Below are positions 1-64,000 of a DNA stretch of 64,000 bases, in pieces (position 1 is the stretch's first letter; each line of letters starts with the position of its first letter). The stretch comes from Cellulomonas hominis (GTDB taxonomy: Bacteria; Actinomycetota; Actinomycetes; Actinomycetales; Cellulomonadaceae), in assembly GCF_014201095.1 (NCBI RefSeq), contig NZ_JACHDN010000001.1, forward strand, positions 62,001 to 126,000, in the 5' to 3' direction. The notes beneath the pieces were generated by a model that saw only the letters and a program-made list of their open reading frames with translations, was not told where the DNA came from and made no database searches. Position numbers and translations under genes: made by a program.

Positions 1-480
1 GCCAAGCTGCTCGTCACCGTGGCGGTCGTGATGGTCGCGTCGCTGCTGGGCGTGGCCCTCGCGTGGGCCGCCGGGACGCCGTGGTTCGAGCGCACCGGCA
101 TGTCGATCGACCCGACCCGCGCGGACGACCTGCGGATCCTCTGGGGCGTCCCGCTCTACCTCGGTGCGGCGACGGCCCTGGCGTTCGGCATCGGCGCGAT
201 CGTGCGCAGCTCTGCGGCGGGCATCGCGACCGTGCTGGGACTGCTGCTCGTCCTGGAGAACGGCCTCGGGGCGGTGCCGTGGGCGCCGCTGCAGACGTTC
301 GCCTCGTTCCTGCCTGCGAGCGCCGGCAACCGTCTGCTGCAGTCCGACGCGGTGGGGTCCGTCATCACCACGTCGAGCACGACGACGTTGTCACCCTGGG
401 AGGGCTACGGCGTGATGCTCGCCTGGGTCGCGGTGGTGCTGGTGGCCGCCTCGGTGCTGCTGCGCCGCCGGGATGCCTGA
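1..480 (+). CDS. ABC-2 type transporter permease, C-terminal part (5' truncated by window edge)
   Basis: The frame is open from base 1 to the TGA at 478-480, so the start lies outside the window. The visible ~159 residues hold several hydrophobic segments (about residues 1-22, 50-65, 72-90 and 135-155) and end in a positively charged LLRRRDA tail. This is the layout of the last membrane helices of an ABC-2 family permease. The histidine kinase gene follows after 26 bp, so the permease is probably co-transcribed with the two-component system, a common arrangement for drug or peptide efflux pumps. The substrate cannot be read from this fragment, and its ATPase would be upstream. Confidence 0.7.
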   Translation, partial: AKLLVTVAVVMVASLLGVALAWAAGTPWFERTGMSIDPTRADDLRILWGVPLYLGAATALAFGIGAIVRSSAAGIATVLGLLLVLENGLGAVPWAPLQTFASFLPASAGNRLLQSDAVGSVITTSSTTTLSPWEGYGVMLAWVAVVLVAASVLLRRRDA

Positions 481-506
481 CGCGCCAGGTCTGGGAGAGT
501 ACGGAC

Positions 507-1877
507 GTGGCTGCGCACGAAAGGACGGGTGTGGTCGAGGCACCCGCCCCGCCGACCTTCACCGAGCTGTCCGCGCGCCCCCTCGGACCGGTCCGCCGGT
601 TCCTGCGGCGGCGACCGGTGGTGGTGGACCTGCTCCTGGCCGCCGGCTTCGCGGGGTGGGCGCTGCTGGTGGGCGTCGGCGCGGACTCGATGTACTCCCT
701 GCACGCGCGGTTCGGCGGTGACCGGGTGCTGCAGATGCAGCTCGCCTCCCTCGGTCTGACGGCGGCGGGGGTGGTGGCGGTGCTGCTGCGGCGCCGCCGG
801 CCCGTGCCCGTGGCGGTCGCGATGACGCTGCTCGGCGTCGGCGCACTCGCGGCGACCGGCACCACGTCGGGCTTCGAGGTCGGGACGGCGGTCGCGCTGT
901 TCGCGGTCGCGACCCGGCGGGAGCCGCTCGTCACGTGGAGCGTCCTCGCCGGGACGGTCGCTGCGCTGCTCGTCGCCGCGTGGCTGCTCCCGCTGCCCCG
1001 CGTCGTCGGCTCCCTCATGGCGGGTCTCGACCCGGACGGGGGCGGCCGCGGGCTCGGCAGCACCGTCTGGTTCCAGACCGCCGCGCCGGTGCTCGTGCTC
1101 GCGCTGCTCGCCGTCGCGACGGGCACCAACGCGCGGAACCGGCGGCTCCACCTCGCGGCGTTCGTCGAGCAGGCGAACGCGCTGGCCCGCGAGCAGGAGC
1201 AGCGCGTGCAGCTCGCCCGCGCGTCGGAGCGCGCCGGCATCGCCCGCGAGATGCACGACGTCGTGGCGCACAGCGTCTCGGTGATGGTGACTCTCGGCGG
1301 TGGTGCGGCCGCTGCGCTGGACCAGGCGCCGGACCGGTCCCGGGCGGCGCTCCGCGAGCTGGTCGCGACGGGCCAGTCGGCGCTGCGGGACATGCGCCGG
1401 GTCCTGGACGTCCTGCACGAGGAGGCACCCGGCACGGGGGCAGCCTCGGGACCGCCGGTGGCGCCGCTCGCCCCGCAGCCCGGCACCGGGGACCTGGGCG
1501 CGCTCGCCGACCGGTTCCGCACCGCCGGCCTCGCGCTGGACGCGACCGGCCTCGACGACCGGGGCCTGGCGACGCTGCCCCCGGCCCTGCAGCTCGCCGT
1601 GTTCCGCATCGCCCAGGAGGCGCTGACCAACGTGCTGAGGCACGCGCCGGGGACCGCGGGCGCCGAGCTGGCCGTGCGCCGGACCGGCGTGTCGGTGGAG
1701 CTCGTCGTGACCGACCTGGGCGACGCACGTGCCGTCCCGGCGGGCACGGGCGCGGGCCGGGGCGTGCTCGGGATGCGGGAGCGCGCCGCGGCATTCGGCG
1801 GCGCTGTCGAGGCCGGACCGCACGAGTCCGGCTGGCGCGTCCGGGCCGTGCTGCCGCACGCGGAGGAGGGCGCATGA
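507..1877 (+). CDS. Sensor histidine kinase, NarL/LiaS-like (HisKA_3)
   Basis: A membrane sensor kinase of 456 residues. The N-terminal half has about five hydrophobic segments. It is followed by a HisKA_3 dimerisation/phosphoacceptor helix with the motif IAREMHDVVAHS (phospho-His about residue 250). The C-terminal ATPase domain shows an N-box-like AQEALTNVLRHA and the glycine-rich GRGVLGMRERA. GTG 507 is preferred because GGGAGAG lies 7 nt upstream; GTG 531 is an in-frame alternative. The stop overlaps the start of the response regulator (ATGA), so the pair is translationally coupled. The signal is unknown; cell-envelope stress or an antimicrobial handled by the upstream permease is an inference. 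Confidence 0.88.
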   Translation: MAAHERTGVVEAPAPPTFTELSARPLGPVRRFLRRRPVVVDLLLAAGFAGWALLVGVGADSMYSLHARFGGDRVLQMQLASLGLTAAGVVAVLLRRRRPVPVAVAMTLLGVGALAATGTTSGFEVGTAVALFAVATRREPLVTWSVLAGTVAALLVAAWLLPLPRVVGSLMAGLDPDGGGRGLGSTVWFQTAAPVLVLALLAVATGTNARNRRLHLAAFVEQANALAREQEQRVQLARASERAGIAREMHDVVAHSVSVMVTLGGGAAAALDQAPDRSRAALRELVATGQSALRDMRRVLDVLHEEAPGTGAASGPPVAPLAPQPGTGDLGALADRFRTAGLALDATGLDDRGLATLPPALQLAVFRIAQEALTNVLRHAPGTAGAELAVRRTGVSVELVVTDLGDARAVPAGTGAGRGVLGMRERAAAFGGAVEAGPHESGWRVRAVLPHAEEGA

Positions 1878-2548
1878 TCACGGTGCTGCTGGTGGACGAC
1901 CACCCACTGGTCCGCATGGGCTTCCGCCTCATGGTGGAGAGCGCCGGCGACCTGGAGGTCGTCGGCGAGGCAGGCGACGGGCGCACAGCCGTCCAGCAGA
2001 CGGCGGCCCTGCGGCCCCAGGTCGTCCTCATGGACGTGCGGATGCCGGGAACCGACGGGATCGAGGCCACGCGGGAGATCGTCACGGCCGACCCCCACGT
2101 GCGGGTGCTCGTCCTCACCACGTTCGACCTCGACGAGTACGCCTTCGCGGCGCTGCGGGCCGGCGCCAGCGGGTTCCTCGTGAAGGACGCCGCGCCCACC
2201 GAGCTGGTGGCGGCGGTGCGGACCGTCGCGGCGGGCGACGCGGTGGTCTCACCGCGCATCACCCGGCGGATGCTCGAGATGTTCGCCCGCGCCCTGCCCG
2301 CGCACGACGACCGGTCGGACGACGGCACGGACCCCCGGCTGGCCGTGCTGACCCCGCGGGAGCTCGAGGTGCTGCGCTGCGTCGGCGAGGGCCGCTCGAA
2401 CCGCGAGATCGCCGAGCAGCTGTACGTGTCGGAGGCGACGGTGAAGACCCACCTGGCCCGCATCCTGCCGAAGCTGGGGGCGCGCGACCGCGTCCAGGCC
2501 GTGGTTCTCGCCTACGAGACGGGACTCGTCCGCGTGGGCGGCGCCTGA
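1874..2548 (+). CDS. Response regulator, NarL/FixJ family
   Basis: This 224-residue protein has a receiver domain with the acidic pair DD (8-9), phospho-acceptor Asp54 in VVLMDVRMPG, Thr in LTTF and the conserved Lys in FLVKDAA. A C-terminal LuxR-type helix-turn-helix follows (LTPRELEVLRCVGEG, then SNREIAEQLYVSEATVKTH). It starts at ATG 1874 inside the stop codon of the kinase gene, so it is the cognate partner. It probably regulates the permease operon. No gene is seen between its stop and the tRNA at 2715. Confidence 0.92.
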   Translation: MITVLLVDDHPLVRMGFRLMVESAGDLEVVGEAGDGRTAVQQTAALRPQVVLMDVRMPGTDGIEATREIVTADPHVRVLVLTTFDLDEYAFAALRAGASGFLVKDAAPTELVAAVRTVAAGDAVVSPRITRRMLEMFARALPAHDDRSDDGTDPRLAVLTPRELEVLRCVGEGRSNREIAEQLYVSEATVKTHLARILPKLGARDRVQAVVLAYETGLVRVGGA

Positions 2549-2714
2549 CCACTCCCGCGGCCGCCCGGCCACCAGGTCGACGCATCGGCCGCTTCGTCCT
2601 CGTCCAGCCGGTGCCCGGCGACCGAGCCCGCGAGGTATCCGGCGTCCGCGGAGACCGTCTCGGCCAGGGGCGCGGGCATGCTCGCTCTGATCGCACGAAC
2701 GTACCTGGGTCGGG

Positions 2715-2788
2715 TGGGCCCGGCCGGTCTCGAACCGGCGACCTCCGCGGTGTAAGCGCGGCGCTCTGACCAACTGAGCTACAGGCCC
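2715..2788 (-). tRNA. tRNA-Val (anticodon TAC)
   Basis: Read on the minus strand, the 74-nt sequence folds as a standard cloverleaf. The acceptor stem GGGCCTG pairs with CGGGCCC, the D arm contains AGCTCAGTTGG, the anticodon loop is CTTACAC (anticodon TAC) and the T arm contains GGTTCGAGACC. The CCA end is not encoded; CCC follows the discriminator A. Confidence 0.95.
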
Positions 2789-2822
2789 TCGTCTGCGGTG
2801 CGTCAGCCTACCGGGGCGTGCG

Positions 2823-3284
2823 TCACAGCCCGGCCACGGCCTCCCGGTACGCCGCGAACGGCCGCGCCACGCCCCCGGGGTGCACCAGCGACCACCGCAC
2901 GACCCCGTCGCCGTCCAGCAGGAACGACCCCCGCCGCGCGGCCCCCGACGCCTCGTCGAGCACCCCGTAGGCGCGCGCCGCCGCGCCGTGCGGCCAGAAG
3001 TCGGACAGCACCGGGAACGTCAGCCCCTCCTGCTCGGCCCAGGCCCGCAGTGCGGGCGCGGGGTCGCAGGACGCGGCGACCACGCGCACGCCGGCGTCGC
3101 CCAGCTCGCCGAGCCCGGCCTGCAGCTCGCCGAGCTCGGACGTGCACGTGCGCGTGAACGCGTAGGGCACGAAGACGAGCAGCGTCGACTGCTCCCCCGC
3201 CCCGCCGACCGCCACCGGCGTGCCGTGCGTGTCGGGCAGGGTCAGGCGCGGCGCCCGGTCACCGGCGCCGAGCGGCGACGTCAG
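2823..3284 (-). CDS. Peroxiredoxin (AhpE/BCP-type thiol peroxidase)
   Basis: About 153 residues with a thioredoxin fold. The peroxidatic site reads PYAFTRTCTSEL (P-x3-T-x2-C pattern). The downstream AASCDPAPALRAWAEQEGL and FPVLSDFWP are typical of AhpE/bacterioferritin-comigratory proteins that reduce H2O2 or organic hydroperoxides. No ATG, GTG or TTG lies at a sensible position in frame. The best start is CTG at 3282-3284, which overlaps the TGA of the upstream DUF3052 gene as CTGA and gives the family-like beginning (M)[17 protein letters not shown]. The start is therefore an inference. It is the second gene of a two-gene minus-strand operon. Confidence 0.85.
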   Translation of the reverse strand: MTSPLGAGDRAPRLTLPDTHGTPVAVGGAGEQSTLLVFVPYAFTRTCTSELGELQAGLGELGDAGVRVVAASCDPAPALRAWAEQEGLTFPVLSDFWPHGAAARAYGVLDEASGAARRGSFLLDGDGVVRWSLVHPGGVARPFAAYREAVAGL

Positions 3285-3700
3285 CGCCCCCGGCCGCGGC
3301 TGCCGAGCCGGGTGGCCGACCAGTCGCCCGCGATGGAGAACGTGCTGGTCGCGTGGAGGCCCGCCGTGGTGGCGGCCTCCTCGATGTCGTCGTGCCCCAC
3401 GTGCCCGCCGCGGCCCGGCTTCGGCGTGAGGACCCAGATCTGCCCGCCGTCGTCGAGGACCGTCATGGCGTCCATGAGCGTGTCCGCGAGATCGCCGTCC
3501 TCGTCCCGGAACCAGATGACCACGCCGTCGACCACGTCGTCGTAGTCCTCGTCGACCAGCTCGGCCCCGGTGATGTCCTCCACGCCGGAGCGCAGGTCCT
3601 CGTCGACGTCGTCGTCGTACCCGAACTCCTGGACCACCTGCCCCGCGGTGAACCCGAGACGACCCGCCCCCTGCGGGGTGTCGCCCGTGCTGGATGCCAC
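3281..3700 (-). CDS. DUF3052 family protein
   Basis: A small acidic protein of about 139 residues found across Actinomycetota. It contains the typical [22 protein letters not shown] segment near its N-terminus, an acidic [23 protein letters not shown] stretch and the [14 protein letters not shown] block. GTG 3698-3700 is chosen as the start; GGAAGG lies a little far upstream and an ATG at 3770-3772 would add 24 atypical residues. Its function is not established; it often sits beside the pyruvate dehydrogenase E1 gene, as here. The peroxiredoxin gene is coupled to its stop. Confidence 0.8.
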
Positions 3701-4143
3701 GTCCCGAACCGTTCCTTCCGTCTGCGCCGCCGGTGCGGCGGCCTGCCGTTCGATCACCGAACGGTAGCCCACCGCACGCCCCCGTGGCGTGGCAAGTCAC
3801 CCGCGGCGCGCGACGGCGGCGCCCCTGGTCACCGTGCGGACGCCGGGACCCGGAGGGCGGCGGACAGCATCCGGGACGCGTGGCCCACGATGCGGGCGGC
3901 CGGACGGCCCTCGCAGGGCCTCTGACGTGCCCGGACGTGACCCGGACCACGCCCCGGCGGCCCGATTGTCACCGACGTCACGCAACCCGGGAGCCCGACT
4001 GGGAGACTTTCGCCCCCGGGACGACGGACAATGGTCCTACTACCCGCCCGCGGCGAGCGCACCGGAACGTGGCGCGCACGTCGGCGGGCCGAGATGCGCA
4101 CCGGGGCCGACCGGCCCCCCGCGTGGAGAGGCGAGGAGCACTG
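3701..4143. promoter_or_regulatory. Divergent intergenic region between DUF3052 and aceE
   Basis: These 443 bp lack a convincing gene and must carry the promoters of both divergent units. A perfect 7-bp inverted repeat CCGTTCG-N5-CGAACGG lies at 3746-3764, close to the DUF3052 side. A second symmetric stretch TGTCACCGACGTCACG lies near 3967. A GAGGAG ribosome site for aceE lies at 4133-4138. No clear -10/-35 pair can be fixed by eye. Long reading frames run through it, but they are extensions of aceE or antisense shadows. Confidence 0.45.
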
Positions 4144-6885
<2,742 letters not shown>

Positions 6886-6907
6886 CCCGCACCCCGGCCT
6901 GACGGCG

Positions 6908-6940
6908 ACGGGCCCCGCACCGAGCAGGTGCGGGGCCCGT
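6908..6940 (+). terminator. Rho-independent-type terminator of aceE
   Basis: A perfect 14-bp stem (ACGGGCCCCGCACC / GGTGCGGGGCCCGT) with a 5-nt loop starts 23 bp after the aceE stop. There is no long U tract, as is common in high-GC actinobacteria. Confidence 0.85.
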
Positions 6941-7031
6941 CGTCGTCGGTGATGCGCTCCTGCCGCCGCGGGTGGTGCGCCCGTCGCGAGAACGCCCCGG
7001 GGCGCGCCCGGGCGTCGCCCGCGCGGCGGGC

Positions 7032-7101
7032 GCCGAGATCGGCACTCCGCGCCGAGATCGGCAGCCCCGGCGACCGATCTCGGCGCGGACGACCGATCTC
7101 G
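7032..7101. repeat. Nested palindromic intergenic element
   Basis: A perfect 15-bp inverted repeat, CCGCGCCGAGATCGG at 7047-7061 and its complement at 7074-7088 around a 12-nt loop. It is flanked by further copies of the arms (GCCGAGATCGG at 7032-7042 and CCGATCTCG at 7093-7101), so the same motif occurs twice in each orientation. It lies between aceE and the convergent gene at 7203-7883. It resembles a REP-like element and could also act as a bidirectional terminator for the minus-strand gene. Confidence 0.7.
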
Positions 7102-7202
7102 ACGCCCTGCACGACCCCGCGGTCGCGCCGGGGACGTGAGGCGCGGGTACCCGGGCGCCGTGGGGCGCCCTCGCACCAACGCCGGCGGCCGGGCGGCGGG
7201 CG

Positions 7203-7883
7203 TCAGGCGCCCGCGTGCCGCTCGGCCTGCTCGACCAGGCGGGTCAGCTCCCGCCGGAGGTGCGCGATGTCGTCCTGCTTCGGGTACAGGTCCAGCGACG
7301 CCAGGTGCTGCTTCGCGTCGAGCGGCCGCCCTGCCTCGACCGCGGCGAGCACGAGCTCGCGCCCGACCTCCGGGTCGTGCTCGCGGGGGTGCCAGTGCCC
7401 GGTGCCGAGGGACAGCGCGTCGACCGGGAGCCCGGCCTCGCGCAGCAGCCGCAGGCCGGCGACGAGCGCCCGGCCGGAGGGGTCCCGCTCGGCGGCGGTG
7501 GTGAGGCGGCGGACGGTGCCCTCGAGGTCGTCGCGCACGGACAGCCGCGCGACCTCGACCAGGGGGTACCAGGCGCGGGGGTTCCCGGCGAGCTCCTCGC
7601 CGAGGGACCACACGGCGAGGTCGGCGGCGCGCTGCTTCTCGGCGTCGTCGGCCTCGGCGGTCAGCGGGTCGTCGTCGGAGCCGGTGACGGCGTGCCGGCG
7701 GACGATCTCGGCCAGCGCGGCGAACGCCCGCTCGTCGTTGGGGTCGTCGCCGAGGCGGGAGCGCAGGGCGTCCTCCTGCGGGAGGTCACCGTGCCGCGGG
7801 GCGCCCGTGGGCCGGCGCGCCCCGACACGGGACGTGGGTGCGGGTCGGCCCAGGAGTCGGCGCAGTCGGGACAGCAGTGCCAT
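7203..7883 (-). CDS. Hypothetical TPR-like helical protein
   Basis: A 226-residue soluble protein with no catalytic motif that I recognise. After a basic N-terminus (MALLSRLRRLLGR) and a low-complexity linker come regularly spaced helical segments rich in Ala, Leu and Arg. Examples are NDERAFAALAEIVRRHA, AADLAVWSLGEELAGNPRAWYPLVEVARL and EVGRELVLAAVEAGRPLDAKQHLASL. This suggests tetratricopeptide-like repeats and a scaffolding or interaction role. It is transcribed convergently with aceE and divergently from the PucR-type regulator gene at 7998. The start ATG is 114 bp from that regulator start, so the two promoters are close. Confidence 0.6.
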   Translation of the reverse strand: MALLSRLRRLLGRPAPTSRVGARRPTGAPRHGDLPQEDALRSRLGDDPNDERAFAALAEIVRRHAVTGSDDDPLTAEADDAEKQRAADLAVWSLGEELAGNPRAWYPLVEVARLSVRDDLEGTVRRLTTAAERDPSGRALVAGLRLLREAGLPVDALSLGTGHWHPREHDPEVGRELVLAAVEAGRPLDAKQHLASLDLYPKQDDIAHLRRELTRLVEQAERHAGA

Positions 7884-7958
7884 GGATCGACACTATCCGC
7901 TGCACCCGTCGCGCACTGGTCGAACGACCGGCGGTGGCCGGCGACGCGGGCGCGGTCT

Positions 7959-7975
7959 TTGTCGGTTCCCCACAA
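7959..7975. promoter_or_regulatory. Palindromic operator shared with the fabD promoter (copy 1)
   Basis: The 17-mer TTGTCGGTTCCCCACAA has TTGT/ACAA ends and is followed by GCC. It lies 22 bp before the start of the PucR-type regulator gene. The same arrangement, TTGT-N9-ACAAGCC, is found in front of fabD at 9293. A likely -10 box TATGCT follows at 7986-7991. Binding by the regulator itself is an inference. Confidence 0.6.
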
Positions 7976-7997
7976 GCCCAGCACCTATGCTCGCCCC

Positions 7998-9281
7998 ATG
8001 GCCGACCCCAGCCGCACCGCCGCGACGCCCGCAGCCCAGCCCAGCCCCCCGCCCGCGCCCCCCGGCGACGCCGACGGCCTGTCCCCCGCCCGCACCCGCA
8101 CCCGCGCCGGCCGGATTGCCACCGCCCCGGACGCCAGCAACGGCGAGACGCTGCGCCGGGTCCGGGACGGCAGCGGCGTGCTCGCGGCGGCGGCGATGCG
8201 CCGGCTGGACGAGGACCTGGACTGGTACCGGGCGCTGCCCGCGGACGACCGGTCCTGGGTCGGGCTGGTCGCGCAGGCCGGCATCACGGCGTTCGTGACC
8301 TGGTTCGCCGATCCCTCCAAGCCGCCGCACGGCGTCGGGGAGATCTTCGCGACCGCCCCGCCGGAGCTCACGCGCTCCATCTCGCTGCAGCACACGCTGC
8401 AGCTGGTGCGGGTCGTGGTGGACGTGGTCGAGGCGCACGCCGACCGGCTGGCGGCCCCGGGCGGCGAGCGCGACCTGCTCGAGGCGGTGCTGCGCTACTC
8501 CCGCGAGGTGGCGTTCTCGGCGGCCGAGGTCTACGCCCGCGCCGCGGAGGTGCGCGGCGCGTGGGACGCCCGGCTCGAGGCGCTGGTCGTGGACGCGCTG
8601 CTGCGCGGGGACGTCGACGACTCGCTGCGCTCCCGGGTCGCGGCGCTCGGCTGGTCCGGGCGCGGGCGGACGCTCGTCGTCGTGGGCACGACCGCCTCCC
8701 CGCTGGACGACGTGCGGACCTCGGACCTGCGCCGCGCGACCCGGCGGGCCGCCGACGACGCGCTCGTCGGCATCCAGGGCGACCGGCTCGTGGTGTTCCT
8801 CGGCGGCACGGGCGACCTGCGCGAGGCCGCCGCGGGGCTGCTGCCGCGGTTCGGGCCCGGGCCCGTGGTGCTCGGCCCCACCGGCGACGACCTCGCCGAC
8901 GCCGCCCGGTCCGCCCGCGCCGCGCTGGCCGGGCTGGCGGCCGTGCACGCGTGGCCGCAGGCGCCCCGCCCGGTGCTCGCGGACGACCTGCTGCCGGAGC
9001 GCGTGCTGGTCGGGGACGCGTCCGCGCGGGCGGTGCTGGTGCAGCAGGCGTACGTGCCGCTGCTCGCCAGCACGGGCTCGCTGCTCGAGACCCTGACCGC
9101 GTACCTGGCGGCCGGCCGCTCGCTGGAGGCCGCGGCCCGCACCCTGTACGTGCACCCGAACACCGTCCGGTACCGCCTGCGGCGCGTCGCCGAGGTCACC
9201 GGCTGGGACCCGCTGGACGCCCGGGAGGCGTACGTGCTGCAGCAGGCCCTCGCGGTGGGCCGCCTGGACCACCCCGCCTGA
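7998..9281 (+). CDS. fasR: PucR-family transcriptional regulator of fatty acid synthesis (FasR-like)
   Basis: A 427-residue cytosolic regulator. The N-terminus to about residue 55 is Pro/Ala-rich. The middle lacks a recognisable ligand domain. The C-terminus carries the PucR-type helix-turn-helix LLETLTAYLAAGRSLEAAARTLYVHPNTVRYRLRRVAEVTG. A PucR-like protein in this position, directly before fabD-fabH-acpP-fabF, is known in Streptomyces as FasR, an activator of that operon; the assignment rests on this synteny. The ATG at 7998 follows TATGCT by 6 nt with no Shine-Dalgarno sequence, so the transcript is probably leaderless. Palindrome copies before this gene and before fabD suggest autoregulation and control of fab. 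Confidence 0.82.
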   Translation: MADPSRTAATPAAQPSPPPAPPGDADGLSPARTRTRAGRIATAPDASNGETLRRVRDGSGVLAAAAMRRLDEDLDWYRALPADDRSWVGLVAQAGITAFVTWFADPSKPPHGVGEIFATAPPELTRSISLQHTLQLVRVVVDVVEAHADRLAAPGGERDLLEAVLRYSREVAFSAAEVYARAAEVRGAWDARLEALVVDALLRGDVDDSLRSRVAALGWSGRGRTLVVVGTTASPLDDVRTSDLRRATRRAADDALVGIQGDRLVVFLGGTGDLREAAAGLLPRFGPGPVVLGPTGDDLADAARSARAALAGLAAVHAWPQAPRPVLADDLLPERVLVGDASARAVLVQQAYVPLLASTGSLLETLTAYLAAGRSLEAAARTLYVHPNTVRYRLRRVAEVTGWDPLDAREAYVLQQALAVGRLDHPA

Positions 9282-9292
9282 GACGCCCGGAG

Positions 9293-9309
9293 TTGTGGGA
9301 GCCGCACAA
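9293..9309. promoter_or_regulatory. Palindromic operator in the fabD promoter (copy 2)
   Basis: TTGTGGGAGCCGCACAA, followed by GCC, matches copy 1 at 7959 in both ends and the GCC extension. It lies 67 bp before the fabD start, in the 95-bp gap after the regulator gene. It is a likely activator or repressor site for the fab operon. Confidence 0.6.
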
Positions 9310-9376
9310 GCCGTGCATCCCAGGTTGGTACGCGTCGTGAGCGGGCGGGGGCGCGGACGCCGGGCAGAGTGGTCGG

Positions 9377-10354
9377 GTGCTCGCGATCGTCTGCCCCGGA
9401 CAGGGCGCCCAGACCCCCGGCATGCTCGCCCCCTGGCTCGAGCTGCCCGGCACCGCCGACCGCCTGGCGGTCCTCTCGGAGGCCGCGGGCGTCGACCTGC
9501 TGACCCACGGGACGACCTCCGACGCCGACACGATCCGGGACACCGCGGTGGCCCAGCCGCTGATCGTGTCGACGTCCCTGCTGGCGCTGCGGGCGCTGGA
9601 GGACGAGGGGCCCGTGGCCGTCGGCGCGACCGCCGGCCACTCGGTCGGTGAGTTCGCCGCGGCGGCCGTCGCGGGCGTGTTCGACGACGCCGGCGCCGTC
9701 GGCCTGGTGTCGCACCGCGCGCGGTTCATGGCGGAGGCCGCCGCGGCCGAGCAGACCGGCATGACCGCCGTGCTCGGCGGCGACCCGGACGAGGTCGCCG
9801 CGGCGATCGAGGCGGCCGGCCTGTGGCCCGCGAACGTCAACGGCGGCGGCCAGACGGTCGCGGCGGGCTCGCTCGAGGCGATCGCCCGGTTCGCCGAGAA
9901 CCCGCCGGCCCGCGCCCGCGTGGTGCCGCTGCAGGTGGCCGGCGCGTTCCACACCCCCTACATGCAGGGCGCGCTGGAGGCGTTCGGCGCCGTCGCCGCG
10001 GGCTGGCCGAGCGCCGCGCCGCGCACCGCGCTGCTGAGCAACGCCGACGGCGCCGCCTACGGTTCCGACGCGACGGGCGCCGACGTGGTGGCCCGCCTGG
10101 TCTCCCAGATCGCCTCCCCGGTGCGCTGGGACCTGTGCCAGGCCACGCTCGCCGAGCTCGGCGTCACCGGCCTGCTGGAGCTCGCCCCCGGTGGTGTGCT
10201 CAAGGGCCTGGCGCGGCGTAGCCTGCCCGGGGTGGAGACGGTCGCGATCACCTCGCCGGCCGACCTGCCCGCCGCCCGGGACCTGGTGGCCCGCCACGCG
10301 GGCGGATCCCTCGCGCCCGACCCGACCGACGACTCCCGGGAGACCGCCCAGTGA
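9377..10354 (+). CDS. fabD: Malonyl-CoA:ACP transacylase
   Basis: A 325-residue cytosolic enzyme that loads malonyl groups from CoA onto ACP for type II fatty acid synthesis. It shows the N-terminal CPGQGAQTPGML oxyanion motif, the nucleophile elbow GHSVGE (Ser89) and GAFHTPYM containing the catalytic His about residue 196. The GTG start gives the usual family beginning. Its stop overlaps the GTG of fabH (GTGA). It is the first gene of the fab operon and follows the putative operator at 9293. Confidence 0.96.
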   Translation: MLAIVCPGQGAQTPGMLAPWLELPGTADRLAVLSEAAGVDLLTHGTTSDADTIRDTAVAQPLIVSTSLLALRALEDEGPVAVGATAGHSVGEFAAAAVAGVFDDAGAVGLVSHRARFMAEAAAAEQTGMTAVLGGDPDEVAAAIEAAGLWPANVNGGGQTVAAGSLEAIARFAENPPARARVVPLQVAGAFHTPYMQGALEAFGAVAAGWPSAAPRTALLSNADGAAYGSDATGADVVARLVSQIASPVRWDLCQATLAELGVTGLLELAPGGVLKGLARRSLPGVETVAITSPADLPAARDLVARHAGGSLAPDPTDDSRETAQ

Positions 10355-11355
10355 CCCGCCCCACCCTGACCCAGGCCACCGGCCCCGCGCACACGCGGAT
10401 CCTCGGCCTGGGGGCCGCCCGCGGTGAGCACCTCGTGCCGAACGACGACCTGGTCGGCCCGATCGACTCCTCCGACGAGTGGATCCGCCAGCGCACCGGC
10501 ATCGTCACCCGCGCTCGCTCCGGCGCGGACACCGACGTGCTCGACCTCGCCGAGCGCGCCGGCCGGCAGGCGATCGAGAACGCGGGCCTGCAGGGCTCCG
10601 ACATCGACGCCGTGATCCTCGCCACGGTCACGTACTTCCACCAGACGCCGTCGGGCGCCGCGATCCTGGCCGACCGGCTGGGCGCGACCCCTGCCGCCGC
10701 GTTCGACGTCTCCGCCGCGTGCGCCGGCTACTGCTACGGCATCGGCCAGGCGGACGCCCTGGTGCGCGCCGGCTCCGCCCGGCACGTGCTCGTCATCGGC
10801 GCGGAGAAGATGAGCGACTTCATCGACCCGACGGACCGCTCCATCTCCTTCCTGCTCGGCGACGGCGCGGGCGCGGTCGTGATCGGCCCGTCCGACACGC
10901 CCGGCATCGGCCCGACCGTGTGGGGCTCGGACGGCAGCCAGTCGCAGGCGATCCGCCAGACGCACTCCTGGATCGACGTCCGCGACAACGGGGCCGGCTG
11001 GCCGACCCTGCGCCAGGAGGGCCCGAGCGTCTTCAAGTGGGCGGTCTGGCAGATGGCCCCCGTCGCGCAGAAGGCCCTGGACGCCGCCGGCGTGACCGCC
11101 GACGACATCGACGCGTTCATCCCGCACCAGGCGAACATGCGGATCATCGACCAGATGATCAAGCAGCTCAAGCTCCCCGAGACCGTGGCCGTCGCCCGCG
11201 ACATCGCGGACACCGGGAACACCTCGGCCGCCTCGATCCCGCTCGCGACGGAGCGGCTGCTCCGCGAGGGACAGGTGTCCAGCGGGGCCCTGGCCCTGCA
11301 GATCGGCTTCGGCGCGGGCCTCGTCTACGCCGCCCAGGTGGTCGTGCTGCCCTGA
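10351..11355 (+). CDS. fabH: Beta-ketoacyl-ACP synthase III
   Basis: A 334-residue initiating condensing enzyme that joins an acyl-CoA primer with malonyl-ACP. The catalytic triad is visible: Cys124 in SAACAGYCYG, His259 in FIPHQAN and Asn290 in DTGNTSAAS. The GTG start overlaps the fabD stop. In actinomycetes this enzyme usually prefers branched primers and so sets iso/anteiso fatty acid content; the preference here is not readable from the sequence. Confidence 0.96.
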   Translation: MTRPTLTQATGPAHTRILGLGAARGEHLVPNDDLVGPIDSSDEWIRQRTGIVTRARSGADTDVLDLAERAGRQAIENAGLQGSDIDAVILATVTYFHQTPSGAAILADRLGATPAAAFDVSAACAGYCYGIGQADALVRAGSARHVLVIGAEKMSDFIDPTDRSISFLLGDGAGAVVIGPSDTPGIGPTVWGSDGSQSQAIRQTHSWIDVRDNGAGWPTLRQEGPSVFKWAVWQMAPVAQKALDAAGVTADDIDAFIPHQANMRIIDQMIKQLKLPETVAVARDIADTGNTSAASIPLATERLLREGQVSSGALALQIGFGAGLVYAAQVVVLP

Positions 11356-11440
11356 CGGGGCCGCCACCGCAGTACCGTTCATCGACCGTTACCGCGACCG
11401 CCCGCCGGCGGTGGCGCACCGCACAACCAAGGAGACACCG

Positions 11441-11689
11441 ATGGCGCACAGCGAGCAGGAGATCCTGGCCGGCCTGGCCGAGATCGTCAGCGAGGAGACC
11501 GGCCTGCCGACCGACTCGGTCCTGCCCGAGAAGTCGTTCACGGACGACCTGGACATCGACTCCCTGTCGATGATGACGATCGTCACCCTCGCCGAGGAGA
11601 AGTTCGAGGTCCGCATCCCGGACGACGAGGTCAAGAACCTCGCGACCGTCGGCGACGCGGTGTCGTTCATCTCGAACGCCCAGGCCTGA
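11441..11689 (+). CDS. acpP: Acyl carrier protein
   Basis: An acidic 82-residue protein. The phosphopantetheine attachment site is Ser41 in DLDIDSLSMM. Start ATG 11441 is preferred over an upstream GTG because AAGGAG sits 8 nt before it and the product then has normal ACP length. It lies 85 bp after fabH and is followed by a strong hairpin that precedes fabF. Confidence 0.95.
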   Translation: MAHSEQEILAGLAEIVSEETGLPTDSVLPEKSFTDDLDIDSLSMMTIVTLAEEKFEVRIPDDEVKNLATVGDAVSFISNAQA

Positions 11690-11697
11690 GCCGCACC

Positions 11698-11746
11698 GAC
11701 CGGGGTCCGCGCCGGGTCCGTCAAGGCACCCGCGCGGACCCCGGTC
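11698..11746 (+). terminator. Hairpin between acpP and fabF (partial terminator or mRNA stabiliser)
   Basis: A perfect 15-bp stem GACCGGGGTCCGCGC / GCGCGGACCCCGGTC with a 19-nt loop starts 9 bp after the acpP stop. Because fabF follows in the same direction, it more likely attenuates read-through or protects acpP mRNA than ends the operon completely. Confidence 0.65.
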
Positions 11747-11814
11747 GCGTCCGGGGCGGACGCACCGCCCCGGCATCCCCGCACCACCCGCCCGACACCC
11801 CCCGAGGAGCACCC

Positions 11815-13053
11815 ATGAGCACGCGAGTCGTCGTCACCGGACTCGGCGCCACGACCCCGCTCGGCGGGGACGTCCCCACGACCTGGCAGGCCGCCCTGGC
11901 CGGCACGTCGGGCGCGCGCACGCTGGACAACGACTGGGCCGAGACCTACGGCCTCCCGGTCGACTTCGCCGCGACCCTCGCGGTGCGCCCGGAGGAGGTC
12001 CTCCCCCGGCCCGAGATCAAGAAGATGGACCCGTCCGCGCAGTACGCGATCATCGCGTCGCGCGAGGCCTGGGCCGACGCGGGCACCCCCGAGGTGGACC
12101 CCGACCGGCTCGGCGTCGTGGTGTCCTCCGGCATCGGCGGCATCTGGACCACGCTCGACGCGTGGGACACCCTCCGCGAGAAGGGCGCCCGCCGCGTCCT
12201 GCCGATGACCGTCCCCATGCTCATGCCGAACTCGCCGTCCGCGTACGTCGAGCTGGAGTTCGGCGCCCGCGCCGGGGCGCACGCCCTGGTCTCCGCCTGC
12301 GCGTCCGGGGCGGAGGCGATCGGCTACGCGGTCGACATGATCCGCAGCGGCCGCGCCGACGTCGTCATCGCCGGCGGCACCGAGGCCACGATCCACCCGA
12401 TGCCGATGGCCGCGTTCGCCGCCTCCCGCACGCTGTCGACCCGCACGGACGACCCGGCCCGGGCCTCCCGGCCGTACGACGTGGACCGCGACGGCTTCGT
12501 CATCGGCGAGGGCTCCGGCATCGTCGTCCTGGAGTCCGAGGAGCACGCGGCCGCCCGTGGCGCGAAGGTGTACGCCGCGATCTCCGGCGTCGGCCTGTCC
12601 TCCGACGGCTACCACATCACCTCCCCCGAGCCGACGGGCCGCGGGCAGATCGCCGCGATGCGGATGGCCCTGAAGGACGCCGGGGTCGCGACCGGGGACG
12701 TCAAGCACGTCAACGCGCACGCCACCTCGACGGTCGTCGGCGACCTCATCGAGGCGCGCGGGGTCCGCGAGACGCTCGGCTCCGACGCGGACGGCGTCGC
12801 GCTGTCGGCCACCAAGTCGATGACCGGGCACCTGCTCGGCGGTGCCGGCGCGCTCGAGACGGTGTTCTCGGTGCTGGCCGTGCAGGACCGGCAGGCCCCG
12901 CCGACGATCAACGTCGAGAAGCCGGACCCGGAGCTCGTGCTCGACCTCGTGCGCGACACCCCGCGCGCCCTGCCGGCGGGCGACATCGCGGTGGTGAACA
13001 ACTCGTTCGGCTTCGGCGGGCACAACGTGGCCCTGGTGGTCACGAACGCCTGA
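11815..13053 (+). CDS. fabF: Beta-ketoacyl-ACP synthase II
   Basis: A 412-residue elongating condensing enzyme. The Cys-His-His triad is present: Cys162 in SACASGAEAIGYA, His302 in VNAHATSTVVGD and His339 in SMTGHLLGGAGA. Family motifs GLGATTPLG and VNNSFGFGGHN begin and end the protein. The ribosome site GAGGAG precedes ATG 11815. It is the last gene of the fab cluster, and genes on its far side are convergent. Confidence 0.96.
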   Translation: MSTRVVVTGLGATTPLGGDVPTTWQAALAGTSGARTLDNDWAETYGLPVDFAATLAVRPEEVLPRPEIKKMDPSAQYAIIASREAWADAGTPEVDPDRLGVVVSSGIGGIWTTLDAWDTLREKGARRVLPMTVPMLMPNSPSAYVELEFGARAGAHALVSACASGAEAIGYAVDMIRSGRADVVIAGGTEATIHPMPMAAFAASRTLSTRTDDPARASRPYDVDRDGFVIGEGSGIVVLESEEHAAARGAKVYAAISGVGLSSDGYHITSPEPTGRGQIAAMRMALKDAGVATGDVKHVNAHATSTVVGDLIEARGVRETLGSDADGVALSATKSMTGHLLGGAGALETVFSVLAVQDRQAPPTINVEKPDPELVLDLVRDTPRALPAGDIAVVNNSFGFGGHNVALVVTNA

Positions 13054-13123
13054 CCCACGGGACCGCACGCGCCCGTTCGCGCCCTGCCCGACCCCGCTGC
13101 TCCGCCGAGGGAGGTCGCCCTGG

Positions 13124-13174
13124 CCGGGACAGGTCGTTCTGCGGCCCTGTCTCGGGGCTACCGACCTGTCTCGG
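13124..13174. repeat. Imperfect palindrome between convergent genes
   Basis: CCGGGACAGGTCG at 13124-13136 pairs with CGACCTGTCTCGG at 13162-13174 with one G-T pair. The loop contains a further CCCTGTCTCGGGG copy. It sits between fabF and the convergent flavoprotein operon. It could be a bidirectional terminator or a REP-like element similar in style to 7032-7101. Confidence 0.5.
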
Positions 13175-13211
13175 CGCACGTGTGGACGGCGCAGGGTGGA
13201 CGGCGCGGGGG

Positions 13212-14720
13212 TCAGTAGCCCGTGAACGCGTCCGTGCGGACCCGCCGCGCCCCGGCCCGCCGGAGCAGCGCCCGCGTGCCGTCGACCATCGCCGGCGGCC
13301 CCGACACGTAGGCGTCCCGCTGCGCGAGGTCCGGCACGGCCTCCTCCAGCACCTCCGCCGACAGCCGCCGCTCCCCCAGGTGCCGCCACCCGGCGGGCAG
13401 CCCGTCCTGGTCCGGCGTCGGGGACAGCACGAGCACCCGGGCCCCCGCCGCCCGGATCGGCTCGGCGTACGCCAGGTCGGCGTGCTCGGTCACGGAGTAC
13501 AGCAGGACGACGTCCCGCTGCTCCCCCGCGGCCGCCAGCGCGGCCAGGTGCGCCGCGAACGGCGTCACGCCGATGCCGCCGGCGACGAGCAGCAGCGGCC
13601 GCGCGGGGTCGGCGGGCAGCACGAAGTCCCCGCCGAGCCCGGTCGCCCGCAGCCGCGCGCCCACGGGCAGCCCGGCGAGCGCGCGCTTGTAGGTCGACGC
13701 CCGCTCCGGGACGGTGAGGGCGACCGTCAGCTCGTCGGCGGCGGGCGCGGAGGACACGCTGAACACCCGCCGGGTGCCGCGGGCGTCGGGACGCGGGTGC
13801 GGGACGGTCAGCTCGAGGTACTGCCCCGGCAGGTAGCGCACGGGCCGGTCGGCCCGGAACGCGAGCTCGACCGTCCGGGGCGTCAGCCGGGTCTGCCGGG
13901 TCAGGGTGAGCCGGACCGCGCCGCGCTGGCCCCACGCGAACGCGAGCAGGTTGCCGACGACCAGCGCGGCCTCGGGCGTCGAGTACAGCGGGCCGACGTG
14001 GTACGACACGGCCATGAGGACGCCGACGACGCCGGCCTCGACGAGCTGCTGCCACCGGCGGGGCGGCAGGGTCAGCGGCTCGGTGAGCATGACGCCGCCG
14101 AGGAACAGGACCGGGTACGACACCAGGGCGGTGGTCACGGCGTCCAGCCCGGCGGCGCCCTCCACGACGAGCCGGACCGACACGGCCACCACGGCGACGA
14201 CGACGAACGTGCCCACCAGCGCGTACCGCCGGGTCCGCACGACGACCACGGCGGCCAGCAGCAGCACGGGCACGAGCAGCCACCGGTCGGCGACCCACCA
14301 CGTCGTGGCGTCCCAGCCGGTGAGCCCGACGAGCAGCGCGCCGGCCGCGGCCGGGTTCAGCACGTGCCGCCCGCGCCAGGCGAGCAGGTACTTCGAGGCG
14401 TTCGCGAGCACCGCCGCCAGCGCGAGCGTCCCGAGGTAGCGGGCCTCCAGCGTCGGCCAGAACAGGAACAGCAGGATCAGGCCGGTGATGACCGCCGACT
14501 CGGTGTGCGCGCGGGTGCGGAACGCCGCGGCGAGCAGCCAGGCGCTCGCCACCGACGCCGCCACGGCCACGAGCGCGCTGACCACGAGCGGCCCCGGCTC
14601 GACGAACAGCACGCCCGCGAGCGACAGCAGCAGCGCCACCGCGGCGAGGGCCCCCAGACCGAGGCTGAGCAGCCGGTACATCGTCACCCGGCCCAGCCGC
14701 TCCTCCACCCAGCCGCTCAC
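13212..14720 (-). CDS. RnfD/NqrB-like membrane protein fused to a ferredoxin-NAD(P)+ reductase domain
   Basis: A 502-residue fusion. The N-terminal ~270 residues hold about ten membrane helices of the NqrB/RnfD/YidK-like type, with NPAAAGALLVGLTGW and GGVMLTEPLTLPPRR. The C-terminal ~230 residues are a cytosolic FAD/NAD(P)H reductase. They show the FAD motif RYLPGQYLELTVP, then RVFSVSSAP, the NAD-binding LLVAGGIGVTPFAAH and the end motif YVSGPPAMVDG. It should carry electrons from NAD(P)H across the membrane. The GTG start overlaps the apbE stop (GTGA). With ApbE and the FMN-binding lipoprotein it forms one transmembrane flavin electron-transfer chain. Confidence 0.85.
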   Translation of the reverse strand: MSGWVEERLGRVTMYRLLSLGLGALAAVALLLSLAGVLFVEPGPLVVSALVAVAASVASAWLLAAAFRTRAHTESAVITGLILLFLFWPTLEARYLGTLALAAVLANASKYLLAWRGRHVLNPAAAGALLVGLTGWDATTWWVADRWLLVPVLLLAAVVVVRTRRYALVGTFVVVAVVAVSVRLVVEGAAGLDAVTTALVSYPVLFLGGVMLTEPLTLPPRRWQQLVEAGVVGVLMAVSYHVGPLYSTPEAALVVGNLLAFAWGQRGAVRLTLTRQTRLTPRTVELAFRADRPVRYLPGQYLELTVPHPRPDARGTRRVFSVSSAPAADELTVALTVPERASTYKRALAGLPVGARLRATGLGGDFVLPADPARPLLLVAGGIGVTPFAAHLAALAAAGEQRDVVLLYSVTEHADLAYAEPIRAAGARVLVLSPTPDQDGLPAGWRHLGERRLSAEVLEEAVPDLAQRDAYVSGPPAMVDGTRALLRRAGARRVRTDAFTGY

Positions 14721-15601
14721 GCGAACACCTCCCCGTCCAGGTCCAGCGACCACCGGATGCCGCCGTCCGCGCGCAGCACGACGTACCGGACCCCGAACCG
14801 CGACGCGACCAGGTCGGGCTCGGCGAAGAACAGCGCGGTCGCCGCCAGGTCCGCGGCGAGCGCGGTGGGGCCGGTGGCCCACGTCGCGACGACGTCCGCG
14901 GTGGGCAGCCCGGTCCGGGCGTCGACCACGTGGTGCAGCCCCGGCCCCCAGGCCCGGCGGTTGGTGGCCGACCCGCAGAGCGCGCCGCCCGCCAGCCGGA
15001 CCACCCCGACCGCCCGTGCGGGGTCGCGGGGGTCCTCGAGCGCGACGGTCAGCGGCTCGGGCACGGCGGCGCGCAGGTCGCCCCCGGCGTCCACGACGTG
15101 CTCCGCGAGGCCGTGCTCGGCGAGCACCCCGGCGACGAGGTCGACGAGGTAGCCCTTGCCGCCCGCGCCGACGTCGAGCAGCGCGGGCTCGTCGAGCGTG
15201 AGCGTGCCGGCGGCGCGGTGCGCGGCGGTCCGCCAGGGCGGCGCGGGCCGAGTGGCGAGCGCGCCCCCGGCGTCGAGACGCGGGCGCAGCGAGTACCCCG
15301 CGTCGTAGCCCAGGTCCTCCAGCGCGCGCCCGACCAGCGGGTTCACCGCACCGCCGGTGCACCGGTCCGCGACGTCGTACGCGTCGAGCAGCGGGCCGGC
15401 GTCGGCGGGGAGCCGGTAGGTGCCCGCCCCGCCGCGCGCGACCTCGGCCACCCAGGAGTCGGCGCGGAACCGGGACCAGTCCTGATCGAACCGCGCGATC
15501 CGGTCGTGCACGGCCGCGAGCACGTCGGCCGGCAGGGGCTCCGGGGTGTCGAGCTGCCACCCGGTCCCGATGGCCTGGAAGACGACGCTAGGCCGCGGCA
15601 T
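14717..15601 (-). CDS. apbE: FAD:protein FMN transferase
   Basis: A 294-residue ApbE-family enzyme that attaches FMN covalently to Thr/Ser of partner proteins outside the membrane. Visible family features are IGTGWQLDT, FDQDWSRFRADSWV, GAVNPLVGRALEDLGYD, the metal/FAD region LLDVGAGGKGYLVDLVAGVL, DAGGDLRA and HHVVDARTGLPT. No signal peptide is obvious, although ApbE partners usually act extracytoplasmically. The start overlaps the FMN-binding lipoprotein gene by 14 bp, and its stop overlaps the reductase start. The adjacent substrate at 15588 carries the expected flavinylation motif. Confidence 0.9.
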   Translation of the reverse strand: MPRPSVVFQAIGTGWQLDTPEPLPADVLAAVHDRIARFDQDWSRFRADSWVAEVARGGAGTYRLPADAGPLLDAYDVADRCTGGAVNPLVGRALEDLGYDAGYSLRPRLDAGGALATRPAPPWRTAAHRAAGTLTLDEPALLDVGAGGKGYLVDLVAGVLAEHGLAEHVVDAGGDLRAAVPEPLTVALEDPRDPARAVGVVRLAGGALCGSATNRRAWGPGLHHVVDARTGLPTADVVATWATGPTALAADLAATALFFAEPDLVASRFGVRYVVLRADGGIRWSLDLDGEVFA

Positions 15602-16067
15602 CGGCGCGGATCTGGTCGAGCGCCGCGTTGAACCCGTCGCCGGTCAGCGAGGACCCGGAGACCTTGTCGACCGACAGCCCGGCGAGCTCCTGCCCGACCA
15701 CCTCGTCGGCGATGCCGGACGCGAACTCGTCCTGGAACCGGGCGGCGTTGCCGCCGGTGGCCTCCGGGGTGACGGTGACGTCGGTGACGACGCCGTCGGC
15801 GATCGTCAGCTCGACGGCGATGGACTCCTGCCCGCCGGGGGTGCTGTACGAGCCCTCGGCCTCGTAGGTGCCGTCGGCGAGGTCGCCCGAGGCGGCGGCG
15901 TCGTCGGAGGCGCCGGTGCCCGCGTCGGACGAGGCGTCCGCCTGGCTGCTGCTCGGGGCGTCGTCCTCCGTGGCGGCCCCGGCGCCCTCCCCGCACGCGG
16001 CCACCGCCACGACGACGGAGAGGCCGGACAGCAGGCCGAGGGTGCGGCGTCGGAGCGAGTGCGCCAT
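15588..16067 (-). CDS. FMN-binding domain lipoprotein (flavinylation substrate)
   Basis: A 159-residue exported protein. The signal peptide ends in a lipobox VAAC with the acylated Cys25. A Ser/Asp/Ala-rich linker to about residue 65 follows, and then an FMN-binding domain beginning DLADGTYEAEGSYSTPGG. The C-terminal DKVSGSSLTGDGF matches the ApbE target pattern D-x-V-S-G-A-T-x-T with A and T replaced by S, so Ser is the likely FMN acceptor. ATG 16067 has GGAGGG 7 nt upstream. It is the first gene of the electron-transfer operon with apbE and the fused reductase. Confidence 0.87.
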   Translation of the reverse strand: MAHSLRRRTLGLLSGLSVVVAVAACGEGAGAATEDDAPSSSQADASSDAGTGASDDAAASGDLADGTYEAEGSYSTPGGQESIAVELTIADGVVTDVTVTPEATGGNAARFQDEFASGIADEVVGQELAGLSVDKVSGSSLTGDGFNAALDQIRADAAA

Positions 16068-16112
16068 GGTCGTGCCCTCCTCGCGATCCCGGAGCGGCCG
16101 GGCTCGTTGAAT

Positions 16113-16138
16113 TCGATCACATCGTCTGAGGTGATCGA
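16113..16138. promoter_or_regulatory. 26-bp palindrome upstream of the flavin electron-transfer operon
   Basis: TCGATCAC at 16113-16120 and GTGATCGA at 16131-16138 form a perfect 8-bp inverted repeat with a 10-bp spacer, centred about 58 bp before the lipoprotein start. The spacing of one helical turn is typical of a dimeric regulator site. The regulator is unknown. Confidence 0.55.
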
Positions 16139-16205
16139 CGCTAGGCACGCTTCCTGAAGATCCCCTGGGAATGCGCGAGGCGCCCGCCCTGGGCTCCCGG
16201 GGTCC

Positions 16206-16703
16206 TCAGCCGACCCGGTGCAGCCAGCGCACGGGTGCACCGGCGCCGGCGTACCGGAAGGGCTCCAGCTCGTCGTCCCACGCCTGCCCGAGGGCCAGCG
16301 CCAGCTCGTCGCGCATCGTCCGCGGGTCGCCGGTGTCGAGCGCGGCGCGGATCCGGTCCTCGGGGACCACGACGTTGCCGTGCACGTCGGTCTGCGCGTG
16401 GAAGATGCCGAGCTCGGGGGTGTGGCTCCAGCGGGCGCCGTCGCTGCCGTGGCTGGCGTCCTCCGTCACCTCGTAGCGCAGGTGCGTCCAGCCGCGCAGG
16501 GCCGACGCGACGCGCGCACCGGTGCCCTGGGCGCCCTGCCACGAGTGCTCGGCGCGGAACATGCCGGGCGCCGCGGGCTGCTCGGTCCACTCCAAGGACA
16601 CGCGCGTGCCCAGCACGTTGCCCGCCGCCCACTCGAGGTGGGGGCAGAGCGCGCGCGGCGCTGAGTGCACGAAAAGAACACCGCGGGTGATCGCACCTGC
16701 CAT
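16206..16703 (-). CDS. DUF3145 family protein
   Basis: A 165-residue soluble protein conserved in actinobacteria. It begins MAGAITRGVLFVHSAPRALCPHLEWA, has WTHLRYEVTEDASHGSDGARW in the middle and ends with PFRYAGAGAPVRWLHRVG, all characteristic of DUF3145. ATG 16703 has GGGAGGG upstream; the longer upstream frame is not family-like. Function is unknown. It lies downstream of def on the same strand, separated by a terminator, so it is probably transcribed independently. Confidence 0.85.
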   Translation of the reverse strand: MAGAITRGVLFVHSAPRALCPHLEWAAGNVLGTRVSLEWTEQPAAPGMFRAEHSWQGAQGTGARVASALRGWTHLRYEVTEDASHGSDGARWSHTPELGIFHAQTDVHGNVVVPEDRIRAALDTGDPRTMRDELALALGQAWDDELEPFRYAGAGAPVRWLHRVG

Positions 16704-16805
16704 GTCATCCCTCCCGGATCGGCTCGAGGTTCGCCTTCCCCAACGACCTCGTCCCGATGCCCGGGCCTGATGCACGGACTCGCGGCGTGCAGTGCACAGC
16801 ATGCC

Positions 16806-16854
16806 CGACGAGGGCCGGTCAGCACCAGTGCTCCGGGTGCCCCGGCCCTCGTCG
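16806..16854 (-). terminator. Terminator downstream of def
   Basis: A perfect 13-bp inverted repeat CGACGAGGGCCGG / CCGGCCCTCGTCG with a 23-nt loop lies just after the def stop on the minus strand. Confidence 0.7.
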
Positions 16855-16859
16855 GCGCG

Positions 16860-17345
16860 TCAGAGCGTCTCGCGGATCGCGCGCATCGCCTTCTTCCGCA
16901 CGGACCGGTCGAGCCGGTCGATGTACAGGTGCCCGTCCAGGTGGTCCACCTCGTGCTGCAGGCAGCGGGCCATGAGCTCGACGCCCTCGACGACGACCTC
17001 CTTGCCGTCGAGGTCGGTGCCGACCACGCGGGCGTACCAGGCGCGGCGGGTCGGGAACCACAGGTCCGGCACCGACAGGCAGCCCTCGTCGCCGTCCTGG
17101 TAGTCCTCGGACAGCTCCACGATCGTCGGGTTCAGCACGTAGCCGAGCTCGTCGTCGATGTTCCAGGAGAACGCGCGCAGCCCGACGCCGATCTGGTTCG
17201 CGGCCAGCCCGGCGCGGCCGTCGTGGTCCACCGTCTCCAGCAGGTCCTCGACCAGGCCGCGGACCCGGGCGTCGATGGTGGTCACCGGCTCGCACGGGGT
17301 GCGCAGCACCGGGTCGCCCACCACGCGGATCTCTCTCATCGCCAT
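16860..17345 (-). CDS. def: Peptide deformylase
   Basis: A 161-residue metalloenzyme that removes the formyl group from nascent N-terminal Met. All three motifs are present: GLAANQIG (GxGLAAxQ), EGCLSVP with the metal Cys, and QHEVDHLDG with the HExxH metal and catalytic residues. ATG 17345 is the usual start ([15 protein letters not shown]). It is divergent from the TetR-controlled ABC module. Confidence 0.96.
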
Positions 17346-17425
17346 GCCCGCGATTCTTCCATGCCCGCGCTGTGATCCGCGGAACAGGGCACCCGGCGTG
17401 ACGTCGCGGACGGATCGTCCTATCT

Positions 17426-17447
17426 TTGTACTGACCAGTCAGTGCAA
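17426..17447. promoter_or_regulatory. TetR-type operator of the ABC/YhgE/TetR operon
   Basis: The core ACTGAC-CA-GTCAGT (17430-17443) is perfectly symmetric, and outer TTG/CAA bases extend the symmetry to 22 bp with one mismatch. It lies 17-40 bp before the first gene of an operon that ends in a TetR gene. A -10-like TATCTT at 17421-17426 abuts it. This is the layout of an autorepressed efflux operon. Confidence 0.7.
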
Positions 17448-17464
17448 CGAAGGGTCGGAGACCC

Positions 17465-18223
17465 GTGACATCGACATCACCCAGCGCCCGCCCCGCCCAC
17501 GCCACCGGCACCCCGCCGGCTCCCCCGGTGATCGCCGTGCACGCCCGCGACCTGCGGCTGAACGGCGCGCGCGGCACCGTCTACGGCCCGGTCGACCTCG
17601 AGGTCCCCGCCGGGACCCTCGCCGTCGTGCAGGGCCCGCAGGGCGGCGGGCGGTCCAGCCTGCTGCTCACCCTGGCCGGCCGGATGGTGCCGGACGCCGG
17701 CTCCCGGCTGACCGTGCTCGGCGAGCCGCTGCCCCGTCGCCGGACCGCCGTGCAGCGCCGCGCCGCCATCGCCGGCTTCGCCGGCATCGACGAGCTCGAC
17801 GAGTCCGTCACCGTCGGCGAGGTCGTGCGCGAGCGCCTCGCGTGGCTCAGCCCGTGGTACCGCCGCACCCCGCGCCTCGACCAGGCCGGGTTCGCCCGGC
17901 TCGCCGCGCCCGTCTTCGGCGAGCGCCCGCTGCCCCGCACCAGCACGCTCGTCTGGGACCTCGACGAGGTCGACGCCATGCTGCTGCGGGTCACCCTGGC
18001 GATGGCGCAGCACCCCGCCCTGCTCGTCGTCGACGACGTCGACCAGGTGCACGACTCGCGCCGCCGGCAGACCGTGTGGACCCGCCTGGAGGCCATCGCC
18101 GCCGCGGGCACCACCGTCGTCGCCTCCGTCGCCTCCCTCGACGAGGTCGCCCGCATGCAGTGGGCCGGCCTCCCCCAGCAGATCACCCTCGCCACCGGAC
18201 CCCACGCGGTCCCGGCCGCCTGA
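17465..18223 (+). CDS. ABC transporter ATPase-like protein with degenerate active site
   Basis: A 252-residue ABC-domain protein. The Walker A position reads GPQGGGRSS (57-65), with Arg63 in place of the catalytic Lys. Walker B is LLVVDDVD, lacking the usual Asp-Glu end. No LSGGQ signature can be found before it (LDEVDAMLLRVTLAMAQ). The fold is kept but ATP hydrolysis may be weak or absent. The GTG start follows GGAG. It precedes the YhgE/Pip membrane protein by 15 bp and should be its soluble partner. Exported substrate is unknown. Confidence 0.75.
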   Translation: MTSTSPSARPAHATGTPPAPPVIAVHARDLRLNGARGTVYGPVDLEVPAGTLAVVQGPQGGGRSSLLLTLAGRMVPDAGSRLTVLGEPLPRRRTAVQRRAAIAGFAGIDELDESVTVGEVVRERLAWLSPWYRRTPRLDQAGFARLAAPVFGERPLPRTSTLVWDLDEVDAMLLRVTLAMAQHPALLVVDDVDQVHDSRRRQTVWTRLEAIAAAGTTVVASVASLDEVARMQWAGLPQQITLATGPHAVPAA

Positions 18224-18238
18224 ACCAGGACGCCCACC

Positions 18239-20404
18239 ATGCTCTCGTTCACCTCCACCGGCACCGAGCTGCGCCGGTTCCGCCGCGGGCTGCTGCCCCG
18301 CCTCGCCGTCGGCGCGATGGTCCTCGTGCCGCTGCTGTACGGCGCGCTCTACCTGTGGGCCTTCTGGGACCCGACCGGCAACATGGACCGCCTGCCCGTC
18401 GCCCTGGTCAACGCCGACACCGGCGCCACGCTGGACGACGAGCCGCTGGCCGCGGGCACCGAGGTCACCGACCAGCTCGTCGACTCCGGGGACCTCGACT
18501 GGCGCCTCACCGACGCGCAGGACGCCGCGGACGGCGTCGCGGACGGCACCTACTACTTCGCCGTCACGATCCCCGCCGACTTCTCCGCCGACATCGCCTC
18601 GGCCGGCGGCGACGACCCGACCGCGGCGCAGCTCCAGGTCACGTACAACGACGCGAACTCCTTCCTCGCCTCCACCCTCGGCCGCACCGCCATGGCGCAG
18701 GTGCAGTCCGCCGTGTCCGCCACCATCGGCGAGCAGGCCGTCGACACGATGCTGGTCGGCCTCGGCTCCGCCCGCGACGGCTTCGCCACGGCCGCCGACG
18801 GCGCGCTCACCCTCCGCGCCGCGAGCGGCGACCTGTCCACCGGCGCGCACCAGGTCGCCGACGGGGCGGTCAGCGCCGCGGACGGCGCCGCCCGGCTGGC
18901 CGACGGCTCGGGCACGCTCGCCACGGGCACGGACACCCTGGCGTCGGGCGCGGGGCAGCTCGCCTCGGGCGCCGCGACGCTGTCCTCCGGCGCGGGCCAG
19001 GCGGCCCAGGGCGCCGCGACGCTCGCCGCCGGCGCGGGGCAGCTCGCCTCGGGCGCGTCGACCGCCGCGCAGTCGTCCACGACGCTGGCCGGGGGCGCGC
19101 ACGCGGTCCGGCAGGGCGTCGACACGCTCGCCGCGTCGACCACCGCGATGTCCGCGGCGGCGCAGACGCTCACGGGGTCGCTCGGCACCCTCGGCGCCAC
19201 GCTCACCCAGGTCGCGCAGCAGAACGCCGCGGCAGGCGACCTCGCCACCGCCGGGCAGATCCAGGCCGCGCTCACCACCCTGCAGACGACCGTCGACGGC
19301 CTCGGGCTCCCCGACGCGGACGAGCAGGCCGCGGCCGCCCAGCAGCTCACGAAGCTCGTCCAGGGCGCCCACGACCTCGACGCCGGCGCCGGCGCCCTGA
19401 GCACCGGCCTCGGCACCCTCGCCACGAAGTCGGGCGAGCTCGCGGCCGGCGCGTCGCAGCTGTCCGCCGGCACCTCCCAGGTCGCGTCCGGCGCCCAGCA
19501 GCTCGCCGGCGCGACGAGCACCCTGTCCGCCGGCGCCACACGCCTCCAGACCGGTTCGCACGACCTCGCGGACGGCGCGGCCGAGCTCGCGACCGGCACC
19601 GGCACCCTCGCGGACGGCGCGGGGCAGGTGGCCGACGGCACCGACCAGGTGGGCGACGGCGCGCAGCAGATCGCGGACGGCCTGTCCGACGGCGCGGCCC
19701 AGATCCCCGACGACTCCGACGCCACCCGCACCGCCCGGGCGGACGTGATCTCCTCCCCGGTGTCGCTGTCCTCCGACGACCTCGCGCAGGCGGAGGGCTT
19801 CGGCGAGGGCTTCGCGCCGTTCTTCATCCCGCTGGCGCTGTTCGTCGGCGCGCTCATCACCTGGCTGCTGCTCCGGCCGCTGCCGTCGCGCGCCCTGGCC
19901 ACCCCGGCGGCCGGCTGGCGGACCGCGTTCGCGGGGTACCTGCCGGCGCTGGCCATCGGCGTCGCCCAGGTCGCGGTGATGCTCGCGGTGATCCACTGGG
20001 GCGTCGGCCTGGAGATGTCCACGGCGCTCGGCACCATCGGGTTCACGCTGCTGGTCGCGGCGACGTTCCTGGCCCTGCAGCAGATGCTCGTCGCGGTGCT
20101 CGGCCCGGCCGCCGGCAAGGTCGCGATCCTCGCGCTGCTCATGCTGCAGCTCGCGTCGTCCGGCGGCACCTACCCCGTGGAGACCACCCCGGCCTTCTTC
20201 CGGGCGATCCACCCGCTGCTCCCCATGAGCTACGCCGTCACCGGCCTGCGCCAGACGATCACCGGTGGCGTCGACGGGCGGCTGTGGCTGTCCGTGGCGG
20301 TGCTCGGCGTGGTCCTCCTGGGCTCGCTCGCCCTGACCGCGTGGCGCGCCGGGCGGCTCCGCACGTGGAGCCTGTCCCGCCTGCACCCCGCCCTGACGAT
20401 CTGA
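18239..20404 (+). CDS. YhgE/Pip domain membrane protein (ABC-2-like exporter subunit)
   Basis: A 721-residue protein. An N-terminal helix (about 20-42, LAVGAMVLVPLLYGALYLWAF) precedes the Pip/YhgE segment GNMDRLPVALVNADTGA. A long extracellular part (about 200-490) is built from heptad-like repeats of the type LASGAGQLASGA. Five to six C-terminal helices follow (from about 530). This matches the Pip/YhgE-EsaA-like family, linked to phage infection and type VII or lipid export. The N-terminal Pip part, repeats and ABC-2 type C-terminus are in one chain. It is co-transcribed with the ABC-like gene and TetR. Confidence 0.85.
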   Translation: MLSFTSTGTELRRFRRGLLPRLAVGAMVLVPLLYGALYLWAFWDPTGNMDRLPVALVNADTGATLDDEPLAAGTEVTDQLVDSGDLDWRLTDAQDAADGVADGTYYFAVTIPADFSADIASAGGDDPTAAQLQVTYNDANSFLASTLGRTAMAQVQSAVSATIGEQAVDTMLVGLGSARDGFATAADGALTLRAASGDLSTGAHQVADGAVSAADGAARLADGSGTLATGTDTLASGAGQLASGAATLSSGAGQAAQGAATLAAGAGQLASGASTAAQSSTTLAGGAHAVRQGVDTLAASTTAMSAAAQTLTGSLGTLGATLTQVAQQNAAAGDLATAGQIQAALTTLQTTVDGLGLPDADEQAAAAQQLTKLVQGAHDLDAGAGALSTGLGTLATKSGELAAGASQLSAGTSQVASGAQQLAGATSTLSAGATRLQTGSHDLADGAAELATGTGTLADGAGQVADGTDQVGDGAQQIADGLSDGAAQIPDDSDATRTARADVISSPVSLSSDDLAQAEGFGEGFAPFFIPLALFVGALITWLLLRPLPSRALATPAAGWRTAFAGYLPALAIGVAQVAVMLAVIHWGVGLEMSTALGTIGFTLLVAATFLALQQMLVAVLGPAAGKVAILALLMLQLASSGGTYPVETTPAFFRAIHPLLPMSYAVTGLRQTITGGVDGRLWLSVAVLGVVLLGSLALTAWRAGRLRTWSLSRLHPALTI

Positions 20405-20417
20405 CAGGCTGAGCACC

Positions 20418-21044
20418 ATGCGCACCACCGACGGCCCGGCCGCCCCCGATGCACCCGCACCGCGGACGGCCGGGCCGCGGCGCACCGACGACGCGCGCGG
20501 CGGGGGCACCCGCGAGGCGATCACCGCCGCGACCGTCGCGCTCATCGCGGACCGCGGGTTCTCCGCCACGTCCGTCGACGACATCGCCGAGCGCGCCGGC
20601 GTCGCCAAGGGCAGCGTCTACTACAACTTCGGGTCCAAGTCCGCGCTGTTCGAGACCGTGCTCGGCGAGGGCCAGCGCCGGCTGACGGCCGCGCTGCGGG
20701 GCGCTGTCGAGGGCCGGTCCGGGCGCGAGGCCGTCGGGGCGCTGGTGCACGAGCTGCTCGAGCAGATCCACGCGCACCCCGACTTCGCCAAGGTGCTGGT
20801 CGCGGAGGTGTTCCGCACCGGACGCGACTGGCAGGACTCGATCCGCCAGGTGCGCGACGAGTCGTTCGCGGTGTTCGCGGAGGTCGTCGCCGAGTCCTGG
20901 CCCGGGCGCGACCCGTCGCTCACCGCGGCGGCCATGTTCGGCGCCACCCTCGTCGCGGGCCTGGAGTGGCTGGCGTTCCAGCCGGAGCGCACCGTGGCCG
21001 AGGTCCGGCGCGCCGTGCTCGCCACCCTGGTCGAGCCGCTCTGA
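20418..21044 (+). CDS. TetR family transcriptional regulator
   Basis: A 208-residue repressor. The N-terminal helix-turn-helix reads REAITAATVALIADRGF then TSVDDIAERAGVAKGSVYYNFGSK, and the remainder is a helical ligand domain. The start ATG is 14 bp after the YhgE stop, so it is the third gene of the operon and probably an autorepressor binding the palindrome at 17426-17447. Ligand unknown. Confidence 0.92.
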   Translation: MRTTDGPAAPDAPAPRTAGPRRTDDARGGGTREAITAATVALIADRGFSATSVDDIAERAGVAKGSVYYNFGSKSALFETVLGEGQRRLTAALRGAVEGRSGREAVGALVHELLEQIHAHPDFAKVLVAEVFRTGRDWQDSIRQVRDESFAVFAEVVAESWPGRDPSLTAAAMFGATLVAGLEWLAFQPERTVAEVRRAVLATLVEPL

Positions 21045-21065
21045 ACCACCGTCCCCCGGACAGCG

Positions 21066-21102
21066 GAGGACCCCCCGGGCCGATCCGGCCCGGGGGGTCC
21101 TC
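21066..21102. terminator. Bidirectional terminator between the TetR gene and bldC
   Basis: A perfect 16-bp stem GAGGACCCCCCGGGCC / GGCCCGGGGGGTCCTC with a 5-nt loop lies between two convergent genes and can end transcription from both sides. Confidence 0.9.
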
Positions 21103-21110
21103 GCGTGGTC

Positions 21111-21335
21111 TCAGTAGCGCGCGACCTGCTGCGGCACCGCGCCGAGCAGCTCCATGACCTCGGACTCGAGGAAGCGGCGGTGGCCGCCGAGGGTGCGCAC
21201 GGCCGACAGCTTGCCGGCCTGGGCCCAGCGGGTGACGGTCTTCGGGTCCACGCGGAACATGACCGCGACCTCACCCGGGGTGAGGAGGGAGGACGTCGCC
21301 TGCGTCGGGAGCTGGGCCTCGAGGGGGTACGTCAT
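21111..21335 (-). CDS. bldC: BldC-like MerR-type DNA-binding protein
   Basis: A 74-residue protein consisting of a single winged helix-turn-helix. SSLLTPGEVAVMFRVDPKTVTRWAQAGKLSAVRTLGGHRRFLESEVMELL is nearly the Streptomyces BldC core, ending in VPQQ. BldC binds direct repeats cooperatively and controls developmental timing. ATG 21335 has AGGAGT 8 nt upstream; longer upstream starts are not family-like. The 204 bp upstream to kdpE carries its promoter but no gene. In a non-sporulating relative its targets would differ; this is inference. Confidence 0.93.
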   Translation of the reverse strand: MTYPLEAQLPTQATSSLLTPGEVAVMFRVDPKTVTRWAQAGKLSAVRTLGGHRRFLESEVMELLGAVPQQVARY

Positions 21336-21539
21336 GGTGGTGACTCCTAGTCGGTTCGGTAGCCCGGCTGGCCCAGAGGGCCCCGTGGCTTTGCGTCCCT
21401 GCCTTGCGGCAGGTTTGCCGTTGTCGCTCAACGCGGAGAACTATACAGAAATCGGACAGATCGGCAAGTACCGCCCGAGAGCGGACAGCCGCGCTGGTCA
21501 CGGATGTGGGCGCTCACATCGCCGGGGCACGGGAGCGCG

Positions 21540-22235
21540 TCAGGCCGCCCCGCCCGACGGGTCGAACCGGTAGCCCATCCCCGGCTCCGTGAGCAGGTAC
21601 CGAGGTGCCGCCGGGTCCGGTTCCAGCTTCTTGCGCAGCTGCGACAGGTACAGCCGGAGGTAGCCCGTGTCCGTGACGTGCTCGGAGCCCCAGATGTCCT
21701 GCAGCAGCGTCTGCCGGGTCACGAGACGGCCGGCGTTCCGGACGAGGATCTCGAGGATCCGCCACTCCGTCGGCGTCAGCCGGACCGGCTCGGGCGGGCT
21801 GCCGTCGCGCGTGACGGTCGTGGCCGTGAGGTCGACGGTCACGTCCCCGATCCGGACCAGCGGCTCGGCGTCCTGCCCGGGTACCCGCCGGGTGAGCGCC
21901 CGGATCCGGGCCAGGAGCTCGTCCACCCCGAACGGCTTGGTCACGTAGTCGTCGGCGCCGGCGTCCAGCGCCTCCACCTTGTCCGCCGAGCCGGTGCGCC
22001 CGGACAGCACGAGGATCGGCGCGCTCGTCCAGCCGCGCAGCCCGTGGATCACCTCGACCCCGTCGAGCCGCGGCATCCCGAGGTCGATCAGGTACAGGTC
22101 GGGCTTGTGCTCGATCGCCTGGTTCAGCGCCGCGGTGCCGTCCGTCGCCGTGAGGATCTCGTACCCGCGGGCCCGCAGCGTGATGCGCAGGGCGCGCAGG
22201 ATCTGCGGGTCGTCGTCGGCGATGAGGATCTTCAC
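21540..22235 (-). CDS. kdpE: Response regulator KdpE (OmpR family)
   Basis: 231 residues. The receiver domain contains ADDD (6-9), Asp51 in YLIDLGMP and Lys in VTKPFGVDELLAR. The winged-helix output domain has LTPTEWRILEILVRNAGRLVTRQTLLQDIWG and ends with YLLTEPGMGYRF, typical of KdpE. GTG 22235 overlaps the kdpD stop (GTGA). It should activate kdpFABC in low K+, but that operon is not in this window. Confidence 0.92.
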   Translation of the reverse strand: MKILIADDDPQILRALRITLRARGYEILTATDGTAALNQAIEHKPDLYLIDLGMPRLDGVEVIHGLRGWTSAPILVLSGRTGSADKVEALDAGADDYVTKPFGVDELLARIRALTRRVPGQDAEPLVRIGDVTVDLTATTVTRDGSPPEPVRLTPTEWRILEILVRNAGRLVTRQTLLQDIWGSEHVTDTGYLRLYLSQLRKKLEPDPAAPRYLLTEPGMGYRFDPSGGAA

Positions 22236-24757
22236 GCCTCCTCCTCCCCCGCGCCACCGTCGGCCTGGCGCAGCGCGATCACCATGGTCAGGCCGCCGCC
22301 GGGGGTGTCCTCCGGCGTGAGCGTGCCGCCCATGCCCTCGGTGAACCCGCGGGACAGCGCGAGACCCAGCCCGAGCCCCGTCGCGTTGTCGGTGTCGCCG
22401 AGGCGCTGGAACGGCAGGAACAGGTCCGCCCGCCGGTCGGCCGGCACCCCGCGCCCGTGGTCCACCACCCGGATCTCCACCCGGTCCGCGAACGCGCTGG
22501 TCTGCACCCGCGCCGGCACCCCCGGCGGGCTCACGTGCACCGCGTTGGCCAGCACGTTGACGATCACGCGGCGCAGCAGCGCGGGGTCCGCCGTCACGGG
22601 CGGCAGCGCGGGGTCGAGCTCCAGGTGCACGTCGTGGGGGCCGAGCCGGAGCTCGTCGAGCGCCGGCAGGATCACGTCGTCCACGTCCGTCGGGCGGCAG
22701 GAGACGCCGAGCACGCCGGCCTGCAGCCGGCTCACGTCGAGCAGGTCCGTCACCAGGCCGGTGAGCGTCGCGAGGCTCTCCTCCGCCGTGGCGAGCAGCT
22801 CCTCCCGGTCGGCCGGCGACCAGTCGACGTCTGCGGACCGCAGGCTGCCCACCGCCGTCGTCGCAGCCGTCAGCGGGCGGCGCAGGTCGTGGCTCACCGC
22901 GGACAGCAGGGCGCTGCGCACCTGGTCGGTCTCCCGCAGCGGGCCGATGGCGTCCGCGGTGCGGCTGAGCCGCTGGTGCTCCAGCGCCGCCGCCACCTGC
23001 GTGACCACCACGCCGAGCAGCCGCCCGCCCGCGCCGTCGACGTCCGCCGTGTCCGCGCCCGGGGCGTCCGGCGCCCCGTCGTCCAGGGCGAGCACCGTGT
23101 GCTCGTCGACGTCCACCGTCGGCGCGCCCGCCCGGACGGTGCCCGACTCCGCCAGCACCTCGTCGCCCGCGCGCAGCCGCACGCCCGCCAGCCCGAACGC
23201 CTCCCGCGCCCGGTCCAGCAGCGCGGTCACGGCGTCCTGCCCGCTCAGCACCCCGCCCGCCACGGTCGCCAGCAGCTCGGACTCCGCCCGGGCGCGCTGC
23301 GCCGCGCGGCTGCGCCGGGCCGCCAGGTCGACCACCGCGCTCACCAGGAGCGCGTTCACCACGTACAGCCCGAGCGCCAGCACGTGCCGCGTCTCGGCGA
23401 TCGTCACCGTCTGCACCGGTTCGATGAAGAAGTAGTCCAGGCTCACGCCCGACAGCACCGCCGTCAGCAGCGACGGCCAGAACCCCCCGACCAGCGCGAC
23501 CACCACGACGAGGATCTGGTACGTCAGCACGTCGCCGACCAGCGACGTCTCCGTCCGCGTGGCCTCCAGCACCCAGGTGAGCAGCGGGCCGAGGACCAGG
23601 CACAGGCCGAAGCCGAGCGCCCGCCGCCGCGCCGTCAGCGCGCCGCCGACCAGCCGGGGCAGCGCCAGCCGCCCGCCCGCCGCCGCGTGGTTCACGATGT
23701 GCACGTCGATCGGCCCCGCCAGCCGGATGACGGTCGCCCCGATGCCCGGACCCGACAGCGCCGCCGCCAGCCGGCCCCGCCGGCTGATGCCGATGACCAC
23801 CTGCGTCGCGTCCACCGACCGCGCGAACTCCACGAGCGTCCGCGGCACGTCCTCGCCGACCACCTGGTGGTACGTCCCGCCGAGCTGCTCGGTGAGGGCC
23901 ACCTGCCCGGCCAGCGCCTCCGGGTCCGCGTCCCGCAGCCCCGTCTGCGCGCTGACGTGCACCGCGAGCAGCTCACCGCCCGCCGACCGCGCCGCGATCC
24001 GCGCACCCCGGCGCAGCAGCGTCTCCCCCTCCGGCCCGCCGGTCAGCGCGACCACCACGCGCTCGCGCGCCTCCCACGGCACGTCGATCGCGTGCTCCGC
24101 GCGGTAGCTGCGCAGCGCCGAGTCCACCTCGTCCGCCAGCCACAGCAGCGCGAGCTCGCGCAGCGCCGTGAGGTTGCCCAGGCGGAAGTAGTTCGACAGC
24201 GCCGCGTCGACCCGCTCCGCCGGGTACACGTGGCCCTCCGCCAGCCGGTCCCGCAGCGACTGCGGCGCCAGGTCCACCAGCTCGATCTGGTCCGCCGCGC
24301 GCAGCACCCGGTCCGGCACCGTCTCCCGCTGGGGGACACCGGTGATCGTCCGGACCACGTCGTTCAGGGACGCGATGTGCTGGATGTTCACCGTCGTCAG
24401 GACATCGATGCCCGCGTCCAGCAGCTCCGCGACGTCCTGCCACCGCTTGTCGTGGCGGGACCCCGGGGCGTTCGTGTGCGCGTACTCGTCGACCAGCGCC
24501 ACCTGCGGCCGCCGGGCGAGCACCCCCGCCAGGTCCATCTCCGTCAGCGCGACGCCGCGGTGCTCCACGCGCACGCGCGGCACGACCTCGAAGCCCTCCA
24601 GCAGCGCCGCGGTCGCCCCGCGACCGTGGGTCTCGACCACCGCCACCACGACGTCCGTGCCGTCCGCGCGCAGGTCGCGGCCCGCCTCGAGCATCGCGTA
24701 CGTCTTCCCGACCCCGGGCGCCGCCCCGAGCAGGACGCGCAGCCGGCCCCGCGTCAT
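22232..24757 (-). CDS. kdpD: Sensor histidine kinase KdpD
   Basis: 841 residues. The N-terminal KdpD domain has Walker A GAAPGVGKTYAML (11-23) and a Walker B-like ALVDEYAHTN. A universal-stress-protein domain, four clustered membrane helices (DUF4118) and a GAF-like region follow. The kinase core has SAVSHDLRRPLTAA (phospho-His), an N-box in VIVNVLANAV and VVDHGRGVP. ATG 24757 is selected because AGGAGG lies 9 nt upstream; an ATG at 24766 would directly abut that site. The frame stays open further through a 17-bp tandem repeat that is noncoding. It senses K+ or osmotic stress. Confidence 0.93.
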   Translation of the reverse strand: MTRGRLRVLLGAAPGVGKTYAMLEAGRDLRADGTDVVVAVVETHGRGATAALLEGFEVVPRVRVEHRGVALTEMDLAGVLARRPQVALVDEYAHTNAPGSRHDKRWQDVAELLDAGIDVLTTVNIQHIASLNDVVRTITGVPQRETVPDRVLRAADQIELVDLAPQSLRDRLAEGHVYPAERVDAALSNYFRLGNLTALRELALLWLADEVDSALRSYRAEHAIDVPWEARERVVVALTGGPEGETLLRRGARIAARSAGGELLAVHVSAQTGLRDADPEALAGQVALTEQLGGTYHQVVGEDVPRTLVEFARSVDATQVVIGISRRGRLAAALSGPGIGATVIRLAGPIDVHIVNHAAAGGRLALPRLVGGALTARRRALGFGLCLVLGPLLTWVLEATRTETSLVGDVLTYQILVVVVALVGGFWPSLLTAVLSGVSLDYFFIEPVQTVTIAETRHVLALGLYVVNALLVSAVVDLAARRSRAAQRARAESELLATVAGGVLSGQDAVTALLDRAREAFGLAGVRLRAGDEVLAESGTVRAGAPTVDVDEHTVLALDDGAPDAPGADTADVDGAGGRLLGVVVTQVAAALEHQRLSRTADAIGPLRETDQVRSALLSAVSHDLRRPLTAATTAVGSLRSADVDWSPADREELLATAEESLATLTGLVTDLLDVSRLQAGVLGVSCRPTDVDDVILPALDELRLGPHDVHLELDPALPPVTADPALLRRVIVNVLANAVHVSPPGVPARVQTSAFADRVEIRVVDHGRGVPADRRADLFLPFQRLGDTDNATGLGLGLALSRGFTEGMGGTLTPEDTPGGGLTMVIALRQADGGAGEEEA

Positions 24758-24849
24758 CCGCCCCATCCTCCTGGTCGTCGCGGGCCCCTCCGGCGGGGAG
24801 CGCGGCCCGTGCCGGCTCGCCCGAAGCCCTGGGCCCTGCGGGCGATCGT

Positions 24850-24993
24850 AGACCCGCGTGGGGGCGTGACCTGCAGGGGCGGTCGACCCGCGAGGGGCGG
24901 GCGACCCCCGGGGGCGGGTGGCCTGCGGGGGCGGGCGGCCCGCGGGGGCGGGCGGCCCGCGGAGGCGGGTGGCCTGCGGAGGCGGGTCGCCCG
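24850..24993. repeat. 17-bp GC-rich tandem repeats upstream of kdpD
   Basis: Five regular 17-bp units of the form GGYGGCCYGCGGRGGCG occupy 24900-24984, with degenerate 15-19 bp units before them and a partial unit after. The period is not a multiple of 3, which argues against coding use although open frames cross it. It fills most of the 280-bp gap between kdpD and the end of the surface-protein gene. No kdpD promoter can be fixed by eye. Confidence 0.75.
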
Positions 24994-25037
24994 GTCTCCC
25001 GCGCGGCCCCGCCCCCGCAGGTGTCGCGCCCACGACC

Positions 25038-27590
25038 TCAGCCGTCGAGCCCCTCGGCCTCGTCGAGCGCCCTCCGGACGCGAGCCCGGTGCATCACGAC
25101 CACGGCCCCGGCCGCGACGAGCGCGACGGCCACGCCGCCCGCGACCCGCAGGTCCGCGCCCGTGACGGCCAGCGGCGGCGGGGCCGCCGCGACGGTGAGG
25201 GTCTCGGACTCCTCGCCGCAGGTGCCCTCGGAGAGCACCTCCCCATCGGGTCCCGTCGTCCGCTCGACGAACCCGTACGTCCCCGGGGCAGTGGTGACGT
25301 ACCGCGCGGTCCGGTACTCCCCCGCACCGCCGGTCAGCGGGACGGTCGTCGTCCAGACGGGCTCCGTGCACACGAGCTCCGCGCCGGGCGCCGCGTGGAA
25401 GAGGTCCACCCGGGCGACGCTGCCGGCGGGGAACGATCCCGTCGCCGTGACCGCGTCCCAGACCTCGGCCCCGGTCTCCGGTGCGTCCGACGAGGCCAGC
25501 GCCGTGGTCCGGACCGCGGGCGCGTCGACGACCAGGGTCGTCTCCGCGACGGCCCCGCAGTCGCCCCGGTCCAGGACGGTGCCGTCGGAACGGGTCAGCG
25601 TCTCCACCCAGTACACGGCCCCGGCCCGTCCGGGCGCGGGCGCCGTCCCGGAGTCGTAGTAGCCGGGCCCCGCGACCTGGACCGGGTCGGAGGTCCACAG
25701 GAGCGTGGACCCGTCGCACACGGGCTCGGCCGCGGGGTCCTGCGGCCCGTACGCGGCGAACACCAGGTGGTCGCCCGGTTCGGTCGTCCCCGTGACGAGC
25801 GCGACGTCGTGCATGGTCCCGCCGGCGGGCGCGGTGTCCTGCGCCCGCGTCACGGCCTCGGGCGGCACGACGACCTCGGGCGGGCCGGGCACGAAGAAGA
25901 CCTCGCGCAGGTCGTCGAACGGGCTGACGAACGGCTCGACCCGGTCGTCGCCGGCGAACGCGTAGACGAACACGAAGTAGTCACCGCCCGGGTGGGTGGC
26001 GGCGGACGGCGCGACGACCGGGTGCGCCTCGTCGTAGCCCACCTGGTAGACCCCGTCGACCGCCGCCACGGTGTCGGCCCAGTGCACGGGCGTGCCCTCC
26101 GGCACCTCGGAGCCGGTCGGCAGCGCGGGCAGCGGGCCGTACACGGTGACGGTCGCCTCGCCGAGGTCCGGCTGCCACGGGCCCAGCCCGCCGAACGACC
26201 CGTGGCCGTCCGGGTAGCCGGTGACGGTGATGCGGTCGAAGGCCCGCCCGCCGGGGACCACGTTGAACTCCCGGGTCTCCGACTCGTGCGCGAGGGAGTA
26301 CCGGTCGACGGCCGTCTCGGCGGCCTCGAAGAACGGCGCGGTGAAGTCCTCCCGGAGGTACGGCGCCGACGCCCCGGCGTCCGCCACCCGGATCGAGACG
26401 ACGGCCGTGTAGAAGCCGTCCCCCGTCGAGCGCACGGTGCCGGGCGTGGTCACCGGGCCGGGGCCGTCGGCGACGACGCGCTCGACCCCCGCCACCGGCG
26501 CGTCCGCGGGCGGGGCGTCCGCCTGGGGCTGCGGCTCGGGGAACGGGCCGTACCAGGTCACGTGCGCCGGGACGTCCACGGGGTCCCCGTCGATCGCGAT
26601 CCACTCGTCGTCCGGCGCGGCCGCGAACTCCACCACGTCCACCAGCGGCCCGCCGTCCGCCACCCGCACGTCCTGGACGGTGGTCGTCGCGCGCGGTCGG
26701 AAGTCGCCCACGACGGGGAACTCCGGGCCGGGCACCTCGACGACGCGCAGGTCGTGCTCGGGCCGGTTGCCGTAGGTGAGCTGGTCCTGGCGGTTCCCGG
26801 GCAGGTCGACGACGGTGACGGTGGTGCGCCCCGCGTCGTCGAACTCGACCTCGTACCCGACGGCGCCGGTGCCCGTGGCGGTCCACGCCAGCGTGACCGG
26901 CTGGTCCCCCGACACCCCCGCGTAGCGCCCGGTGCCGGTGGCGTCGAACACCGCCGGCCCGGTCAGCCGCACCTCGAAGGGAGCGCCCGCGACCGGCAGG
27001 CCGGCCGCGCCGACCAGGACGATCCCCTCGATCGTGCCGGTGCGGGTGCCCTGCCCGGTGACGACGCCGGCGCGAGCCGTGTACGGCCCGGCGGTCCGCG
27101 CGCCCTCGGCCAGGAACTCGTCCGCGCGGTCCTTGACCGCCTGCGGGGTCGCCGCCGCGATGAGCAGCTTGGCGACCTCCACGACGCCGCCGGCCATCGA
27201 CCCCGGTCGCTCCTGACGCTGGTGCACGGCGTAGCCGATCGCCGCCTGGGTCAGGTCGTCCGCGTCGCCCCGGTGGCGCGCCAGCGCCGCGGCGAGCGGT
27301 GCGTCGTCCACGTACTCCATGCCGAGCGGGACGTCCGCCGGACCGGACGCCGTGACGCGCGCCTGGAGGCAGTAGCCGTGCTCCTCCGCACCGGCCGGCC
27401 CCTCGAGCGGGCCCAGGTGCACGGGCCCGTAGCCCTGCGGCGTGATGGTGATGCCGTGCGCGGGCACGCGCGCCTGCGCGGTCGTCGGGCTCGGGGCGAG
27501 GACCAGGGCGGACGTCGCCCCGGCCGCGAGCGCCCCGGCGAGGACGACTGACGTCGCCCTCCGGGCATGCCAAGATGGCCGTGCTTGCAT
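25038..27590 (-). CDS. Large secreted surface protein with LPXTG-like sorting signal
   Basis: 850 residues. The signal peptide has a basic start, a hydrophobic core and an AQA cleavage region near residue 40. An N-terminal domain (about 45-200) contains MEYVDDAPLAAALARHRGDADDLTQAAIGYAVHQRQ. A long tail of repeated beta-rich modules of about 100-130 residues shares phrases such as YWVETLTRSDGTVLDRGDC and YGFVERTTGPDGEVLSEGTC. The C-terminus is LAVTGADLR, a hydrophobic helix and basic residues. This is a sortase-type anchor with Ala in place of Pro. Ligand unknown. ATG 27590 has AGGAG 7 nt upstream. An IS element begins only 33 bp before this start. Confidence 0.78.
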   Translation of the reverse strand: MQARPSWHARRATSVVLAGALAAGATSALVLAPSPTTAQARVPAHGITITPQGYGPVHLGPLEGPAGAEEHGYCLQARVTASGPADVPLGMEYVDDAPLAAALARHRGDADDLTQAAIGYAVHQRQERPGSMAGGVVEVAKLLIAAATPQAVKDRADEFLAEGARTAGPYTARAGVVTGQGTRTGTIEGIVLVGAAGLPVAGAPFEVRLTGPAVFDATGTGRYAGVSGDQPVTLAWTATGTGAVGYEVEFDDAGRTTVTVVDLPGNRQDQLTYGNRPEHDLRVVEVPGPEFPVVGDFRPRATTTVQDVRVADGGPLVDVVEFAAAPDDEWIAIDGDPVDVPAHVTWYGPFPEPQPQADAPPADAPVAGVERVVADGPGPVTTPGTVRSTGDGFYTAVVSIRVADAGASAPYLREDFTAPFFEAAETAVDRYSLAHESETREFNVVPGGRAFDRITVTGYPDGHGSFGGLGPWQPDLGEATVTVYGPLPALPTGSEVPEGTPVHWADTVAAVDGVYQVGYDEAHPVVAPSAATHPGGDYFVFVYAFAGDDRVEPFVSPFDDLREVFFVPGPPEVVVPPEAVTRAQDTAPAGGTMHDVALVTGTTEPGDHLVFAAYGPQDPAAEPVCDGSTLLWTSDPVQVAGPGYYDSGTAPAPGRAGAVYWVETLTRSDGTVLDRGDCGAVAETTLVVDAPAVRTTALASSDAPETGAEVWDAVTATGSFPAGSVARVDLFHAAPGAELVCTEPVWTTTVPLTGGAGEYRTARYVTTAPGTYGFVERTTGPDGEVLSEGTCGEESETLTVAAAPPPLAVTGADLRVAGGVAVALVAAGAVVVMHRARVRRALDEAEGLDG

Positions 27591-27623
27591 GTCAGGTCTC
27601 CTGAGGAACTGTCGAGCGGGCGC

Positions 27624-29077
27624 GAAGGGTCCGGTGTGCCAGGGTCAAGTCCCCGGGCGTGGTGTGTGACGGCTTCCGCGTGATCTTCGGGTTCAGGCGC
27701 TGAGCGCCGGGAGTTGGGGCGTGGTCACCTCCGGCGGGTCTGGCAGGGCAGTGAGCCGGGATCGGCCAAGAACGTCCAGGGCGAGGTAGCGGCGTCCTTC
27801 GGCCCATTCGTCGTGCTGCTCCGCGAGCACGGCTCCGACCAGGCGGATGATCGAGGTGCGGTCGGGGAAGATCCCCACGACGTCGGTGCGGCGGCGGATC
27901 TCGCGGTTGAGACGCTCGTTCGGGTTGTTGGACCAGATCTGGCGCCAGACCTCCTTCGGGAAGGACGTGAACGCCAGGACGTCGGCCCGGGCCGCTTCGA
28001 GGTGGTCCGCGACGGCCGGGAGCTTGTCGGCGACGGCGTCCAGCAGCCGGTCGAACTGGGCGTGGACCGCGTCGGTGTCGGGCTGGTCGTAGACGCTGTG
28101 CAGCAGCGTCTTGACCCACGGCCAGGAGGACTTCGGGCAGGTCGACATCAGGTTCGCCGCGTAGTGGGTGCGGCACCTCTGCCAGGTCGCGCCGGGCAGG
28201 GTCGCGCCGATCGCGGCGACCAGCCCGGAGTGCGCGTCAGAGGTCACCAGCTTGACCCCGGTCAGGCCGCGGGCGGTCAGGTCTCGGAAGAACGTCAACC
28301 ACCCGGCCCCGTCCTCCGCGGTGGACACGTCGATGCCCAGGATCTCTCGGTGCCCGTCGGCGTTGACCCCGGTCGCGACCATGACCGCGATGTTGACCAC
28401 CCGTCCGCCCTCACGGACCTTCACGCTCAGGGCATCGGCCGCCACGAACGTGTAGGGGCCGGCGTCCAGCGGACGGGTGCGGAACGCGGCGACCTGCTCG
28501 TCCAGGTCCGCGGCCATCCGCGAGACCTGGGACTTCGACAGCCTGGTGATCCCGAGCGACTCGACGAGCTTGTCCATCCGCCGGGTCGAGACGCCCAGGA
28601 GGTAGCAGGTTGCAACGACGCTAGTCAGCGCCGCCTCCGCGCGCCGGCGGCGCTCTAGCAACCAGTCGGGGAAGTAGGTGCCGGCGCGCAGCTTGGGGAT
28701 CGCCACGTCCATCGTGCCGACCCGGGTGTCGAAGTCGCGGTGCCGGTAGCCGTTGCGCACGTTGGTCCGCTCCGCAGAGCGGGAGCCGTAGTCAGCGCCG
28801 CAGATCGCGTCGGCTTCGGCGCCCATCAGGGTGTCGATGAACACGCCCAGCAGCTCGCGCAGCAGGTCGGGGCTGGCCGTGCTCAGGTGCTCGTGCAGGA
28901 AGCGGGCAGGGTCCAGACTGGGTCCAGCGGTCATCGCGGGTCCTTCTCTCGAGTCGACTTGGTAGGTCTCTCGAAGAATCACGCGGTGACCGCCTACACG
29001 TCTACGACGATGCCCGATCAAGGCCGGGCTCGCACACCACTCTGCGGGACGCCACTTGTGCCAGCACCGGGCCCTTC
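27624..29077. mobile_element. IS256-family insertion sequence
   Basis: It contains one transposase gene. Probable terminal inverted repeats are GAAGGGTCCGGTG at 27624-27636 and the complement of GAAGGGCCCGGTG at 29065-29077 (12 of 13 matching). The exact ends are inferred from this pair. I see no matching 8-9 bp target duplication, so the ends may be slightly different or one flank rearranged. It separates the surface-protein gene from its upstream region. Confidence 0.72.
27693..28934 (-). CDS. IS256-family (mutator-type) transposase
   Basis: 413 residues. The catalytic DDE residues are visible: Asp in TFVAADALSVKVREGG, Asp in KLVTSDAHSGL and Glu in NNPNERLNREIRRRTDVVGIFP. The family C/H motif follows WQRCRTHYAANLM. 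The start MTAGPSLDPARFLHEHL matches IS256 relatives; the frame is open further upstream to 29219, beyond the IS end, without similarity. It appears full length and thus possibly active. Confidence 0.95.
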   Translation of the reverse strand: MTAGPSLDPARFLHEHLSTASPDLLRELLGVFIDTLMGAEADAICGADYGSRSAERTNVRNGYRHRDFDTRVGTMDVAIPKLRAGTYFPDWLLERRRRAEAALTSVVATCYLLGVSTRRMDKLVESLGITRLSKSQVSRMAADLDEQVAAFRTRPLDAGPYTFVAADALSVKVREGGRVVNIAVMVATGVNADGHREILGIDVSTAEDGAGWLTFFRDLTARGLTGVKLVTSDAHSGLVAAIGATLPGATWQRCRTHYAANLMSTCPKSSWPWVKTLLHSVYDQPDTDAVHAQFDRLLDAVADKLPAVADHLEAARADVLAFTSFPKEVWRQIWSNNPNERLNREIRRRTDVVGIFPDRTSIIRLVGAVLAEQHDEWAEGRRYLALDVLGRSRLTALPDPPEVTTPQLPALSA

Positions 29078-29412
29078 CTCTGTGTCGGCCGACTGTAGCG
29101 ACGGCCGCGCCGATCACCACGCCGCCGCCGGGAGCCTGGGGACCACGCCCGGCGCGTCGCCGCCCGGGTCCCCCGCACGCGCACCGGCACCACCTAGTCG
29201 GTCCACTCAGACGCACCACCTACTGACGTCGCTCACCCCTCCACTCAGCAGAGTGGACGCCGCCTGAGCGGTCCCGTCCCTGGACGTCGGGCACCCGCCA
29301 CCACTCATGGGCCACGTCACACCCGCCTGAGTGGTCCCCGTCGCGTCCCCTGGTAGCGACCCCCTCACCACTCGCGCCGACCCGGCGCGACTGCATCCGC
29401 CAGGAGTCCCGC
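29078..29412 (+). promoter_or_regulatory. Intergenic region before the SipW operon with repeated CCACTCA heptamers
   Basis: This 335-bp region has no convincing gene. CCACTCA occurs at 29203-29209, 29241-29247 and 29301-29307, its complement TGAGTGG at 29328-29334, and CCACTCG at 29368-29374. The 29241 copy forms a small palindrome CCACTCAGCAGAGTGG. The clustering suggests a multi-site regulator binding region. A ribosome site AGGAG precedes ATG 29413. Confidence 0.5.
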
Positions 29413-30072
29413 ATGACCGATCAGCCCACCGACGACCGCTCGCGCCGCCGCAAGGCCCTCGTGGCCTGGGGCGCCCTGGCCGGCGTCGCCGCGCTCCTCA
29501 CGACCGCCGCCTTCACCGACGTCGCCCGCCTCAACCTCGGCAGCGGCGGCATCGGCGGCTCCGACAGCACCTACAACATCCAGGTCGGGGGCACCGACGG
29601 CGACGGCACGTTCGTCGCCGGCACCTGGCAGGAGGCCGACGACGCGGCCGGCGTGCCGATCGCGATCTCCGGCGCCGAGTCCGTGTTCCCGGGCTCCACC
29701 CCGATCAGCGTCGAGATCCCGGTCCGGAACGACTCGACCGCCTTCGCCTCGTCCCTCTCCCTGACGCTCTCGCAGCTGGCGGACGACGCCGGCGCCGGCC
29801 GGGTGACCGACGCGAACTACCTGTCGAGCCTGCGGTTCGACGTCGCGATGCCCGGGACCTCGCGCGACGCGACCCCCGTGGCCGAGTCGGGCCTGACCTT
29901 CGCCGAGGCGTCCGCGGTCGTCCTGAACGAGCTCGCCGCCGAGGAGGAGAGCACGGTCACCCTGACCGTCGCCCTGCTGTCGCAGAGCGAGTCCGGCGCC
30001 GCGTTCGGCGACAACACGCTGTCCGGCAAGGGCGCGTTCCTGCAGGCGACCTTCGACGGCACCTCCGTCTGA
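29413..30072 (+). CDS. SipW-type exported protein A (TasA/camelysin-like)
   Basis: 219 residues. The basic start RSRRRKALVAWGALAGVAALL leads into TTAAFTD, the actinobacterial form of the SipW-dependent signal peptide (T-x-x-A-F-x-D after the hydrophobic core). The mature part is acidic and beta-rich with no Cys, as in TasA/camelysin fibre proteins: FPGSTPISVEIPVRNDS and STVTLTVALLS. It is the first gene of the operon and is separated from the next by a strong hairpin, which fits a more abundant product. Role as a surface fibre subunit is an inference. Confidence 0.75.
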   Translation: MTDQPTDDRSRRRKALVAWGALAGVAALLTTAAFTDVARLNLGSGGIGGSDSTYNIQVGGTDGDGTFVAGTWQEADDAAGVPIAISGAESVFPGSTPISVEIPVRNDSTAFASSLSLTLSQLADDAGAGRVTDANYLSSLRFDVAMPGTSRDATPVAESGLTFAEASAVVLNELAAEEESTVTLTVALLSQSESGAAFGDNTLSGKGAFLQATFDGTSV

Positions 30073-30087
30073 GCGTCCCGCCGCGCA

Positions 30088-30129
30088 CCGGCCCTGCCGG
30101 GCGGACCCGCCTCCGCCCGGCAGGGCCGG
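30088..30129 (+). terminator. Strong hairpin after the first SipW-operon gene
   Basis: A perfect 17-bp stem CCGGCCCTGCCGGGCGG / CCGCCCGGCAGGGCCGG with an 8-nt loop starts 15 bp after the first gene. The five genes after the next are tightly overlapped in the same direction, so it probably sets a higher level of the first gene relative to the rest. Confidence 0.75.
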
Positions 30130-30170
30130 CCACACCCCCGACCCCGCCCCACCAGCACGAGAGGACCCCG

Positions 30171-30728
30171 ATGCGCACCACGACCCGCCGCGCGGCGGTG
30201 CTCGCCCTGCCGCTGTGCCTGCTCGTCGGGCTGACCGCCGCACGGGTGGTCGGCACGGACGAGGTGCGTGTCGACTTCGAGGGCGTGACCTTCGCCCTGG
30301 AGTCCGCGGGCAGCGGCTCCCCGGGCTGGCGCCCCGCCGCGGCCGACTGGCACGCGAGCGACGCGGCCTGGACGCTCGACCTCGCGAGCGACGAGCTCGC
30401 CCCCGGCGGCTCGGTGGACGTGCGGGTGGCGGTGCGCAACACCTCCGGCACCGACGCCACCGTGGTCCTCGCGCTGGCGGACCCGGACCCCACCAGCCCC
30501 GGCACCGACCTGTTCGGCGCCCTCGAAGCCGCAGTCCGCGAGGACGGCGCCCTGCTCGCGTCCGGCCCGGCCGGCGCGGTCCGCGTGACCCTGCCCGGCG
30601 CGGTCGGCCCGCACGGCTCCGACGTCCGCGTCCTTGACCTGTCGCTCACCCTGCCCGCCACGGGCGACGGACGCTGGGTCGGCGCCCGCACCGGCGTCCA
30701 GGTGCTGCTCGAGGGGACGAGCCGGTGA
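30171..30728 (+). CDS. Exported hypothetical protein B of the SipW operon
   Basis: 185 residues with an N-terminal hydrophobic segment (AAVLALPLCLLVGLTAARVVG) but no A-F-T-D motif. The mature part is a single beta-sandwich-like domain: WTLDLASDELAPGGSVDVRVAVRNTSG and VLDLSLTLPATGDGRW. Such domains resemble those of the TasA-like neighbours. GAGAGGA precedes ATG 30171. Its stop overlaps the start of the next gene (GTGA). Function unknown; presumably a minor component or chaperone of the surface assembly. Confidence 0.65.
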   Translation: MRTTTRRAAVLALPLCLLVGLTAARVVGTDEVRVDFEGVTFALESAGSGSPGWRPAAADWHASDAAWTLDLASDELAPGGSVDVRVAVRNTSGTDATVVLALADPDPTSPGTDLFGALEAAVREDGALLASGPAGAVRVTLPGAVGPHGSDVRVLDLSLTLPATGDGRWVGARTGVQVLLEGTSR

Positions 30729-31324
30729 CCGCGCGCCACCGCGCCCCGGGCACCCTCCGCGTGACCCGCCGCCCGGTCCTCGCGCTCGGGGGCGTCGCCG
30801 GCGTCCTCCTGCTCGCGGCCGGCACCGCCGTGACGCACGCCGCGTTCACCGACGCGGCCGAGGCCGACCTCGGCCCGGTCGGCGGCGCGTTCGACATCGC
30901 GCTCGTCGACGGGTCGGGCGCGGTCGTCCAGGGGAACCCCGACCCCCTGGTGATCGACACGGTCGTCCCCGGCCCCGGCGGCGCCCCGGCCATCGAGGTG
31001 GACGTCGTGACGACCACCCGCGCGACCGGCACGATCACCCTGACCGTGCGGAACGCCCGCACGGCGCCCCTGCCGACGGACCCCGGCTTCTCCGGCCCGG
31101 GCGCCGACCCGTTCGACGTCGCGCGGTTCACGGTCTCGGTGGACGGCGAGGTCGTCGCGACGGACCGCGCCGCGGACCTCGACCCCGTGGTGATCGACGA
31201 CTGGGAGACCGGCGTCGCCCGGCGCGTCCAGGTCGCGGTGACCCTCGACCCGGCGCTCGGCAACCCCTACTACTTCAACCGCGCGATGGTCGTCGGCCTG
31301 CGCCTGGACGGGAGCACCGCATGA
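30725..31324 (+). CDS. SipW-type exported protein C
   Basis: 199 residues. The signal region LALGGVAGVLLLAAGTAVTHAAFTDAAEADLG has the A-F-T-D hallmark of SipW-cognate signal peptides. The mature part is beta-rich (FDIALVDGSGAVVQ, IEVDVVTTTRATGTITLTVRN) and similar in plan to protein F of the same operon (FDVVLVDAAGTARQ). The GTG start overlaps the stop of gene B, and the stop overlaps the next ATG (ATGA). Confidence 0.72.
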   Translation: MTARHRAPGTLRVTRRPVLALGGVAGVLLLAAGTAVTHAAFTDAAEADLGPVGGAFDIALVDGSGAVVQGNPDPLVIDTVVPGPGGAPAIEVDVVTTTRATGTITLTVRNARTAPLPTDPGFSGPGADPFDVARFTVSVDGEVVATDRAADLDPVVIDDWETGVARRVQVAVTLDPALGNPYYFNRAMVVGLRLDGSTA

Positions 31325-31911
31325 CCGCCGCCGCCCTGGCCCTCGCCGGCCTGCTCGCCCTCACCCCCGCATCCGTCGCGCCCGCCGACACCGCCCCGGC
31401 CGTCGACCTCGTCGCCGGCAGCACCAGCACCGCGCGGCTCGACGTGCCCTACCCCGGCCACGCAACCGCCTTCGACGTCACCGCGCGCGCCGCGCAGGGC
31501 GCCGGCCCCAGCGACCTCGCCCTCGTGCTCGACGGCGGCGACGGCCCGCTCGCGGATGGCCCCGACGCGCTGCGGCTGACGCTGGCCGACGCCGACGGCG
31601 CCGTGCTCGCCGAGGGCACCGCCGCCGAGCTGCGCGGCCGCGTCGTCCCGCTGGGGCGGCTCGGCGCGACGCCGGTGACGGTGCACGGCACCGCGGCCCT
31701 GCCCGCCTCCGCCGGCGACGCCGCGCAGGGCGCCGGCCTCACGCTGACCTTCCGCCTGGTCGCGGAGCAGGACGCCCCCACCACGTCCGGCGTCCTCGCG
31801 ACCACCGGCGCCCGCGCCGTCGCGGCCGGCCTCGCCGCCCTCGTCCTGCTGCTGACCGGCCTGCTGCTGGTCGCCGCCCGCCGCCGGTCCCGCACCGAGG
31901 AGGACTCGTGA
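31321..31911 (+). CDS. LATTG-anchored surface protein D of the SipW operon
   Basis: 196 residues. A conventional signal peptide (ALALAGLLALTPASVAPADT) precedes an Ala-rich beta domain. The C-terminus has LATTGARAVAAGLAALVLLLTGLLLVAARRRSR, that is an LPXTG-like pentapeptide, a membrane helix and basic residues. It is the only protein of the operon with a sorting signal, so it may fix the assembly to the cell wall. The start and stop overlap the neighbouring genes (ATGA, GTGA). Confidence 0.72.
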   Translation: MTAAALALAGLLALTPASVAPADTAPAVDLVAGSTSTARLDVPYPGHATAFDVTARAAQGAGPSDLALVLDGGDGPLADGPDALRLTLADADGAVLAEGTAAELRGRVVPLGRLGATPVTVHGTAALPASAGDAAQGAGLTLTFRLVAEQDAPTTSGVLATTGARAVAAGLAALVLLLTGLLLVAARRRSRTEEDS

Positions 31912-33359
31912 CCCGCACCCGCAGCGCCCTGGCCGGCCTCGCGGCCGCCGCGCTCGCCGTCGTCGCCGTCGTCGCGTCCACCGCGCCGACGACCGCCGCC
32001 TACACCGACCGCGCCGAGGCCGTCACCGACGTCTTCGCGTCCCCGACCACCCGGTTCGTCCCGCAGCAGACCTACCTGGCGGGCACCGCGGCCGCCGTCC
32101 AGGACGACGGCACGATCGCCGTCTGGGGCTACCGCGGCAACGGCCTGTCCGGCACGGGCACGACCACCGTCGACTCGGCCGCGACGATCAGCCTGGTGAC
32201 GCTGCCGTCCGACGGGCACCCCGACGGCGCGCGCCGCGCGGTGCGGCTGGCCGGCGTCAGCCTCGACAACTACTACCCGGCGGACGTCAGCTACTCGGGC
32301 CTCGCCGCGCTGTCCGACGACGGCCGCGTCTACACCTGGGGCGGCAACCAGGTCCACAACATCATGGGCCGCACCAACGCGGTCCCGTTCAACCGCCCCG
32401 GCCAGGTGAGCATCCCGGGCACCGTGGTGGACCTCGTGTCGAGCGCCTCGGTGTTCATGGCCCTCACCGACACCGGCGACCTCTACACCTGGGGCTACGC
32501 GCAGTCGCGGGGCGTCACCGGCCAGGGCACCGCGACGGCCTCGGCGGCGACGCCGACCCGGATCCTCACCGGCGTGCACTCGATCGGCGCCGGCGTGTGG
32601 AACGGCTGGGCGATCCGCGGCAACACCGTCGCCGGCGACGCCACGACCGGCGTGCTGTGGTGGGGCTGGGCCAACGGCGCCGGCGCCTACGCGGGCGACC
32701 CGTCCGGGGACAACGTGACCACCTCCCGCTCGACCCCGACCCGGTCGCAGGCCCTGTCGGCGCTCACCACCACCGGCTGCGACGCCGTCGGCGTGGTCGC
32801 GGGCTCCCCGGAGGACACCTGCCGGCTCCAGTCGCTCACCGGGCACTACTACGGCAGCCAGGCGGTGCTGGACGACGGCACCCTGCTCACCTGGGGCAAC
32901 TACGTCGAGTGGGGCACCGGCCGCACCGACGGCGGGTCCGCCGCCAACAACACCCCGACCGCGATCACGCTCGCGGCGGGGGTGACGGCCCGGCAGGTCG
33001 CCACGACGGAGGACTACGTGCTCGTGCTCGGCAGCGACGGCTACGCCTACGTGTGGGGGCGCTACTCCTACTCGTACGGCCCGCACCCGAGCACCGGGGC
33101 GACGTCGAACGCCAACATCCGCACGCCCACCCGGATGACCGCGCTCGGCCAGGTCGAGCTGCTCGCCGGCACGGGCTACTCGGGCATGGCGCTGCGTGCC
33201 GACGGCACGCTCGTGCTCTGGGGCGGCACCACGCAGGGCGGCAGCCACAACACGCACCGGGTGGTCCGGAACGGTTTCGCGACCACGACGACGCCGACGA
33301 CGCCCTCGCAGGGTCTCACCGCGCTCGTCATGCCCGGCACCGCGGCAGCGTCCGCATGA
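31908..33359 (+). CDS. Secreted RCC1-type beta-propeller protein
   Basis: 483 residues. The signal region ends TAPTTAAYTDRAEAV, a SipW-like variant (A-Y-T-D). At least six RCC1-like blades follow, marked by VYTWGGN, LYTWGYAQS, VLWWGWANG, LLTWGNYVEWG, AYVWGRYSY and LVLWGGTTQGG, each with an upstream dg-G-rich turn. RCC1 folds are protein- or ligand-binding seven-bladed propellers. An exported one in a TasA-like operon is a candidate adhesin or assembly hub. The gene overlaps both neighbours. Confidence 0.8.
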   Translation: MTRTRSALAGLAAAALAVVAVVASTAPTTAAYTDRAEAVTDVFASPTTRFVPQQTYLAGTAAAVQDDGTIAVWGYRGNGLSGTGTTTVDSAATISLVTLPSDGHPDGARRAVRLAGVSLDNYYPADVSYSGLAALSDDGRVYTWGGNQVHNIMGRTNAVPFNRPGQVSIPGTVVDLVSSASVFMALTDTGDLYTWGYAQSRGVTGQGTATASAATPTRILTGVHSIGAGVWNGWAIRGNTVAGDATTGVLWWGWANGAGAYAGDPSGDNVTTSRSTPTRSQALSALTTTGCDAVGVVAGSPEDTCRLQSLTGHYYGSQAVLDDGTLLTWGNYVEWGTGRTDGGSAANNTPTAITLAAGVTARQVATTEDYVLVLGSDGYAYVWGRYSYSYGPHPSTGATSNANIRTPTRMTALGQVELLAGTGYSGMALRADGTLVLWGGTTQGGSHNTHRVVRNGFATTTTPTTPSQGLTALVMPGTAAASA

Positions 33360-34033
33360 GCCGCCACCTCGCCCCCGCGCCCGCCGCGACGGCCCCGCGG
33401 TTCCCCGTCCGGCGCGCCGGCCTGGCCGCGCTCGTCGCCGCCGTCGCGCTCGTCGCCGGGATGCTCGCCGGCTCGGCCGTCACGTCGGCCGCCTTCACCG
33501 ACGCCGCGCGCCTCGGCCTCGGTGCGGGCGGCGTCGGCTCGGATGACCCGTTCGACGTCGTCCTCGTCGACGCCGCGGGCACCGCGCGCCAGGCCGCCCC
33601 GGGGACGCCCCTCGCGGTGGACCTGCCCGACCGGGACCTGCTCGTCCCCGGCCGCACCGTGGAGACCACCCTGCGCATCGCGAACAACCACGCCTCGATC
33701 GCCGCCGCGCTCAGCGCCACCGTCGCCGCCGCGCCCGTCGCGGGCACGCCGGACATCACGCCCCACCTCCGGGTGACCGTCCTCGGCCCCGACGGCGGCG
33801 CGCTGCTCGACGGCGCCACCCCCGGCACGCCGGCCGACCTGGGCGTCCTGACGGCCCGCGGCGGCGCGGCCGTGGCGGACGGCGCGGCGTGGTCCGAGGG
33901 CGCGGCCGGGTCCTGGACCACCGTGACCGTCCGCGTGCACCTGCTCGACGTCCCCGCCACCGAGGCGCTGAACGGCGGCCTCGCCCGGCTGACCGTCCGC
34001 CTCGACGCCACTTCGACCGAGGAGACCGCGTGA
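33356..34033 (+). CDS. SipW-type exported protein F
   Basis: 225 residues with the signal AALVAAVALVAGMLAGSAVTSAAFTDAARLGLG, again carrying A-F-T-D after the hydrophobic core. The mature domain contains DDPFDVVLVDAAGT, LLVPGRTVETTLRIANNHAS and WTTVTVRVHLLDVPATEALN, a TasA/camelysin-like beta sandwich without Cys. ATG 33356 overlaps the stop of the RCC1 gene, and the stop overlaps the signal peptidase GTG. Confidence 0.73.
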   Translation: MSRHLAPAPAATAPRFPVRRAGLAALVAAVALVAGMLAGSAVTSAAFTDAARLGLGAGGVGSDDPFDVVLVDAAGTARQAAPGTPLAVDLPDRDLLVPGRTVETTLRIANNHASIAAALSATVAAAPVAGTPDITPHLRVTVLGPDGGALLDGATPGTPADLGVLTARGGAAVADGAAWSEGAAGSWTTVTVRVHLLDVPATEALNGGLARLTVRLDATSTEETA

Positions 34034-34641
34034 CCGCCGTGGCCACCGAGCGCACCCCCGCCGGCGCCCCGACCCGACGCGCCCGCCGCGAGCAGCAGCA
34101 GCACGCTGCGGCCCGGCCCCGCGCCGGCACCCGGGCCGCCCGGCGCGCGCAGCGGCTGCTGCTCGACCTCGCGGCCGTCGTCGGCGTGCTGAGCCTGCTC
34201 GCCGTGGCCGCGTGCCTGGCGCTGGGCGTCCGGCCCGCGGTCGTGGTGTCGGGGTCGATGGCCCCGGGCATCCCGGTCGGCGCGGTGACCCTCGCGCGCA
34301 CCGTGCCGGCGGAGTCCGTCGCGGTCGGCGACGTGGTCACCGTCCCCCGCACGGACGGCCGCGGCCTGGTGACCCACCGCGTGATCGAGACCGCGCCGGG
34401 CACGGGCGGCGCGACCACGCTGCGCCTGCAGGGCGACGCCAACACCGAGCCCGACGCGCTGCCGTACACGGTGACGGAGGTCGGTCAGGTGCTCGGGTCG
34501 GTCCCGCACGTCGGGCGCGCGATCGTGGCGTTGCAGGAGAACGTCGTCGCCGTGGTCGCGGGGCTGCTCGTGCTCACCGCCGCGGTCACCTTCCCGGCGC
34601 GCGCTGCGCGGCGGTCACCGGGGCGTGCTCGGACCCGCTGA
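34030..34641 (+). CDS. sipW: Signal peptidase I, SipW/ER type
   Basis: 203 residues. After a basic N-terminus and one membrane helix (about 50-70) comes VVVSGSMAPGIPVGAV with nucleophile Ser76. The general-base position reads LVTHRVIE (His116), so it is the Ser-His ER/SipW type, not the Ser-Lys type. A second helix closes the C-terminus (about 175-195). It should cleave the A-F-T-D signal peptides encoded in the same operon. GTG 34030 overlaps the preceding stop. The frame is open upstream to 33889 but that overlaps gene F. Confidence 0.87.
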   Translation: MTAVATERTPAGAPTRRARREQQQHAAARPRAGTRAARRAQRLLLDLAAVVGVLSLLAVAACLALGVRPAVVVSGSMAPGIPVGAVTLARTVPAESVAVGDVVTVPRTDGRGLVTHRVIETAPGTGGATTLRLQGDANTEPDALPYTVTEVGQVLGSVPHVGRAIVALQENVVAVVAGLLVLTAAVTFPARAARRSPGRARTR

Positions 34642-34854
34642 CCGTCCGGGTCCGCCACCGCCAGGACCCCGGCGCCGCGGCCCCGAGCCGTGGCCGCGAG
34701 CCGGGGCGCCGCGCCGGCCGCCGTCCGGTCGACGGTGCCCACCGGCCGGGTGACGAGCCGGTGGAGCAGCCACGCGAACAGCACCGTCGGAACGCGGGGA
34801 CACGGCGGCGCGCCGGAGCGGTCGCCGGGTCCCGGCGCCCGCCGGCTCAGCGGT

Positions 34855-35388
34855 TCACCCGGCGGCGGTGGCCCAGACGAGCGCGTCGGAGCCCGCGGGC
34901 AGCACGACCTCGCCCAGCGTGCCGATGGTCACCGTGAGGTCCTGCTCCGGGTCGATCGTCTCCGGCAGCGCGACGACGGTGGTGGCGGGCACGAAGTCCG
35001 CGGTGCACGCGCCGGTCCCCGGGTCGGGGAACGTGACCTCCACCGCGGCGTCGCCGGTCGCCTCCGCGCTGGTGTCGGGGACCGCCGGGCAGGTGCTCGA
35101 CCCGAGGGTGACGACGTACACCAGCGAGTCGTCCGCCGTCCGGCCCGCGGCGGCCACGGCGTCGGCGGGCTGCTCACCGGCGCCGTCCGGCAGGCCGACG
35201 ACGGACGAGCCGGCCTCGAGCGTCAGCTGCTCCGGCGTGGGCTCCTGCGCGGTCGGCTCGTCCGACGACCCCGCGGCAGCCCCGGCGGTGTCGTCGGTGC
35301 CCGACGGGTCCCCGCCGCCGCAGGCGACCAGCAGCGCGACCGCGGCGACGGCGGCGAGCGCGCGCGCCCCGCGCACCCGGGCGCTCAC
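34855..35388 (-). CDS. Putative lipoprotein
   Basis: 177 residues. The signal RGARALAAVAAVALLVACGGG ends in a lipobox (LVAC). An acidic Ser/Thr-rich linker (about 24-55) is followed by a beta-rich domain with VYVVTLGSSTCPAVP and TGACTADFVPATTVVALP containing two Cys that may pair. GTG 35388 overlaps the stop of a tiny upstream ORF. It faces the SipW operon tail-to-tail across about 210 bp with nothing else recognised. Function unknown. Confidence 0.7.
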   Translation of the reverse strand: MSARVRGARALAAVAAVALLVACGGGDPSGTDDTAGAAAGSSDEPTAQEPTPEQLTLEAGSSVVGLPDGAGEQPADAVAAAGRTADDSLVYVVTLGSSTCPAVPDTSAEATGDAAVEVTFPDPGTGACTADFVPATTVVALPETIDPEQDLTVTIGTLGEVVLPAGSDALVWATAAG

Positions 35389-35483
35389 GCCGTCTCCAGC
35401 GCGCGCGACGTGACCAGCACGGGCAGGTGGGCGAGGACGAGCACGACCTGGACGACGAGGAGGAACGACTGCCACAGGGTCAC
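35385..35483 (-). CDS. Possible 32-residue membrane peptide coupled to the lipoprotein
   Basis: GTG 35483 is preceded by GGAG with a 6-nt gap, and the ORF ends in a GTGA overlap with the lipoprotein start. The product is mostly one hydrophobic helix (WQSFLLVVQVVLVLAHLPVLV). It could be a small membrane protein or simply a translational leader. The frame is open further upstream without recognisable content. Confidence 0.4.
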   Translation of the reverse strand: MTLWQSFLLVVQVVLVLAHLPVLVTSRALETA

Positions 35484-35656
35484 GTGCTGCTCCGATGTCC
35501 GACGGGGTGGGACCGCTGGAACCTGTCGACGTGCCACGGCATCCCGGCTGGTCAGCCCCCGGAACTGGGGCCGTCCGGGATGTCGCCTCGAGGTTACCGC
35601 GTTCCCTTCCCCGGGCCTAGGGTCAGCGGCTCCGGGCCGCACCCGACCCGGCACCC

Positions 35657-35705
35657 GTGTCAACCAGCCCTTGACACCCGGACCGTGTCAAGCCATCGTT
35701 GACAC
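35657..35705. promoter_or_regulatory. Two tandem 21-bp palindromes abutting a start codon
   Basis: GTGTCAA-N7-TTGACAC occurs perfectly at 35657-35677 and again at 35685-35705, with centres 28 bp apart. The second ends 1 nt before ATG 35707. A -35-like TTGACA (35671-35676) lies inside the first copy, and a weak -10 position CATCGT at 35694 lies inside the second, which would give a leaderless mRNA. Occupancy of both would block the promoter. Confidence 0.75.
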
Positions 35706-35706
35706 C

Positions 35707-36294
35707 ATGACCGCCGACCCGGACGCCCACTCCGCCGCCCCGACCCTGCGCGACCACCTGGCCGCCGCCCTCGAGGCCGCCGACCCGACGCTCGGCGAGC
35801 GCCTCGCCCGGGACGCCGGCGCTCACCTCGAGCTGGTGGCGCTCGCCCGCGCGGCCCGGTCCGAGACCGACGTCCTGCTCGCCGCGGCCGTCGAGTCCGC
35901 CCGGGGCGCCGGGTGCACCTGGGAGCAGATCGGTGCCGTGCTCGGCATGACCCGGCAGGCCGCGCAGCAGCGGTACGGGCGCCCGGCGCCGGACGAGCCG
36001 CCGGCCGCCCCGAACCGGCGGGTGCTGCGGCCGCTGAGCGCGTTCAACGAGATGGCGGCGCTGGCCCGCGCGGAGCGGTACGGCTGGCACAGCGTCGGCT
36101 ACGGCCCGCTCTACCACGTGCTCGAGCGCGACGACCGGCACTGGGAGCACGCCCGCACCTGGGGCGGGCGACCCGACGGTGCGGGCTGGCAGCCGGTCGG
36201 CGGCGGCTGGGGCTGGTGGAGCTACTGGACCCGGCCGCTCGACGCGCCCGCGTTCCCGGGCGACCCCACCGACGCCGAGCTCCTGCACGGCTGA
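35707..36294 (+). CDS. Helix-turn-helix protein, probable autoregulator
   Basis: 195 residues. The first part is helical, with GCTWEQIGAVLGMTRQAAQQRYG (about 75-97) forming a helix-turn-helix common in actinobacterial proteins of unknown role. The C-terminal half is Trp/Tyr-rich (AERYGWHSVGYGPLYHVLERDDRHWEHARTW, GWGWWSYWTRPL), which may bind a ligand or partner. It has no ribosome site; the start directly follows twin palindromes, so a leaderless and self-repressed gene is likely. No operon partner downstream. Confidence 0.65.
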   Translation: MTADPDAHSAAPTLRDHLAAALEAADPTLGERLARDAGAHLELVALARAARSETDVLLAAAVESARGAGCTWEQIGAVLGMTRQAAQQRYGRPAPDEPPAAPNRRVLRPLSAFNEMAALARAERYGWHSVGYGPLYHVLERDDRHWEHARTWGGRPDGAGWQPVGGGWGWWSYWTRPLDAPAFPGDPTDAELLHG

Positions 36295-36319
36295 AACCCG
36301 CCGCGCCACCAGCGCGCGC

Positions 36320-36372
36320 AGTGGAAGGTTCGAGCGGACTCGCCGGGGGCGTGTCCGCTCGAACCTTCCACT
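36320..36372. repeat. 53-bp palindromic repeat, copy 1 (left flank of the fucose cluster)
   Basis: Arms starting AGTGGAAGGTTCGAGCGGAC are perfectly complementary to the right arm; with flanking bases the stem reaches 22-23 bp around a 13-nt loop. It lies 20 bp after the end of the fuconate dehydratase gene. A second copy at 41581 has the same length and 43 of 53 identical positions. It may double as a terminator. Confidence 0.85.
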
Positions 36373-36392
36373 GCGGACGTGCGGAGCCCGGG

Positions 36393-37697
36393 TCAGGCGC
36401 GCGCGGTGGCCCAGTAGGTGCCGTCGGGGTACTGGTACGTCGCGACCGACTCCTCGTGGATGCGGGCGCTGTAGCCCGGGCGCGACGGCAGCAGGTAGTT
36501 CCCGTTCTCCACGAGGCACGGGTCGTCGAAGTGCTCGTGCAGGTGGTCCACGAACTCCGTGACCCGGTTCTCCAGCGTCCCGGACACCGCCACGAAGTCG
36601 ACGATCGACAGGTGCTGCACGAGCTCGCACAGCCCGACGCCGCCCGCGTGCGGGCACACCGGGACCCCGAACTTCTTCGCCATCAGGTACACCGCGAGGA
36701 TCTCGTTCACGCTCGCGAGGCGCGCGGAGTCGAGCTGGCAGAAGTCGATCGCCTCCGCCTGGAACAGCTGCTTGAACAGCACGCGGTTCATGCCGTGCTC
36801 CCCCGTCGCCACCCCGATCGGCGCGACCGCCTTCCGGATCGCGGCGTGGCCGAGCACGTCGTCGGGGCTGGTGGGCTCCTCGATCCAGAACGGCTCGAAC
36901 TCCGCGAGCCGCTGCACCCACTCGATCGCCTGCGGCACGTCCCAGACCTGGTTCGCGTCGATCATCAGCCGGACGTCCCAGCCGACGACCTCGCGGGCGA
37001 TCCGCAGCCGCCGGACGTCCTCCTCCAGGTCCGCGCCGACCTTGAGCTTCACATGCTTGTACCCCGCGTCCACCGCCTCCTGCAGCAGCCGGCGGAGCTT
37101 GTCGTCGGAGTAGCCGAGCCAGCCGGCCGAGGTCGTGTAGCAGGGGTAGCCGCCGCGCGCCTCGAGCTCCGCGATCCGCGCCGCCCGGGTGGGCTCGAGC
37201 TCGCGCAGCATCGCCACGGCCTCGTCGGCGGTGAGCGCGTCGGGCAGGTAGCGCAGGTCGGTCGCGGCGACGAGCTCCTCCGGGCTCATGTCCACCAGCA
37301 GCCGCCACAGCGGCTTGCCCGCGCGCCGGGCCGCCATGTCCCACAGCGCGTTCATGACCGCGGCCATCGCCAGGTGCACGACGCCCTTCTCCGGGCCCAG
37401 CCAGCGCAGCTGCGAGTCGGCGGCGAGCTCCCGGTAGGTCGCGCCCAGGTCGTCGAGCAGCGCGTCCGCGTCCCGGCCGATCAGCGGCAGCGCGCGCTGC
37501 CGGGCGGCCTCGGCGCACAGGTCGTTCCCCCGGCCGATGGTGAACGTGAACCCGTAGCCCTCCAGGTCGCCGTCGGTCTCCAGCACGACGTAGGCGGCCG
37601 AGTAGTCGGCGTCCTTGTTCATCGCGTCGGAGCCGTCGGCGGACAGCGAGGTCGGGAAGCGCAGGTCGTGCACGCGCACGCCGGTGATGGTGGTCAT
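36393..37697 (-). CDS. L-fuconate dehydratase (enolase superfamily)
   Basis: 434 residues, normal for the family. It converts L-fuconate to 2-keto-3-deoxy-L-fuconate. Features are a capping domain starting [34 protein letters not shown], and a TIM barrel with catalytic KLKVG (KxK). The metal ligands lie in MIDANQVWD and [10 protein letters not shown], the GEH motif in ATGEHGMN and [11 protein letters not shown] near the end. It is the last gene of a minus-strand pair with the aldo/keto reductase. The neighbours complete a non-phosphorylative L-fucose pathway. Confidence 0.9.
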
Positions 37698-37724
37698 GGG
37701 TCCGTGTCTCTCGGTGGTGGGTGG

Positions 37725-38708
37725 TCAGTGCTCGCCGGGCACGCGGAGCAGCAGCCCCTGCGCGACCAGCGCGGTCCAGAGCTCGGCGGGCACCGTGGCG
37801 CGGTACCGCTCGACGGCGGCGTCGACGTGCGCGGCCGTCCGGGTGCCCAGCACGACGGAGGCCACGACGTCGAACGCGAGGGCGTACTGCACCGCGAGCT
37901 CCGGGACGGCGACCCCGAACTCGCCGGCCACCGCCGCGATCGCCCGGGCGCGGGCCAGCAGCTCCGCCGGCGCCTGGGCGTAGTCGAAGTGCGCGTCGTC
38001 CGGGACCGTCGGCGAGGCGAGGATGCCGGAGTTGTACACGCCCGCCGCGACGATGCCGACGCCGCGCTCCGCCGCCACGGGCACGAGGTCCGCGAGCGCC
38101 GTCTGGTCCAGCACGGTCAGCCGGCCCGCCAGCATGACGACGTCCACGTCGCAGCGCCGCACGAGCTCGGTGAGCATCGCCGACTGGTTCATCCCGGCGC
38201 CGACCGCCCGCACCACGCCCTGGTCGCGCAGCTCGATCAGCGCGCCGACGCCGGTCGTGGACGCGGCGTCCCAGTGGTCGTCCGGGTCGTGCAGGTAGGC
38301 GACGTCGATCCGGTCCAGGCCCAACCGGACCAGGCTCTCCTCGACGGACCGCAGCACGCCGTCGCGGGAGAAGTCCCACCGGCGGCGGGTGGTCGCGGGC
38401 ACGACGAAGCCCTCGTCGTCGGTCCGGCCAGCGCCGTGCGGGTCGGGCACCAGCAGCCGGCCGACCTTCGTGGACAGCACGAACTCGTCGCGCGGACGGC
38501 CGGCGAGCGCGGCGCCGAGCCGGCGCTCGGACAGGCCCAGGCCGTAGTGCGGCGCGGTGTCGAAGTACCGGATGCCGGCCTCCCACGCGCGGTCCACGGC
38601 GGCGGTCGACGCCTCGTCGGTCGTCTCGCGGTTCAGGTTCCCGAACTGGGCGGCGCCCAGCCCGATCTCCGTCAGGGCCAGGTCGCCGGCGACCGAGCGG
38701 GTCCTCAT
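37725..38708 (-). CDS. Aldo/keto reductase, probable L-fucose dehydrogenase
   Basis: 327 residues with the AKR barrel. FDTAPHYGLGLSERRLG holds the catalytic Asp and Tyr, TKVGRLLVP the Lys, and YLHDPDDH the His. It belongs to the D-threo-aldose 1-dehydrogenase-like group, and in this context should oxidise L-fucose (or a similar sugar) to the lactone. It is 27 bp before the dehydratase gene and divergent from the aldolase gene. Confidence 0.82.
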   Translation of the reverse strand: MRTRSVAGDLALTEIGLGAAQFGNLNRETTDEASTAAVDRAWEAGIRYFDTAPHYGLGLSERRLGAALAGRPRDEFVLSTKVGRLLVPDPHGAGRTDDEGFVVPATTRRRWDFSRDGVLRSVEESLVRLGLDRIDVAYLHDPDDHWDAASTTGVGALIELRDQGVVRAVGAGMNQSAMLTELVRRCDVDVVMLAGRLTVLDQTALADLVPVAAERGVGIVAAGVYNSGILASPTVPDDAHFDYAQAPAELLARARAIAAVAGEFGVAVPELAVQYALAFDVVASVVLGTRTAAHVDAAVERYRATVPAELWTALVAQGLLLRVPGEH

Positions 38709-38743
38709 CGTGTCTCCTCCGGGTCGGATGCCGGTGACTATAG

Positions 38744-38825
38744 GTCTGATGAATCGACCCTCTCAACCCCGGGATGCCCGGCTAGACTGCGGACCGGGTC
38801 GGTCGTAGGGCCCGAGACATCAGAC
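38744..38825. promoter_or_regulatory. Divergent fucose promoter region with inverted GTCTGATG/CATCAGAC pair
   Basis: GTCTGATG at 38744-38751 and its exact complement CATCAGAC at 38818-38825 bracket the middle of the 129-bp divergent region. A -10-like TAGACT lies at 38783-38788 for the plus-strand genes. The second site overlaps the 5' leader next to AAGGAG (38826). The sites are candidates for the GntR-type regulator encoded at 40460. Confidence 0.5.
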
Positions 38826-38837
38826 AAGGAGCGCGTG

Positions 38838-39602
38838 ATGAAGAGCTTGTGGGAGGCCGGCGGCACCGCGCACGGCGTGTGGACGACCCTGGCCGACCCG
38901 GTGACGATCGGGCTCGCCGCCCGCGCCGGGTTCGACTACACGTGCATCGACATGCAGCACGGCCTGGTCACCGCGAGCGAGCTCCCCGTCGTCCTGCGGT
39001 TCCTCGCGGGCAGCGGCACCACGCCGATCGTGCGGGTCCCCTCCTCCGAGACCGCCGTCATCTCGCGGGCGCTCGACCTCGGCGCGCGCGGCGTCGTGCT
39101 CCCGATGGTCGACAGCGCCGAGCAGGCGGCGACGGCCGCGGAGGCCGTGCGCTACCCCGGGCTCCCGGGCGGCACCGGCGTGCGCGGGCGGCGGTCCTGG
39201 GGCCCGATCTTCGCGGACCTCGACGGCGTGACCCCGCCCGACCGCGCGAACGACGACGCGCTCTGCATCGCCATGATCGAGACCCCGCAGGGCTTCGCGG
39301 ACGTCGAGCGGATCGCCGCGGTCGACGGCGTCGACGTGCTCTACGTCGGCCCGTACGACCTCGCTCTGTCCACCGGCCACGGCCAGGTCACCTACCGGGA
39401 CGACGCCGAGGTCGCCGCGATGATCCAGCACGTCGTCGACACCGCGCTCGCGCACGGCAAGATCCCCGCCGTGCACTGCACCGACCTGCAGATGGTCCGC
39501 GACTGGCGCGCCCGCGGCGCCCGGATGCTCACCACCGGCCTGGACACCACGATCGTCCGCGAGGCCATGCAGGCCCACTACCGCGCCGCCGTCGGGGGCT
39601 GA
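38838..39602 (+). CDS. HpcH/HpaI-type aldolase (2-keto-3-deoxy-L-fuconate/rhamnonate aldolase-like)
   Basis: 254 residues of the class II pyruvate aldolase family. FDYTCIDMQHGLV carries the catalytic His/Asp, IETPQGFADVERIA the metal Glu, and VLYVGPYDLALSTG the substrate loop Asp. It should split 2-keto-3-deoxy-L-fuconate to pyruvate and L-lactaldehyde. AAGGAG lies 6 nt before ATG 38838. It is the first gene of the plus-strand fucose operon, 3 bp before the lactonase. Confidence 0.85.
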   Translation: MKSLWEAGGTAHGVWTTLADPVTIGLAARAGFDYTCIDMQHGLVTASELPVVLRFLAGSGTTPIVRVPSSETAVISRALDLGARGVVLPMVDSAEQAATAAEAVRYPGLPGGTGVRGRRSWGPIFADLDGVTPPDRANDDALCIAMIETPQGFADVERIAAVDGVDVLYVGPYDLALSTGHGQVTYRDDAEVAAMIQHVVDTALAHGKIPAVHCTDLQMVRDWRARGARMLTTGLDTTIVREAMQAHYRAAVGG

Positions 39603-39605
39603 GGG

Positions 39606-40463
39606 ATGCGCCTCGACGCCCACCACCACGTCTGGGACCTGGGCGTGCGCCCGCAGCCCTGGATCGGCCCCGACGAGGCGCCGGTCATCGGGCAGACGTT
39701 CACGCGGTCCGACTGGGCCGCGGCCGCGGCCGGGACGGGCGTCGAGGCGGCCGTCGTCGTGCAGACCGTGCCCGTCGCGGCGGAGACCCCGGAGCTGCTC
39801 GACCTCGCCGCCGCCGACCCGCACGTGCTCGGGGTCGTGGGGTGGATCCCGGGCGAGGGCCACCCGGAGGACGAGATCGCCGCGCTGCTGGCGCACCCGG
39901 GTGCCCGGTGGCTGGTCGGGCTGCGGGACCTCACCCAGTTCCGCGACGACCGCGCCTGGCTCGGGTCGGACGCCGCGCGCGCCCGGTCCGCTGCCGCCGG
40001 GGCCGCCGGGCTCGCGGTGGACCTGCTGGTCGAGCCGGACCAGATCGCCTCCGCGACGGAGCTCGTGCACCGGACGCCCGAGGTCCGGTACGTGCTGGAC
40101 CACCTGGGCAAGCCGTCCCTGGACGCGATGCCGGCGCGCGACTGGGGGCGCCTCGTCGCCGGGCTGGCCGAGGCGCCGAACGTCGCGTGCAAGGTCTCCG
40201 GCACCGCGACGCTCACCGCCGGCCCGGACGTCCCCGCGCTGCCCGCCTACCTCGCGGAGGCGGCGTCCCGGTTCGGGGCGGACCGGCTGATGTTCGGCTC
40301 CGACTGGCCCGTCATGCTGCTGGGCGGCGCGTCGTACGCCGACCAGGTCCGGCGGGTCGAGGACGCCGCGCGGGCCGTCGGGCTGTCCGACGCGGAGGCC
40401 GACGCCCTGTGGGGCGGGACCGCCGCGCGCTGGTACCGCCTGCCCGCCGGAGGTGCCGCGTGA
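39606..40463 (+). CDS. Amidohydrolase-2 family lactonase (L-fuconolactonase-like)
   Basis: 285 residues. RLDAHHHVWDLG near the start gives the metal-binding HxH, YVLDHLGKP a further His, and LMFGSDWPVM the catalytic Asp. The family includes L-fuconolactonase and related sugar lactonases. It fits the step after the aldo/keto reductase. The start is 3 bp after the aldolase stop, and its stop overlaps the GntR gene (GTGA). Confidence 0.87.
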   Translation: MRLDAHHHVWDLGVRPQPWIGPDEAPVIGQTFTRSDWAAAAAGTGVEAAVVVQTVPVAAETPELLDLAAADPHVLGVVGWIPGEGHPEDEIAALLAHPGARWLVGLRDLTQFRDDRAWLGSDAARARSAAAGAAGLAVDLLVEPDQIASATELVHRTPEVRYVLDHLGKPSLDAMPARDWGRLVAGLAEAPNVACKVSGTATLTAGPDVPALPAYLAEAASRFGADRLMFGSDWPVMLLGGASYADQVRRVEDAARAVGLSDAEADALWGGTAARWYRLPAGGAA

Positions 40464-41230
40464 CCGCGCTGCCGCCGGCCTCGCAGACCGCCGTCGTCAT
40501 CGACGGCATCAAGGCCATGATCACCGAGGGCATGCTCGCGCCCGGCGACCGGCTCCCCGTCGAGCGCGACCTCGCCGCCCGGTTCGGCGTCTCCCGCGGC
40601 TCCCTGCGCGAGGGCGTGCGCGCGCTGGCCACGCTCGGGATCGTCGAGACCCGCCAGGGCGCCGGCACCTACGTCACCTCCCTGGAGCCCGCGCACCTGC
40701 TCGGGCCCGTCGGGCTGCTCGCAGACATCACGCCCGCGCACCGGGCGGCCGACCTGCTGGCCGTCCGGCGGGTGCTCGAGTCCGAGGCCGTCGCGCTCGC
40801 CGCCCGGCACGCCACCGACGCCGAGCTCGACGCGATGGAGGCGATCCTCGCGGACGCGGAGGCGCGGCTGGCGGGGCCGGGTGCTGCGGACGCCGACGAC
40901 CTCGCCGCCGCCATCGAGTCCGACACCGCGTTCCACCGGGCCATCGCCGTCGCCGGCCGCAACGGCGCCCTCGCCGCGCTCGTCGACGGGCTGATGAGCC
41001 ACACCCTGCGCACCCGGCTGTGGCGCACGGTCACCGAGGCCGGGTCCATGCACGACGCGCACCGCGAGCACCGGGACGTCCTCGCCGGGCTGCGGTCCCG
41101 GGACCCCGACCTCGCGCGGCTGCGGATGGCCGTGCACCTGGTGGGCGTGGAGCGGTACGCGCTGACGCACCCGGACGAGCCGGCCGCCCCCGCCGCTCCC
41201 GCCGACCCCGACACCGAGGAGACCCCGTGA
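40460..41230 (+). CDS. GntR/FadR-type regulator of the fucose cluster
   Basis: 256 residues. The N-terminal winged helix reads MITEGMLAPGDRLPVERDLAARFGVSRGSLREGVRALATLGIVETRQGAGTYV. The C-terminal FCD domain shows the helical D-x3-H metal/ligand pattern in ESDTAFHRAIAVAGRNGAL and DAHREHRDVLAGLR. It is encoded within the pathway operon (overlaps on both sides), so it is probably a repressor released by a pathway intermediate. Confidence 0.9.
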   Translation: MTALPPASQTAVVIDGIKAMITEGMLAPGDRLPVERDLAARFGVSRGSLREGVRALATLGIVETRQGAGTYVTSLEPAHLLGPVGLLADITPAHRAADLLAVRRVLESEAVALAARHATDAELDAMEAILADAEARLAGPGAADADDLAAAIESDTAFHRAIAVAGRNGALAALVDGLMSHTLRTRLWRTVTEAGSMHDAHREHRDVLAGLRSRDPDLARLRMAVHLVGVERYALTHPDEPAAPAAPADPDTEETP

Positions 41231-41562
41231 CCGTCGAGCGCCACGGCCAGATCGTCCGCCTGCGCCCCGAGAAGCGCGAGGAGTACCTGCGCCTGCACGC
41301 CGCCGTCTGGCCGCAGGTCGAGGCCACCCTCACCGCGCACCACGTCCGGAACTACACGATCTTCCTCGTCGACGACACGCTGTTCGCGACGTACGAGTAC
41401 ACCGGGGACGACCACGCCGCCGACATGGCCGGCGTCGCCGCGGACCCCGTCACGCAGGAGTGGTGGCGGCACACCGACCCGTGCCAGGCCCCGTGGGGCT
41501 CCGGCACGCCCGCGGGCGCGGGGCCGTGGCGGGACGCGGTCGAGGTCTGGCACCTGGACTGA
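41227..41562 (+). CDS. L-fucose/L-rhamnose mutarotase (RhaM family)
   Basis: 111 residues. The ferredoxin-like fold typical of RhaM is seen in GQIVRLRPEKREEYLRLHAAVWPQVEATL, HHVRNYTIFLVDDTLFATYEYTGDD and VTQEWWRHTDPCQAP. It interconverts sugar anomers, supplying the form used by the dehydrogenase. The GTG overlaps the GntR stop; it is the last gene of the operon, 18 bp before the right 53-bp repeat. Confidence 0.87.
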   Translation: MTVERHGQIVRLRPEKREEYLRLHAAVWPQVEATLTAHHVRNYTIFLVDDTLFATYEYTGDDHAADMAGVAADPVTQEWWRHTDPCQAPWGSGTPAGAGPWRDAVEVWHLD

Positions 41563-41580
41563 GCCCGGGCGACTGGCCGG

Positions 41581-41633
41581 AGTGGAAGGTCCGGGCGGAC
41601 ACGCCGTCGGCGTGCCGGTCCGAACCCTCCACT
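41581..41633. repeat. 53-bp palindromic repeat, copy 2 (right flank of the fucose cluster)
   Basis: It starts AGTGGAAGGTCCGGGCGGAC and ends CCCTCCACT, with the same length and 43 of 53 identical bases as copy 1 at 36320. Its own arms are less perfectly paired than in copy 1. It lies 18 bp after the last fucose gene and 33 bp before a tRNA. Confidence 0.82.
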
Positions 41634-41666
41634 CTGCGACCGGGCGACGGCCGGGCGGCGGCCGGG

Positions 41667-41740
41667 TGGGCCAGGTGGGGCTTGAACCCACGACCGACGG
41701 ATTATGAGTCCGCTGCTCTGACCGGCTGAGCTACTGGCCC
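41667..41740 (-). tRNA. tRNA with CAT anticodon (elongator Met or Ile2)
   Basis: The 74-nt cloverleaf has acceptor GGGCCAG/CTGGCCC, D arm AGCTCAGCCGG, anticodon loop CTCATAA and T arm GGGTTCAAGCCCC. CAT may be elongator Met, or Ile2 if the C is modified to lysidine; I cannot decide by eye. No encoded CCA. Confidence 0.92.
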
Positions 41741-41795
41741 CGGTGGCGGCCAGGGTACCGGGAGCTCCCAGCCCGGCGGACTACGGTGGGGCCTC

Positions 41796-42305
41796 GTGCC
41801 GATGTTCTCCCGCCGCCACGCCCTGCCCGACGACGTCCGCCGGTCGCTGGACCTCCCGCCCGGCGACAAGGTGCTCGCCTGCGCGCAGGCCTCCGGCGGC
41901 CGCTGGCTCGCCGCGACCCGGCGGGCGCTCTACGTCGTGGACGCCACCCAGGTCACCCGGCACGCGTGGACCGACGTCGACCGGGCGTCGTTCGTCCCGG
42001 ACCCCGCGGCGATCACCGTGCACTGGGTCACCGGCACCGCCGAGGAGCTGCCCCTGACCCCGCCGCTGCCCGTGGCCTTCGCGCAGACGTTCCGGGAGCG
42101 GGTGCAGTCGTCGGTCGTGCACGTCGAGACCGTCACACCCCCCGGCGCGGGCCCGGTCCGCGTCGTGCTGCGCCGCGGCGCCGACGGCGACCTGTTCACG
42201 CAGTCCATCGGCTCGGGGCGCGTCGACCTGGCGGACCCGGCCGTCGTCGCGCTGATCGAGGAGGCCGAGGCCCGGGTGCGCGCGGCCGCGGGCCTGCGCG
42301 CCTGA
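41796..42305 (+). CDS. Hypothetical protein (actinobacterial)
   Basis: 169 residues, mixed alpha/beta, no signal peptide. It contains LDLPPGDKVLACAQASGGRWLAATRRALYVVD, which looks like a PH-like strand set, and ends VVALIEEAEARVRAAAG. GTG 41796 follows the -10-like TACGGT (41783-41788) by 7 nt, so the gene may be leaderless; ATG 41802 is an alternative. I do not recognise a function. Confidence 0.6.
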   Translation: MPMFSRRHALPDDVRRSLDLPPGDKVLACAQASGGRWLAATRRALYVVDATQVTRHAWTDVDRASFVPDPAAITVHWVTGTAEELPLTPPLPVAFAQTFRERVQSSVVHVETVTPPGAGPVRVVLRRGADGDLFTQSIGSGRVDLADPAVVALIEEAEARVRAAAGLRA

Positions 42306-42327
42306 CGCTCGCCCGGGGCGGCGGCGC

Positions 42328-43068
42328 TCAGCCGGCCGGGAGGACGACCTTCGACATCGCGATCGCCGACTCCATCGTGATCGTCACGCCGTCCCGCACG
42401 GACAGGGTGCCGTGGCCCACCACCCACTCGAGCAGGGCGGCGGCCGCCGCGGCGTAGGCGACGTGCCACAGCGCCGGGTCGGCCGTCAGCGCGCGCACGA
42501 CACCGGAGGTCATCGGCCACATCGCCGCGAGGAGCTCGGCGGGGGGCGCCTGGAGCGCGCTCCCGGCGGGAAGCAGCGAGCGCCCCCACTCGGGCCGGCC
42601 GAGCGTCGCGGACACCGTTCGCACGATCTCGACCACGTCCGGCACCTCGTCGGCACGCCCCAGGGTGCCGGCGGCGCCCGCGACCACCGACCACACCGAC
42701 AGGCCGTCCTCCAGCAGCGGGCCGTTGAGGCGGTCGCCGAACAGGTAGGAGCGCCCCGCGGCGTCCTGGACCGTGACGAACACCTGCCCTGCCGGGACGC
42801 CCTGCAGGACGGCCAGGTCACGCACCGCGCTCTGGCACGCGTACCCGGCGAGGGCACCGGCCGTGCAGAGCAGCGACTCCGCATGCACGCCGCGACGGTC
42901 GCCGAGCGCCGCCATCAGGCGCCGCGCGACCTCCTGGGCGGCCACCCGCGCCCCGATCAGCGGGTCCTGCGCCCGCTGCTCCGCGACCTGCCGCAGCAGC
43001 GCCGCCAGGGCGGGGTCGACGGGCTCGTCCGGCTCGGGGAAGAACTGCGTACCCGGGGGGTAGGTCAT
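42328..43068 (-). CDS. Hypothetical protein
   Basis: 246 residues with no signal peptide or catalytic motif known to me. The N-terminal 35 residues are Pro-rich (MTYPPGTQFFPEPDEP). The remainder is Ala-rich alternating helix and strand, with GVHAESLLCTAGALAGYACQSAVRDLAVLQG, GQVFVTVQDAAGRSYLFGDRLNGPL and a C-terminal TLSVRDGVTITMESAIAMSKVVLP. ATG 43068 is preferred over more distal starts. Convergent with the preceding gene; the promoter would lie within 43069-43240 beside tRNA-Asn. Confidence 0.6.
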   Translation of the reverse strand: MTYPPGTQFFPEPDEPVDPALAALLRQVAEQRAQDPLIGARVAAQEVARRLMAALGDRRGVHAESLLCTAGALAGYACQSAVRDLAVLQGVPAGQVFVTVQDAAGRSYLFGDRLNGPLLEDGLSVWSVVAGAAGTLGRADEVPDVVEIVRTVSATLGRPEWGRSLLPAGSALQAPPAELLAAMWPMTSGVVRALTADPALWHVAYAAAAAALLEWVVGHGTLSVRDGVTITMESAIAMSKVVLPAG

Positions 43069-43259
43069 GGTGCTCGCTCTCGTGCGCTCGGCTCCGGCGG
43101 CCGTCCTCGCCCCGACGTCCGTGGCCTGCCGCGACGCTGCTCCCGGCCGACCCGACGGCGATGCTCCCACGCCGCGGGCCCGGCCGGAGGAAGTTCCGGG
43201 TCCCGATGTCCCGGTGTCCGGAGCACCCTCGGCGGGCTGCTAGAGTTTTCCCCGCGCGA

Positions 43260-43332
<73 letters not shown>

Positions 43333-43337
43333 CACCC

Positions 43338-43368
43338 GACCCCCGTCAGCCCGAGGCTGGCGGGGGTC
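43338..43368 (+). terminator. Terminator of tRNA-Asn
   Basis: A 14-bp stem GACCCCCGTCAGCC / GGCTGGCGGGGGTC (one T-G pair) with a 3-nt loop is followed by TTCTGTGT. Confidence 0.88.
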
Positions 43369-43421
43369 TTCTGTGTCCGCGCCCGTACTGATCTGCGCGG
43401 CGACGCCCCTATCCTCGTGCG

Positions 43422-43820
43422 GTGCCCGACACCCCGTCCTGCCCCGAGCGCGCCCTCCCCGGCGTCACCGCGTGCTCCCTGTGCGCCGGCGAGACCCTCG
43501 GCGACGGGGACCCGCTGCCCGGCGGCCAGATGGCGCGCCTGCGCGCGCTCGCCGACCGCGGCGCCGCCCGGCTGACGCTCGTCGAGTGCCTCGACGAGTG
43601 CGAGCGCGGGGACGTCGTCGTCGCCCGGCCCTCCGGCGCGCGGCGGCGGGCCGGCGCGGAGCCGGTGTGGTTCGAGCGGCTGGCCGGGGACCAGGCCACC
43701 GGCGTCCTCGAGGCGTGGCTGCGCGACGGCGGCGGCCCGGGCGGCGCGCCGCTGCCGGAGGGCCTCGCGGAGTACGTGATCGACCGCCGCGCCGACGTGC
43801 CGGACCCCGCCGTCCCCTGA
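43422..43820 (+). CDS. Thioredoxin-like [2Fe-2S] ferredoxin-type protein
   Basis: 132 residues. The cysteines are spaced as in thioredoxin-fold 2Fe-2S ferredoxins: VTACSLCAG near residue 20 and LVECLDECERGDVVVARPSG near 55, the latter like the family CLxxCxxGPVVVVYPxG. It may be a small electron carrier or a metal-binding remnant. -10-like TATCCT (43410-43415) is 6 nt before GTG 43422 without a ribosome site, so it is probably leaderless. Confidence 0.65.
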   Translation: MPDTPSCPERALPGVTACSLCAGETLGDGDPLPGGQMARLRALADRGAARLTLVECLDECERGDVVVARPSGARRRAGAEPVWFERLAGDQATGVLEAWLRDGGGPGGAPLPEGLAEYVIDRRADVPDPAVP

Positions 43821-43959
43821 CGCCGGCGGCCACGCGGCGACCGTTCGTCCATCCCCGCCGACCGTGTGTGCACGACGGCCCCCTGGGCCGGTCGGCGCGC
43901 GCTGTGGTGGTCTCCCCGGGCTCCCCCGGGCACCGTGGCCAGGAGACGAGGACCCGTCG

Positions 43960-46317
43960 ATGACGACAGCGCGCACGCGACGCGGCACCACCACCGCGGC
44001 GGTGCTCACCGGGACGGCCCTGCTGGCGGTCGCCGCCTGCACGGGCGGCACCCCGGAGGACGCCTTCACGACCCGCGAGGTCACCGACGGCCGGACGACG
44101 TTCGTCGTCGTGACCAACCCCGGCGACGCCCCGGTGCTGTCGTACGGGGCGGGCAGCGGCGTCGAGCTCCTGTCCGAGCGGGTCGGGGGCCGGACGGTGG
44201 CGTTCAAGGACATGAACGCCAACGGCACGCTCGACACCTGGGAGGACTGGCGGGAGTCGCCGGCCGACCGCGCCGCGGCGCTGGCCGGGGAGCTCGCGAC
44301 CGAGCAGCTCGCGGGCCTCATGCTGTACGGCACGCAGGAGCACTCCCCCGCGGACGGTCTCACCGCCCACCAGGAGCAGTACCTCGCGGAGTCCCACGTC
44401 CGGAGCGTGCTCAACGCCGGGCCGAACGACGTGGACGCGAACGTCACCTGGTCGAACGAGGTGCAGGCGTTCGTCGAGTCCCTCGCCACGGCGGACCGGC
44501 CGTACGTGCCGGTGAACTTCACGTCCGACCCGCGCTCGACGGCGGGCGCCGCCGGGTACAACTCCCCCGGCGACGACCTCTCGCGCTGGCCCTCGAACCT
44601 CGGGCTCGCCGCGACGCGCGACGTCGGCACGGTGCACGAGTTCGCCACCACGATCTCCGCGGAGTACCGGGCGCTGGGCATCGCGACGGCCATGAGCCCG
44701 CAGATCGACCTGGCGACCGACCCGCGCTGGCTGCGCACCGAGGGCACGTTCGGCGAGGACGCGGAGCTCACCGCCGCGTTCGCCGCGGCCAACGTCGACG
44801 GGTTCCAGAGCTCCCCGGGCGTGGACGGCTGGGGGCCCGAGTCCATCAACGCGATGATCAAGCACTGGGCCGGCGAGGGCCCGGGCGAGGGCGGCCGCGA
44901 GCCGCACACGGACGCCGGCAAGTACGCCGTGTACCCAGGCGGGAACTTCGCCACGCACACGCAGGCCTTCCTCGGCGCGCTGGACTCGGCGTCCGTCATG
45001 ACCTCCTACTCGATCGTGGTCGGTCCCGACGGCGAGCCGCTGTTCGCCGACCGCACGGGCGCGGCGTACGACACGGGCCGGATCGCGCAGCTGCGCGCGG
45101 AGTACGACGGCGTCGTCATCACCGACTGGAACGTCACCCGGTCGATCTCCGACGCCGGCTCGACGGGCGGGACGGGCTGGGGCGTCGAGGACCTCACGGA
45201 GGACGAGCGGCACGACGCCGTCCTGCGCACCGGGCACGACATGGTCGGCGGCAACAACGACGTCGCGCCGGTGCTGGCGGCGTACGACCTGTGGCAGGCC
45301 GACTACGACGCCGGCCGCGTCGGCGTCGACGCGGACACCCGGTTCCGCGAGTCCGCGGCACGCATCCTCCGGATGATGTTCCAGCCGGGGCTGTACGAGA
45401 ACCCGTACCTCGACCTCGACGAGTCCCGCGCGATCGCCGGGTCCGCCGACAAGGTCGCGGCGGGCTACGAGGCGCAGCTCGACTCGGTCGTCATGCTGAA
45501 GAACTCCGACGGGACCGTCGCCCCGGCGGACGCGGACGCGTGGCGGGGCGCGACCGTCTACGTCCCGCGCACCTCCACCCTCGACCTGGGCGGCAAGCTC
45601 GGCGGCGTCGTCCCGCCCGAGGGTCCCGGCCTCGACGTCGCCGCCCTGGAGCAGCACGTCGGCGCCGTGGTGACGGACGAGGCGGTGCTCGACGCCGACG
45701 GCCGGGTCGTCGGCTACACGGCCCCCGACCTCACCGACGTGGACCTCGTGCTGGTCGGCATGCGCAGCCCGGTCAACGGCACGCACTTCAGCCCGGTCGG
45801 CCACGACGACGCGACCGGCGAGTGGTACCCGCTGTCCCTGCAGTACCGCCCGTACACCGCGGACGGCGAGCACGTGCGACGCGTGTCGATCTCCGGGGAC
45901 GTCCTGCCCGACGGGACGCGCGAGAACCGCTCGTACTACGGCGCGACCTCCCGGATCGCGAACGAGGCGGACCTCGACGCGTTCGAGCGGGCGGTCGCCG
46001 CCGTCGGCGCGTCGGGCCGGGACATCCCCGTCGTCACCGTGCTCAAGGCCACGAACCCGACGGTCCCGGCGGAGTTCGAGGCGGCGTCCGACGCGGTCCT
46101 CGTCGGCTTCGGGGTGAGCGACGCGGCGCTGGTCGAGGTCGCCCTGGGGCTGCACGAGCCGCAGGGGCGGCTGCCGATGGCGTTCCCGGCGTCGATGGAC
46201 GCGTTCGAGGCGCAGCTCGAGGACGTCGGCGGGGACACGGAGCCGTACGTCGACGCGGCGGGGAACGCGTACGGGATCGGGTTCGGGTTGGGCTACGGCG
46301 GCGTCGTCACGGGGTAG
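43960..46317 (+). CDS. GH3-family glycoside hydrolase lipoprotein
   Basis: 785 residues. The signal peptide ends in a lipobox VAAC (Cys27), so the enzyme is anchored outside the membrane. The (beta/alpha)8 domain contains MSPQIDLATDPRWLRTEGTFGED, KHWAGEGPGEGGREPH and the nucleophile Asp389 in VVITDWNVT. The second domain (about 500-785) contains DSVVMLKNSDGTVAP and ends with GIGFGLGYGG. GH3 enzymes are exo-beta-glucosidases, xylosidases or related; the substrate is not readable. It stands alone, with no transporter or regulator beside it. Confidence 0.88.
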   Translation: MTTARTRRGTTTAAVLTGTALLAVAACTGGTPEDAFTTREVTDGRTTFVVVTNPGDAPVLSYGAGSGVELLSERVGGRTVAFKDMNANGTLDTWEDWRESPADRAAALAGELATEQLAGLMLYGTQEHSPADGLTAHQEQYLAESHVRSVLNAGPNDVDANVTWSNEVQAFVESLATADRPYVPVNFTSDPRSTAGAAGYNSPGDDLSRWPSNLGLAATRDVGTVHEFATTISAEYRALGIATAMSPQIDLATDPRWLRTEGTFGEDAELTAAFAAANVDGFQSSPGVDGWGPESINAMIKHWAGEGPGEGGREPHTDAGKYAVYPGGNFATHTQAFLGALDSASVMTSYSIVVGPDGEPLFADRTGAAYDTGRIAQLRAEYDGVVITDWNVTRSISDAGSTGGTGWGVEDLTEDERHDAVLRTGHDMVGGNNDVAPVLAAYDLWQADYDAGRVGVDADTRFRESAARILRMMFQPGLYENPYLDLDESRAIAGSADKVAAGYEAQLDSVVMLKNSDGTVAPADADAWRGATVYVPRTSTLDLGGKLGGVVPPEGPGLDVAALEQHVGAVVTDEAVLDADGRVVGYTAPDLTDVDLVLVGMRSPVNGTHFSPVGHDDATGEWYPLSLQYRPYTADGEHVRRVSISGDVLPDGTRENRSYYGATSRIANEADLDAFERAVAAVGASGRDIPVVTVLKATNPTVPAEFEAASDAVLVGFGVSDAALVEVALGLHEPQGRLPMAFPASMDAFEAQLEDVGGDTEPYVDAAGNAYGIGFGLGYGGVVTG

Positions 46318-46357
46318 CCGGGGTCCGCCCGCTGAGACGTCCGGCCCGCTGCAGGGC

Positions 46358-46720
46358 TCACGCGCTGCGGACGTAGTCCTCGATCGCCTGGCGCATGACC
46401 GCGCTGGGCGTGCGCCCCTGGTCGCGCGCGAGCCTCACCAGGGCGGCGTCGACCTCGACGGGAAGGCGGACCTGCCGCTTGGGCGAGTGGCCGGAACCGG
46501 ACGCGGAGAGACGAGGACGGCCACGTCCTCGTCGCGTGGCCGCCTCCATCTCGTCGTCGCTGAGGAACGGCGCCAGGTGGTCGCGGCCCGGCAGCTCACC
46601 GCGTCCGGGGGTCACGACCGCGTCCGTCGGGAGTTGCCAGTCGTCTGCGCCGACCTCGGCGGCGAGCCGCTCGTAGTAGTCGTCGTCACCGGCACGTCCG
46701 GGTCCGGTCGTCGTGCTCAC
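46358..46720 (-). CDS. Ribbon-helix-helix antitoxin-like protein
   Basis: 120 residues. The first 70 are acidic and probably flexible; the C-terminus is a CopG/RHH DNA-binding domain, KRQVRLPVEVDAALVRLARDQGRTPSAVMRQAIEDYVRS. GTG 46720 overlaps the stop of the small upstream gene (GTGA). Order and overlap match a toxin-first BrnT/BrnA-type toxin-antitoxin pair. The RHH would autoregulate the promoter near 47000. Confidence 0.7.
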   Translation of the reverse strand: MSTTTGPGRAGDDDYYERLAAEVGADDWQLPTDAVVTPGRGELPGRDHLAPFLSDDEMEAATRRGRGRPRLSASGSGHSPKRQVRLPVEVDAALVRLARDQGRTPSAVMRQAIEDYVRSA

Positions 46721-46983
46721 TGCGCCCTCCTGGCGGCTTCGAGGATCTTCGGTCTGGCATCCATCACGTGGAACACGACGAGGCGCCCGTCGGCGACTTC
46801 CGCCATGACCTCCAGCAGGCGACCGTCCAGTCCCGGCCCGATGAACAGGTCAGGCGCTGCCCGGCCGGGAACCCGCGACGACCCGAACGGCGAGATGCGG
46901 AACTGGTGCCGGAGCATCGCGTTGACCGCGTCCTCGCGTGAGACGCCATGCTTGTCGGCGCCGCCCGTCCACCGGATGTTCAT
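46717..46983 (-). CDS. BrnT-like putative toxin
   Basis: 88 residues. ADKHGVSREDAVNAML resembles the KHGVSFEEA helix of BrnT ribonuclease toxins, and DGRLLEVMAEVADGRLVVFHVMDARPKIL the central sheet. Similar small actinobacterial proteins pair with RHH antitoxins. ATG 46983 is chosen; GTG 47001 would add six residues (VEYRTT). The toxin activity is unproved, and conservation to canonical BrnT is partial. Confidence 0.58.
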   Translation of the reverse strand: MNIRWTGGADKHGVSREDAVNAMLRHQFRISPFGSSRVPGRAAPDLFIGPGLDGRLLEVMAEVADGRLVVFHVMDARPKILEAARRAQ

Positions 46984-47134
46984 CGTAGTTCTGTACTCCA
47001 CAAATGGCTAGAGGCGGTCGCGACGCACTCACCATGCCGGTCGCGCAGGTGCGGGTTCCGGGACGGGAGCCCCTGGACGATCGCGCGTCCTGGGGCGAAC
47101 GGGGCGGATCGGCCCTGCGACCCCGCGGACTAGC

Positions 47135-48193
47135 TGTACTGACCAAGACCGTTGTTGACGTGAAGAGAGACCTCCGGGTCGAGTTGGAGCTGTCTAGGAA
47201 CCGACTCTGACCAACGGAGGTCTCTCATGGCCCACGCTAACGCCCGGCTGACGCCTGCCGGCAGGTTGACCATGGTCCAGCGGATCGGCGCGGGGCGTCC
47301 GGTCGCGCACGTCGCTGCGGAGATGGGTGTGTCCAGCACGACCGCGTGGCGGTGGTGGCGCCGGTTCCAGGCCGAGGGGCCCGCCGGGCTCGTTGACCGG
47401 TCGAGCGTGGCCCGCAGCCATCCGCGTCGGACCAGCGCCTGCGTCGAGACCCGGGTGCGGATCGCCCGGATGCTGAGCCGTCGCGGGCCGGTCGCGATCG
47501 GGCGTCTAGTGGGGTTGCCGGCCTCGACCGTCGGGCGGATCCTGCACCGCCACCGGGTCCCGCGCCTGGCTGACTGCGACCCCGTGACCGGGCAGGTCAT
47601 CCGGGCGACCCGCCGGTCGGCGAACCGCTACGAGCACCCGCACCCGGGGTCGTTGGTGCACATCGACGTCAAGAAGCTCGGGCGGATCCCCGACGGCGGT
47701 GGCTGGCGCGCCCACGGCCGCTCGGAGGAGGTCCGCGGCCGCGGGATCGGCTACGACTACGTCCACACCGCGATCGACGACCACTCCCGCCTGGCCTACG
47801 CCGAGATCCACCCCGACGAGAAGGGCGCGACCGCCGCGGGGTTCCTGGCGCGCGCCGCGGGGTTCTACGCAGATCACGGCGTCCGGGTCGAGCGGGTGAT
47901 CAGCGACAACGCGTTCGCCTACCGCAACTCCCGCGTCTTCCACCAGACCGCGGCCGACCTGGGCATCGTGCAGAAGTTCATCCGCCCGCACTGCCCCTGG
48001 ACCAACGGCAAGGTCGAGCGGCTGAACCGGACCCTGGCCACTGAGTGGGCCTACTCCCGCATCTGGTCATCCAACGCCGACCGCGCCGCAGCCTTGCCCG
48101 CCTGGCTCCAGCACTACAACCTGGAACGACCCCACCTCGGCATCGGCGGACTCACACCCATCGACCGCGTCAACAACGCAACGGGTCAGTACA
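47135..48193. mobile_element. IS481-family insertion sequence with 6-bp target duplication
   Basis: Terminal inverted repeats start TGTACTGACC (47135-47144) and its complement ends at 48193 (GGTCAGTACA). Inner matches of GTTGTTGACG continue the repeat. ACTAGC is present directly on both sides (47129-47134 and 48194-48199), a target-site duplication. The element is 1059 bp, carries a full-length transposase and appears intact, so insertion was recent. Confidence 0.9.
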
Positions 48194-48198
48194 ACTAG
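47227..48198 (+). CDS. IS481-family transposase
   Basis: 323 residues. Helix-turn-helix segments VAAEMGVSSTTAWRWWRRF and IGRLVGLPASTVGRIL precede the DDE integrase core: Asp in LVHIDVKKLGRI, Asp in RVISDNAFAYR and Glu in NGKVERLNRTLATEW. The last Asn and the TAG stop (48193-48198) are completed by the flanking duplication rather than by the element itself. GGAG lies upstream of ATG 47227. Confidence 0.95.
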   Translation: MAHANARLTPAGRLTMVQRIGAGRPVAHVAAEMGVSSTTAWRWWRRFQAEGPAGLVDRSSVARSHPRRTSACVETRVRIARMLSRRGPVAIGRLVGLPASTVGRILHRHRVPRLADCDPVTGQVIRATRRSANRYEHPHPGSLVHIDVKKLGRIPDGGGWRAHGRSEEVRGRGIGYDYVHTAIDDHSRLAYAEIHPDEKGATAAGFLARAAGFYADHGVRVERVISDNAFAYRNSRVFHQTAADLGIVQKFIRPHCPWTNGKVERLNRTLATEWAYSRIWSSNADRAAALPAWLQHYNLERPHLGIGGLTPIDRVNNATGQYN

Positions 48199-48243
48199 CG
48201 CCGGCCGCACGCGGTGACGGCCACACCCCGAGGGGGCGGTGTG

Positions 48244-48954
48244 ATGCGCACGGGAACCCGGCCCGTCGGGGCCCTCGTCCTGCTGGCGGCCCTGGCGCTG
48301 GCCGGCTGCTCGGGACCCTCGGCGGACGACGCCGGCGACGGCCCCTCGACCCCGCCGGCGACCTCCGCGCCGGCCACGTCCTCCGCCCCGGACGACCCCG
48401 AAGACCCCGACGACCCGGCCGACCCCGGGGCCGAGGAGCCGCCCTCGAAGGGTGGTGCCGGCGGCGGCGAGGTCGTCCTGGTCGGGCTGCCGGTCGGCGG
48501 CGGGGGCCCGGTCGAGCTGGACGACGGCGTCGGTTGCGTCGAGGTCTTCGGCGCCTCCGAGGGGGTCCGGGCGACGGTCGAGCAGGTCGTCCTGGAGCCG
48601 TCGGGGACCGCGCTGCTCCCCGGCGCGTGCGGGAGCGACCACCCGGCGTGCGCCGGCCTGGTCGACTCCTCGTCGTACAGCTGCGCCGTGCGGTTCCGGG
48701 CGGCGCCCGGGGCCACCGGGGTCGAGGTGGGGCTGCTGGGCACGCTGGCGTGCGACGACGCCGCGGTGTGCGCCGAGCTCCGCGAGCGGTGGGGCCCGAC
48801 CGCCGGCGGGGTGCCGTTCGTCTTCGTGCCGGCACAGGGGCCGGGCGACGCGGGGAGCACGGAGCCGGAGGACCCCGGGGCGAGCGAGCCCGCGGACGAT
48901 CCCCCGGACGATCCCGCCGACGCGCCCGGCACCGACCCGACGGGCGGGGGCTGA
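48244..48954 (+). CDS. Hypothetical acidic lipoprotein
   Basis: 236 residues. The signal ends with lipobox LAGC (LLAALALAGCSGPS). Two Pro/Asp/Glu-rich flexible stretches (about residues 28-65 and 205-236) surround a compact domain with six Cys (VGCVEVF, GACGSDHPAC, YSCAVRF, ACDDAAVCAEL) that likely form disulfides. ATG 48244 has GAGGGGG upstream. The IS481 element inserted 50 bp before this gene, so its native promoter was displaced. The next gene starts directly after its stop. Confidence 0.68.
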   Translation: MRTGTRPVGALVLLAALALAGCSGPSADDAGDGPSTPPATSAPATSSAPDDPEDPDDPADPGAEEPPSKGGAGGGEVVLVGLPVGGGGPVELDDGVGCVEVFGASEGVRATVEQVVLEPSGTALLPGACGSDHPACAGLVDSSSYSCAVRFRAAPGATGVEVGLLGTLACDDAAVCAELRERWGPTAGGVPFVFVPAQGPGDAGSTEPEDPGASEPADDPPDDPADAPGTDPTGGG

Positions 48955-49860
48955 GTGCGCTCCGGGCGGCGGGCTCCGGCGCCGGCCGTCCCGGAGCCCG
49001 CGCCGGAGCCGCCGCCCGGACCCGGCGCCCCGGGGTGGGGGCAGGTGTGGGGCGTGCTCAGCGGCGTGGTGGCGCCCGCGACCCTGGTCACGGCGCTGCT
49101 GTTCTACTTCGGCTACGTCGCGACGCGCGCGCAGTTCCGGTACTTCGGCGTCGACGTCGACACGCTCGGCTACACCACGCAGGAGTTCGTGATGCGGGCG
49201 CCGCAGTCCCTGCTCGTGCCGGGGCTGACGCTGCTGCTGGTCACCGCGGCACTCGTCTGGGGCGACGGGCTGGTGCGGCGGTGGCTGGCGCACGCGCCGG
49301 CGGCCACCGTGCGCCGGGTCCGGGGCGTGGCCGGCGCGGTGGGCGTGCTGCTCCTCACGGCGGGGGTCGCGCTGGTGGCGCTGTACCGGCCCCTGCTCGA
49401 CTGGCTCCCGTACCCGCTGGTCACGTCGCTGCTGCTCGGGTCCGGCGCGCTCACCGTCGAGCGGGTTCTCGCCTGGCGGCCCGGCGCGACCGGGTTCCGC
49501 GTGGAGCGGGTGCTGCTGCTGCTCGTCGTCCTGGTGGCGACCCTGTGGGCGACGGCGACGGTCGCCGAACGGTCCGGGCGCGGATCGGCCCGCCTGCTCG
49601 CCGCCGACCTCACGGACCTGCCGGAGGTGGTCCTCGACACCCCGGGCCGTCTGTTCCCGGGCGACGAGACCGTGCGCGAGCAGGCCCTGCCCGCGAGCGG
49701 GTCCGGCTTCGCGTACCGGTACCGCGGGCTGCGGCTGCTCGCCGCGGGCGACGCCACGCTGCTGCTCGTGCCCGAGACGTGGACCGAGTCCGGGTCGACC
49801 TTCGTCGTGCCCCTCGCCGACGTCCGCGTGAAGTACCGGTTCGTGGACGATCCGCCGTGA
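48955..49860 (+). CDS. Hypothetical membrane protein
   Basis: 301 residues with about four membrane helices (near 35-60, 85-105, 125-145 and 182-200) after a Pro-rich cytoplasmic start. A soluble C-terminal part (about 205-301) contains SGFAYRYRGLRLLAAGDATLLLVPETW. GTG 48955 abuts the lipoprotein stop with no gap, so the two are coupled and probably work together at the envelope. No known family. The 266 bp after it (49861-50126) hold no gene I can support. Confidence 0.65.
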   Translation: MRSGRRAPAPAVPEPAPEPPPGPGAPGWGQVWGVLSGVVAPATLVTALLFYFGYVATRAQFRYFGVDVDTLGYTTQEFVMRAPQSLLVPGLTLLLVTAALVWGDGLVRRWLAHAPAATVRRVRGVAGAVGVLLLTAGVALVALYRPLLDWLPYPLVTSLLLGSGALTVERVLAWRPGATGFRVERVLLLLVVLVATLWATATVAERSGRGSARLLAADLTDLPEVVLDTPGRLFPGDETVREQALPASGSGFAYRYRGLRLLAAGDATLLLVPETWTESGSTFVVPLADVRVKYRFVDDPP

Positions 49861-50126
49861 CCAGAGCACTCACCCGCCGGCGCCGACTACTCAGAGGGCA
49901 CGCCGCGACGGGCACCCGGATCCGCAAGCGGCGCCCTCGGTCCCCGCGGTCGACGGGCCACGACCACCCAGATCCGCCCGTGTCCGCCCGCACACCGGGA
50001 CGTTCGTCTTGCCGCCCTGCGAGGGGCGGTCACATCCTGGGAGGCGGGTCCCGCCGCTGCGCGCGAGCCCCGGGACCGCTCAGGGTCGCGGGCGTGCGCT
50101 CGGCCAGACGAGTGCAGGAGAACACC

Positions 50127-50204
50127 ATGACAACCCGCCGAACCCCCGCACGACGCCCGGCGCGCGCGTGCCGCTCCTGCTCGCAGACGGGGGCGACGCG
50201 ATGA
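50127..50204 (+). CDS. 25-residue leader ORF coupled to the peptide transporter
   Basis: ATG 50127 follows AGGAG by 6 nt, a better ribosome site than that of the transporter. The product is basic and carries CRSC, and the TGA stop overlaps the transporter start as ATGA. It may be a translational leader that controls the transporter through coupling. No similarity to a known peptide. Confidence 0.5.
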   Translation: MTTRRTPARRPARACRSCSQTGATR

Positions 50205-51733
50205 GCGCGCCGGAACGCGAGGCCGACGCGAACGGCCGCGCGGCCGGGGAGCTCGCCGGCGACCGGGCGTTCTTCGGCCACCCGCGCGGGCTGATGACGC
50301 TGTTCACCACGGAGCTGTGGGAGCGGTTCAGCTACTACGGGATGCGCGCCATCCTGCTGTACTACCTGACGGACTCGGTCGCGGACGGCGGCCTCGGCAT
50401 CGCCGAGCGCACCGGCCTCGCGCTGGTGTCGATCTACGGCACGAGCGTGTACCTGCTGTCGGTGATCGGCGGCTGGGTCGCCGACCGGCTGATCGGCGCG
50501 CGGCGCTCGACCCTGATCGGCGGCATCATCATCGCCGCGGGGCACGTGTTCCTCGCACTGCCGAGCGCGCCGACGTCCTACCTCGGCATCGCGCTCGTGG
50601 CGTTCGGCACGGGCCTGCTGAAGCCGAACGTGTCGAGCATGGTCGGCGACCTGTACGCACGGGACGACCCCCGCCGCGACTCCGGGTTCTCGATCTTCTA
50701 CATGGGCATCAACATCGGCTCGTTCACCGCGCCGTTCCTGGTCGGCGCCGCGCGGGCGTGGGGCGGGTACCACGCCGGGTTCCTCGTGGCCGCGGTCGGC
50801 ATGGGCATCGCGCTGGTGTTCTTCGTCGCGGGGGGCAAGTACCTGGGCCGGGCGGGCGGCTCCGCGCCGAACCCCATCCGCCCCGAGGAGCGCCCGAAGC
50901 TCGTGCGCGGGTTCGGGCTCCTCGTCCTCGCGGTCGTGGCGGTCGTGGCGGTCGCCGCGCTGGTGTCCGGCGGGCTGAACCTCGACACGTTCATCGACAC
51001 GATGTCCTACCTGGCGTTCCTCGCCCCGGTGGCGTACTTCGTGGCGATGTACCGCTCACCCAAGGTCACCGACGCGGAGCGGCCGCGGGTCATCGCGTAC
51101 ATCCCGCTGTTCGTCGCGGCGATGCTGTTCTGGATGATCTTCGAGCAGGCGGCGACCACGCTGGCGGCGTTCGCGCAGAACCGCACCGAGCTGTCGTTCT
51201 TCGGCGTGACGATCAGCCCGGAGTTCTTCCAGTCGGTCAACCCGCTGTCGATCATCATCCTGGCGCCGGTGTTCGCCTGGATCTGGACGAAGACGCACGA
51301 CCGCCCGCCGACCGCGACGAAGTTCGCGATGGGCCTCGGCCTGGCGGCGCTGTCGTTCCTGGTGATGGCCGCCGCGTCCGCGTGGATCGGCGACGGCAAG
51401 GCCCCCGCGTGGGTGCTGGTGGTCGTCTACGTCATCCAGACGCTCGGCGAGCTGTGCCTGTCCCCCGTCGGCCTCGCGGCGACCACGCTGCTCGCCCCGC
51501 GGGCGTTCCGGAACCAGGCGATGGCGGTCTGGTTCCTCGCCCCGGCCGCCGGGCAGGCGATCACGGCGCAGCTCATCAAGGCCACCGAGGGCACCTCGGA
51601 CACGGCCTACTTCGGCGGCATCGGCGCGGTGGCGCTGCTGTTCGCCGTCGGGCTGCTCGCGCTGTCCCCGTGGGTCACGCGGCACATCCGCCGGGCCGAC
51701 GAGCTCGAGGGCACGGTGAGCGCCGGCGCCTGA
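50201..51733 (+). CDS. Proton-dependent oligopeptide transporter (POT family)
   Basis: 510 residues with 12 or more membrane helices. ELWERFSYYG (38-47) is the ExxERFxYY proton-coupling motif, and FYMGINIGSFTAPFLVG is the PTR2 signature. The C-terminal part includes WMIFEQAATTLAAFAQNRT. It imports di- and tripeptides with protons. ATG 50201 is the family start (MSAPE then GHPRGLMTLFTTELWERF). It is preceded by the leader ORF and ends 19 bp from a convergent SDR gene. Confidence 0.93.
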   Translation: MSAPEREADANGRAAGELAGDRAFFGHPRGLMTLFTTELWERFSYYGMRAILLYYLTDSVADGGLGIAERTGLALVSIYGTSVYLLSVIGGWVADRLIGARRSTLIGGIIIAAGHVFLALPSAPTSYLGIALVAFGTGLLKPNVSSMVGDLYARDDPRRDSGFSIFYMGINIGSFTAPFLVGAARAWGGYHAGFLVAAVGMGIALVFFVAGGKYLGRAGGSAPNPIRPEERPKLVRGFGLLVLAVVAVVAVAALVSGGLNLDTFIDTMSYLAFLAPVAYFVAMYRSPKVTDAERPRVIAYIPLFVAAMLFWMIFEQAATTLAAFAQNRTELSFFGVTISPEFFQSVNPLSIIILAPVFAWIWTKTHDRPPTATKFAMGLGLAALSFLVMAAASAWIGDGKAPAWVLVVVYVIQTLGELCLSPVGLAATTLLAPRAFRNQAMAVWFLAPAAGQAITAQLIKATEGTSDTAYFGGIGAVALLFAVGLLALSPWVTRHIRRADELEGTVSAGA

Positions 51734-51752
51734 CGCTCCCGCCGCGGGCGCG

Positions 51753-52517
51753 TCAGGCGTTCCGGGCGATCTGGGTGTTGCTGACCTGGGCGCGCGGGCG
51801 GACCACGAGGGTGTCGATGTTGACGTGGTGCGGCCGGGTCAGCGCGAACGCGATGACGTCGGCGACGTCGTCCGCGACCAGCGGCTGGTAGCCCTCGTAC
51901 ACCTTGGCCGCCCGCGCCGCGTCGCCCCCGAAGCGCACGAGCGAGAACTCCTCGGTGGCGACGTTGCCCGGCGCGATGTCGATGACCCGCACCGGCTCGC
52001 CGATCAGCTCCAGGCGCAGGGTCGTGGTCAGCATCCGCTCCGCGTGCTTGACACCCGTGTAGCCCGCACCGCCCTCGTACGGCGCGATCGCGGCGGTCGA
52101 CGTCACGACCAGCACGTCGCCGCGGCCGCTGGCCGTGAGCGCCGGGAGCAGCGCCTTCGTCACGCGCAGCGTCCCCAGCACGTTGAGGTCGTACATCCGG
52201 CGCCAGCCCTCGAGGTCGGCGTCCGCGACGCGGTCCAGCCCGAGGGCGCCGCCGGCGTTGTTGACCAGCGAGGTCAGCCCGCCGGTGGCCTCGACGTGGG
52301 CGGCGAGGCGGGCGACGTCGGCGTCGTCGGTGAGGTCGGCGACGAACGCCTCGGCGCCGGTCTCCTCGGCGAGGGCCGCGAGCCGGTCGGCGCGGCGGGC
52401 GACGGCCACGACCTCCCACCCGTCTGCGCGCAGGCGGCGGACGGTGGCCGCGCCGATCCCGCTGGACGCGCCGGTGACGACGGCGCGGAGGGTGGGCGTG
52501 GCGGACGTGCTGGACAT
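51753..52517 (-). CDS. Short-chain dehydrogenase/reductase (YdfG-like)
   Basis: 254 residues with a Rossmann fold: TGASSGIGAATVRRL, VADLTD, NNAGGALGL, Ser in VVTSTAAIAP and catalytic YTGVK. Overall it resembles YdfG-type 3-hydroxy acid dehydrogenases, which can reduce malonate semialdehyde. That activity would fit directly after the omega-aminotransferase encoded 73 bp upstream, which could yield this aldehyde from beta-alanine. This role is an inference. Confidence 0.85.
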   Translation of the reverse strand: MSSTSATPTLRAVVTGASSGIGAATVRRLRADGWEVVAVARRADRLAALAEETGAEAFVADLTDDADVARLAAHVEATGGLTSLVNNAGGALGLDRVADADLEGWRRMYDLNVLGTLRVTKALLPALTASGRGDVLVVTSTAAIAPYEGGAGYTGVKHAERMLTTTLRLELIGEPVRVIDIAPGNVATEEFSLVRFGGDAARAAKVYEGYQPLVADDVADVIAFALTRPHHVNIDTLVVRPRAQVSNTQIARNA

Positions 52518-52590
52518 GCGGGGTCCTCCCAGGTGGGTCGGTCTTCGCCGACGAGGCTACTCAGTGGGTCGGGGACGTGACGGGCGGGGG

Positions 52591-53910
52591 TCAGAGCCGG
52601 GCGTCGAGCTCGGTCAGCACCGCGTCGTACGCCGCGAGCGCCGTCGCGACCTGGGCGTCCGACACGACGCACGGCGGCACGACGTGGATGCGGTTGTCCT
52701 GCACGAACGGCAGCAGCCCGCGGTCCAGCAGTCCCGCCTTGACGGCGGCCATCCCGGTGGCCCCGACCGGCTCGCGGGTCGCGCGGTCGGCGACCAGCTC
52801 GACGGCCCAGAACACGCCGGTCCCTCGCACCTCCCCGACCGACGGGTGCGCGTCGCCGAGGGCGCGCAGGCCCGGCCCGAGCACGTCGGCGCCGACGCGG
52901 GCGGCGTTCTCGACGACCTTCTCGTCCTCCATCGCCTCGATGGTGGCGACGATCGCGGCCATGGCGAGCGGGTGCCCGGAGTAGGTGAGCCCGCCGGGGA
53001 ACACCCGGTCGTCGAACACGGCGGCGACGGGGTCGGAGATCAGGACGCCGCCGGCGGGGACGTAGCCGGAGTTCACGCCCTTCGCGAAGGTCACGAGGTC
53101 CGGCACGACGTCGTGCTGCTCGAACGCGAACCAGGACCCGGTGCGGCCGAACCCGGCCATCACCTCGTCGAGGATCAGCAGGATGCCGTGCCGGTCGGCG
53201 AGCGCGCGGACGCCGGCCAGGTAGCCGGGCGGCGGGACCAGCACGCCCCCGGTGCCGACGACCGTCTCCAGGAGGATCGCGGCGATCGACGACGCGCCCT
53301 CCGAGACGATGACGCGCTCCAGGTGATGCAGCGCCCGCTCGGTCTCCTGCTCCGGCGTCGCGGCCCAGAACTCGGAGCGGTACAGGTACGGCCCGAAGAA
53401 GTGCACGTGGCCGCGCGCGTACTCGTTCGGCACGCGCCGCCAGTCGCCGGTCGCGACGACGGCCGCGCCGGTGTTGCCGTGGTACGACCGGTAGAAGGAC
53501 AGGATCTTGTCGCGCCCGGTGGCCAGCCGCGCCATCCGGATGGCGTTCTCGTTGGCGTCGGCGCCGGCGTTCGTGAAGAACACCTTCGAGAAGCCCTCCG
53601 GCGCGTGCCGCAGGATCGCCTCGGCGGCCCGGCCGCGGGGCAGCACGGCGTGCGCGGGGGCGATCGTGGCCAGCCGGGACGCCTGCTCGGCGATGGCGGC
53701 GGTGACCCGCGGGTGCTGGTGCCCGATGTTGGTGTTCACGAGCTGGCTGCTGAAGTCGAGCATCGTGCGCCCGTCGGCCAGGTGCACCTCGCAGCCCGAG
53801 GCCCCGTCCACGACGAGCGGGTGCAGCGCGCCCTGCGCGGACCAGGAGTGGAACACGTGCGCCCGGTCGAGCTCGAGTGCGAGCCGCCCGTCGGCGTCGA
53901 GTGCGGTCAT
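52591..53910 (-). CDS. Class III PLP aminotransferase (probable beta-alanine/omega-amino acid transaminase)
   Basis: 439 residues. YRSYHGNTGAAVVATGDWRR, the acidic LLILDEVMAGFGRTGSWFA and the PLP-binding Lys277 in VTFAKGVNSGYVP are typical of class III (omega) aminotransferases. The neighbouring dihydropyrimidinase and ureidopropionase produce beta-alanine, so a beta-alanine:pyruvate or 2-oxoglutarate transaminase is likely. GGAAGG precedes ATG 53910. A hairpin lies between it and the substrate-binding-protein gene upstream. Confidence 0.87.
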   Translation of the reverse strand: MTALDADGRLALELDRAHVFHSWSAQGALHPLVVDGASGCEVHLADGRTMLDFSSQLVNTNIGHQHPRVTAAIAEQASRLATIAPAHAVLPRGRAAEAILRHAPEGFSKVFFTNAGADANENAIRMARLATGRDKILSFYRSYHGNTGAAVVATGDWRRVPNEYARGHVHFFGPYLYRSEFWAATPEQETERALHHLERVIVSEGASSIAAILLETVVGTGGVLVPPPGYLAGVRALADRHGILLILDEVMAGFGRTGSWFAFEQHDVVPDLVTFAKGVNSGYVPAGGVLISDPVAAVFDDRVFPGGLTYSGHPLAMAAIVATIEAMEDEKVVENAARVGADVLGPGLRALGDAHPSVGEVRGTGVFWAVELVADRATREPVGATGMAAVKAGLLDRGLLPFVQDNRIHVVPPCVVSDAQVATALAAYDAVLTELDARL

Positions 53911-53963
53911 GGTGCGGTGCCTTCCGGTGTGCGCTGCGGGTGCGGTCCAGGTGCGGGCGACGG

Positions 53964-53997
53964 CCCGGGCCGGGGACGGGCAGGTCCCCGGCCCGGG
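53964..53997 (-). terminator. Terminator after the ABC substrate-binding protein gene
   Basis: A 14-bp perfect stem CCCGGGCCGGGGAC / GTCCCCGGCCCGGG with a 6-nt loop lies just after the stop at 54005 on the minus strand. It also sits in the leader of the aminotransferase gene, which may thus have its own promoter or be attenuated. Confidence 0.72.
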
Positions 53998-54004
53998 TCG
54001 CCGG

Positions 54005-55177
54005 TCAGTTGCCGCCGGGGTTGAGGGTGACCTCGATCGGGGCGAAGTCCGCCCCCTCGACGTCCTCGCCCTCGGCGGTGAGCTCGTCCAGCGCCTGCTG
54101 CACGTACTCGTTGGTGTAGGCCGTGTCCGGCGGGTCGGCCGTGATGATGGTCGCGCCGGTCTCGTTGGAGGTCTGCTTGGCCATCTCGACGGTGGCGTCC
54201 CACGCGGCCTCGTCGATGATCCCGATGCCGCCGGACGTCGACGGCCAGATGAGCTTGTTGACCTCGTTGGTCATCCAGAGCTGGTGGCTGGTGCCGAGCG
54301 TCGACCCGGCGGCCGTGACGATGTCGGCGGCCTCCTGCGGGTTGTCCCGCGCGTACATCCAGCCCTTGAGCGTCGCCTTGAGGAACGCCACGGTGGTCTC
54401 GGCGTACTCGGCGTCGTCGGCCAGCCGGCCCGCGTCCGCCCAGATGGCGTCCTGGAGCATGGCGGTGCCCTCGTCGTTCCAGTCGATGACGCTGAAGTCC
54501 TCGGGCTGGTAGAGCTCGCCGGTCTCCGGGTTCTCGGTCTCGAGGAGCTGGGCGTACTCGTTGTAGGTCATGGCCTGCGCCGCGTCGATGTCGCCCGCCA
54601 GGAACGCGTTCATGTCGAACGCCTGCTGGACGATCTCGAAGTCGGTGACGCCCGCCTTGTTCAGGCCCGCGAACAGCTCCCACTCGTTGCCGTAGCCCCA
54701 GGAGCCGATCTTCTTGCCCTCGAGGTCCGCGACCGCGTCGATGCCGGCGTCCGCGAACGACACCTGCAGCGTGGCGGAGCGCTCGAAGATCTGCGCGACG
54801 TTGGTGATGTCGGCGCCCTGCTCGATGGAGCCCAGCACCTTCGGCACCCACGCGACCGCGTAGTCGACCTCACCGTTCGCGAGGGCGTCCTGCGGCACGA
54901 TGTCGCCGCCGCTCGGGAGGATCTCGACGTCCAGCCCCTCCTCCTCGTAGTAGCCCTGGTCCAGCGCGGCGTAGTAGCCGGAGAACTGGGCCTGCGTCAG
55001 CCACTGGAGCTGGAGCTTGACCGGCGTGAGCTCGCCGGACGCCGACGTCTCGTCGCCCGACCCCGACCCCGCGTCGGCGTCGTCCGAGCCGCTCGAGCAC
55101 GCGGTGAGCGCGAGCGCCGCCGCGACGACGAGCGCGCCGGCGCCGAGCCGGCCCCGCCTCGTGGTGGTGATCCTCAT
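54005..55177 (-). CDS. ABC transporter substrate-binding lipoprotein (NMT1/THI5-like)
   Basis: 390 residues. Lipobox LTAC (ALALTACSSGS) follows a signal peptide; an acidic linker leads to the NMT1 domain: PVKLQLQWLTQAQFSGYYAALDQGYYEEEGLDVEIL, GSWGYGNEWELFAGLNKAG. This family binds pyrimidine-like thiamine precursors and related small molecules, so uptake of a pyrimidine or hydantoin is plausible here. AAAGGGGAC precedes ATG 55177. The transporter genes follow upstream with a 115-bp gap. Confidence 0.9.
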   Translation of the reverse strand: MRITTTRRGRLGAGALVVAAALALTACSSGSDDADAGSGSGDETSASGELTPVKLQLQWLTQAQFSGYYAALDQGYYEEEGLDVEILPSGGDIVPQDALANGEVDYAVAWVPKVLGSIEQGADITNVAQIFERSATLQVSFADAGIDAVADLEGKKIGSWGYGNEWELFAGLNKAGVTDFEIVQQAFDMNAFLAGDIDAAQAMTYNEYAQLLETENPETGELYQPEDFSVIDWNDEGTAMLQDAIWADAGRLADDAEYAETTVAFLKATLKGWMYARDNPQEAADIVTAAGSTLGTSHQLWMTNEVNKLIWPSTSGGIGIIDEAAWDATVEMAKQTSNETGATIITADPPDTAYTNEYVQQALDELTAEGEDVEGADFAPIEVTLNPGGN

Positions 55178-55292
55178 GTCGTCCCCTTTCCGTCCTGCCT
55201 CGTGACGTGCGTGCTACCTGCCCGTCTGGCGCCGTCGGCAGCCGGGTCGCCCGCGGACCCCCGACCGCGGGACGTGCTGGTGGGTGCGGGCC

Positions 55293-56063
55293 TCAGCCGG
55301 TGCGCACCCCGCGGCTCCCCCGTCGCTCGACGGCGAGGGTCACCCCGTAGAACAGGAGCCCGACGACGACGCCGCCGAGCACGTACGCCCACGCGCGGGC
55401 GTAGTTCGACCCCGCGGCGGCCGTCGTGATGAACGAGCCGATGCCGCTGCGCGGGCCGCCGAAGTACTCGGCGACGATCGCGGAGATCACCGCGAGCGAC
55501 GACGCGAGCCGCAGGCCGGTGAACACGAACGGCAGCGCCGTCGGGATCGTCACGGCCCGGACCGCCTGCCGGGGCGTGGCGGCGTAGGCCCGCATGAGGT
55601 CCCGGTGCACCGGGCGCACCTGGCGCAGGCCGCGCAGCGTGTTGACGAAGACCGGCACAGCCACGGCGACGGCCACGACGATCTGCCGCCCGGTCTCCAC
55701 CGAGGCGCCGTACATCGTGTAGAGCACCGGGGCGAGCGCCACGATCGGCACCACGGCGAGCCCGGCGACCACCGGGTTCAGCAGCGCGTCGACGGTCCGC
55801 ACCGCGGAGGCGAGCACCGCCGCCGCGATGGCGACCACCGCGCCGAGCACCAGCCCGACGAGCGCGTTCGTCCCGGTGACCAGCGCCGCGGAGGCGATCG
55901 TCGGGAGGAACTCCGCGAACTCCCCCGCGATGGCCGTCGGGCTCGGCAGCAGGAACGCCGGCACCTCGCCGACGACGACCACGGCCTGCCACGCGGCGAG
56001 CAGCAGGACCGCCAGCAGCACCGGCGCGGCCCGGTGCAGGGCGCGGGACCAGCCGGCGCTCAC
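55293..56063 (-). CDS. ABC transporter permease (SsuC/TauC type)
   Basis: 256 residues with about six membrane helices. VPAFLLPSPTAIAGEF near the start and the EAA loop RAYAATPRQAVRAVTIPTALPFVFTGLRL mark the BPD_transp_1 family of the taurine/nitrate/pyrimidine group. The GTG start overlaps the ATPase stop. It is one of two permeases in the operon. Confidence 0.92.
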   Translation of the reverse strand: MSAGWSRALHRAAPVLLAVLLLAAWQAVVVVGEVPAFLLPSPTAIAGEFAEFLPTIASAALVTGTNALVGLVLGAVVAIAAAVLASAVRTVDALLNPVVAGLAVVPIVALAPVLYTMYGASVETGRQIVVAVAVAVPVFVNTLRGLRQVRPVHRDLMRAYAATPRQAVRAVTIPTALPFVFTGLRLASSLAVISAIVAEYFGGPRSGIGSFITTAAAGSNYARAWAYVLGGVVVGLLFYGVTLAVERRGSRGVRTG

Positions 56064-56914
56064 CGGGTCTCCACCCCGCGGCTCGGGACGCCCTCGGCGC
56101 CGCCGTGCAGCGCCTCGCGCACCGCCGTGACGGCCGCGAAGTACGCCTCGTCCTCGCGCAGGTCGTCGCCCCGCTCCCCGGACCGGCCCAGCCGGACGTC
56201 CACGATGCCCGCGATCCGGCCCGGCCGGGCGGACATCACCACGACGCGGTCGGACAGGAACACGGCCTCCGGGATCGAGTGCGTGACGAACACGACCGCC
56301 GCCTGCGTCTCCGCGCAGATCCGCACGAGCTCGGACTGCAGCCGCTCGCGGGTCATCTCGTCGAGGGCGCCGAACGGCTCGTCCATGAGCAGCAGGCTGG
56401 GCCGCTCCGCGAGCGCCCGGGCGATCGCGACGCGCTGCTGCATGCCGCCGGACAGCTGGTCCGGGAAGTGGTCCGCGAACTCGGTCAGGCCGACCAGCGC
56501 GAGCATCTCGTCGGTCCGCTCCCGGCGGGCACCGCGGCCGACGCCGTGCAGGGACAGCGGCAGCTCGATGTTGGCCCGGACCGTCCGCCACGGCAGCAGG
56601 CCGGCCTGCTGGAACGCGATGCCGTAGTCGTGGGCCAGGCGCGCCTGCTCGGCGGGCCGGCCGAACACGGAGATCGAGCCGCCGGTCGGCCGGTCGAGGT
56701 CCGCGATCAGCCGCAGCAGCGTGGACTTGCCGCAGCCCGACGGGCCGATGAGGGAGACGAACTCCCCGGCGCCGACGGTGAGGTCCACGTGCTCCAGGGC
56801 GGTGACGGACCGTCCGCCGTCCGCGGGGAACACCCGGGACACCCCGGCGACCGTCACCGCGGGGGCCGTGCCGGCGGCGGGCGCGACGGCCGCGGCCGGG
56901 GCGGGGGCGCTCAC
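56060..56914 (-). CDS. ABC transporter ATP-binding protein (SsuB/TauB type)
   Basis: 284 residues. Walker A GPSGCGKST, signature LSGGMQQRVAIARALA, Walker B LLLMDEPFGALD and the switch VTHSIPEA are intact. An Ala/Pro-rich N-terminal tail (about 25 residues) precedes the domain. It energises the two permeases on each side; both gene borders overlap (GTGA). Confidence 0.95.
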   Translation of the reverse strand: MSAPAPAAAVAPAAGTAPAVTVAGVSRVFPADGGRSVTALEHVDLTVGAGEFVSLIGPSGCGKSTLLRLIADLDRPTGGSISVFGRPAEQARLAHDYGIAFQQAGLLPWRTVRANIELPLSLHGVGRGARRERTDEMLALVGLTEFADHFPDQLSGGMQQRVAIARALAERPSLLLMDEPFGALDEMTRERLQSELVRICAETQAAVVFVTHSIPEAVFLSDRVVVMSARPGRIAGIVDVRLGRSGERGDDLREDEAYFAAVTAVREALHGGAEGVPSRGVETR

Positions 56915-57855
56915 GCGGCCACCTCCGCCCGGCGGAAGCGGCGCAGGCCGGTGCCCAGCAGGGCCACGGCGCCGGAGGCGACCAGGCCGAGCAGCACCGC
57001 CCCGAAGATGGGCGCCCACGGCTTGGCGGGGTCGCTGCTGGCGAAGTTGGCGAACTCGAGGATCATGCGTCCGATACCTCCGGGCATCCCGGTCGAGACC
57101 TCCGCGACGACGACGCCGAGCACGGCGCTCGTGGCCGCCAGGCGGAGGGCGGGCAGCAGGTGCGGCACGCTCGCGGGCAGCCGCAGGCGGACCAGGGTCT
57201 GGGTCCACGAGGCGGCGTAGCCCGCGAACAGCTCGCGGTGCAGGGCGTCCGGGGAGGTCAGGCCGCGCAGGGCGCCGACCGCCACCGGGAAGAAGGCCAG
57301 GTACGAGGCGATGACCGCCACCGACATCCACGGCTCCCAGGTGAAGCCGAGCTCGAGCTTCGAGCCCCAGCCCTTCACCAGCGGGGCCAGCGCGATGAGC
57401 GGGACCGTCTGGCTGAGCACGACCAGCGGCAGCACCGCGGAGCGCGCCACCCGGAACCGGGTCATCAGCAGCGCCAGCAGGAAGCCGACGACGACGCCGA
57501 TCACCCAGGAGACCGCGGCGATCCGCAGGCTGGTCGCGCCGGCGCGCAGCACGGCCAGCCACAGCGGGTCCGCCCCCGGCTGCGCGGTCAGCGGCTCCCC
57601 GAGACGGGCGATCATCTCGGACACGTGCGGCATGGCCAGGTCGCTGGTGCGCGGCAGCACGAGCCGCTCGCCGACGGACCACCCCTGCTCGGGGACGACC
57701 GCCTTGACCAGCTCCCACAGGGCGGCGAGCAGGACGAGGGCGGCCAGGCCGAGCGCGACCGGGCGCAGGGCGCGGACGGCCCGGGGCAGCGGGGCCCGGA
57801 CCCACCGGGGCCGCGCGGGGGCGCCGACCGCCGCCTCGGCCGTGCCGGCCGTCAT
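56911..57855 (-). CDS. ABC transporter permease (second, SsuC type)
   Basis: 314 residues with an N-terminal helix, a ~100-residue insertion containing LVLPRTSDLAMPHVSEMIARLGEPL, and the EAA loop FAGYAASWTQTLVRLRLPASVPHLLPALRLA. It forms a heterodimer with the permease at 55293. ATG 57855 overlaps the LLM gene stop (ATGA). A longer upstream frame runs antisense-like through the dihydropyrimidinase gene and is not real. Confidence 0.9.
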   Translation of the reverse strand: MTAGTAEAAVGAPARPRWVRAPLPRAVRALRPVALGLAALVLLAALWELVKAVVPEQGWSVGERLVLPRTSDLAMPHVSEMIARLGEPLTAQPGADPLWLAVLRAGATSLRIAAVSWVIGVVVGFLLALLMTRFRVARSAVLPLVVLSQTVPLIALAPLVKGWGSKLELGFTWEPWMSVAVIASYLAFFPVAVGALRGLTSPDALHRELFAGYAASWTQTLVRLRLPASVPHLLPALRLAATSAVLGVVVAEVSTGMPGGIGRMILEFANFASSDPAKPWAPIFGAVLLGLVASGAVALLGTGLRRFRRAEVAA

Positions 57856-58883
57856 GCCGTCGCCACGACGTGCTCGGCCATCGCCGGGATGACGCGCTCG
57901 CCGTACATCCGCAGGGTCTCGTCCTTGTTGTCGTGCTGCAGGTACCCGGCGAACTGGGTGACCCCGAGCTCGCGCAGTGCCTGCAGCTTCTCGACGTGCT
58001 CGCGCGGGCTGCCCAGCAGGCAGAACCGCTCGACGATCTCGTCCGGCACGAACTGCGTGTGCGAGTTCCCGGCGCGGCCGTGCTCGTTGTAGTCGTAGCC
58101 CTGCCGGCCCTCGATGTAGTCGGTGAGGGCCTTCGGCACGGACGAGCCCTGGCCGTACTTCGCCACGATGTCCGCGACGTGGTTGCCGACCATGCCGCCG
58201 AACCACCGGCACTGCTCGCGCATGTGCGCCCGGGCCGCCGGGGAGTCGCCGTCGCCGACGTACATGGGGGCCGCCACGCAGAACTTGATCGCGTCCGGGT
58301 CCCGGCCCGCCGCCTCCGCGCTGTCCCGGACGGTGCGGATCATCCACGCCGCGATGTCCGGGTCGGCGAGCTGCAGGATGAACCCGTCCCCCACCTCGCC
58401 GGTGAGCTTGAGCGCGAGCGGGCCGTACGCGGCCACCCACATCTCCAGCTCGGAGCCGTGGCTCCACGGGAACTGCACCTTCCGGCCGTTGTGCTCCACC
58501 GCCCGGGAGTTCGCCAGCTCGCGGATGACGTGGATCGACTCCCGGAGCGTCGCGAGGTTCGACGGCTTCCCGGCCAGCGTGCGGACCGCCGAGTCGCCGC
58601 GGCCGATGCCGCACACGGTCCGGTTGCCGTACATCTCGTTGAGCGTGGCGAACGACGAGGCGAGCACCGTCCAGTCCCGGGTGGCCGGGTTGGTCACCAT
58701 GGGCCCGACCTTGACCTTGCGGGTCGCCGCGAGGATCTGCGAGAACACCACGAACGGCTCCTGCCAGAGCAGGTGCGAGTCGAAGGTCCACACGTAGTCG
58801 AAGCCGTGGGTCTCCGCCTGGCGGGCCAGGTCCACCACCCGCGACGCGGGCGGGTCGTTCTGCATGACGACGCCGAACTCCAT
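57852..58883 (-). CDS. LLM-class flavin/F420-dependent oxidoreductase (CPS_4081-type)
   Basis: 343 residues with a luciferase-like barrel: MEFGVVMQNDPPASRVVDLARQAETHGFDYVWTFDSHLLWQEPF, VGPMVTNPATRDWTV, GIGRGDSAVRTLAGKP, and FCLLGSPREHVEKLQAL. This subgroup is typical of pyrimidine/hydantoin catabolic clusters. It might act on the pyrimidine ring or an intermediate with F420 or FMN; the exact reaction is unknown. It lies 33 bp after dihydropyrimidinase and overlaps the transporter. Confidence 0.85.
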   Translation of the reverse strand: MEFGVVMQNDPPASRVVDLARQAETHGFDYVWTFDSHLLWQEPFVVFSQILAATRKVKVGPMVTNPATRDWTVLASSFATLNEMYGNRTVCGIGRGDSAVRTLAGKPSNLATLRESIHVIRELANSRAVEHNGRKVQFPWSHGSELEMWVAAYGPLALKLTGEVGDGFILQLADPDIAAWMIRTVRDSAEAAGRDPDAIKFCVAAPMYVGDGDSPAARAHMREQCRWFGGMVGNHVADIVAKYGQGSSVPKALTDYIEGRQGYDYNEHGRAGNSHTQFVPDEIVERFCLLGSPREHVEKLQALRELGVTQFAGYLQHDNKDETLRMYGERVIPAMAEHVVATA

Positions 58884-58916
58884 GGGCGCGCCTCCTTCCG
58901 TCTGGGTGCGGGCGGG

Positions 58917-60350
58917 TCAGATGAGGTACTGGGACAGTCCGCGCTTGACGTACTTCCCGTGGCCGGCGCGGCCGAGGAAGGCGCCGCCGTCGACCACGAC
59001 CTCGCCGCGGGACAGCACCGTGTCGACGTGCCCGTCGACCTCGAAGCCCTCCCAGGCGGAGTAGTCCATGGCCATGTGGTGGGTCTTCCCGACGCCGATG
59101 GACGTGTGCCCGTTCGGGTCGTAGACGACGACGTCGGCGTCCGCGCCCGGGGCCAGCACGCCCTTGCGGCCGTACATGCCGAACATCCGGGCCGGTGTGG
59201 TGCAGCAGATCTCGACCCAGCGCTCGAGCGAGATCTCGCCGGTGACGACGCCCTGGTACAGCAGGTCCATCCGGTGCTCGACCGAGCCGATGCCGTTCGG
59301 GATCTTGGAGAAGTCCCCGATCCCCATCTCCTTCTGGTCCTTCATGCAGAACGGGCAGTGGTCGGTCGAGACGAGCTGCAGGTCGTTCGTGCGCAGGGAG
59401 TTCCACATCTGGTGCTGGTGGCCCTCGTGCTTCGAGCGCAGCGGCGTCGAGCAGACGTACTTGGCGCCCTCGAAGTCGCCCCACTGCTGCCCGGTCGCGC
59501 CGAGGTGGTCCTCGAGCGACAGGTACAGGTACTGCGGGCAGGTCTCGCCGAACACGTTCTGGCCGCGGTCGCGCGCCTGGGCGATCTGCTCGGCCGCCTG
59601 CTTCGCCGAGACGTGCACGATGTAGAGCGGCGCGCCGGTGAGGTGGGCGAGCATGATCGCGCGGTGCGTCGCCTCCTCCTCGGCCTGCCAGGGCCGGGAG
59701 ATCCCGTGGTAGTACGGGCTGGTCTCGCCGCGGGCGACGTGCTGCTGCACGAGGGTGTCGATGACCGACCCGTTCTCCGCGTGCATCATGATCATCGCGC
59801 CGTTGTCGGACGCCTTCTGCATGGCCCGCAGGATCTGCCCGTCGTCCGACAGGAACACGCCCTTGTAGGCCATGAACAGCTTGAAGCTGGTCACGCCCTC
59901 GGCGATCAGCTCGTCCATCGCGTGCAGCGAGGAGTCCTGCACGTCGGACAGGATCTGGTGGAACGCGTAGTCGACCGCGCAGTTCCCCGCCGCCTTCTGG
60001 TGCCACAGGGCGTACTGGTCGACCGGGTTCTCGTGCGGGTACTGCACCACGAAGTCGACGATCGTCGTGGTCCCGCCCCAGGCCGCGGCCGTGGTCCCGG
60101 TCTCGAACGTGTCGGAGGCGAACGTGCCGCCGAACGGCATCTCCATGTGGGTGTGCGCGTCGATGCCGCCGGGGATGACGTACTTGCCGGTCGCGTCGAT
60201 CACCCGGTCGACCGTCGCGGACAGGTCGACGCCGAGGGCGGTCGAGCCGGGCTGCAGCAGCGCGACGATCGTCTCGCCGTCGATCAGCACGTCGGCGGCG
60301 CCGCAGCCCGTCGCGTTCACGACCGTGCCGCCGGTGATGAGGGTCTTCAT
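58917..60350 (-). CDS. hydA: Dihydropyrimidinase / D-hydantoinase
   Basis: 477 residues. The binuclear metal centre is visible: GGIDAHTHME (His66, His68), SFKLFMAYK (155-163, carrying the Lys carboxylated in the family), MMHAENG, YIVHVSAKQA and the catalytic Asp in VSTDHCPF. It opens dihydrouracil or dihydrothymine (or 5-substituted hydantoins) to the N-carbamoyl amino acid. ATG 60350 is chosen; the upstream open frame overlaps the nitrilase gene. It lies 17 bp after the ureidopropionase-type gene, so they are one operon. Confidence 0.95.
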   Translation of the reverse strand: MKTLITGGTVVNATGCGAADVLIDGETIVALLQPGSTALGVDLSATVDRVIDATGKYVIPGGIDAHTHMEMPFGGTFASDTFETGTTAAAWGGTTTIVDFVVQYPHENPVDQYALWHQKAAGNCAVDYAFHQILSDVQDSSLHAMDELIAEGVTSFKLFMAYKGVFLSDDGQILRAMQKASDNGAMIMMHAENGSVIDTLVQQHVARGETSPYYHGISRPWQAEEEATHRAIMLAHLTGAPLYIVHVSAKQAAEQIAQARDRGQNVFGETCPQYLYLSLEDHLGATGQQWGDFEGAKYVCSTPLRSKHEGHQHQMWNSLRTNDLQLVSTDHCPFCMKDQKEMGIGDFSKIPNGIGSVEHRMDLLYQGVVTGEISLERWVEICCTTPARMFGMYGRKGVLAPGADADVVVYDPNGHTSIGVGKTHHMAMDYSAWEGFEVDGHVDTVLSRGEVVVDGGAFLGRAGHGKYVKRGLSQYLI

Positions 60351-60367
60351 GCGTCGTCCTCCCCGGG

Positions 60368-61216
60368 TCAGGGCGCCACGATCGGGCCGTAGGCGTCCGG
60401 CCGGCGGTCGCGGAAGAACTGCCAGCGCTCGCGCGTCGTCCGGATCAGGTCCAGGTCGAGGTCGCGGATCAGCAGCTGGTTCTCCGAGGACGAGCCGACC
60501 TCGCCGACGTAGTTGCCGTCCGGTCCGACCGCGTACGACGAGCCGTAGAAGTTCACCGCCTCGTCGCCGTACTCGTTGTCCTCGAGCCCCACGCGGTTGT
60601 TCGCGATGACGAAGTACCCGTTCGCGATGGCGGCCGCGGGCTGCTCGACCTCCCACAGCTTGTTCGAGATGCCGGGGGCCGTGGCGTTCGGGTTGAACAC
60701 GATCTCCGCGCCGTTCAGCGCGAGCACCCGCCAGCCCTCCGGGAAGTGCCGGTCGTAGCAGATGTTCACGCCGATCTTGCCGACGGCGGTCTCGAAGACC
60801 GGGTAGCCCTGGTTGCCGGGACGGAAGTAGAACTTCTCCCAGAACTTCGGCAGGTGCGGGATGTGGTGCTTGCGGTACGTGCCGAGCAGGGTGCCGTCCG
60901 CGTCGATGACCGCCGCGGTGTTGTACAGGACCCCGGGCTGGTCCTCCTCGTAGATCGGCAGCACGATGACGATGCCGAGCTCCTTGGCCAGCGCGCTGAA
61001 CCGGTCGGTGGTCGGGCCGGGGATGGTCTCGGCGTACTCGTAGTACCTCGTGTCCTGCGTGATGCCGAAGTACGGGCCGTAGAACAGCTCCTGGAAGCCG
61101 ATCACCTGGGCGCCCTCGGCGGCCGCCTTGCGGGTCCAGTCCTCGTGGAGCTGGATCATCGACTCCTTGTCGCCGGTCCAGGTGGCCTGGGTGAAGGCGA
61201 CGCGCACGACTGCCAT
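60368..61216 (-). CDS. Nitrilase-superfamily beta-ureidopropionase / N-carbamoyl amino acid hydrolase
   Basis: 282 residues. The catalytic triad is Glu43 (IGFQELFYG), Lys116 (TYRKHHIPH) and Cys153 (NICYDRHFPEG). It hydrolyses N-carbamoyl-beta-alanine to beta-alanine, CO2 and NH3, next after dihydropyrimidinase. GGAGG precedes ATG 61216 (MAVVRVAFTQATW). It is the first gene of the pyrimidine operon, divergent from the MocR-type regulator. Confidence 0.93.
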   Translation of the reverse strand: MAVVRVAFTQATWTGDKESMIQLHEDWTRKAAAEGAQVIGFQELFYGPYFGITQDTRYYEYAETIPGPTTDRFSALAKELGIVIVLPIYEEDQPGVLYNTAAVIDADGTLLGTYRKHHIPHLPKFWEKFYFRPGNQGYPVFETAVGKIGVNICYDRHFPEGWRVLALNGAEIVFNPNATAPGISNKLWEVEQPAAAIANGYFVIANNRVGLEDNEYGDEAVNFYGSSYAVGPDGNYVGEVGSSSENQLLIRDLDLDLIRTTRERWQFFRDRRPDAYGPIVAP

Positions 61217-61411
61217 GTGAAACCTCCGCTGATCGTCCCGGTCGGGGGGCCACCGCATCGTCCGCGGCGGGTGCCTGACCCCGATGGGAATGTGACTGTG
61301 GGGGTTGAACATTTCTGCGCGGTTTCTGGGCGTTACCGTCGCGAGAACGCGTATGACGGGCCGGTAAACACTGCCGCGCGCGGTCGGGAGAGGCCGCCGG
61401 CGCGGGGGACG

Positions 61412-62806
61412 ATGACCGGCATGGACGTGGCCCAGCACGTGGAGGACCGCAGTCCTCGGGGGATCGCCGCCGCCGTGTCGCGGCTGGTGCGCAGCGGCGA
61501 GCTGCGACCCGGCGACCGCCTGCCCACCGTCCGGCGGCTCGCCGCGGACCTCGGCGTCAGCCCCGCGACCGTGTCCGGCGCCTGGCAGGCGCTGGCGGCC
61601 GTCGGGCTCGTGACGTCGCGCGGCCGGGCGGGCACCGTCGTGCTGCCGGAGCCGGCCTCCTGGCTGCCGCCGCGGTACCGGGACATGGCCGCCGGCGGCC
61701 GCGCCGACGCCGCTCCCCGGCCCGCGCTGCGGCTCGACCTGTCGACCGGCACGCCCGACCCCGACCTGCTGCCGCCCCTCGAGCGCGCCCTCGGCCGCGT
61801 CGCCGCCGCCACGCCCGCCGCCGGCACCGGCACCTACCTCGGGGCGCCCGTCGTGGAGCCGCTGATGCGGCTGCTGCGCGCGTCCTGGCCGTTCACGCCG
61901 CAGCGGATCACCGTCGTGGACGGCGCGGTCGACGCGATGAGCCGCACCCTGGAGCAGCTCGCCGGGTTCGGGGACCGGGTCGTCGTCGAGGACCCGGGGT
62001 TCCCGCCCGTGTTCGACCTGTGCGACCAGCTCGGCCTGGAGCGCGTGCCCGTCCCGCTCGACCGGCACGGCCTGCGGCCCGACGCCCTGGAGGCGGCGCT
62101 GCGCACCGGCGCCGAGCTCATCGTGCTGCAGCCGCGCGCGCACAACCCCACCGGGGTCTCGATGACGCCGACCCGGGCGCGGGAGCTCGCCGCCGTCATC
62201 CGCCGGCACGTCGCCGCGACCCCCGGGGCCGAGGTGCACGTCGTCGAGGACGACCACTCCGGGGAGATCGCGTCCTCCGCGGACGTCTCCCTCGGCACGC
62301 ACCTGCCCGACCGGGTCGTGCACGTCCGGTCCTACTCGAAGTCGCACGGCCCGGACCTGCGGATCGCCGCCGTCGGCGGGCCGGCCGCGGTGCTGGACCG
62401 GGTGGTCGCGCGCCGGATGCTCGGCCCCGGCTGGACCAGCCGGCTGCTGCAGCGCCTGCTCGCGGACCTGCTGGTGGACGGCGAGGCCCTGGCCGCCGTC
62501 GCGCAGGCCCGGCGGCTGTACTACGCGCGCCAGCGGGCGCTCAGCACGGCGCTCGCCGAGCACGGGCTGGTCGTCCCGCCGGGGGACGGGATCAACATGT
62601 GGGTGCCCGTCGCCGACGAGGCCACCGCGCTGGTCCGGCTGGAGGCCGCGGGGGTCCGCGTCGCCCGGGGGCGCCCGTTCCGCGCGGCGCCGCCGGCCGA
62701 GGACGACGGTGCGGGCCACGTCCGGGTGACGGTCGGCGCTCTCGCGGGCGGCCCGGACGTCGTGGCACGCACGGCCCGCGCCCTGGCCCTCGCTGCCGCC
62801 CCCTGA
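61412..62806 (+). CDS. MocR/PdxR-type GntR regulator with aminotransferase domain
   Basis: 464 residues. A GntR winged helix, SRGIAAAVSRL-like RSGELRPGDRLPTVRRLAADLGVSPATVSGAWQALAAVGLV, is fused to a fold-type I PLP domain with HNPTGVSMTP, VEDDHSGEI and the PLP Lys in VRSYSKSHGPDLR. MocR proteins sense amines or PLP adducts. It is divergent from the pyrimidine operon (195-bp gap) and is the probable regulator, perhaps responding to beta-alanine or a carbamoyl amino acid. ATG 61412 has GGGGGAC close upstream; ATG 61421 is an alternative. Confidence 0.88.
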   Translation: MTGMDVAQHVEDRSPRGIAAAVSRLVRSGELRPGDRLPTVRRLAADLGVSPATVSGAWQALAAVGLVTSRGRAGTVVLPEPASWLPPRYRDMAAGGRADAAPRPALRLDLSTGTPDPDLLPPLERALGRVAAATPAAGTGTYLGAPVVEPLMRLLRASWPFTPQRITVVDGAVDAMSRTLEQLAGFGDRVVVEDPGFPPVFDLCDQLGLERVPVPLDRHGLRPDALEAALRTGAELIVLQPRAHNPTGVSMTPTRARELAAVIRRHVAATPGAEVHVVEDDHSGEIASSADVSLGTHLPDRVVHVRSYSKSHGPDLRIAAVGGPAAVLDRVVARRMLGPGWTSRLLQRLLADLLVDGEALAAVAQARRLYYARQRALSTALAEHGLVVPPGDGINMWVPVADEATALVRLEAAGVRVARGRPFRAAPPAEDDGAGHVRVTVGALAGGPDVVARTARALALAAAP

Positions 62807-62877
62807 CCCCGCCGCGCCGCCCGCGCCCGCGCGCACCCGCCGCGCCCGCCCCCCGCTCCGCCGAGACTGCAGGATTC

Positions 62878-64000
62878 GACTGCGCCCACCGCCTTGGCGT
62901 CAGGTGGTTGTTGCAACGTGGTCCTCACCGGGAGGGTGCGTGGCATGGCTGGTTCGAGGTTGTCGCTGCAGGAGCGGGCGCAGATCGAGGTGTTGTTCGG
63001 TCAGGGGCTGACGTTCCCGGCGATCGGTCGGGCGATCGGGCGTGATCGCTCGACGGTCTGGCGTGAGGTCACGCGGAACAACTCCTACCGGGGTATGCAC
63101 TTGGGTGGGGCCGGGTCGCGGCATCCTGGTGGTGCTCATTCGGGTCGGGCCGGTCGCGGCGGGGCCTACCGGTGGGTCTACGCCCACGGCAACGCCCACG
63201 CCCGGGCCGCCCGGCGCGCGCGGCGCCCCCGGGCCGGCAAGCTGATCGGGAACGCGAACGTCAAGGGTCGCGCGCCGTTCCCGGGTCGACTCTGGCCGGT
63301 GGTCGCCGCCAAGCTCGCGCAACGGTGGTCGCCTCGGCAGATCGCACACTGGTTGCGTCAGGAGTTCCCCGACCGACCGGAGCAGTGGGTGTCCCACGAG
63401 ACGATCTACCAGGCGATCTACTACCAGGCCCGCGGCGGGATGCGCGCGGAGCTGGACCGGCAGGTCGCGCTGCGCTCGGGGCGCGCAGCGCGCCGACCTC
63501 AGTCACGGGTTGCGTCGGCCGGCCGGGGCGCGAAGACCTGGATCGGGGACCTGAACATCTCGACCAGACCCGCCGAGGCCGCTGATCGGGCGGTCCCGGG
63601 GCACTGGGAAGGTGACCTGGTGATCGGGGCGCGGGGGTCCTCGGCGATCATCACGCTGGTCGAGCGGTCCACCCGGTTCGTGATGCTGGGGGCGCTGCCG
63701 AACTCCCGGGTCTCCGAGGAGGTCACCCGGGTCCTGATCGACCTGATGGGCCGGGTCCCGGGCGAGCTGGCCAAGACCTTGACCTGGGACCAGGGATCCG
63801 AGATGGCCCAGCACGCGGCGTTCACCCTGGCCACAGGCTGCCGGGTGTTCTTCTGCGACCCGCACTCGCCCTGGCAGCGCGGAAGCAACGAGAACACCAA
63901 CGGGCTGCTGCGCCAGTACTTCCCCCGGTCCTCGACCGACTTCCGCACCTACACCCAGGACGACCTCGACGCCGTCGCCCGCGAGCTCAACGGCCGACCC
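62878..64000. mobile_element. IS30-family insertion sequence, left part (cut by window edge)
   Basis: An IS30-type transposase begins at 62945 and is open to base 64000. The left end is estimated near 62878-62900, as the preceding sequence CCGCCGAGACTGCAGGATTCGA looks like half of a chromosomal palindromic repeat. The right end and any target duplication are beyond the window. Confidence 0.7.
62945..64000 (+). CDS. IS30-family transposase (3' truncated by window edge)
   Basis: 352 codons are visible from ATG 62945 without a stop. The N-terminal helix-turn-helix SLQERAQIEVLFGQGLTFPAIGRAIGRDRSTVWREVTRN and the IS30 signature WSPRQIAHWLRQEFPD are present. The DDE core has Asp in GHWEGDLVIG, Asp in LTWDQGSEMAQH and Glu in GSNENTNGLLRQYFPR. 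The product is normal up to the window end, so it is likely full length outside. Confidence 0.95.
   Translation, partial: MAGSRLSLQERAQIEVLFGQGLTFPAIGRAIGRDRSTVWREVTRNNSYRGMHLGGAGSRHPGGAHSGRAGRGGAYRWVYAHGNAHARAARRARRPRAGKLIGNANVKGRAPFPGRLWPVVAAKLAQRWSPRQIAHWLRQEFPDRPEQWVSHETIYQAIYYQARGGMRAELDRQVALRSGRAARRPQSRVASAGRGAKTWIGDLNISTRPAEAADRAVPGHWEGDLVIGARGSSAIITLVERSTRFVMLGALPNSRVSEEVTRVLIDLMGRVPGELAKTLTWDQGSEMAQHAAFTLATGCRVFFCDPHSPWQRGSNENTNGLLRQYFPRSSTDFRTYTQDDLDAVARELNGRP

Follow-up and report, generated by a model that had tools for sequence, protein, structure and literature searches.

Results

Gene content of the locus

Open reading frame calling in the window, the whole 64,000-nt stretch of Cellulomonas hominis DNA analysed here, places seven tandem genes (g1–g7) at 29413–34641, all on the forward strand. 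An earlier note, made from the sequence alone, had described a seven-gene tandem set with five 4-bp overlaps, and the coordinates agree with it: a 98-bp gap separates g1 from g2, and the other five borders are 4-bp overlaps. Third-position GC is 0.96–0.99 across g1–g7. The features are as follows.

29413–30072, +, g1: A-F-T-D signal, TasA-like; likely the major fibre subunit
30088–30129, +, stem-loop with an 18-bp stem after g1; probable transcript stabiliser or attenuator
30171–30728, +, g2: TasA-like, the fourth of the paralogues; has lost the signal motif in the genus
30725–31324, +, g3: TasA-like subunit, A-F-T-D signal
31321–31911, +, g4: beta-sandwich protein carrying the sorting signal LATTG; putative wall anchor
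31908–33359, +, g5: RCC1 beta-propeller, A-Y-T-D signal; putative distal or tip binding module
33356–34033, +, g6: TasA-like subunit, A-F-T-D signal
34030–34641, +, g7: ER/archaeal-type (SipW-like) signal peptidase, Ser76/His116

A Mutator-family transposase gene (27693–28934) has its start 478 bp upstream of the operon. A conserved promoter motif was not found upstream of g1 in the seven loci compared, whose upstream regions barely align.

Signal peptidase and export signals

The product of g7 matches the ER/archaeal-type signal peptidase model TIGR02228 (64.2 bits, cut-off 51.85), in which a Ser-His dyad replaces Ser-Lys, and fails the Bacillus SipW equivalog NF046067 (43.7 bits, cut-off 190). 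Ser76 and His116, the latter within THR, are invariant in 16/16 aligned peptidases, so that the ER/SipW-type assignment and both catalytic residues named in the earlier note stand.

SipW-dependent exported proteins are defined by an A-[FYW]-x-D motif directly after a hydrophobic stretch, together with a linked peptidase gene. The products of g1, g3, g5 and g6 fit this definition, in line with the three A-F-T-D substrates (g1, g3, g6) and the A-Y-T-D signal on the RCC1 protein (g5) claimed previously; in the genus, g2 does not. Within residues 16–75, A-[FYW]-x-D is present in 6 of the 56 genes called in the window, four of these being g1, g3, g5 and g6; it is also seen in a 721-aa protein at 18239–20404 (AFWD after a hydrophobic stretch) and in the gene at 41796–42305 (AWTD, without a preceding hydrophobic stretch). 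The proposed HMM check for SipW-cognate signals succeeded in part: the motif is there in the four genes, but the cut-off of TIGR04088, the model of SipW-dependent exported proteins, is not reached. For this model g3 lies just under the cut-off (18.4 bits, cut-off 19), and g1, g2, g5 and g6 have no match at E≤0.1. Motif and linkage suggest that the substrates would be cleaved by g7 instead of the general signal peptidase.

A family of TasA-like subunits

Profile cross-matches unite g1, g2, g3 and g6 in one paralogous family. The product of g2, previously described as a beta-sandwich protein, is thus best seen as the fourth member of the A-F-T-D family; its motif is gone in the genus, and TFTD, SFTD or TLAD stands there in Sanguibacter and Arthrobacter. 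In these two genera the g1 model matches g2 genes and the g2 model g1 genes, and the third-place gene is named g3 by its place, since the g3 model fits it no better than the g1 or g6 model does.

No Pfam match at E≤0.01 was found for any of 25 members of the family, only one of which matches TIGR04088 at that threshold, and PDB sequence searches with the g1 and g4 profiles returned nothing useful. In the search for TasA/camelysin suggested in the earlier note, the similarity shows in the fold and not in sequence-family models. The predicted structure of g1 has block mean pLDDT values of 73–94 from residue 61 on, and when it was compared with 350,542 PDB chains the cryo-EM TasA fibre 8aur came first, with fibres and pili among its top fold matches; as modelled, g1 has the fold of TasA/camelysin fibre subunits.

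The stem-loop behind g1 was equalled by none of 200 shuffles, with a folding energy z of −5.0. A stem-loop lies 3′ of g1 in 13 of the 14 loci compared, the window counted, and was not found in the remaining one (L109). Folding energy is not unusual in 3/14 loci (L037, L038, L127), and the stem-loops of L037 and L038 are weaker against shuffles (6/200 and 8/200). This recurrence suggests that g1 is likely the major subunit. The stem-loop probably stabilises or attenuates the transcript, which would set g1 in excess.

The RCC1 propeller

The RCC1 family is named after a eukaryotic nuclear protein. The propeller recognised in the earlier note is confirmed by two Pfam models scoring above their cut-offs in g5 (PF13540, 44.1 bits, cut-off 22; PF00415, 24.3 bits, cut-off 21.7), with PF25390 under its own (89.6 bits, cut-off 150). 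PDB relatives are RCC1, HERC, UVR8 and RPGR, and g5 retains an A-[FY]-x-D type start. The idea that varied non-RCC1 adhesins occupy the place of g5 was rejected, since the occupants in L041, L054, L036, L046, L048 and L050, whose identity to g5 is low or undetectable, still match RCC1 in Pfam. Exceptions occur in other cassette types, where the proteins have no Pfam match (L042 and L047) or DUF285 (L066).

The sorting signal of g4 and genomic sortases

The sorting signal of g4, the LATTG-anchored protein of the earlier note, consists of LATTG, a hydrophobic helix and an Arg-rich tail. It is also modelled as a beta-sandwich and has no A-[FY]-x-D motif behind its signal. LAxTG recurs in g4 of ten loci (L035, L037, L038, L040, L041, L054, L111, L114, L115, L127) and was not found in g4 of L117; the four-gene cassettes without LAxTG have LGATG (L046/L049) or LPTTG (L048). 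A PF04203 search of the whole genome returned two sortases, both outside the window: the sole class E sortase, which exceeds its cut-off, and a second that comes closest to class F (121.5 bits, cut-off 166). LAxTG is the signal read by class E sortases, for which the available text of one study names the chaplins of Streptomyces as substrates (PMC5148588). Motif, helix, basic tail and a class E sortase in the same genome make g4 a candidate substrate; it scores 16.8 bits against another LAXTG family (NF058583, cut-off 65). The same PF04203 search found no pilus-type class C sortase at the locus, as a sortase-assembled pilus would have.

Conservation of the cassette

Co-occurrence of the genes in relatives, the synteny check proposed in the earlier note, extends beyond the Cellulomonadaceae to the Sanguibacteraceae and Micrococcaceae. 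Four further genomes of the genus keep the seven-gene order; so do one Sanguibacter and three Arthrobacter, in which the genes have diverged strongly. Partial cassettes are present in one Leucobacter and in one MAG of the Bifidobacteriaceae. Orthologues are 50–83% identical, with reading frames kept. Gene starts in cassettes outside the genus were taken by script as the codon nearest the end of the preceding gene, a choice that favours short overlaps. Neither g2 nor g4 has a match in the close cassettes L032 (G057) and L033 (G062), both being carried by the second cassettes of these genomes (L041, L054), and g4 has no match in the partial cassette L034 (G056).

With positions transcribed by hand and split matches merged, the genus has 63 RCC1 regions and 128 peptidase matches; weak ones among the 128 may be ordinary signal peptidases. 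Nineteen of the 63 regions lie within 4 kb of an ER-type peptidase, in all 19 cases one exceeding the TIGR02228 cut-off, and 44 do not; C. biazotea (G004), with RCC1 and peptidase on separate contigs, was scored as unlinked. The cluster is hence not due to chance, given this linkage and the gene order kept in other genomes. Outside the genus, the matches listed for the 32 other order-sample genomes with RCC1, read by eye, include one case of RCC1 and peptidase no more than 4 kb apart (G144, L156). A large AAA/LuxR-type regulator adjoins some cassettes.

Eleven separately fetched loci were added to the tree, on which the RCC1 label was assigned by hand; C. biazotea (L107) was labelled RCC1 from its other contig. 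A reading of the tree as separate gains of the RCC1 link was rejected, as the changes may be gains or losses. Several identical places bear two labels (L104/L035, L105/L034, L106/L037, L107/L039, L108/L038, L110/L040, L118/L056, L120/L050, L122/L072, L124/L061, L139/L046).

Discussion

A putative TasA-type surface fibre

Donor-strand fibres of the TasA type have been elucidated in Bacillus, and a related pilus is known in archaea. We consider it probable that the operon makes such a hair-like fibre on the cell surface, with g4 as its wall anchor and the RCC1 protein on display. In this model, g7 would act as a dedicated Ser-His peptidase freeing g1, g3, g6 and g5 (and g2 in relatives) at A-[FY]-x-D, and the freed N-terminal segment would serve as a donor strand and fill the groove left open in the beta-sandwich subunit that comes next, in the manner of TasA. 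The major subunit would be g1, its proportion raised by the stem-loop 3′ of the gene, with g2, g3 and g6 as minor or connecting subunits. Because a closed propeller stands where the groove would be, g5, donor-type at its N-terminus, could only donate, and may thus sit at the distal, first-made end as a binding module. Conversely, g4 combines a TasA-like sandwich and LATTG with the lack of a donor-type start, so that it would only accept and thereby end the fibre, and the class E sortase would attach it to the wall. The surface-fibre or adhesin assembly proposed in the earlier note is partly supported, by its parts (a conserved SipW-type export cassette, TasA-like subunits, a secreted RCC1 protein, and an LAxTG protein with a matching class E sortase), while the fibre itself and an adhesin role of RCC1 are putative. 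The cassette can do without the wall anchor, g4 being unmatched in L032, L033 and the partial L034.

A more specific version, which we offer tentatively and hold to be doubtful as a whole, is that of a complete monoderm pilus of set polarity without usher or pilus sortase, in which peptidase-made donor strands link a donor-only RCC1 start or tip, four TasA-like shaft or link subunits and an acceptor-only LAxTG end that the housekeeping class E sortase attaches to the wall. If true, RCC1 propellers would make up a class of binding proteins at the tips of bacterial fibres.

The genes might instead share export without a common fibre, the peptidase maturing several independent exported proteins, of which the RCC1 protein would act in the medium as a free protein-binding or inhibitory propeller, for which the secreted actinobacterial BLIP-II is a precedent. 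RCC1 is a general protein-binding fold, as the PDB relatives illustrate, the 44 genus regions away from such a peptidase are in keeping with independent roles, g2 and g4 are absent from some cassettes, and the four-gene L048 encodes, besides the RCC1 protein, just the peptidase, a small protein with the motif and an LPTTG protein. This alternative is nonetheless rather unlikely in view of the order of seven genes held across several families, the four paralogous TasA-like subunits and the A-[FY]-x-D type start maintained in g5. Less probable still is a membrane or wall coat, in which the small sandwich proteins assemble into a short layer or scaffold on the wall and the RCC1 protein serves in sensing or scaffolding and not as an adhesin. 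The wall signal of g4 and the regulator near some cassettes, suggestive of a regulated envelope function, would suit a coat; against it, fibres and pili rank among the top fold matches of g1, and the stem-loop points to a single abundant subunit. Lastly, an old operon decaying or assembled by chance beside an insertion sequence, and functionless in this strain, would account for the nearby transposase and the motif lost from g2, but is highly improbable given seven open frames with high third-position GC, intact peptidase catalytic residues and frames kept in orthologues.

Comparison with known systems

The tapA-sipW-tasA operon of Bacillus subtilis, as described in the accessible parts of two reports (PMC9674648, PMC10151520), likewise joins a dedicated peptidase to its substrates, with an A-F-x-D start, and its donor-only starter TapA parallels the role envisaged for g5; its TasA fibre is the nearest fold to the g1 model. 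The cassette differs in having four TasA-like paralogues where B. subtilis has one, an RCC1 propeller, an LAxTG wall protein and a peptidase well below the Bacillus SipW model. The sipW-tasA/calY/capP system of Bacillus cereus combines several subunits per SipW, heteropolymer fibres and a wall-associated organiser, features that here are deduced from the genes; its authors regard it as sortase-independent, whereas here g4 bears a sorting signal and the genome a sortase to match it, and the text available names no RCC1 protein (PMC13082335). In the sipW-bsaABCRSD operon of Clostridium perfringens, a peptidase, a polymer-forming subunit and other secreted proteins are also encoded together, and a predicted terminator follows the polymer subunit gene much as the stem-loop follows g1; according to the portion of that paper at hand, the operon differs in its own two-component system, its peptidase gene in first place and the lack of a named RCC1 protein, and the polymer did not need the nearby sortase (PMC7395162). 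Streptomyces chaplins share LAxTG and a genomic class E sortase in the text available (PMC5148588), while g4 is a predicted beta-sandwich within a SipW-type cassette. The kind of signal captured by TIGR04088 is common to the cassette, but g3 stays just under its cut-off and g1, g2, g5 and g6 are unmatched.

A literature search, with subscription papers and bioRxiv outside its scope, returned no paper combining RCC1 with SipW and, among the titles listed, none on such a cassette. The parts are hence known, but their mix seems not to have been previously described, and neither a propeller as tip protein nor a sortase-ready anchor is named in the texts available for the Bacillus and Clostridium systems compared. 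The fibre model would extend TasA-type donor-strand fibres to Micrococcales actinobacteria, show how such fibres are capped and fixed to the wall, and assign a role to secreted bacterial RCC1 proteins.

The operon and its products

Seven ORFs (g1–g7) run head to tail from 29413 to 34641, with a 98-bp gap between g1 and g2 and 4-bp overlaps at the remaining five borders, bearing out the seven-gene operon described in an earlier note on this DNA. The three A-F-T-D substrates and single A-Y-T-D RCC1 propeller of that note correspond to g1, g3 and g6, and to g5, respectively, the motif lying in each case immediately behind the hydrophobic stretch. Both PF13540 and PF00415 identify g5 as RCC1, and a profile of 18 proteins at the g5 place, some of them canonical RCC1 members, retrieves HERC2, UVR8 and RCC1 from the PDB with E-values down to 3e-54; Ala30 and Asp34 are invariant across these 18 proteins. 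The signal peptidase g7 exceeds the TIGR02228 cut-off in a model search, and the Ser76 and His116 singled out previously are invariant in an alignment of 16 sequences. The LATTG-bearing protein is likewise confirmed as g4, in which a helix and an Arg-rich tail follow the C-terminal motif.

The genome encodes two sortases (PF04203), one of class E (255.7 bits against a cut-off of 160) and one that is nearest to class F and falls under the cut-off of the class F model; the same PF04203 search of this genome found no pilus-type sortase. In the account of PMC5148588, LAxTG is the signal read by class E sortases.

Of 14 loci, the window counted, 13 have a stem-loop that lies at most 65 nt past the stop codon of g1; it is absent from L109, a locus of a Leucobacter MAG. 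Its position is kept and its sequence varies among loci, and at most 1 in 200 shuffles is equally good in 11 of the 14. Folding energy behind g1 gives z < -2 in 11 of 14 loci, in a set where L033 was substituted for L109. Among the transcripts described for Clostridium perfringens, a short sipW-bsaA mRNA occurs alongside a long read-through mRNA, with a predicted terminator behind bsaA (PMC7395162). This parallel and the retention of the stem-loop suggest a role for g1 as the abundant subunit.

Conservation of the cassette

Within the genus, a g5 orthologue with at least 50% identity is present in 9 of 81 genomes, the window's own included. The synteny across relatives that the earlier note proposed to examine is found in four of 20 fetched loci searched with tblastn (L035, L037, L038 and L040), which carry g1–g7 complete and in order; the record of L037 is titled Cellulosimicrobium. 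Two close cassettes, L032 and L033, keep g1, g3, g5, g6 and g7 and have no tblastn match for g2 and g4, so that the remaining genes can persist without the putative g4 anchor. L034 also has no tblastn match for g4, in a partial locus whose contig begins inside g3. L036 combines g1, g2, g4, a distant RCC1 protein and a peptidase with three extra frames bearing AFTD, AFRD and SYRD, as judged by eye. The genomes carrying L032 and L033 have second cassettes (L041, L054) with the same seven places, whose g5 proteins still match RCC1 in Pfam, and RCC1 adjoins the peptidase in smaller cassettes too (types L046/L049/L056 and L048/L050).

Outside the genus, one scan of genome contigs with the peptidase alignment yielded 52 loci, 17 of which have RCC1 close to the peptidase. 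With models of g1–g7 built from genus cassettes alone, all seven places were matched in order in nine of the 52, including L111 (Sanguibacter inulinus) and L114, L115 and L127 (Arthrobacter) from outside the genus; there, the third-place gene is called g3 by its place, because the g1 or g6 model equals or beats the g3 model. In these four loci, identity to the window's proteins is 28–37% for g4, 39–43% for g1 and 38–46% for g7, and 22% for g5 (L111, L114 and L127 aligned); borders from g2 onward are overlaps of 1–8 bp, with gene starts chosen by script, and the g4 sorting motif is LASTG or LANTG. Partial cassettes occur in L109, L117 (Rothia santali) and L112 (a Bifidobacteriaceae MAG). All six g5 proteins scanned (L109, L111, L112, L114, L117, L127) have Pfam RCC1 matches, those of L109 and L112 under the cut-offs. 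Cassettes are seen in Cellulomonadaceae, Sanguibacteraceae, Micrococcaceae and Microbacteriaceae.

Several variants were seen among the loci examined. The signal peptides of the Arthrobacter RCC1 proteins (L114 6780-8069, L115 6885-8174, L127 6783-8075) show by eye a twin-arginine stretch ahead of A-Y-K-D, a hint that the propeller is exported already folded, through the Tat pathway. In L109 (5939-7309), an LAxTG protein and an A-Y-T-D subunit share one open frame, a possible natural anchor-subunit fusion. L156 (reverse complement 7370-10203) is a locus of genome G144, from a different family of the order, where a TIGR02228 peptidase adjoins an RCC1 protein and a small one that bear SFTGTTGN and AFSGSTGN near their N-termini, a differing motif that is perhaps of the same kind.

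Linkage of RCC1 to the signal peptidase

After merging of PF25390 matches, 63 RCC1 regions were counted in 34 of the 81 genus genomes, 33 of which also contain TIGR02228 matches (128 in all). Nineteen of the 63 regions lie within 4 kb of a TIGR02228 peptidase, always one exceeding the cut-off, and 44 are unlinked. By our own arithmetic (about four peptidases per 4 Mb) less than one linked region would be expected by chance, the 19 observed being non-independent because many are orthologues. When the RCC1 label is mapped onto a 64-locus tree of the peptidase, it requires 3 changes, against 17.8 with shuffled labels, and two of the three are forced by well-supported branches. The link therefore tracks descent and has changed more than once, each change being either a gain or a loss.

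Neighbouring genes and other loci

Two genes lie on the upstream side of the operon:

25038-27590, minus strand, 850-aa protein with a C-terminal LAVTG
27693-28934, minus strand, Mutator-family transposase gene (PF00872), whose start lies 478 bp before the operon

Gene calling gave no such transposase gene at the corresponding place in L032 and L033. The 850-aa protein has no Pfam or NCBIfam match, and the L032 and L033 cassettes adjoin a protein resembling it in start, length and LAVTG. Several other cassettes adjoin a regulator that is large (roughly 840-870 aa) and has an AAA domain and a LuxR-type HTH in Pfam (L109 1326-3851, L127 1459-4026); frames similar by eye in their starts and ends lie beside the cassettes of L036, L040, L041, L054 and L113. 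This regulator may control the adjoining cassettes; none was seen beside the window's. In L035 (C. hominis; 12329-15879 with the cassette oriented +), a 697-aa protein and a 466-aa LPLTG protein lie behind the cassette.

The window's genome has two more TIGR02228 peptidases over the cut-off, at G000:C1:1078198-1078551 and at G000:C1:3648578-3648931 (L051), the latter adjoining a protein of 209 aa whose N-terminus is hydrophobic, and one match under the cut-off at 2493766. Its second RCC1 gene (G000:C1:2220184-2221287) has no peptidase link, and our gene calling places an LAVTG protein about 1.4 kb beyond it.

A proposed donor-strand reading of the cassette

The operon is real, and its support is now stronger than what the sequence alone first offered. 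No paper among 5.39 million open texts combines RCC1 with SipW, and further searches of open texts found no such cassette among the titles shown. The parts are of known kinds; what is new is how they are combined, the occurrence of this combination in several actinobacterial families, and the probable architecture of the fibre.

In descriptions of the Bacillus subtilis fibre, every TasA subunit supplies the following one with its N-terminal strand, and TapA, a donor that is not an acceptor, starts the fibre (PMC9674648, PMC10151520). By this logic g5, which has a donor-type start and no groove, would be able only to start a fibre, and g4, which has a sandwich and a sorting signal and no donor start, would be able only to end it at the wall. 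A donor-only g5 and an acceptor-only g4 would account for the presence of the subunit signal in the former, with its invariant Ala30 and Asp34, and the lack of that signal in the latter, and we infer an order in which g5 comes first and g4 last. As a donor-only starter, g5 would parallel B. subtilis TapA.
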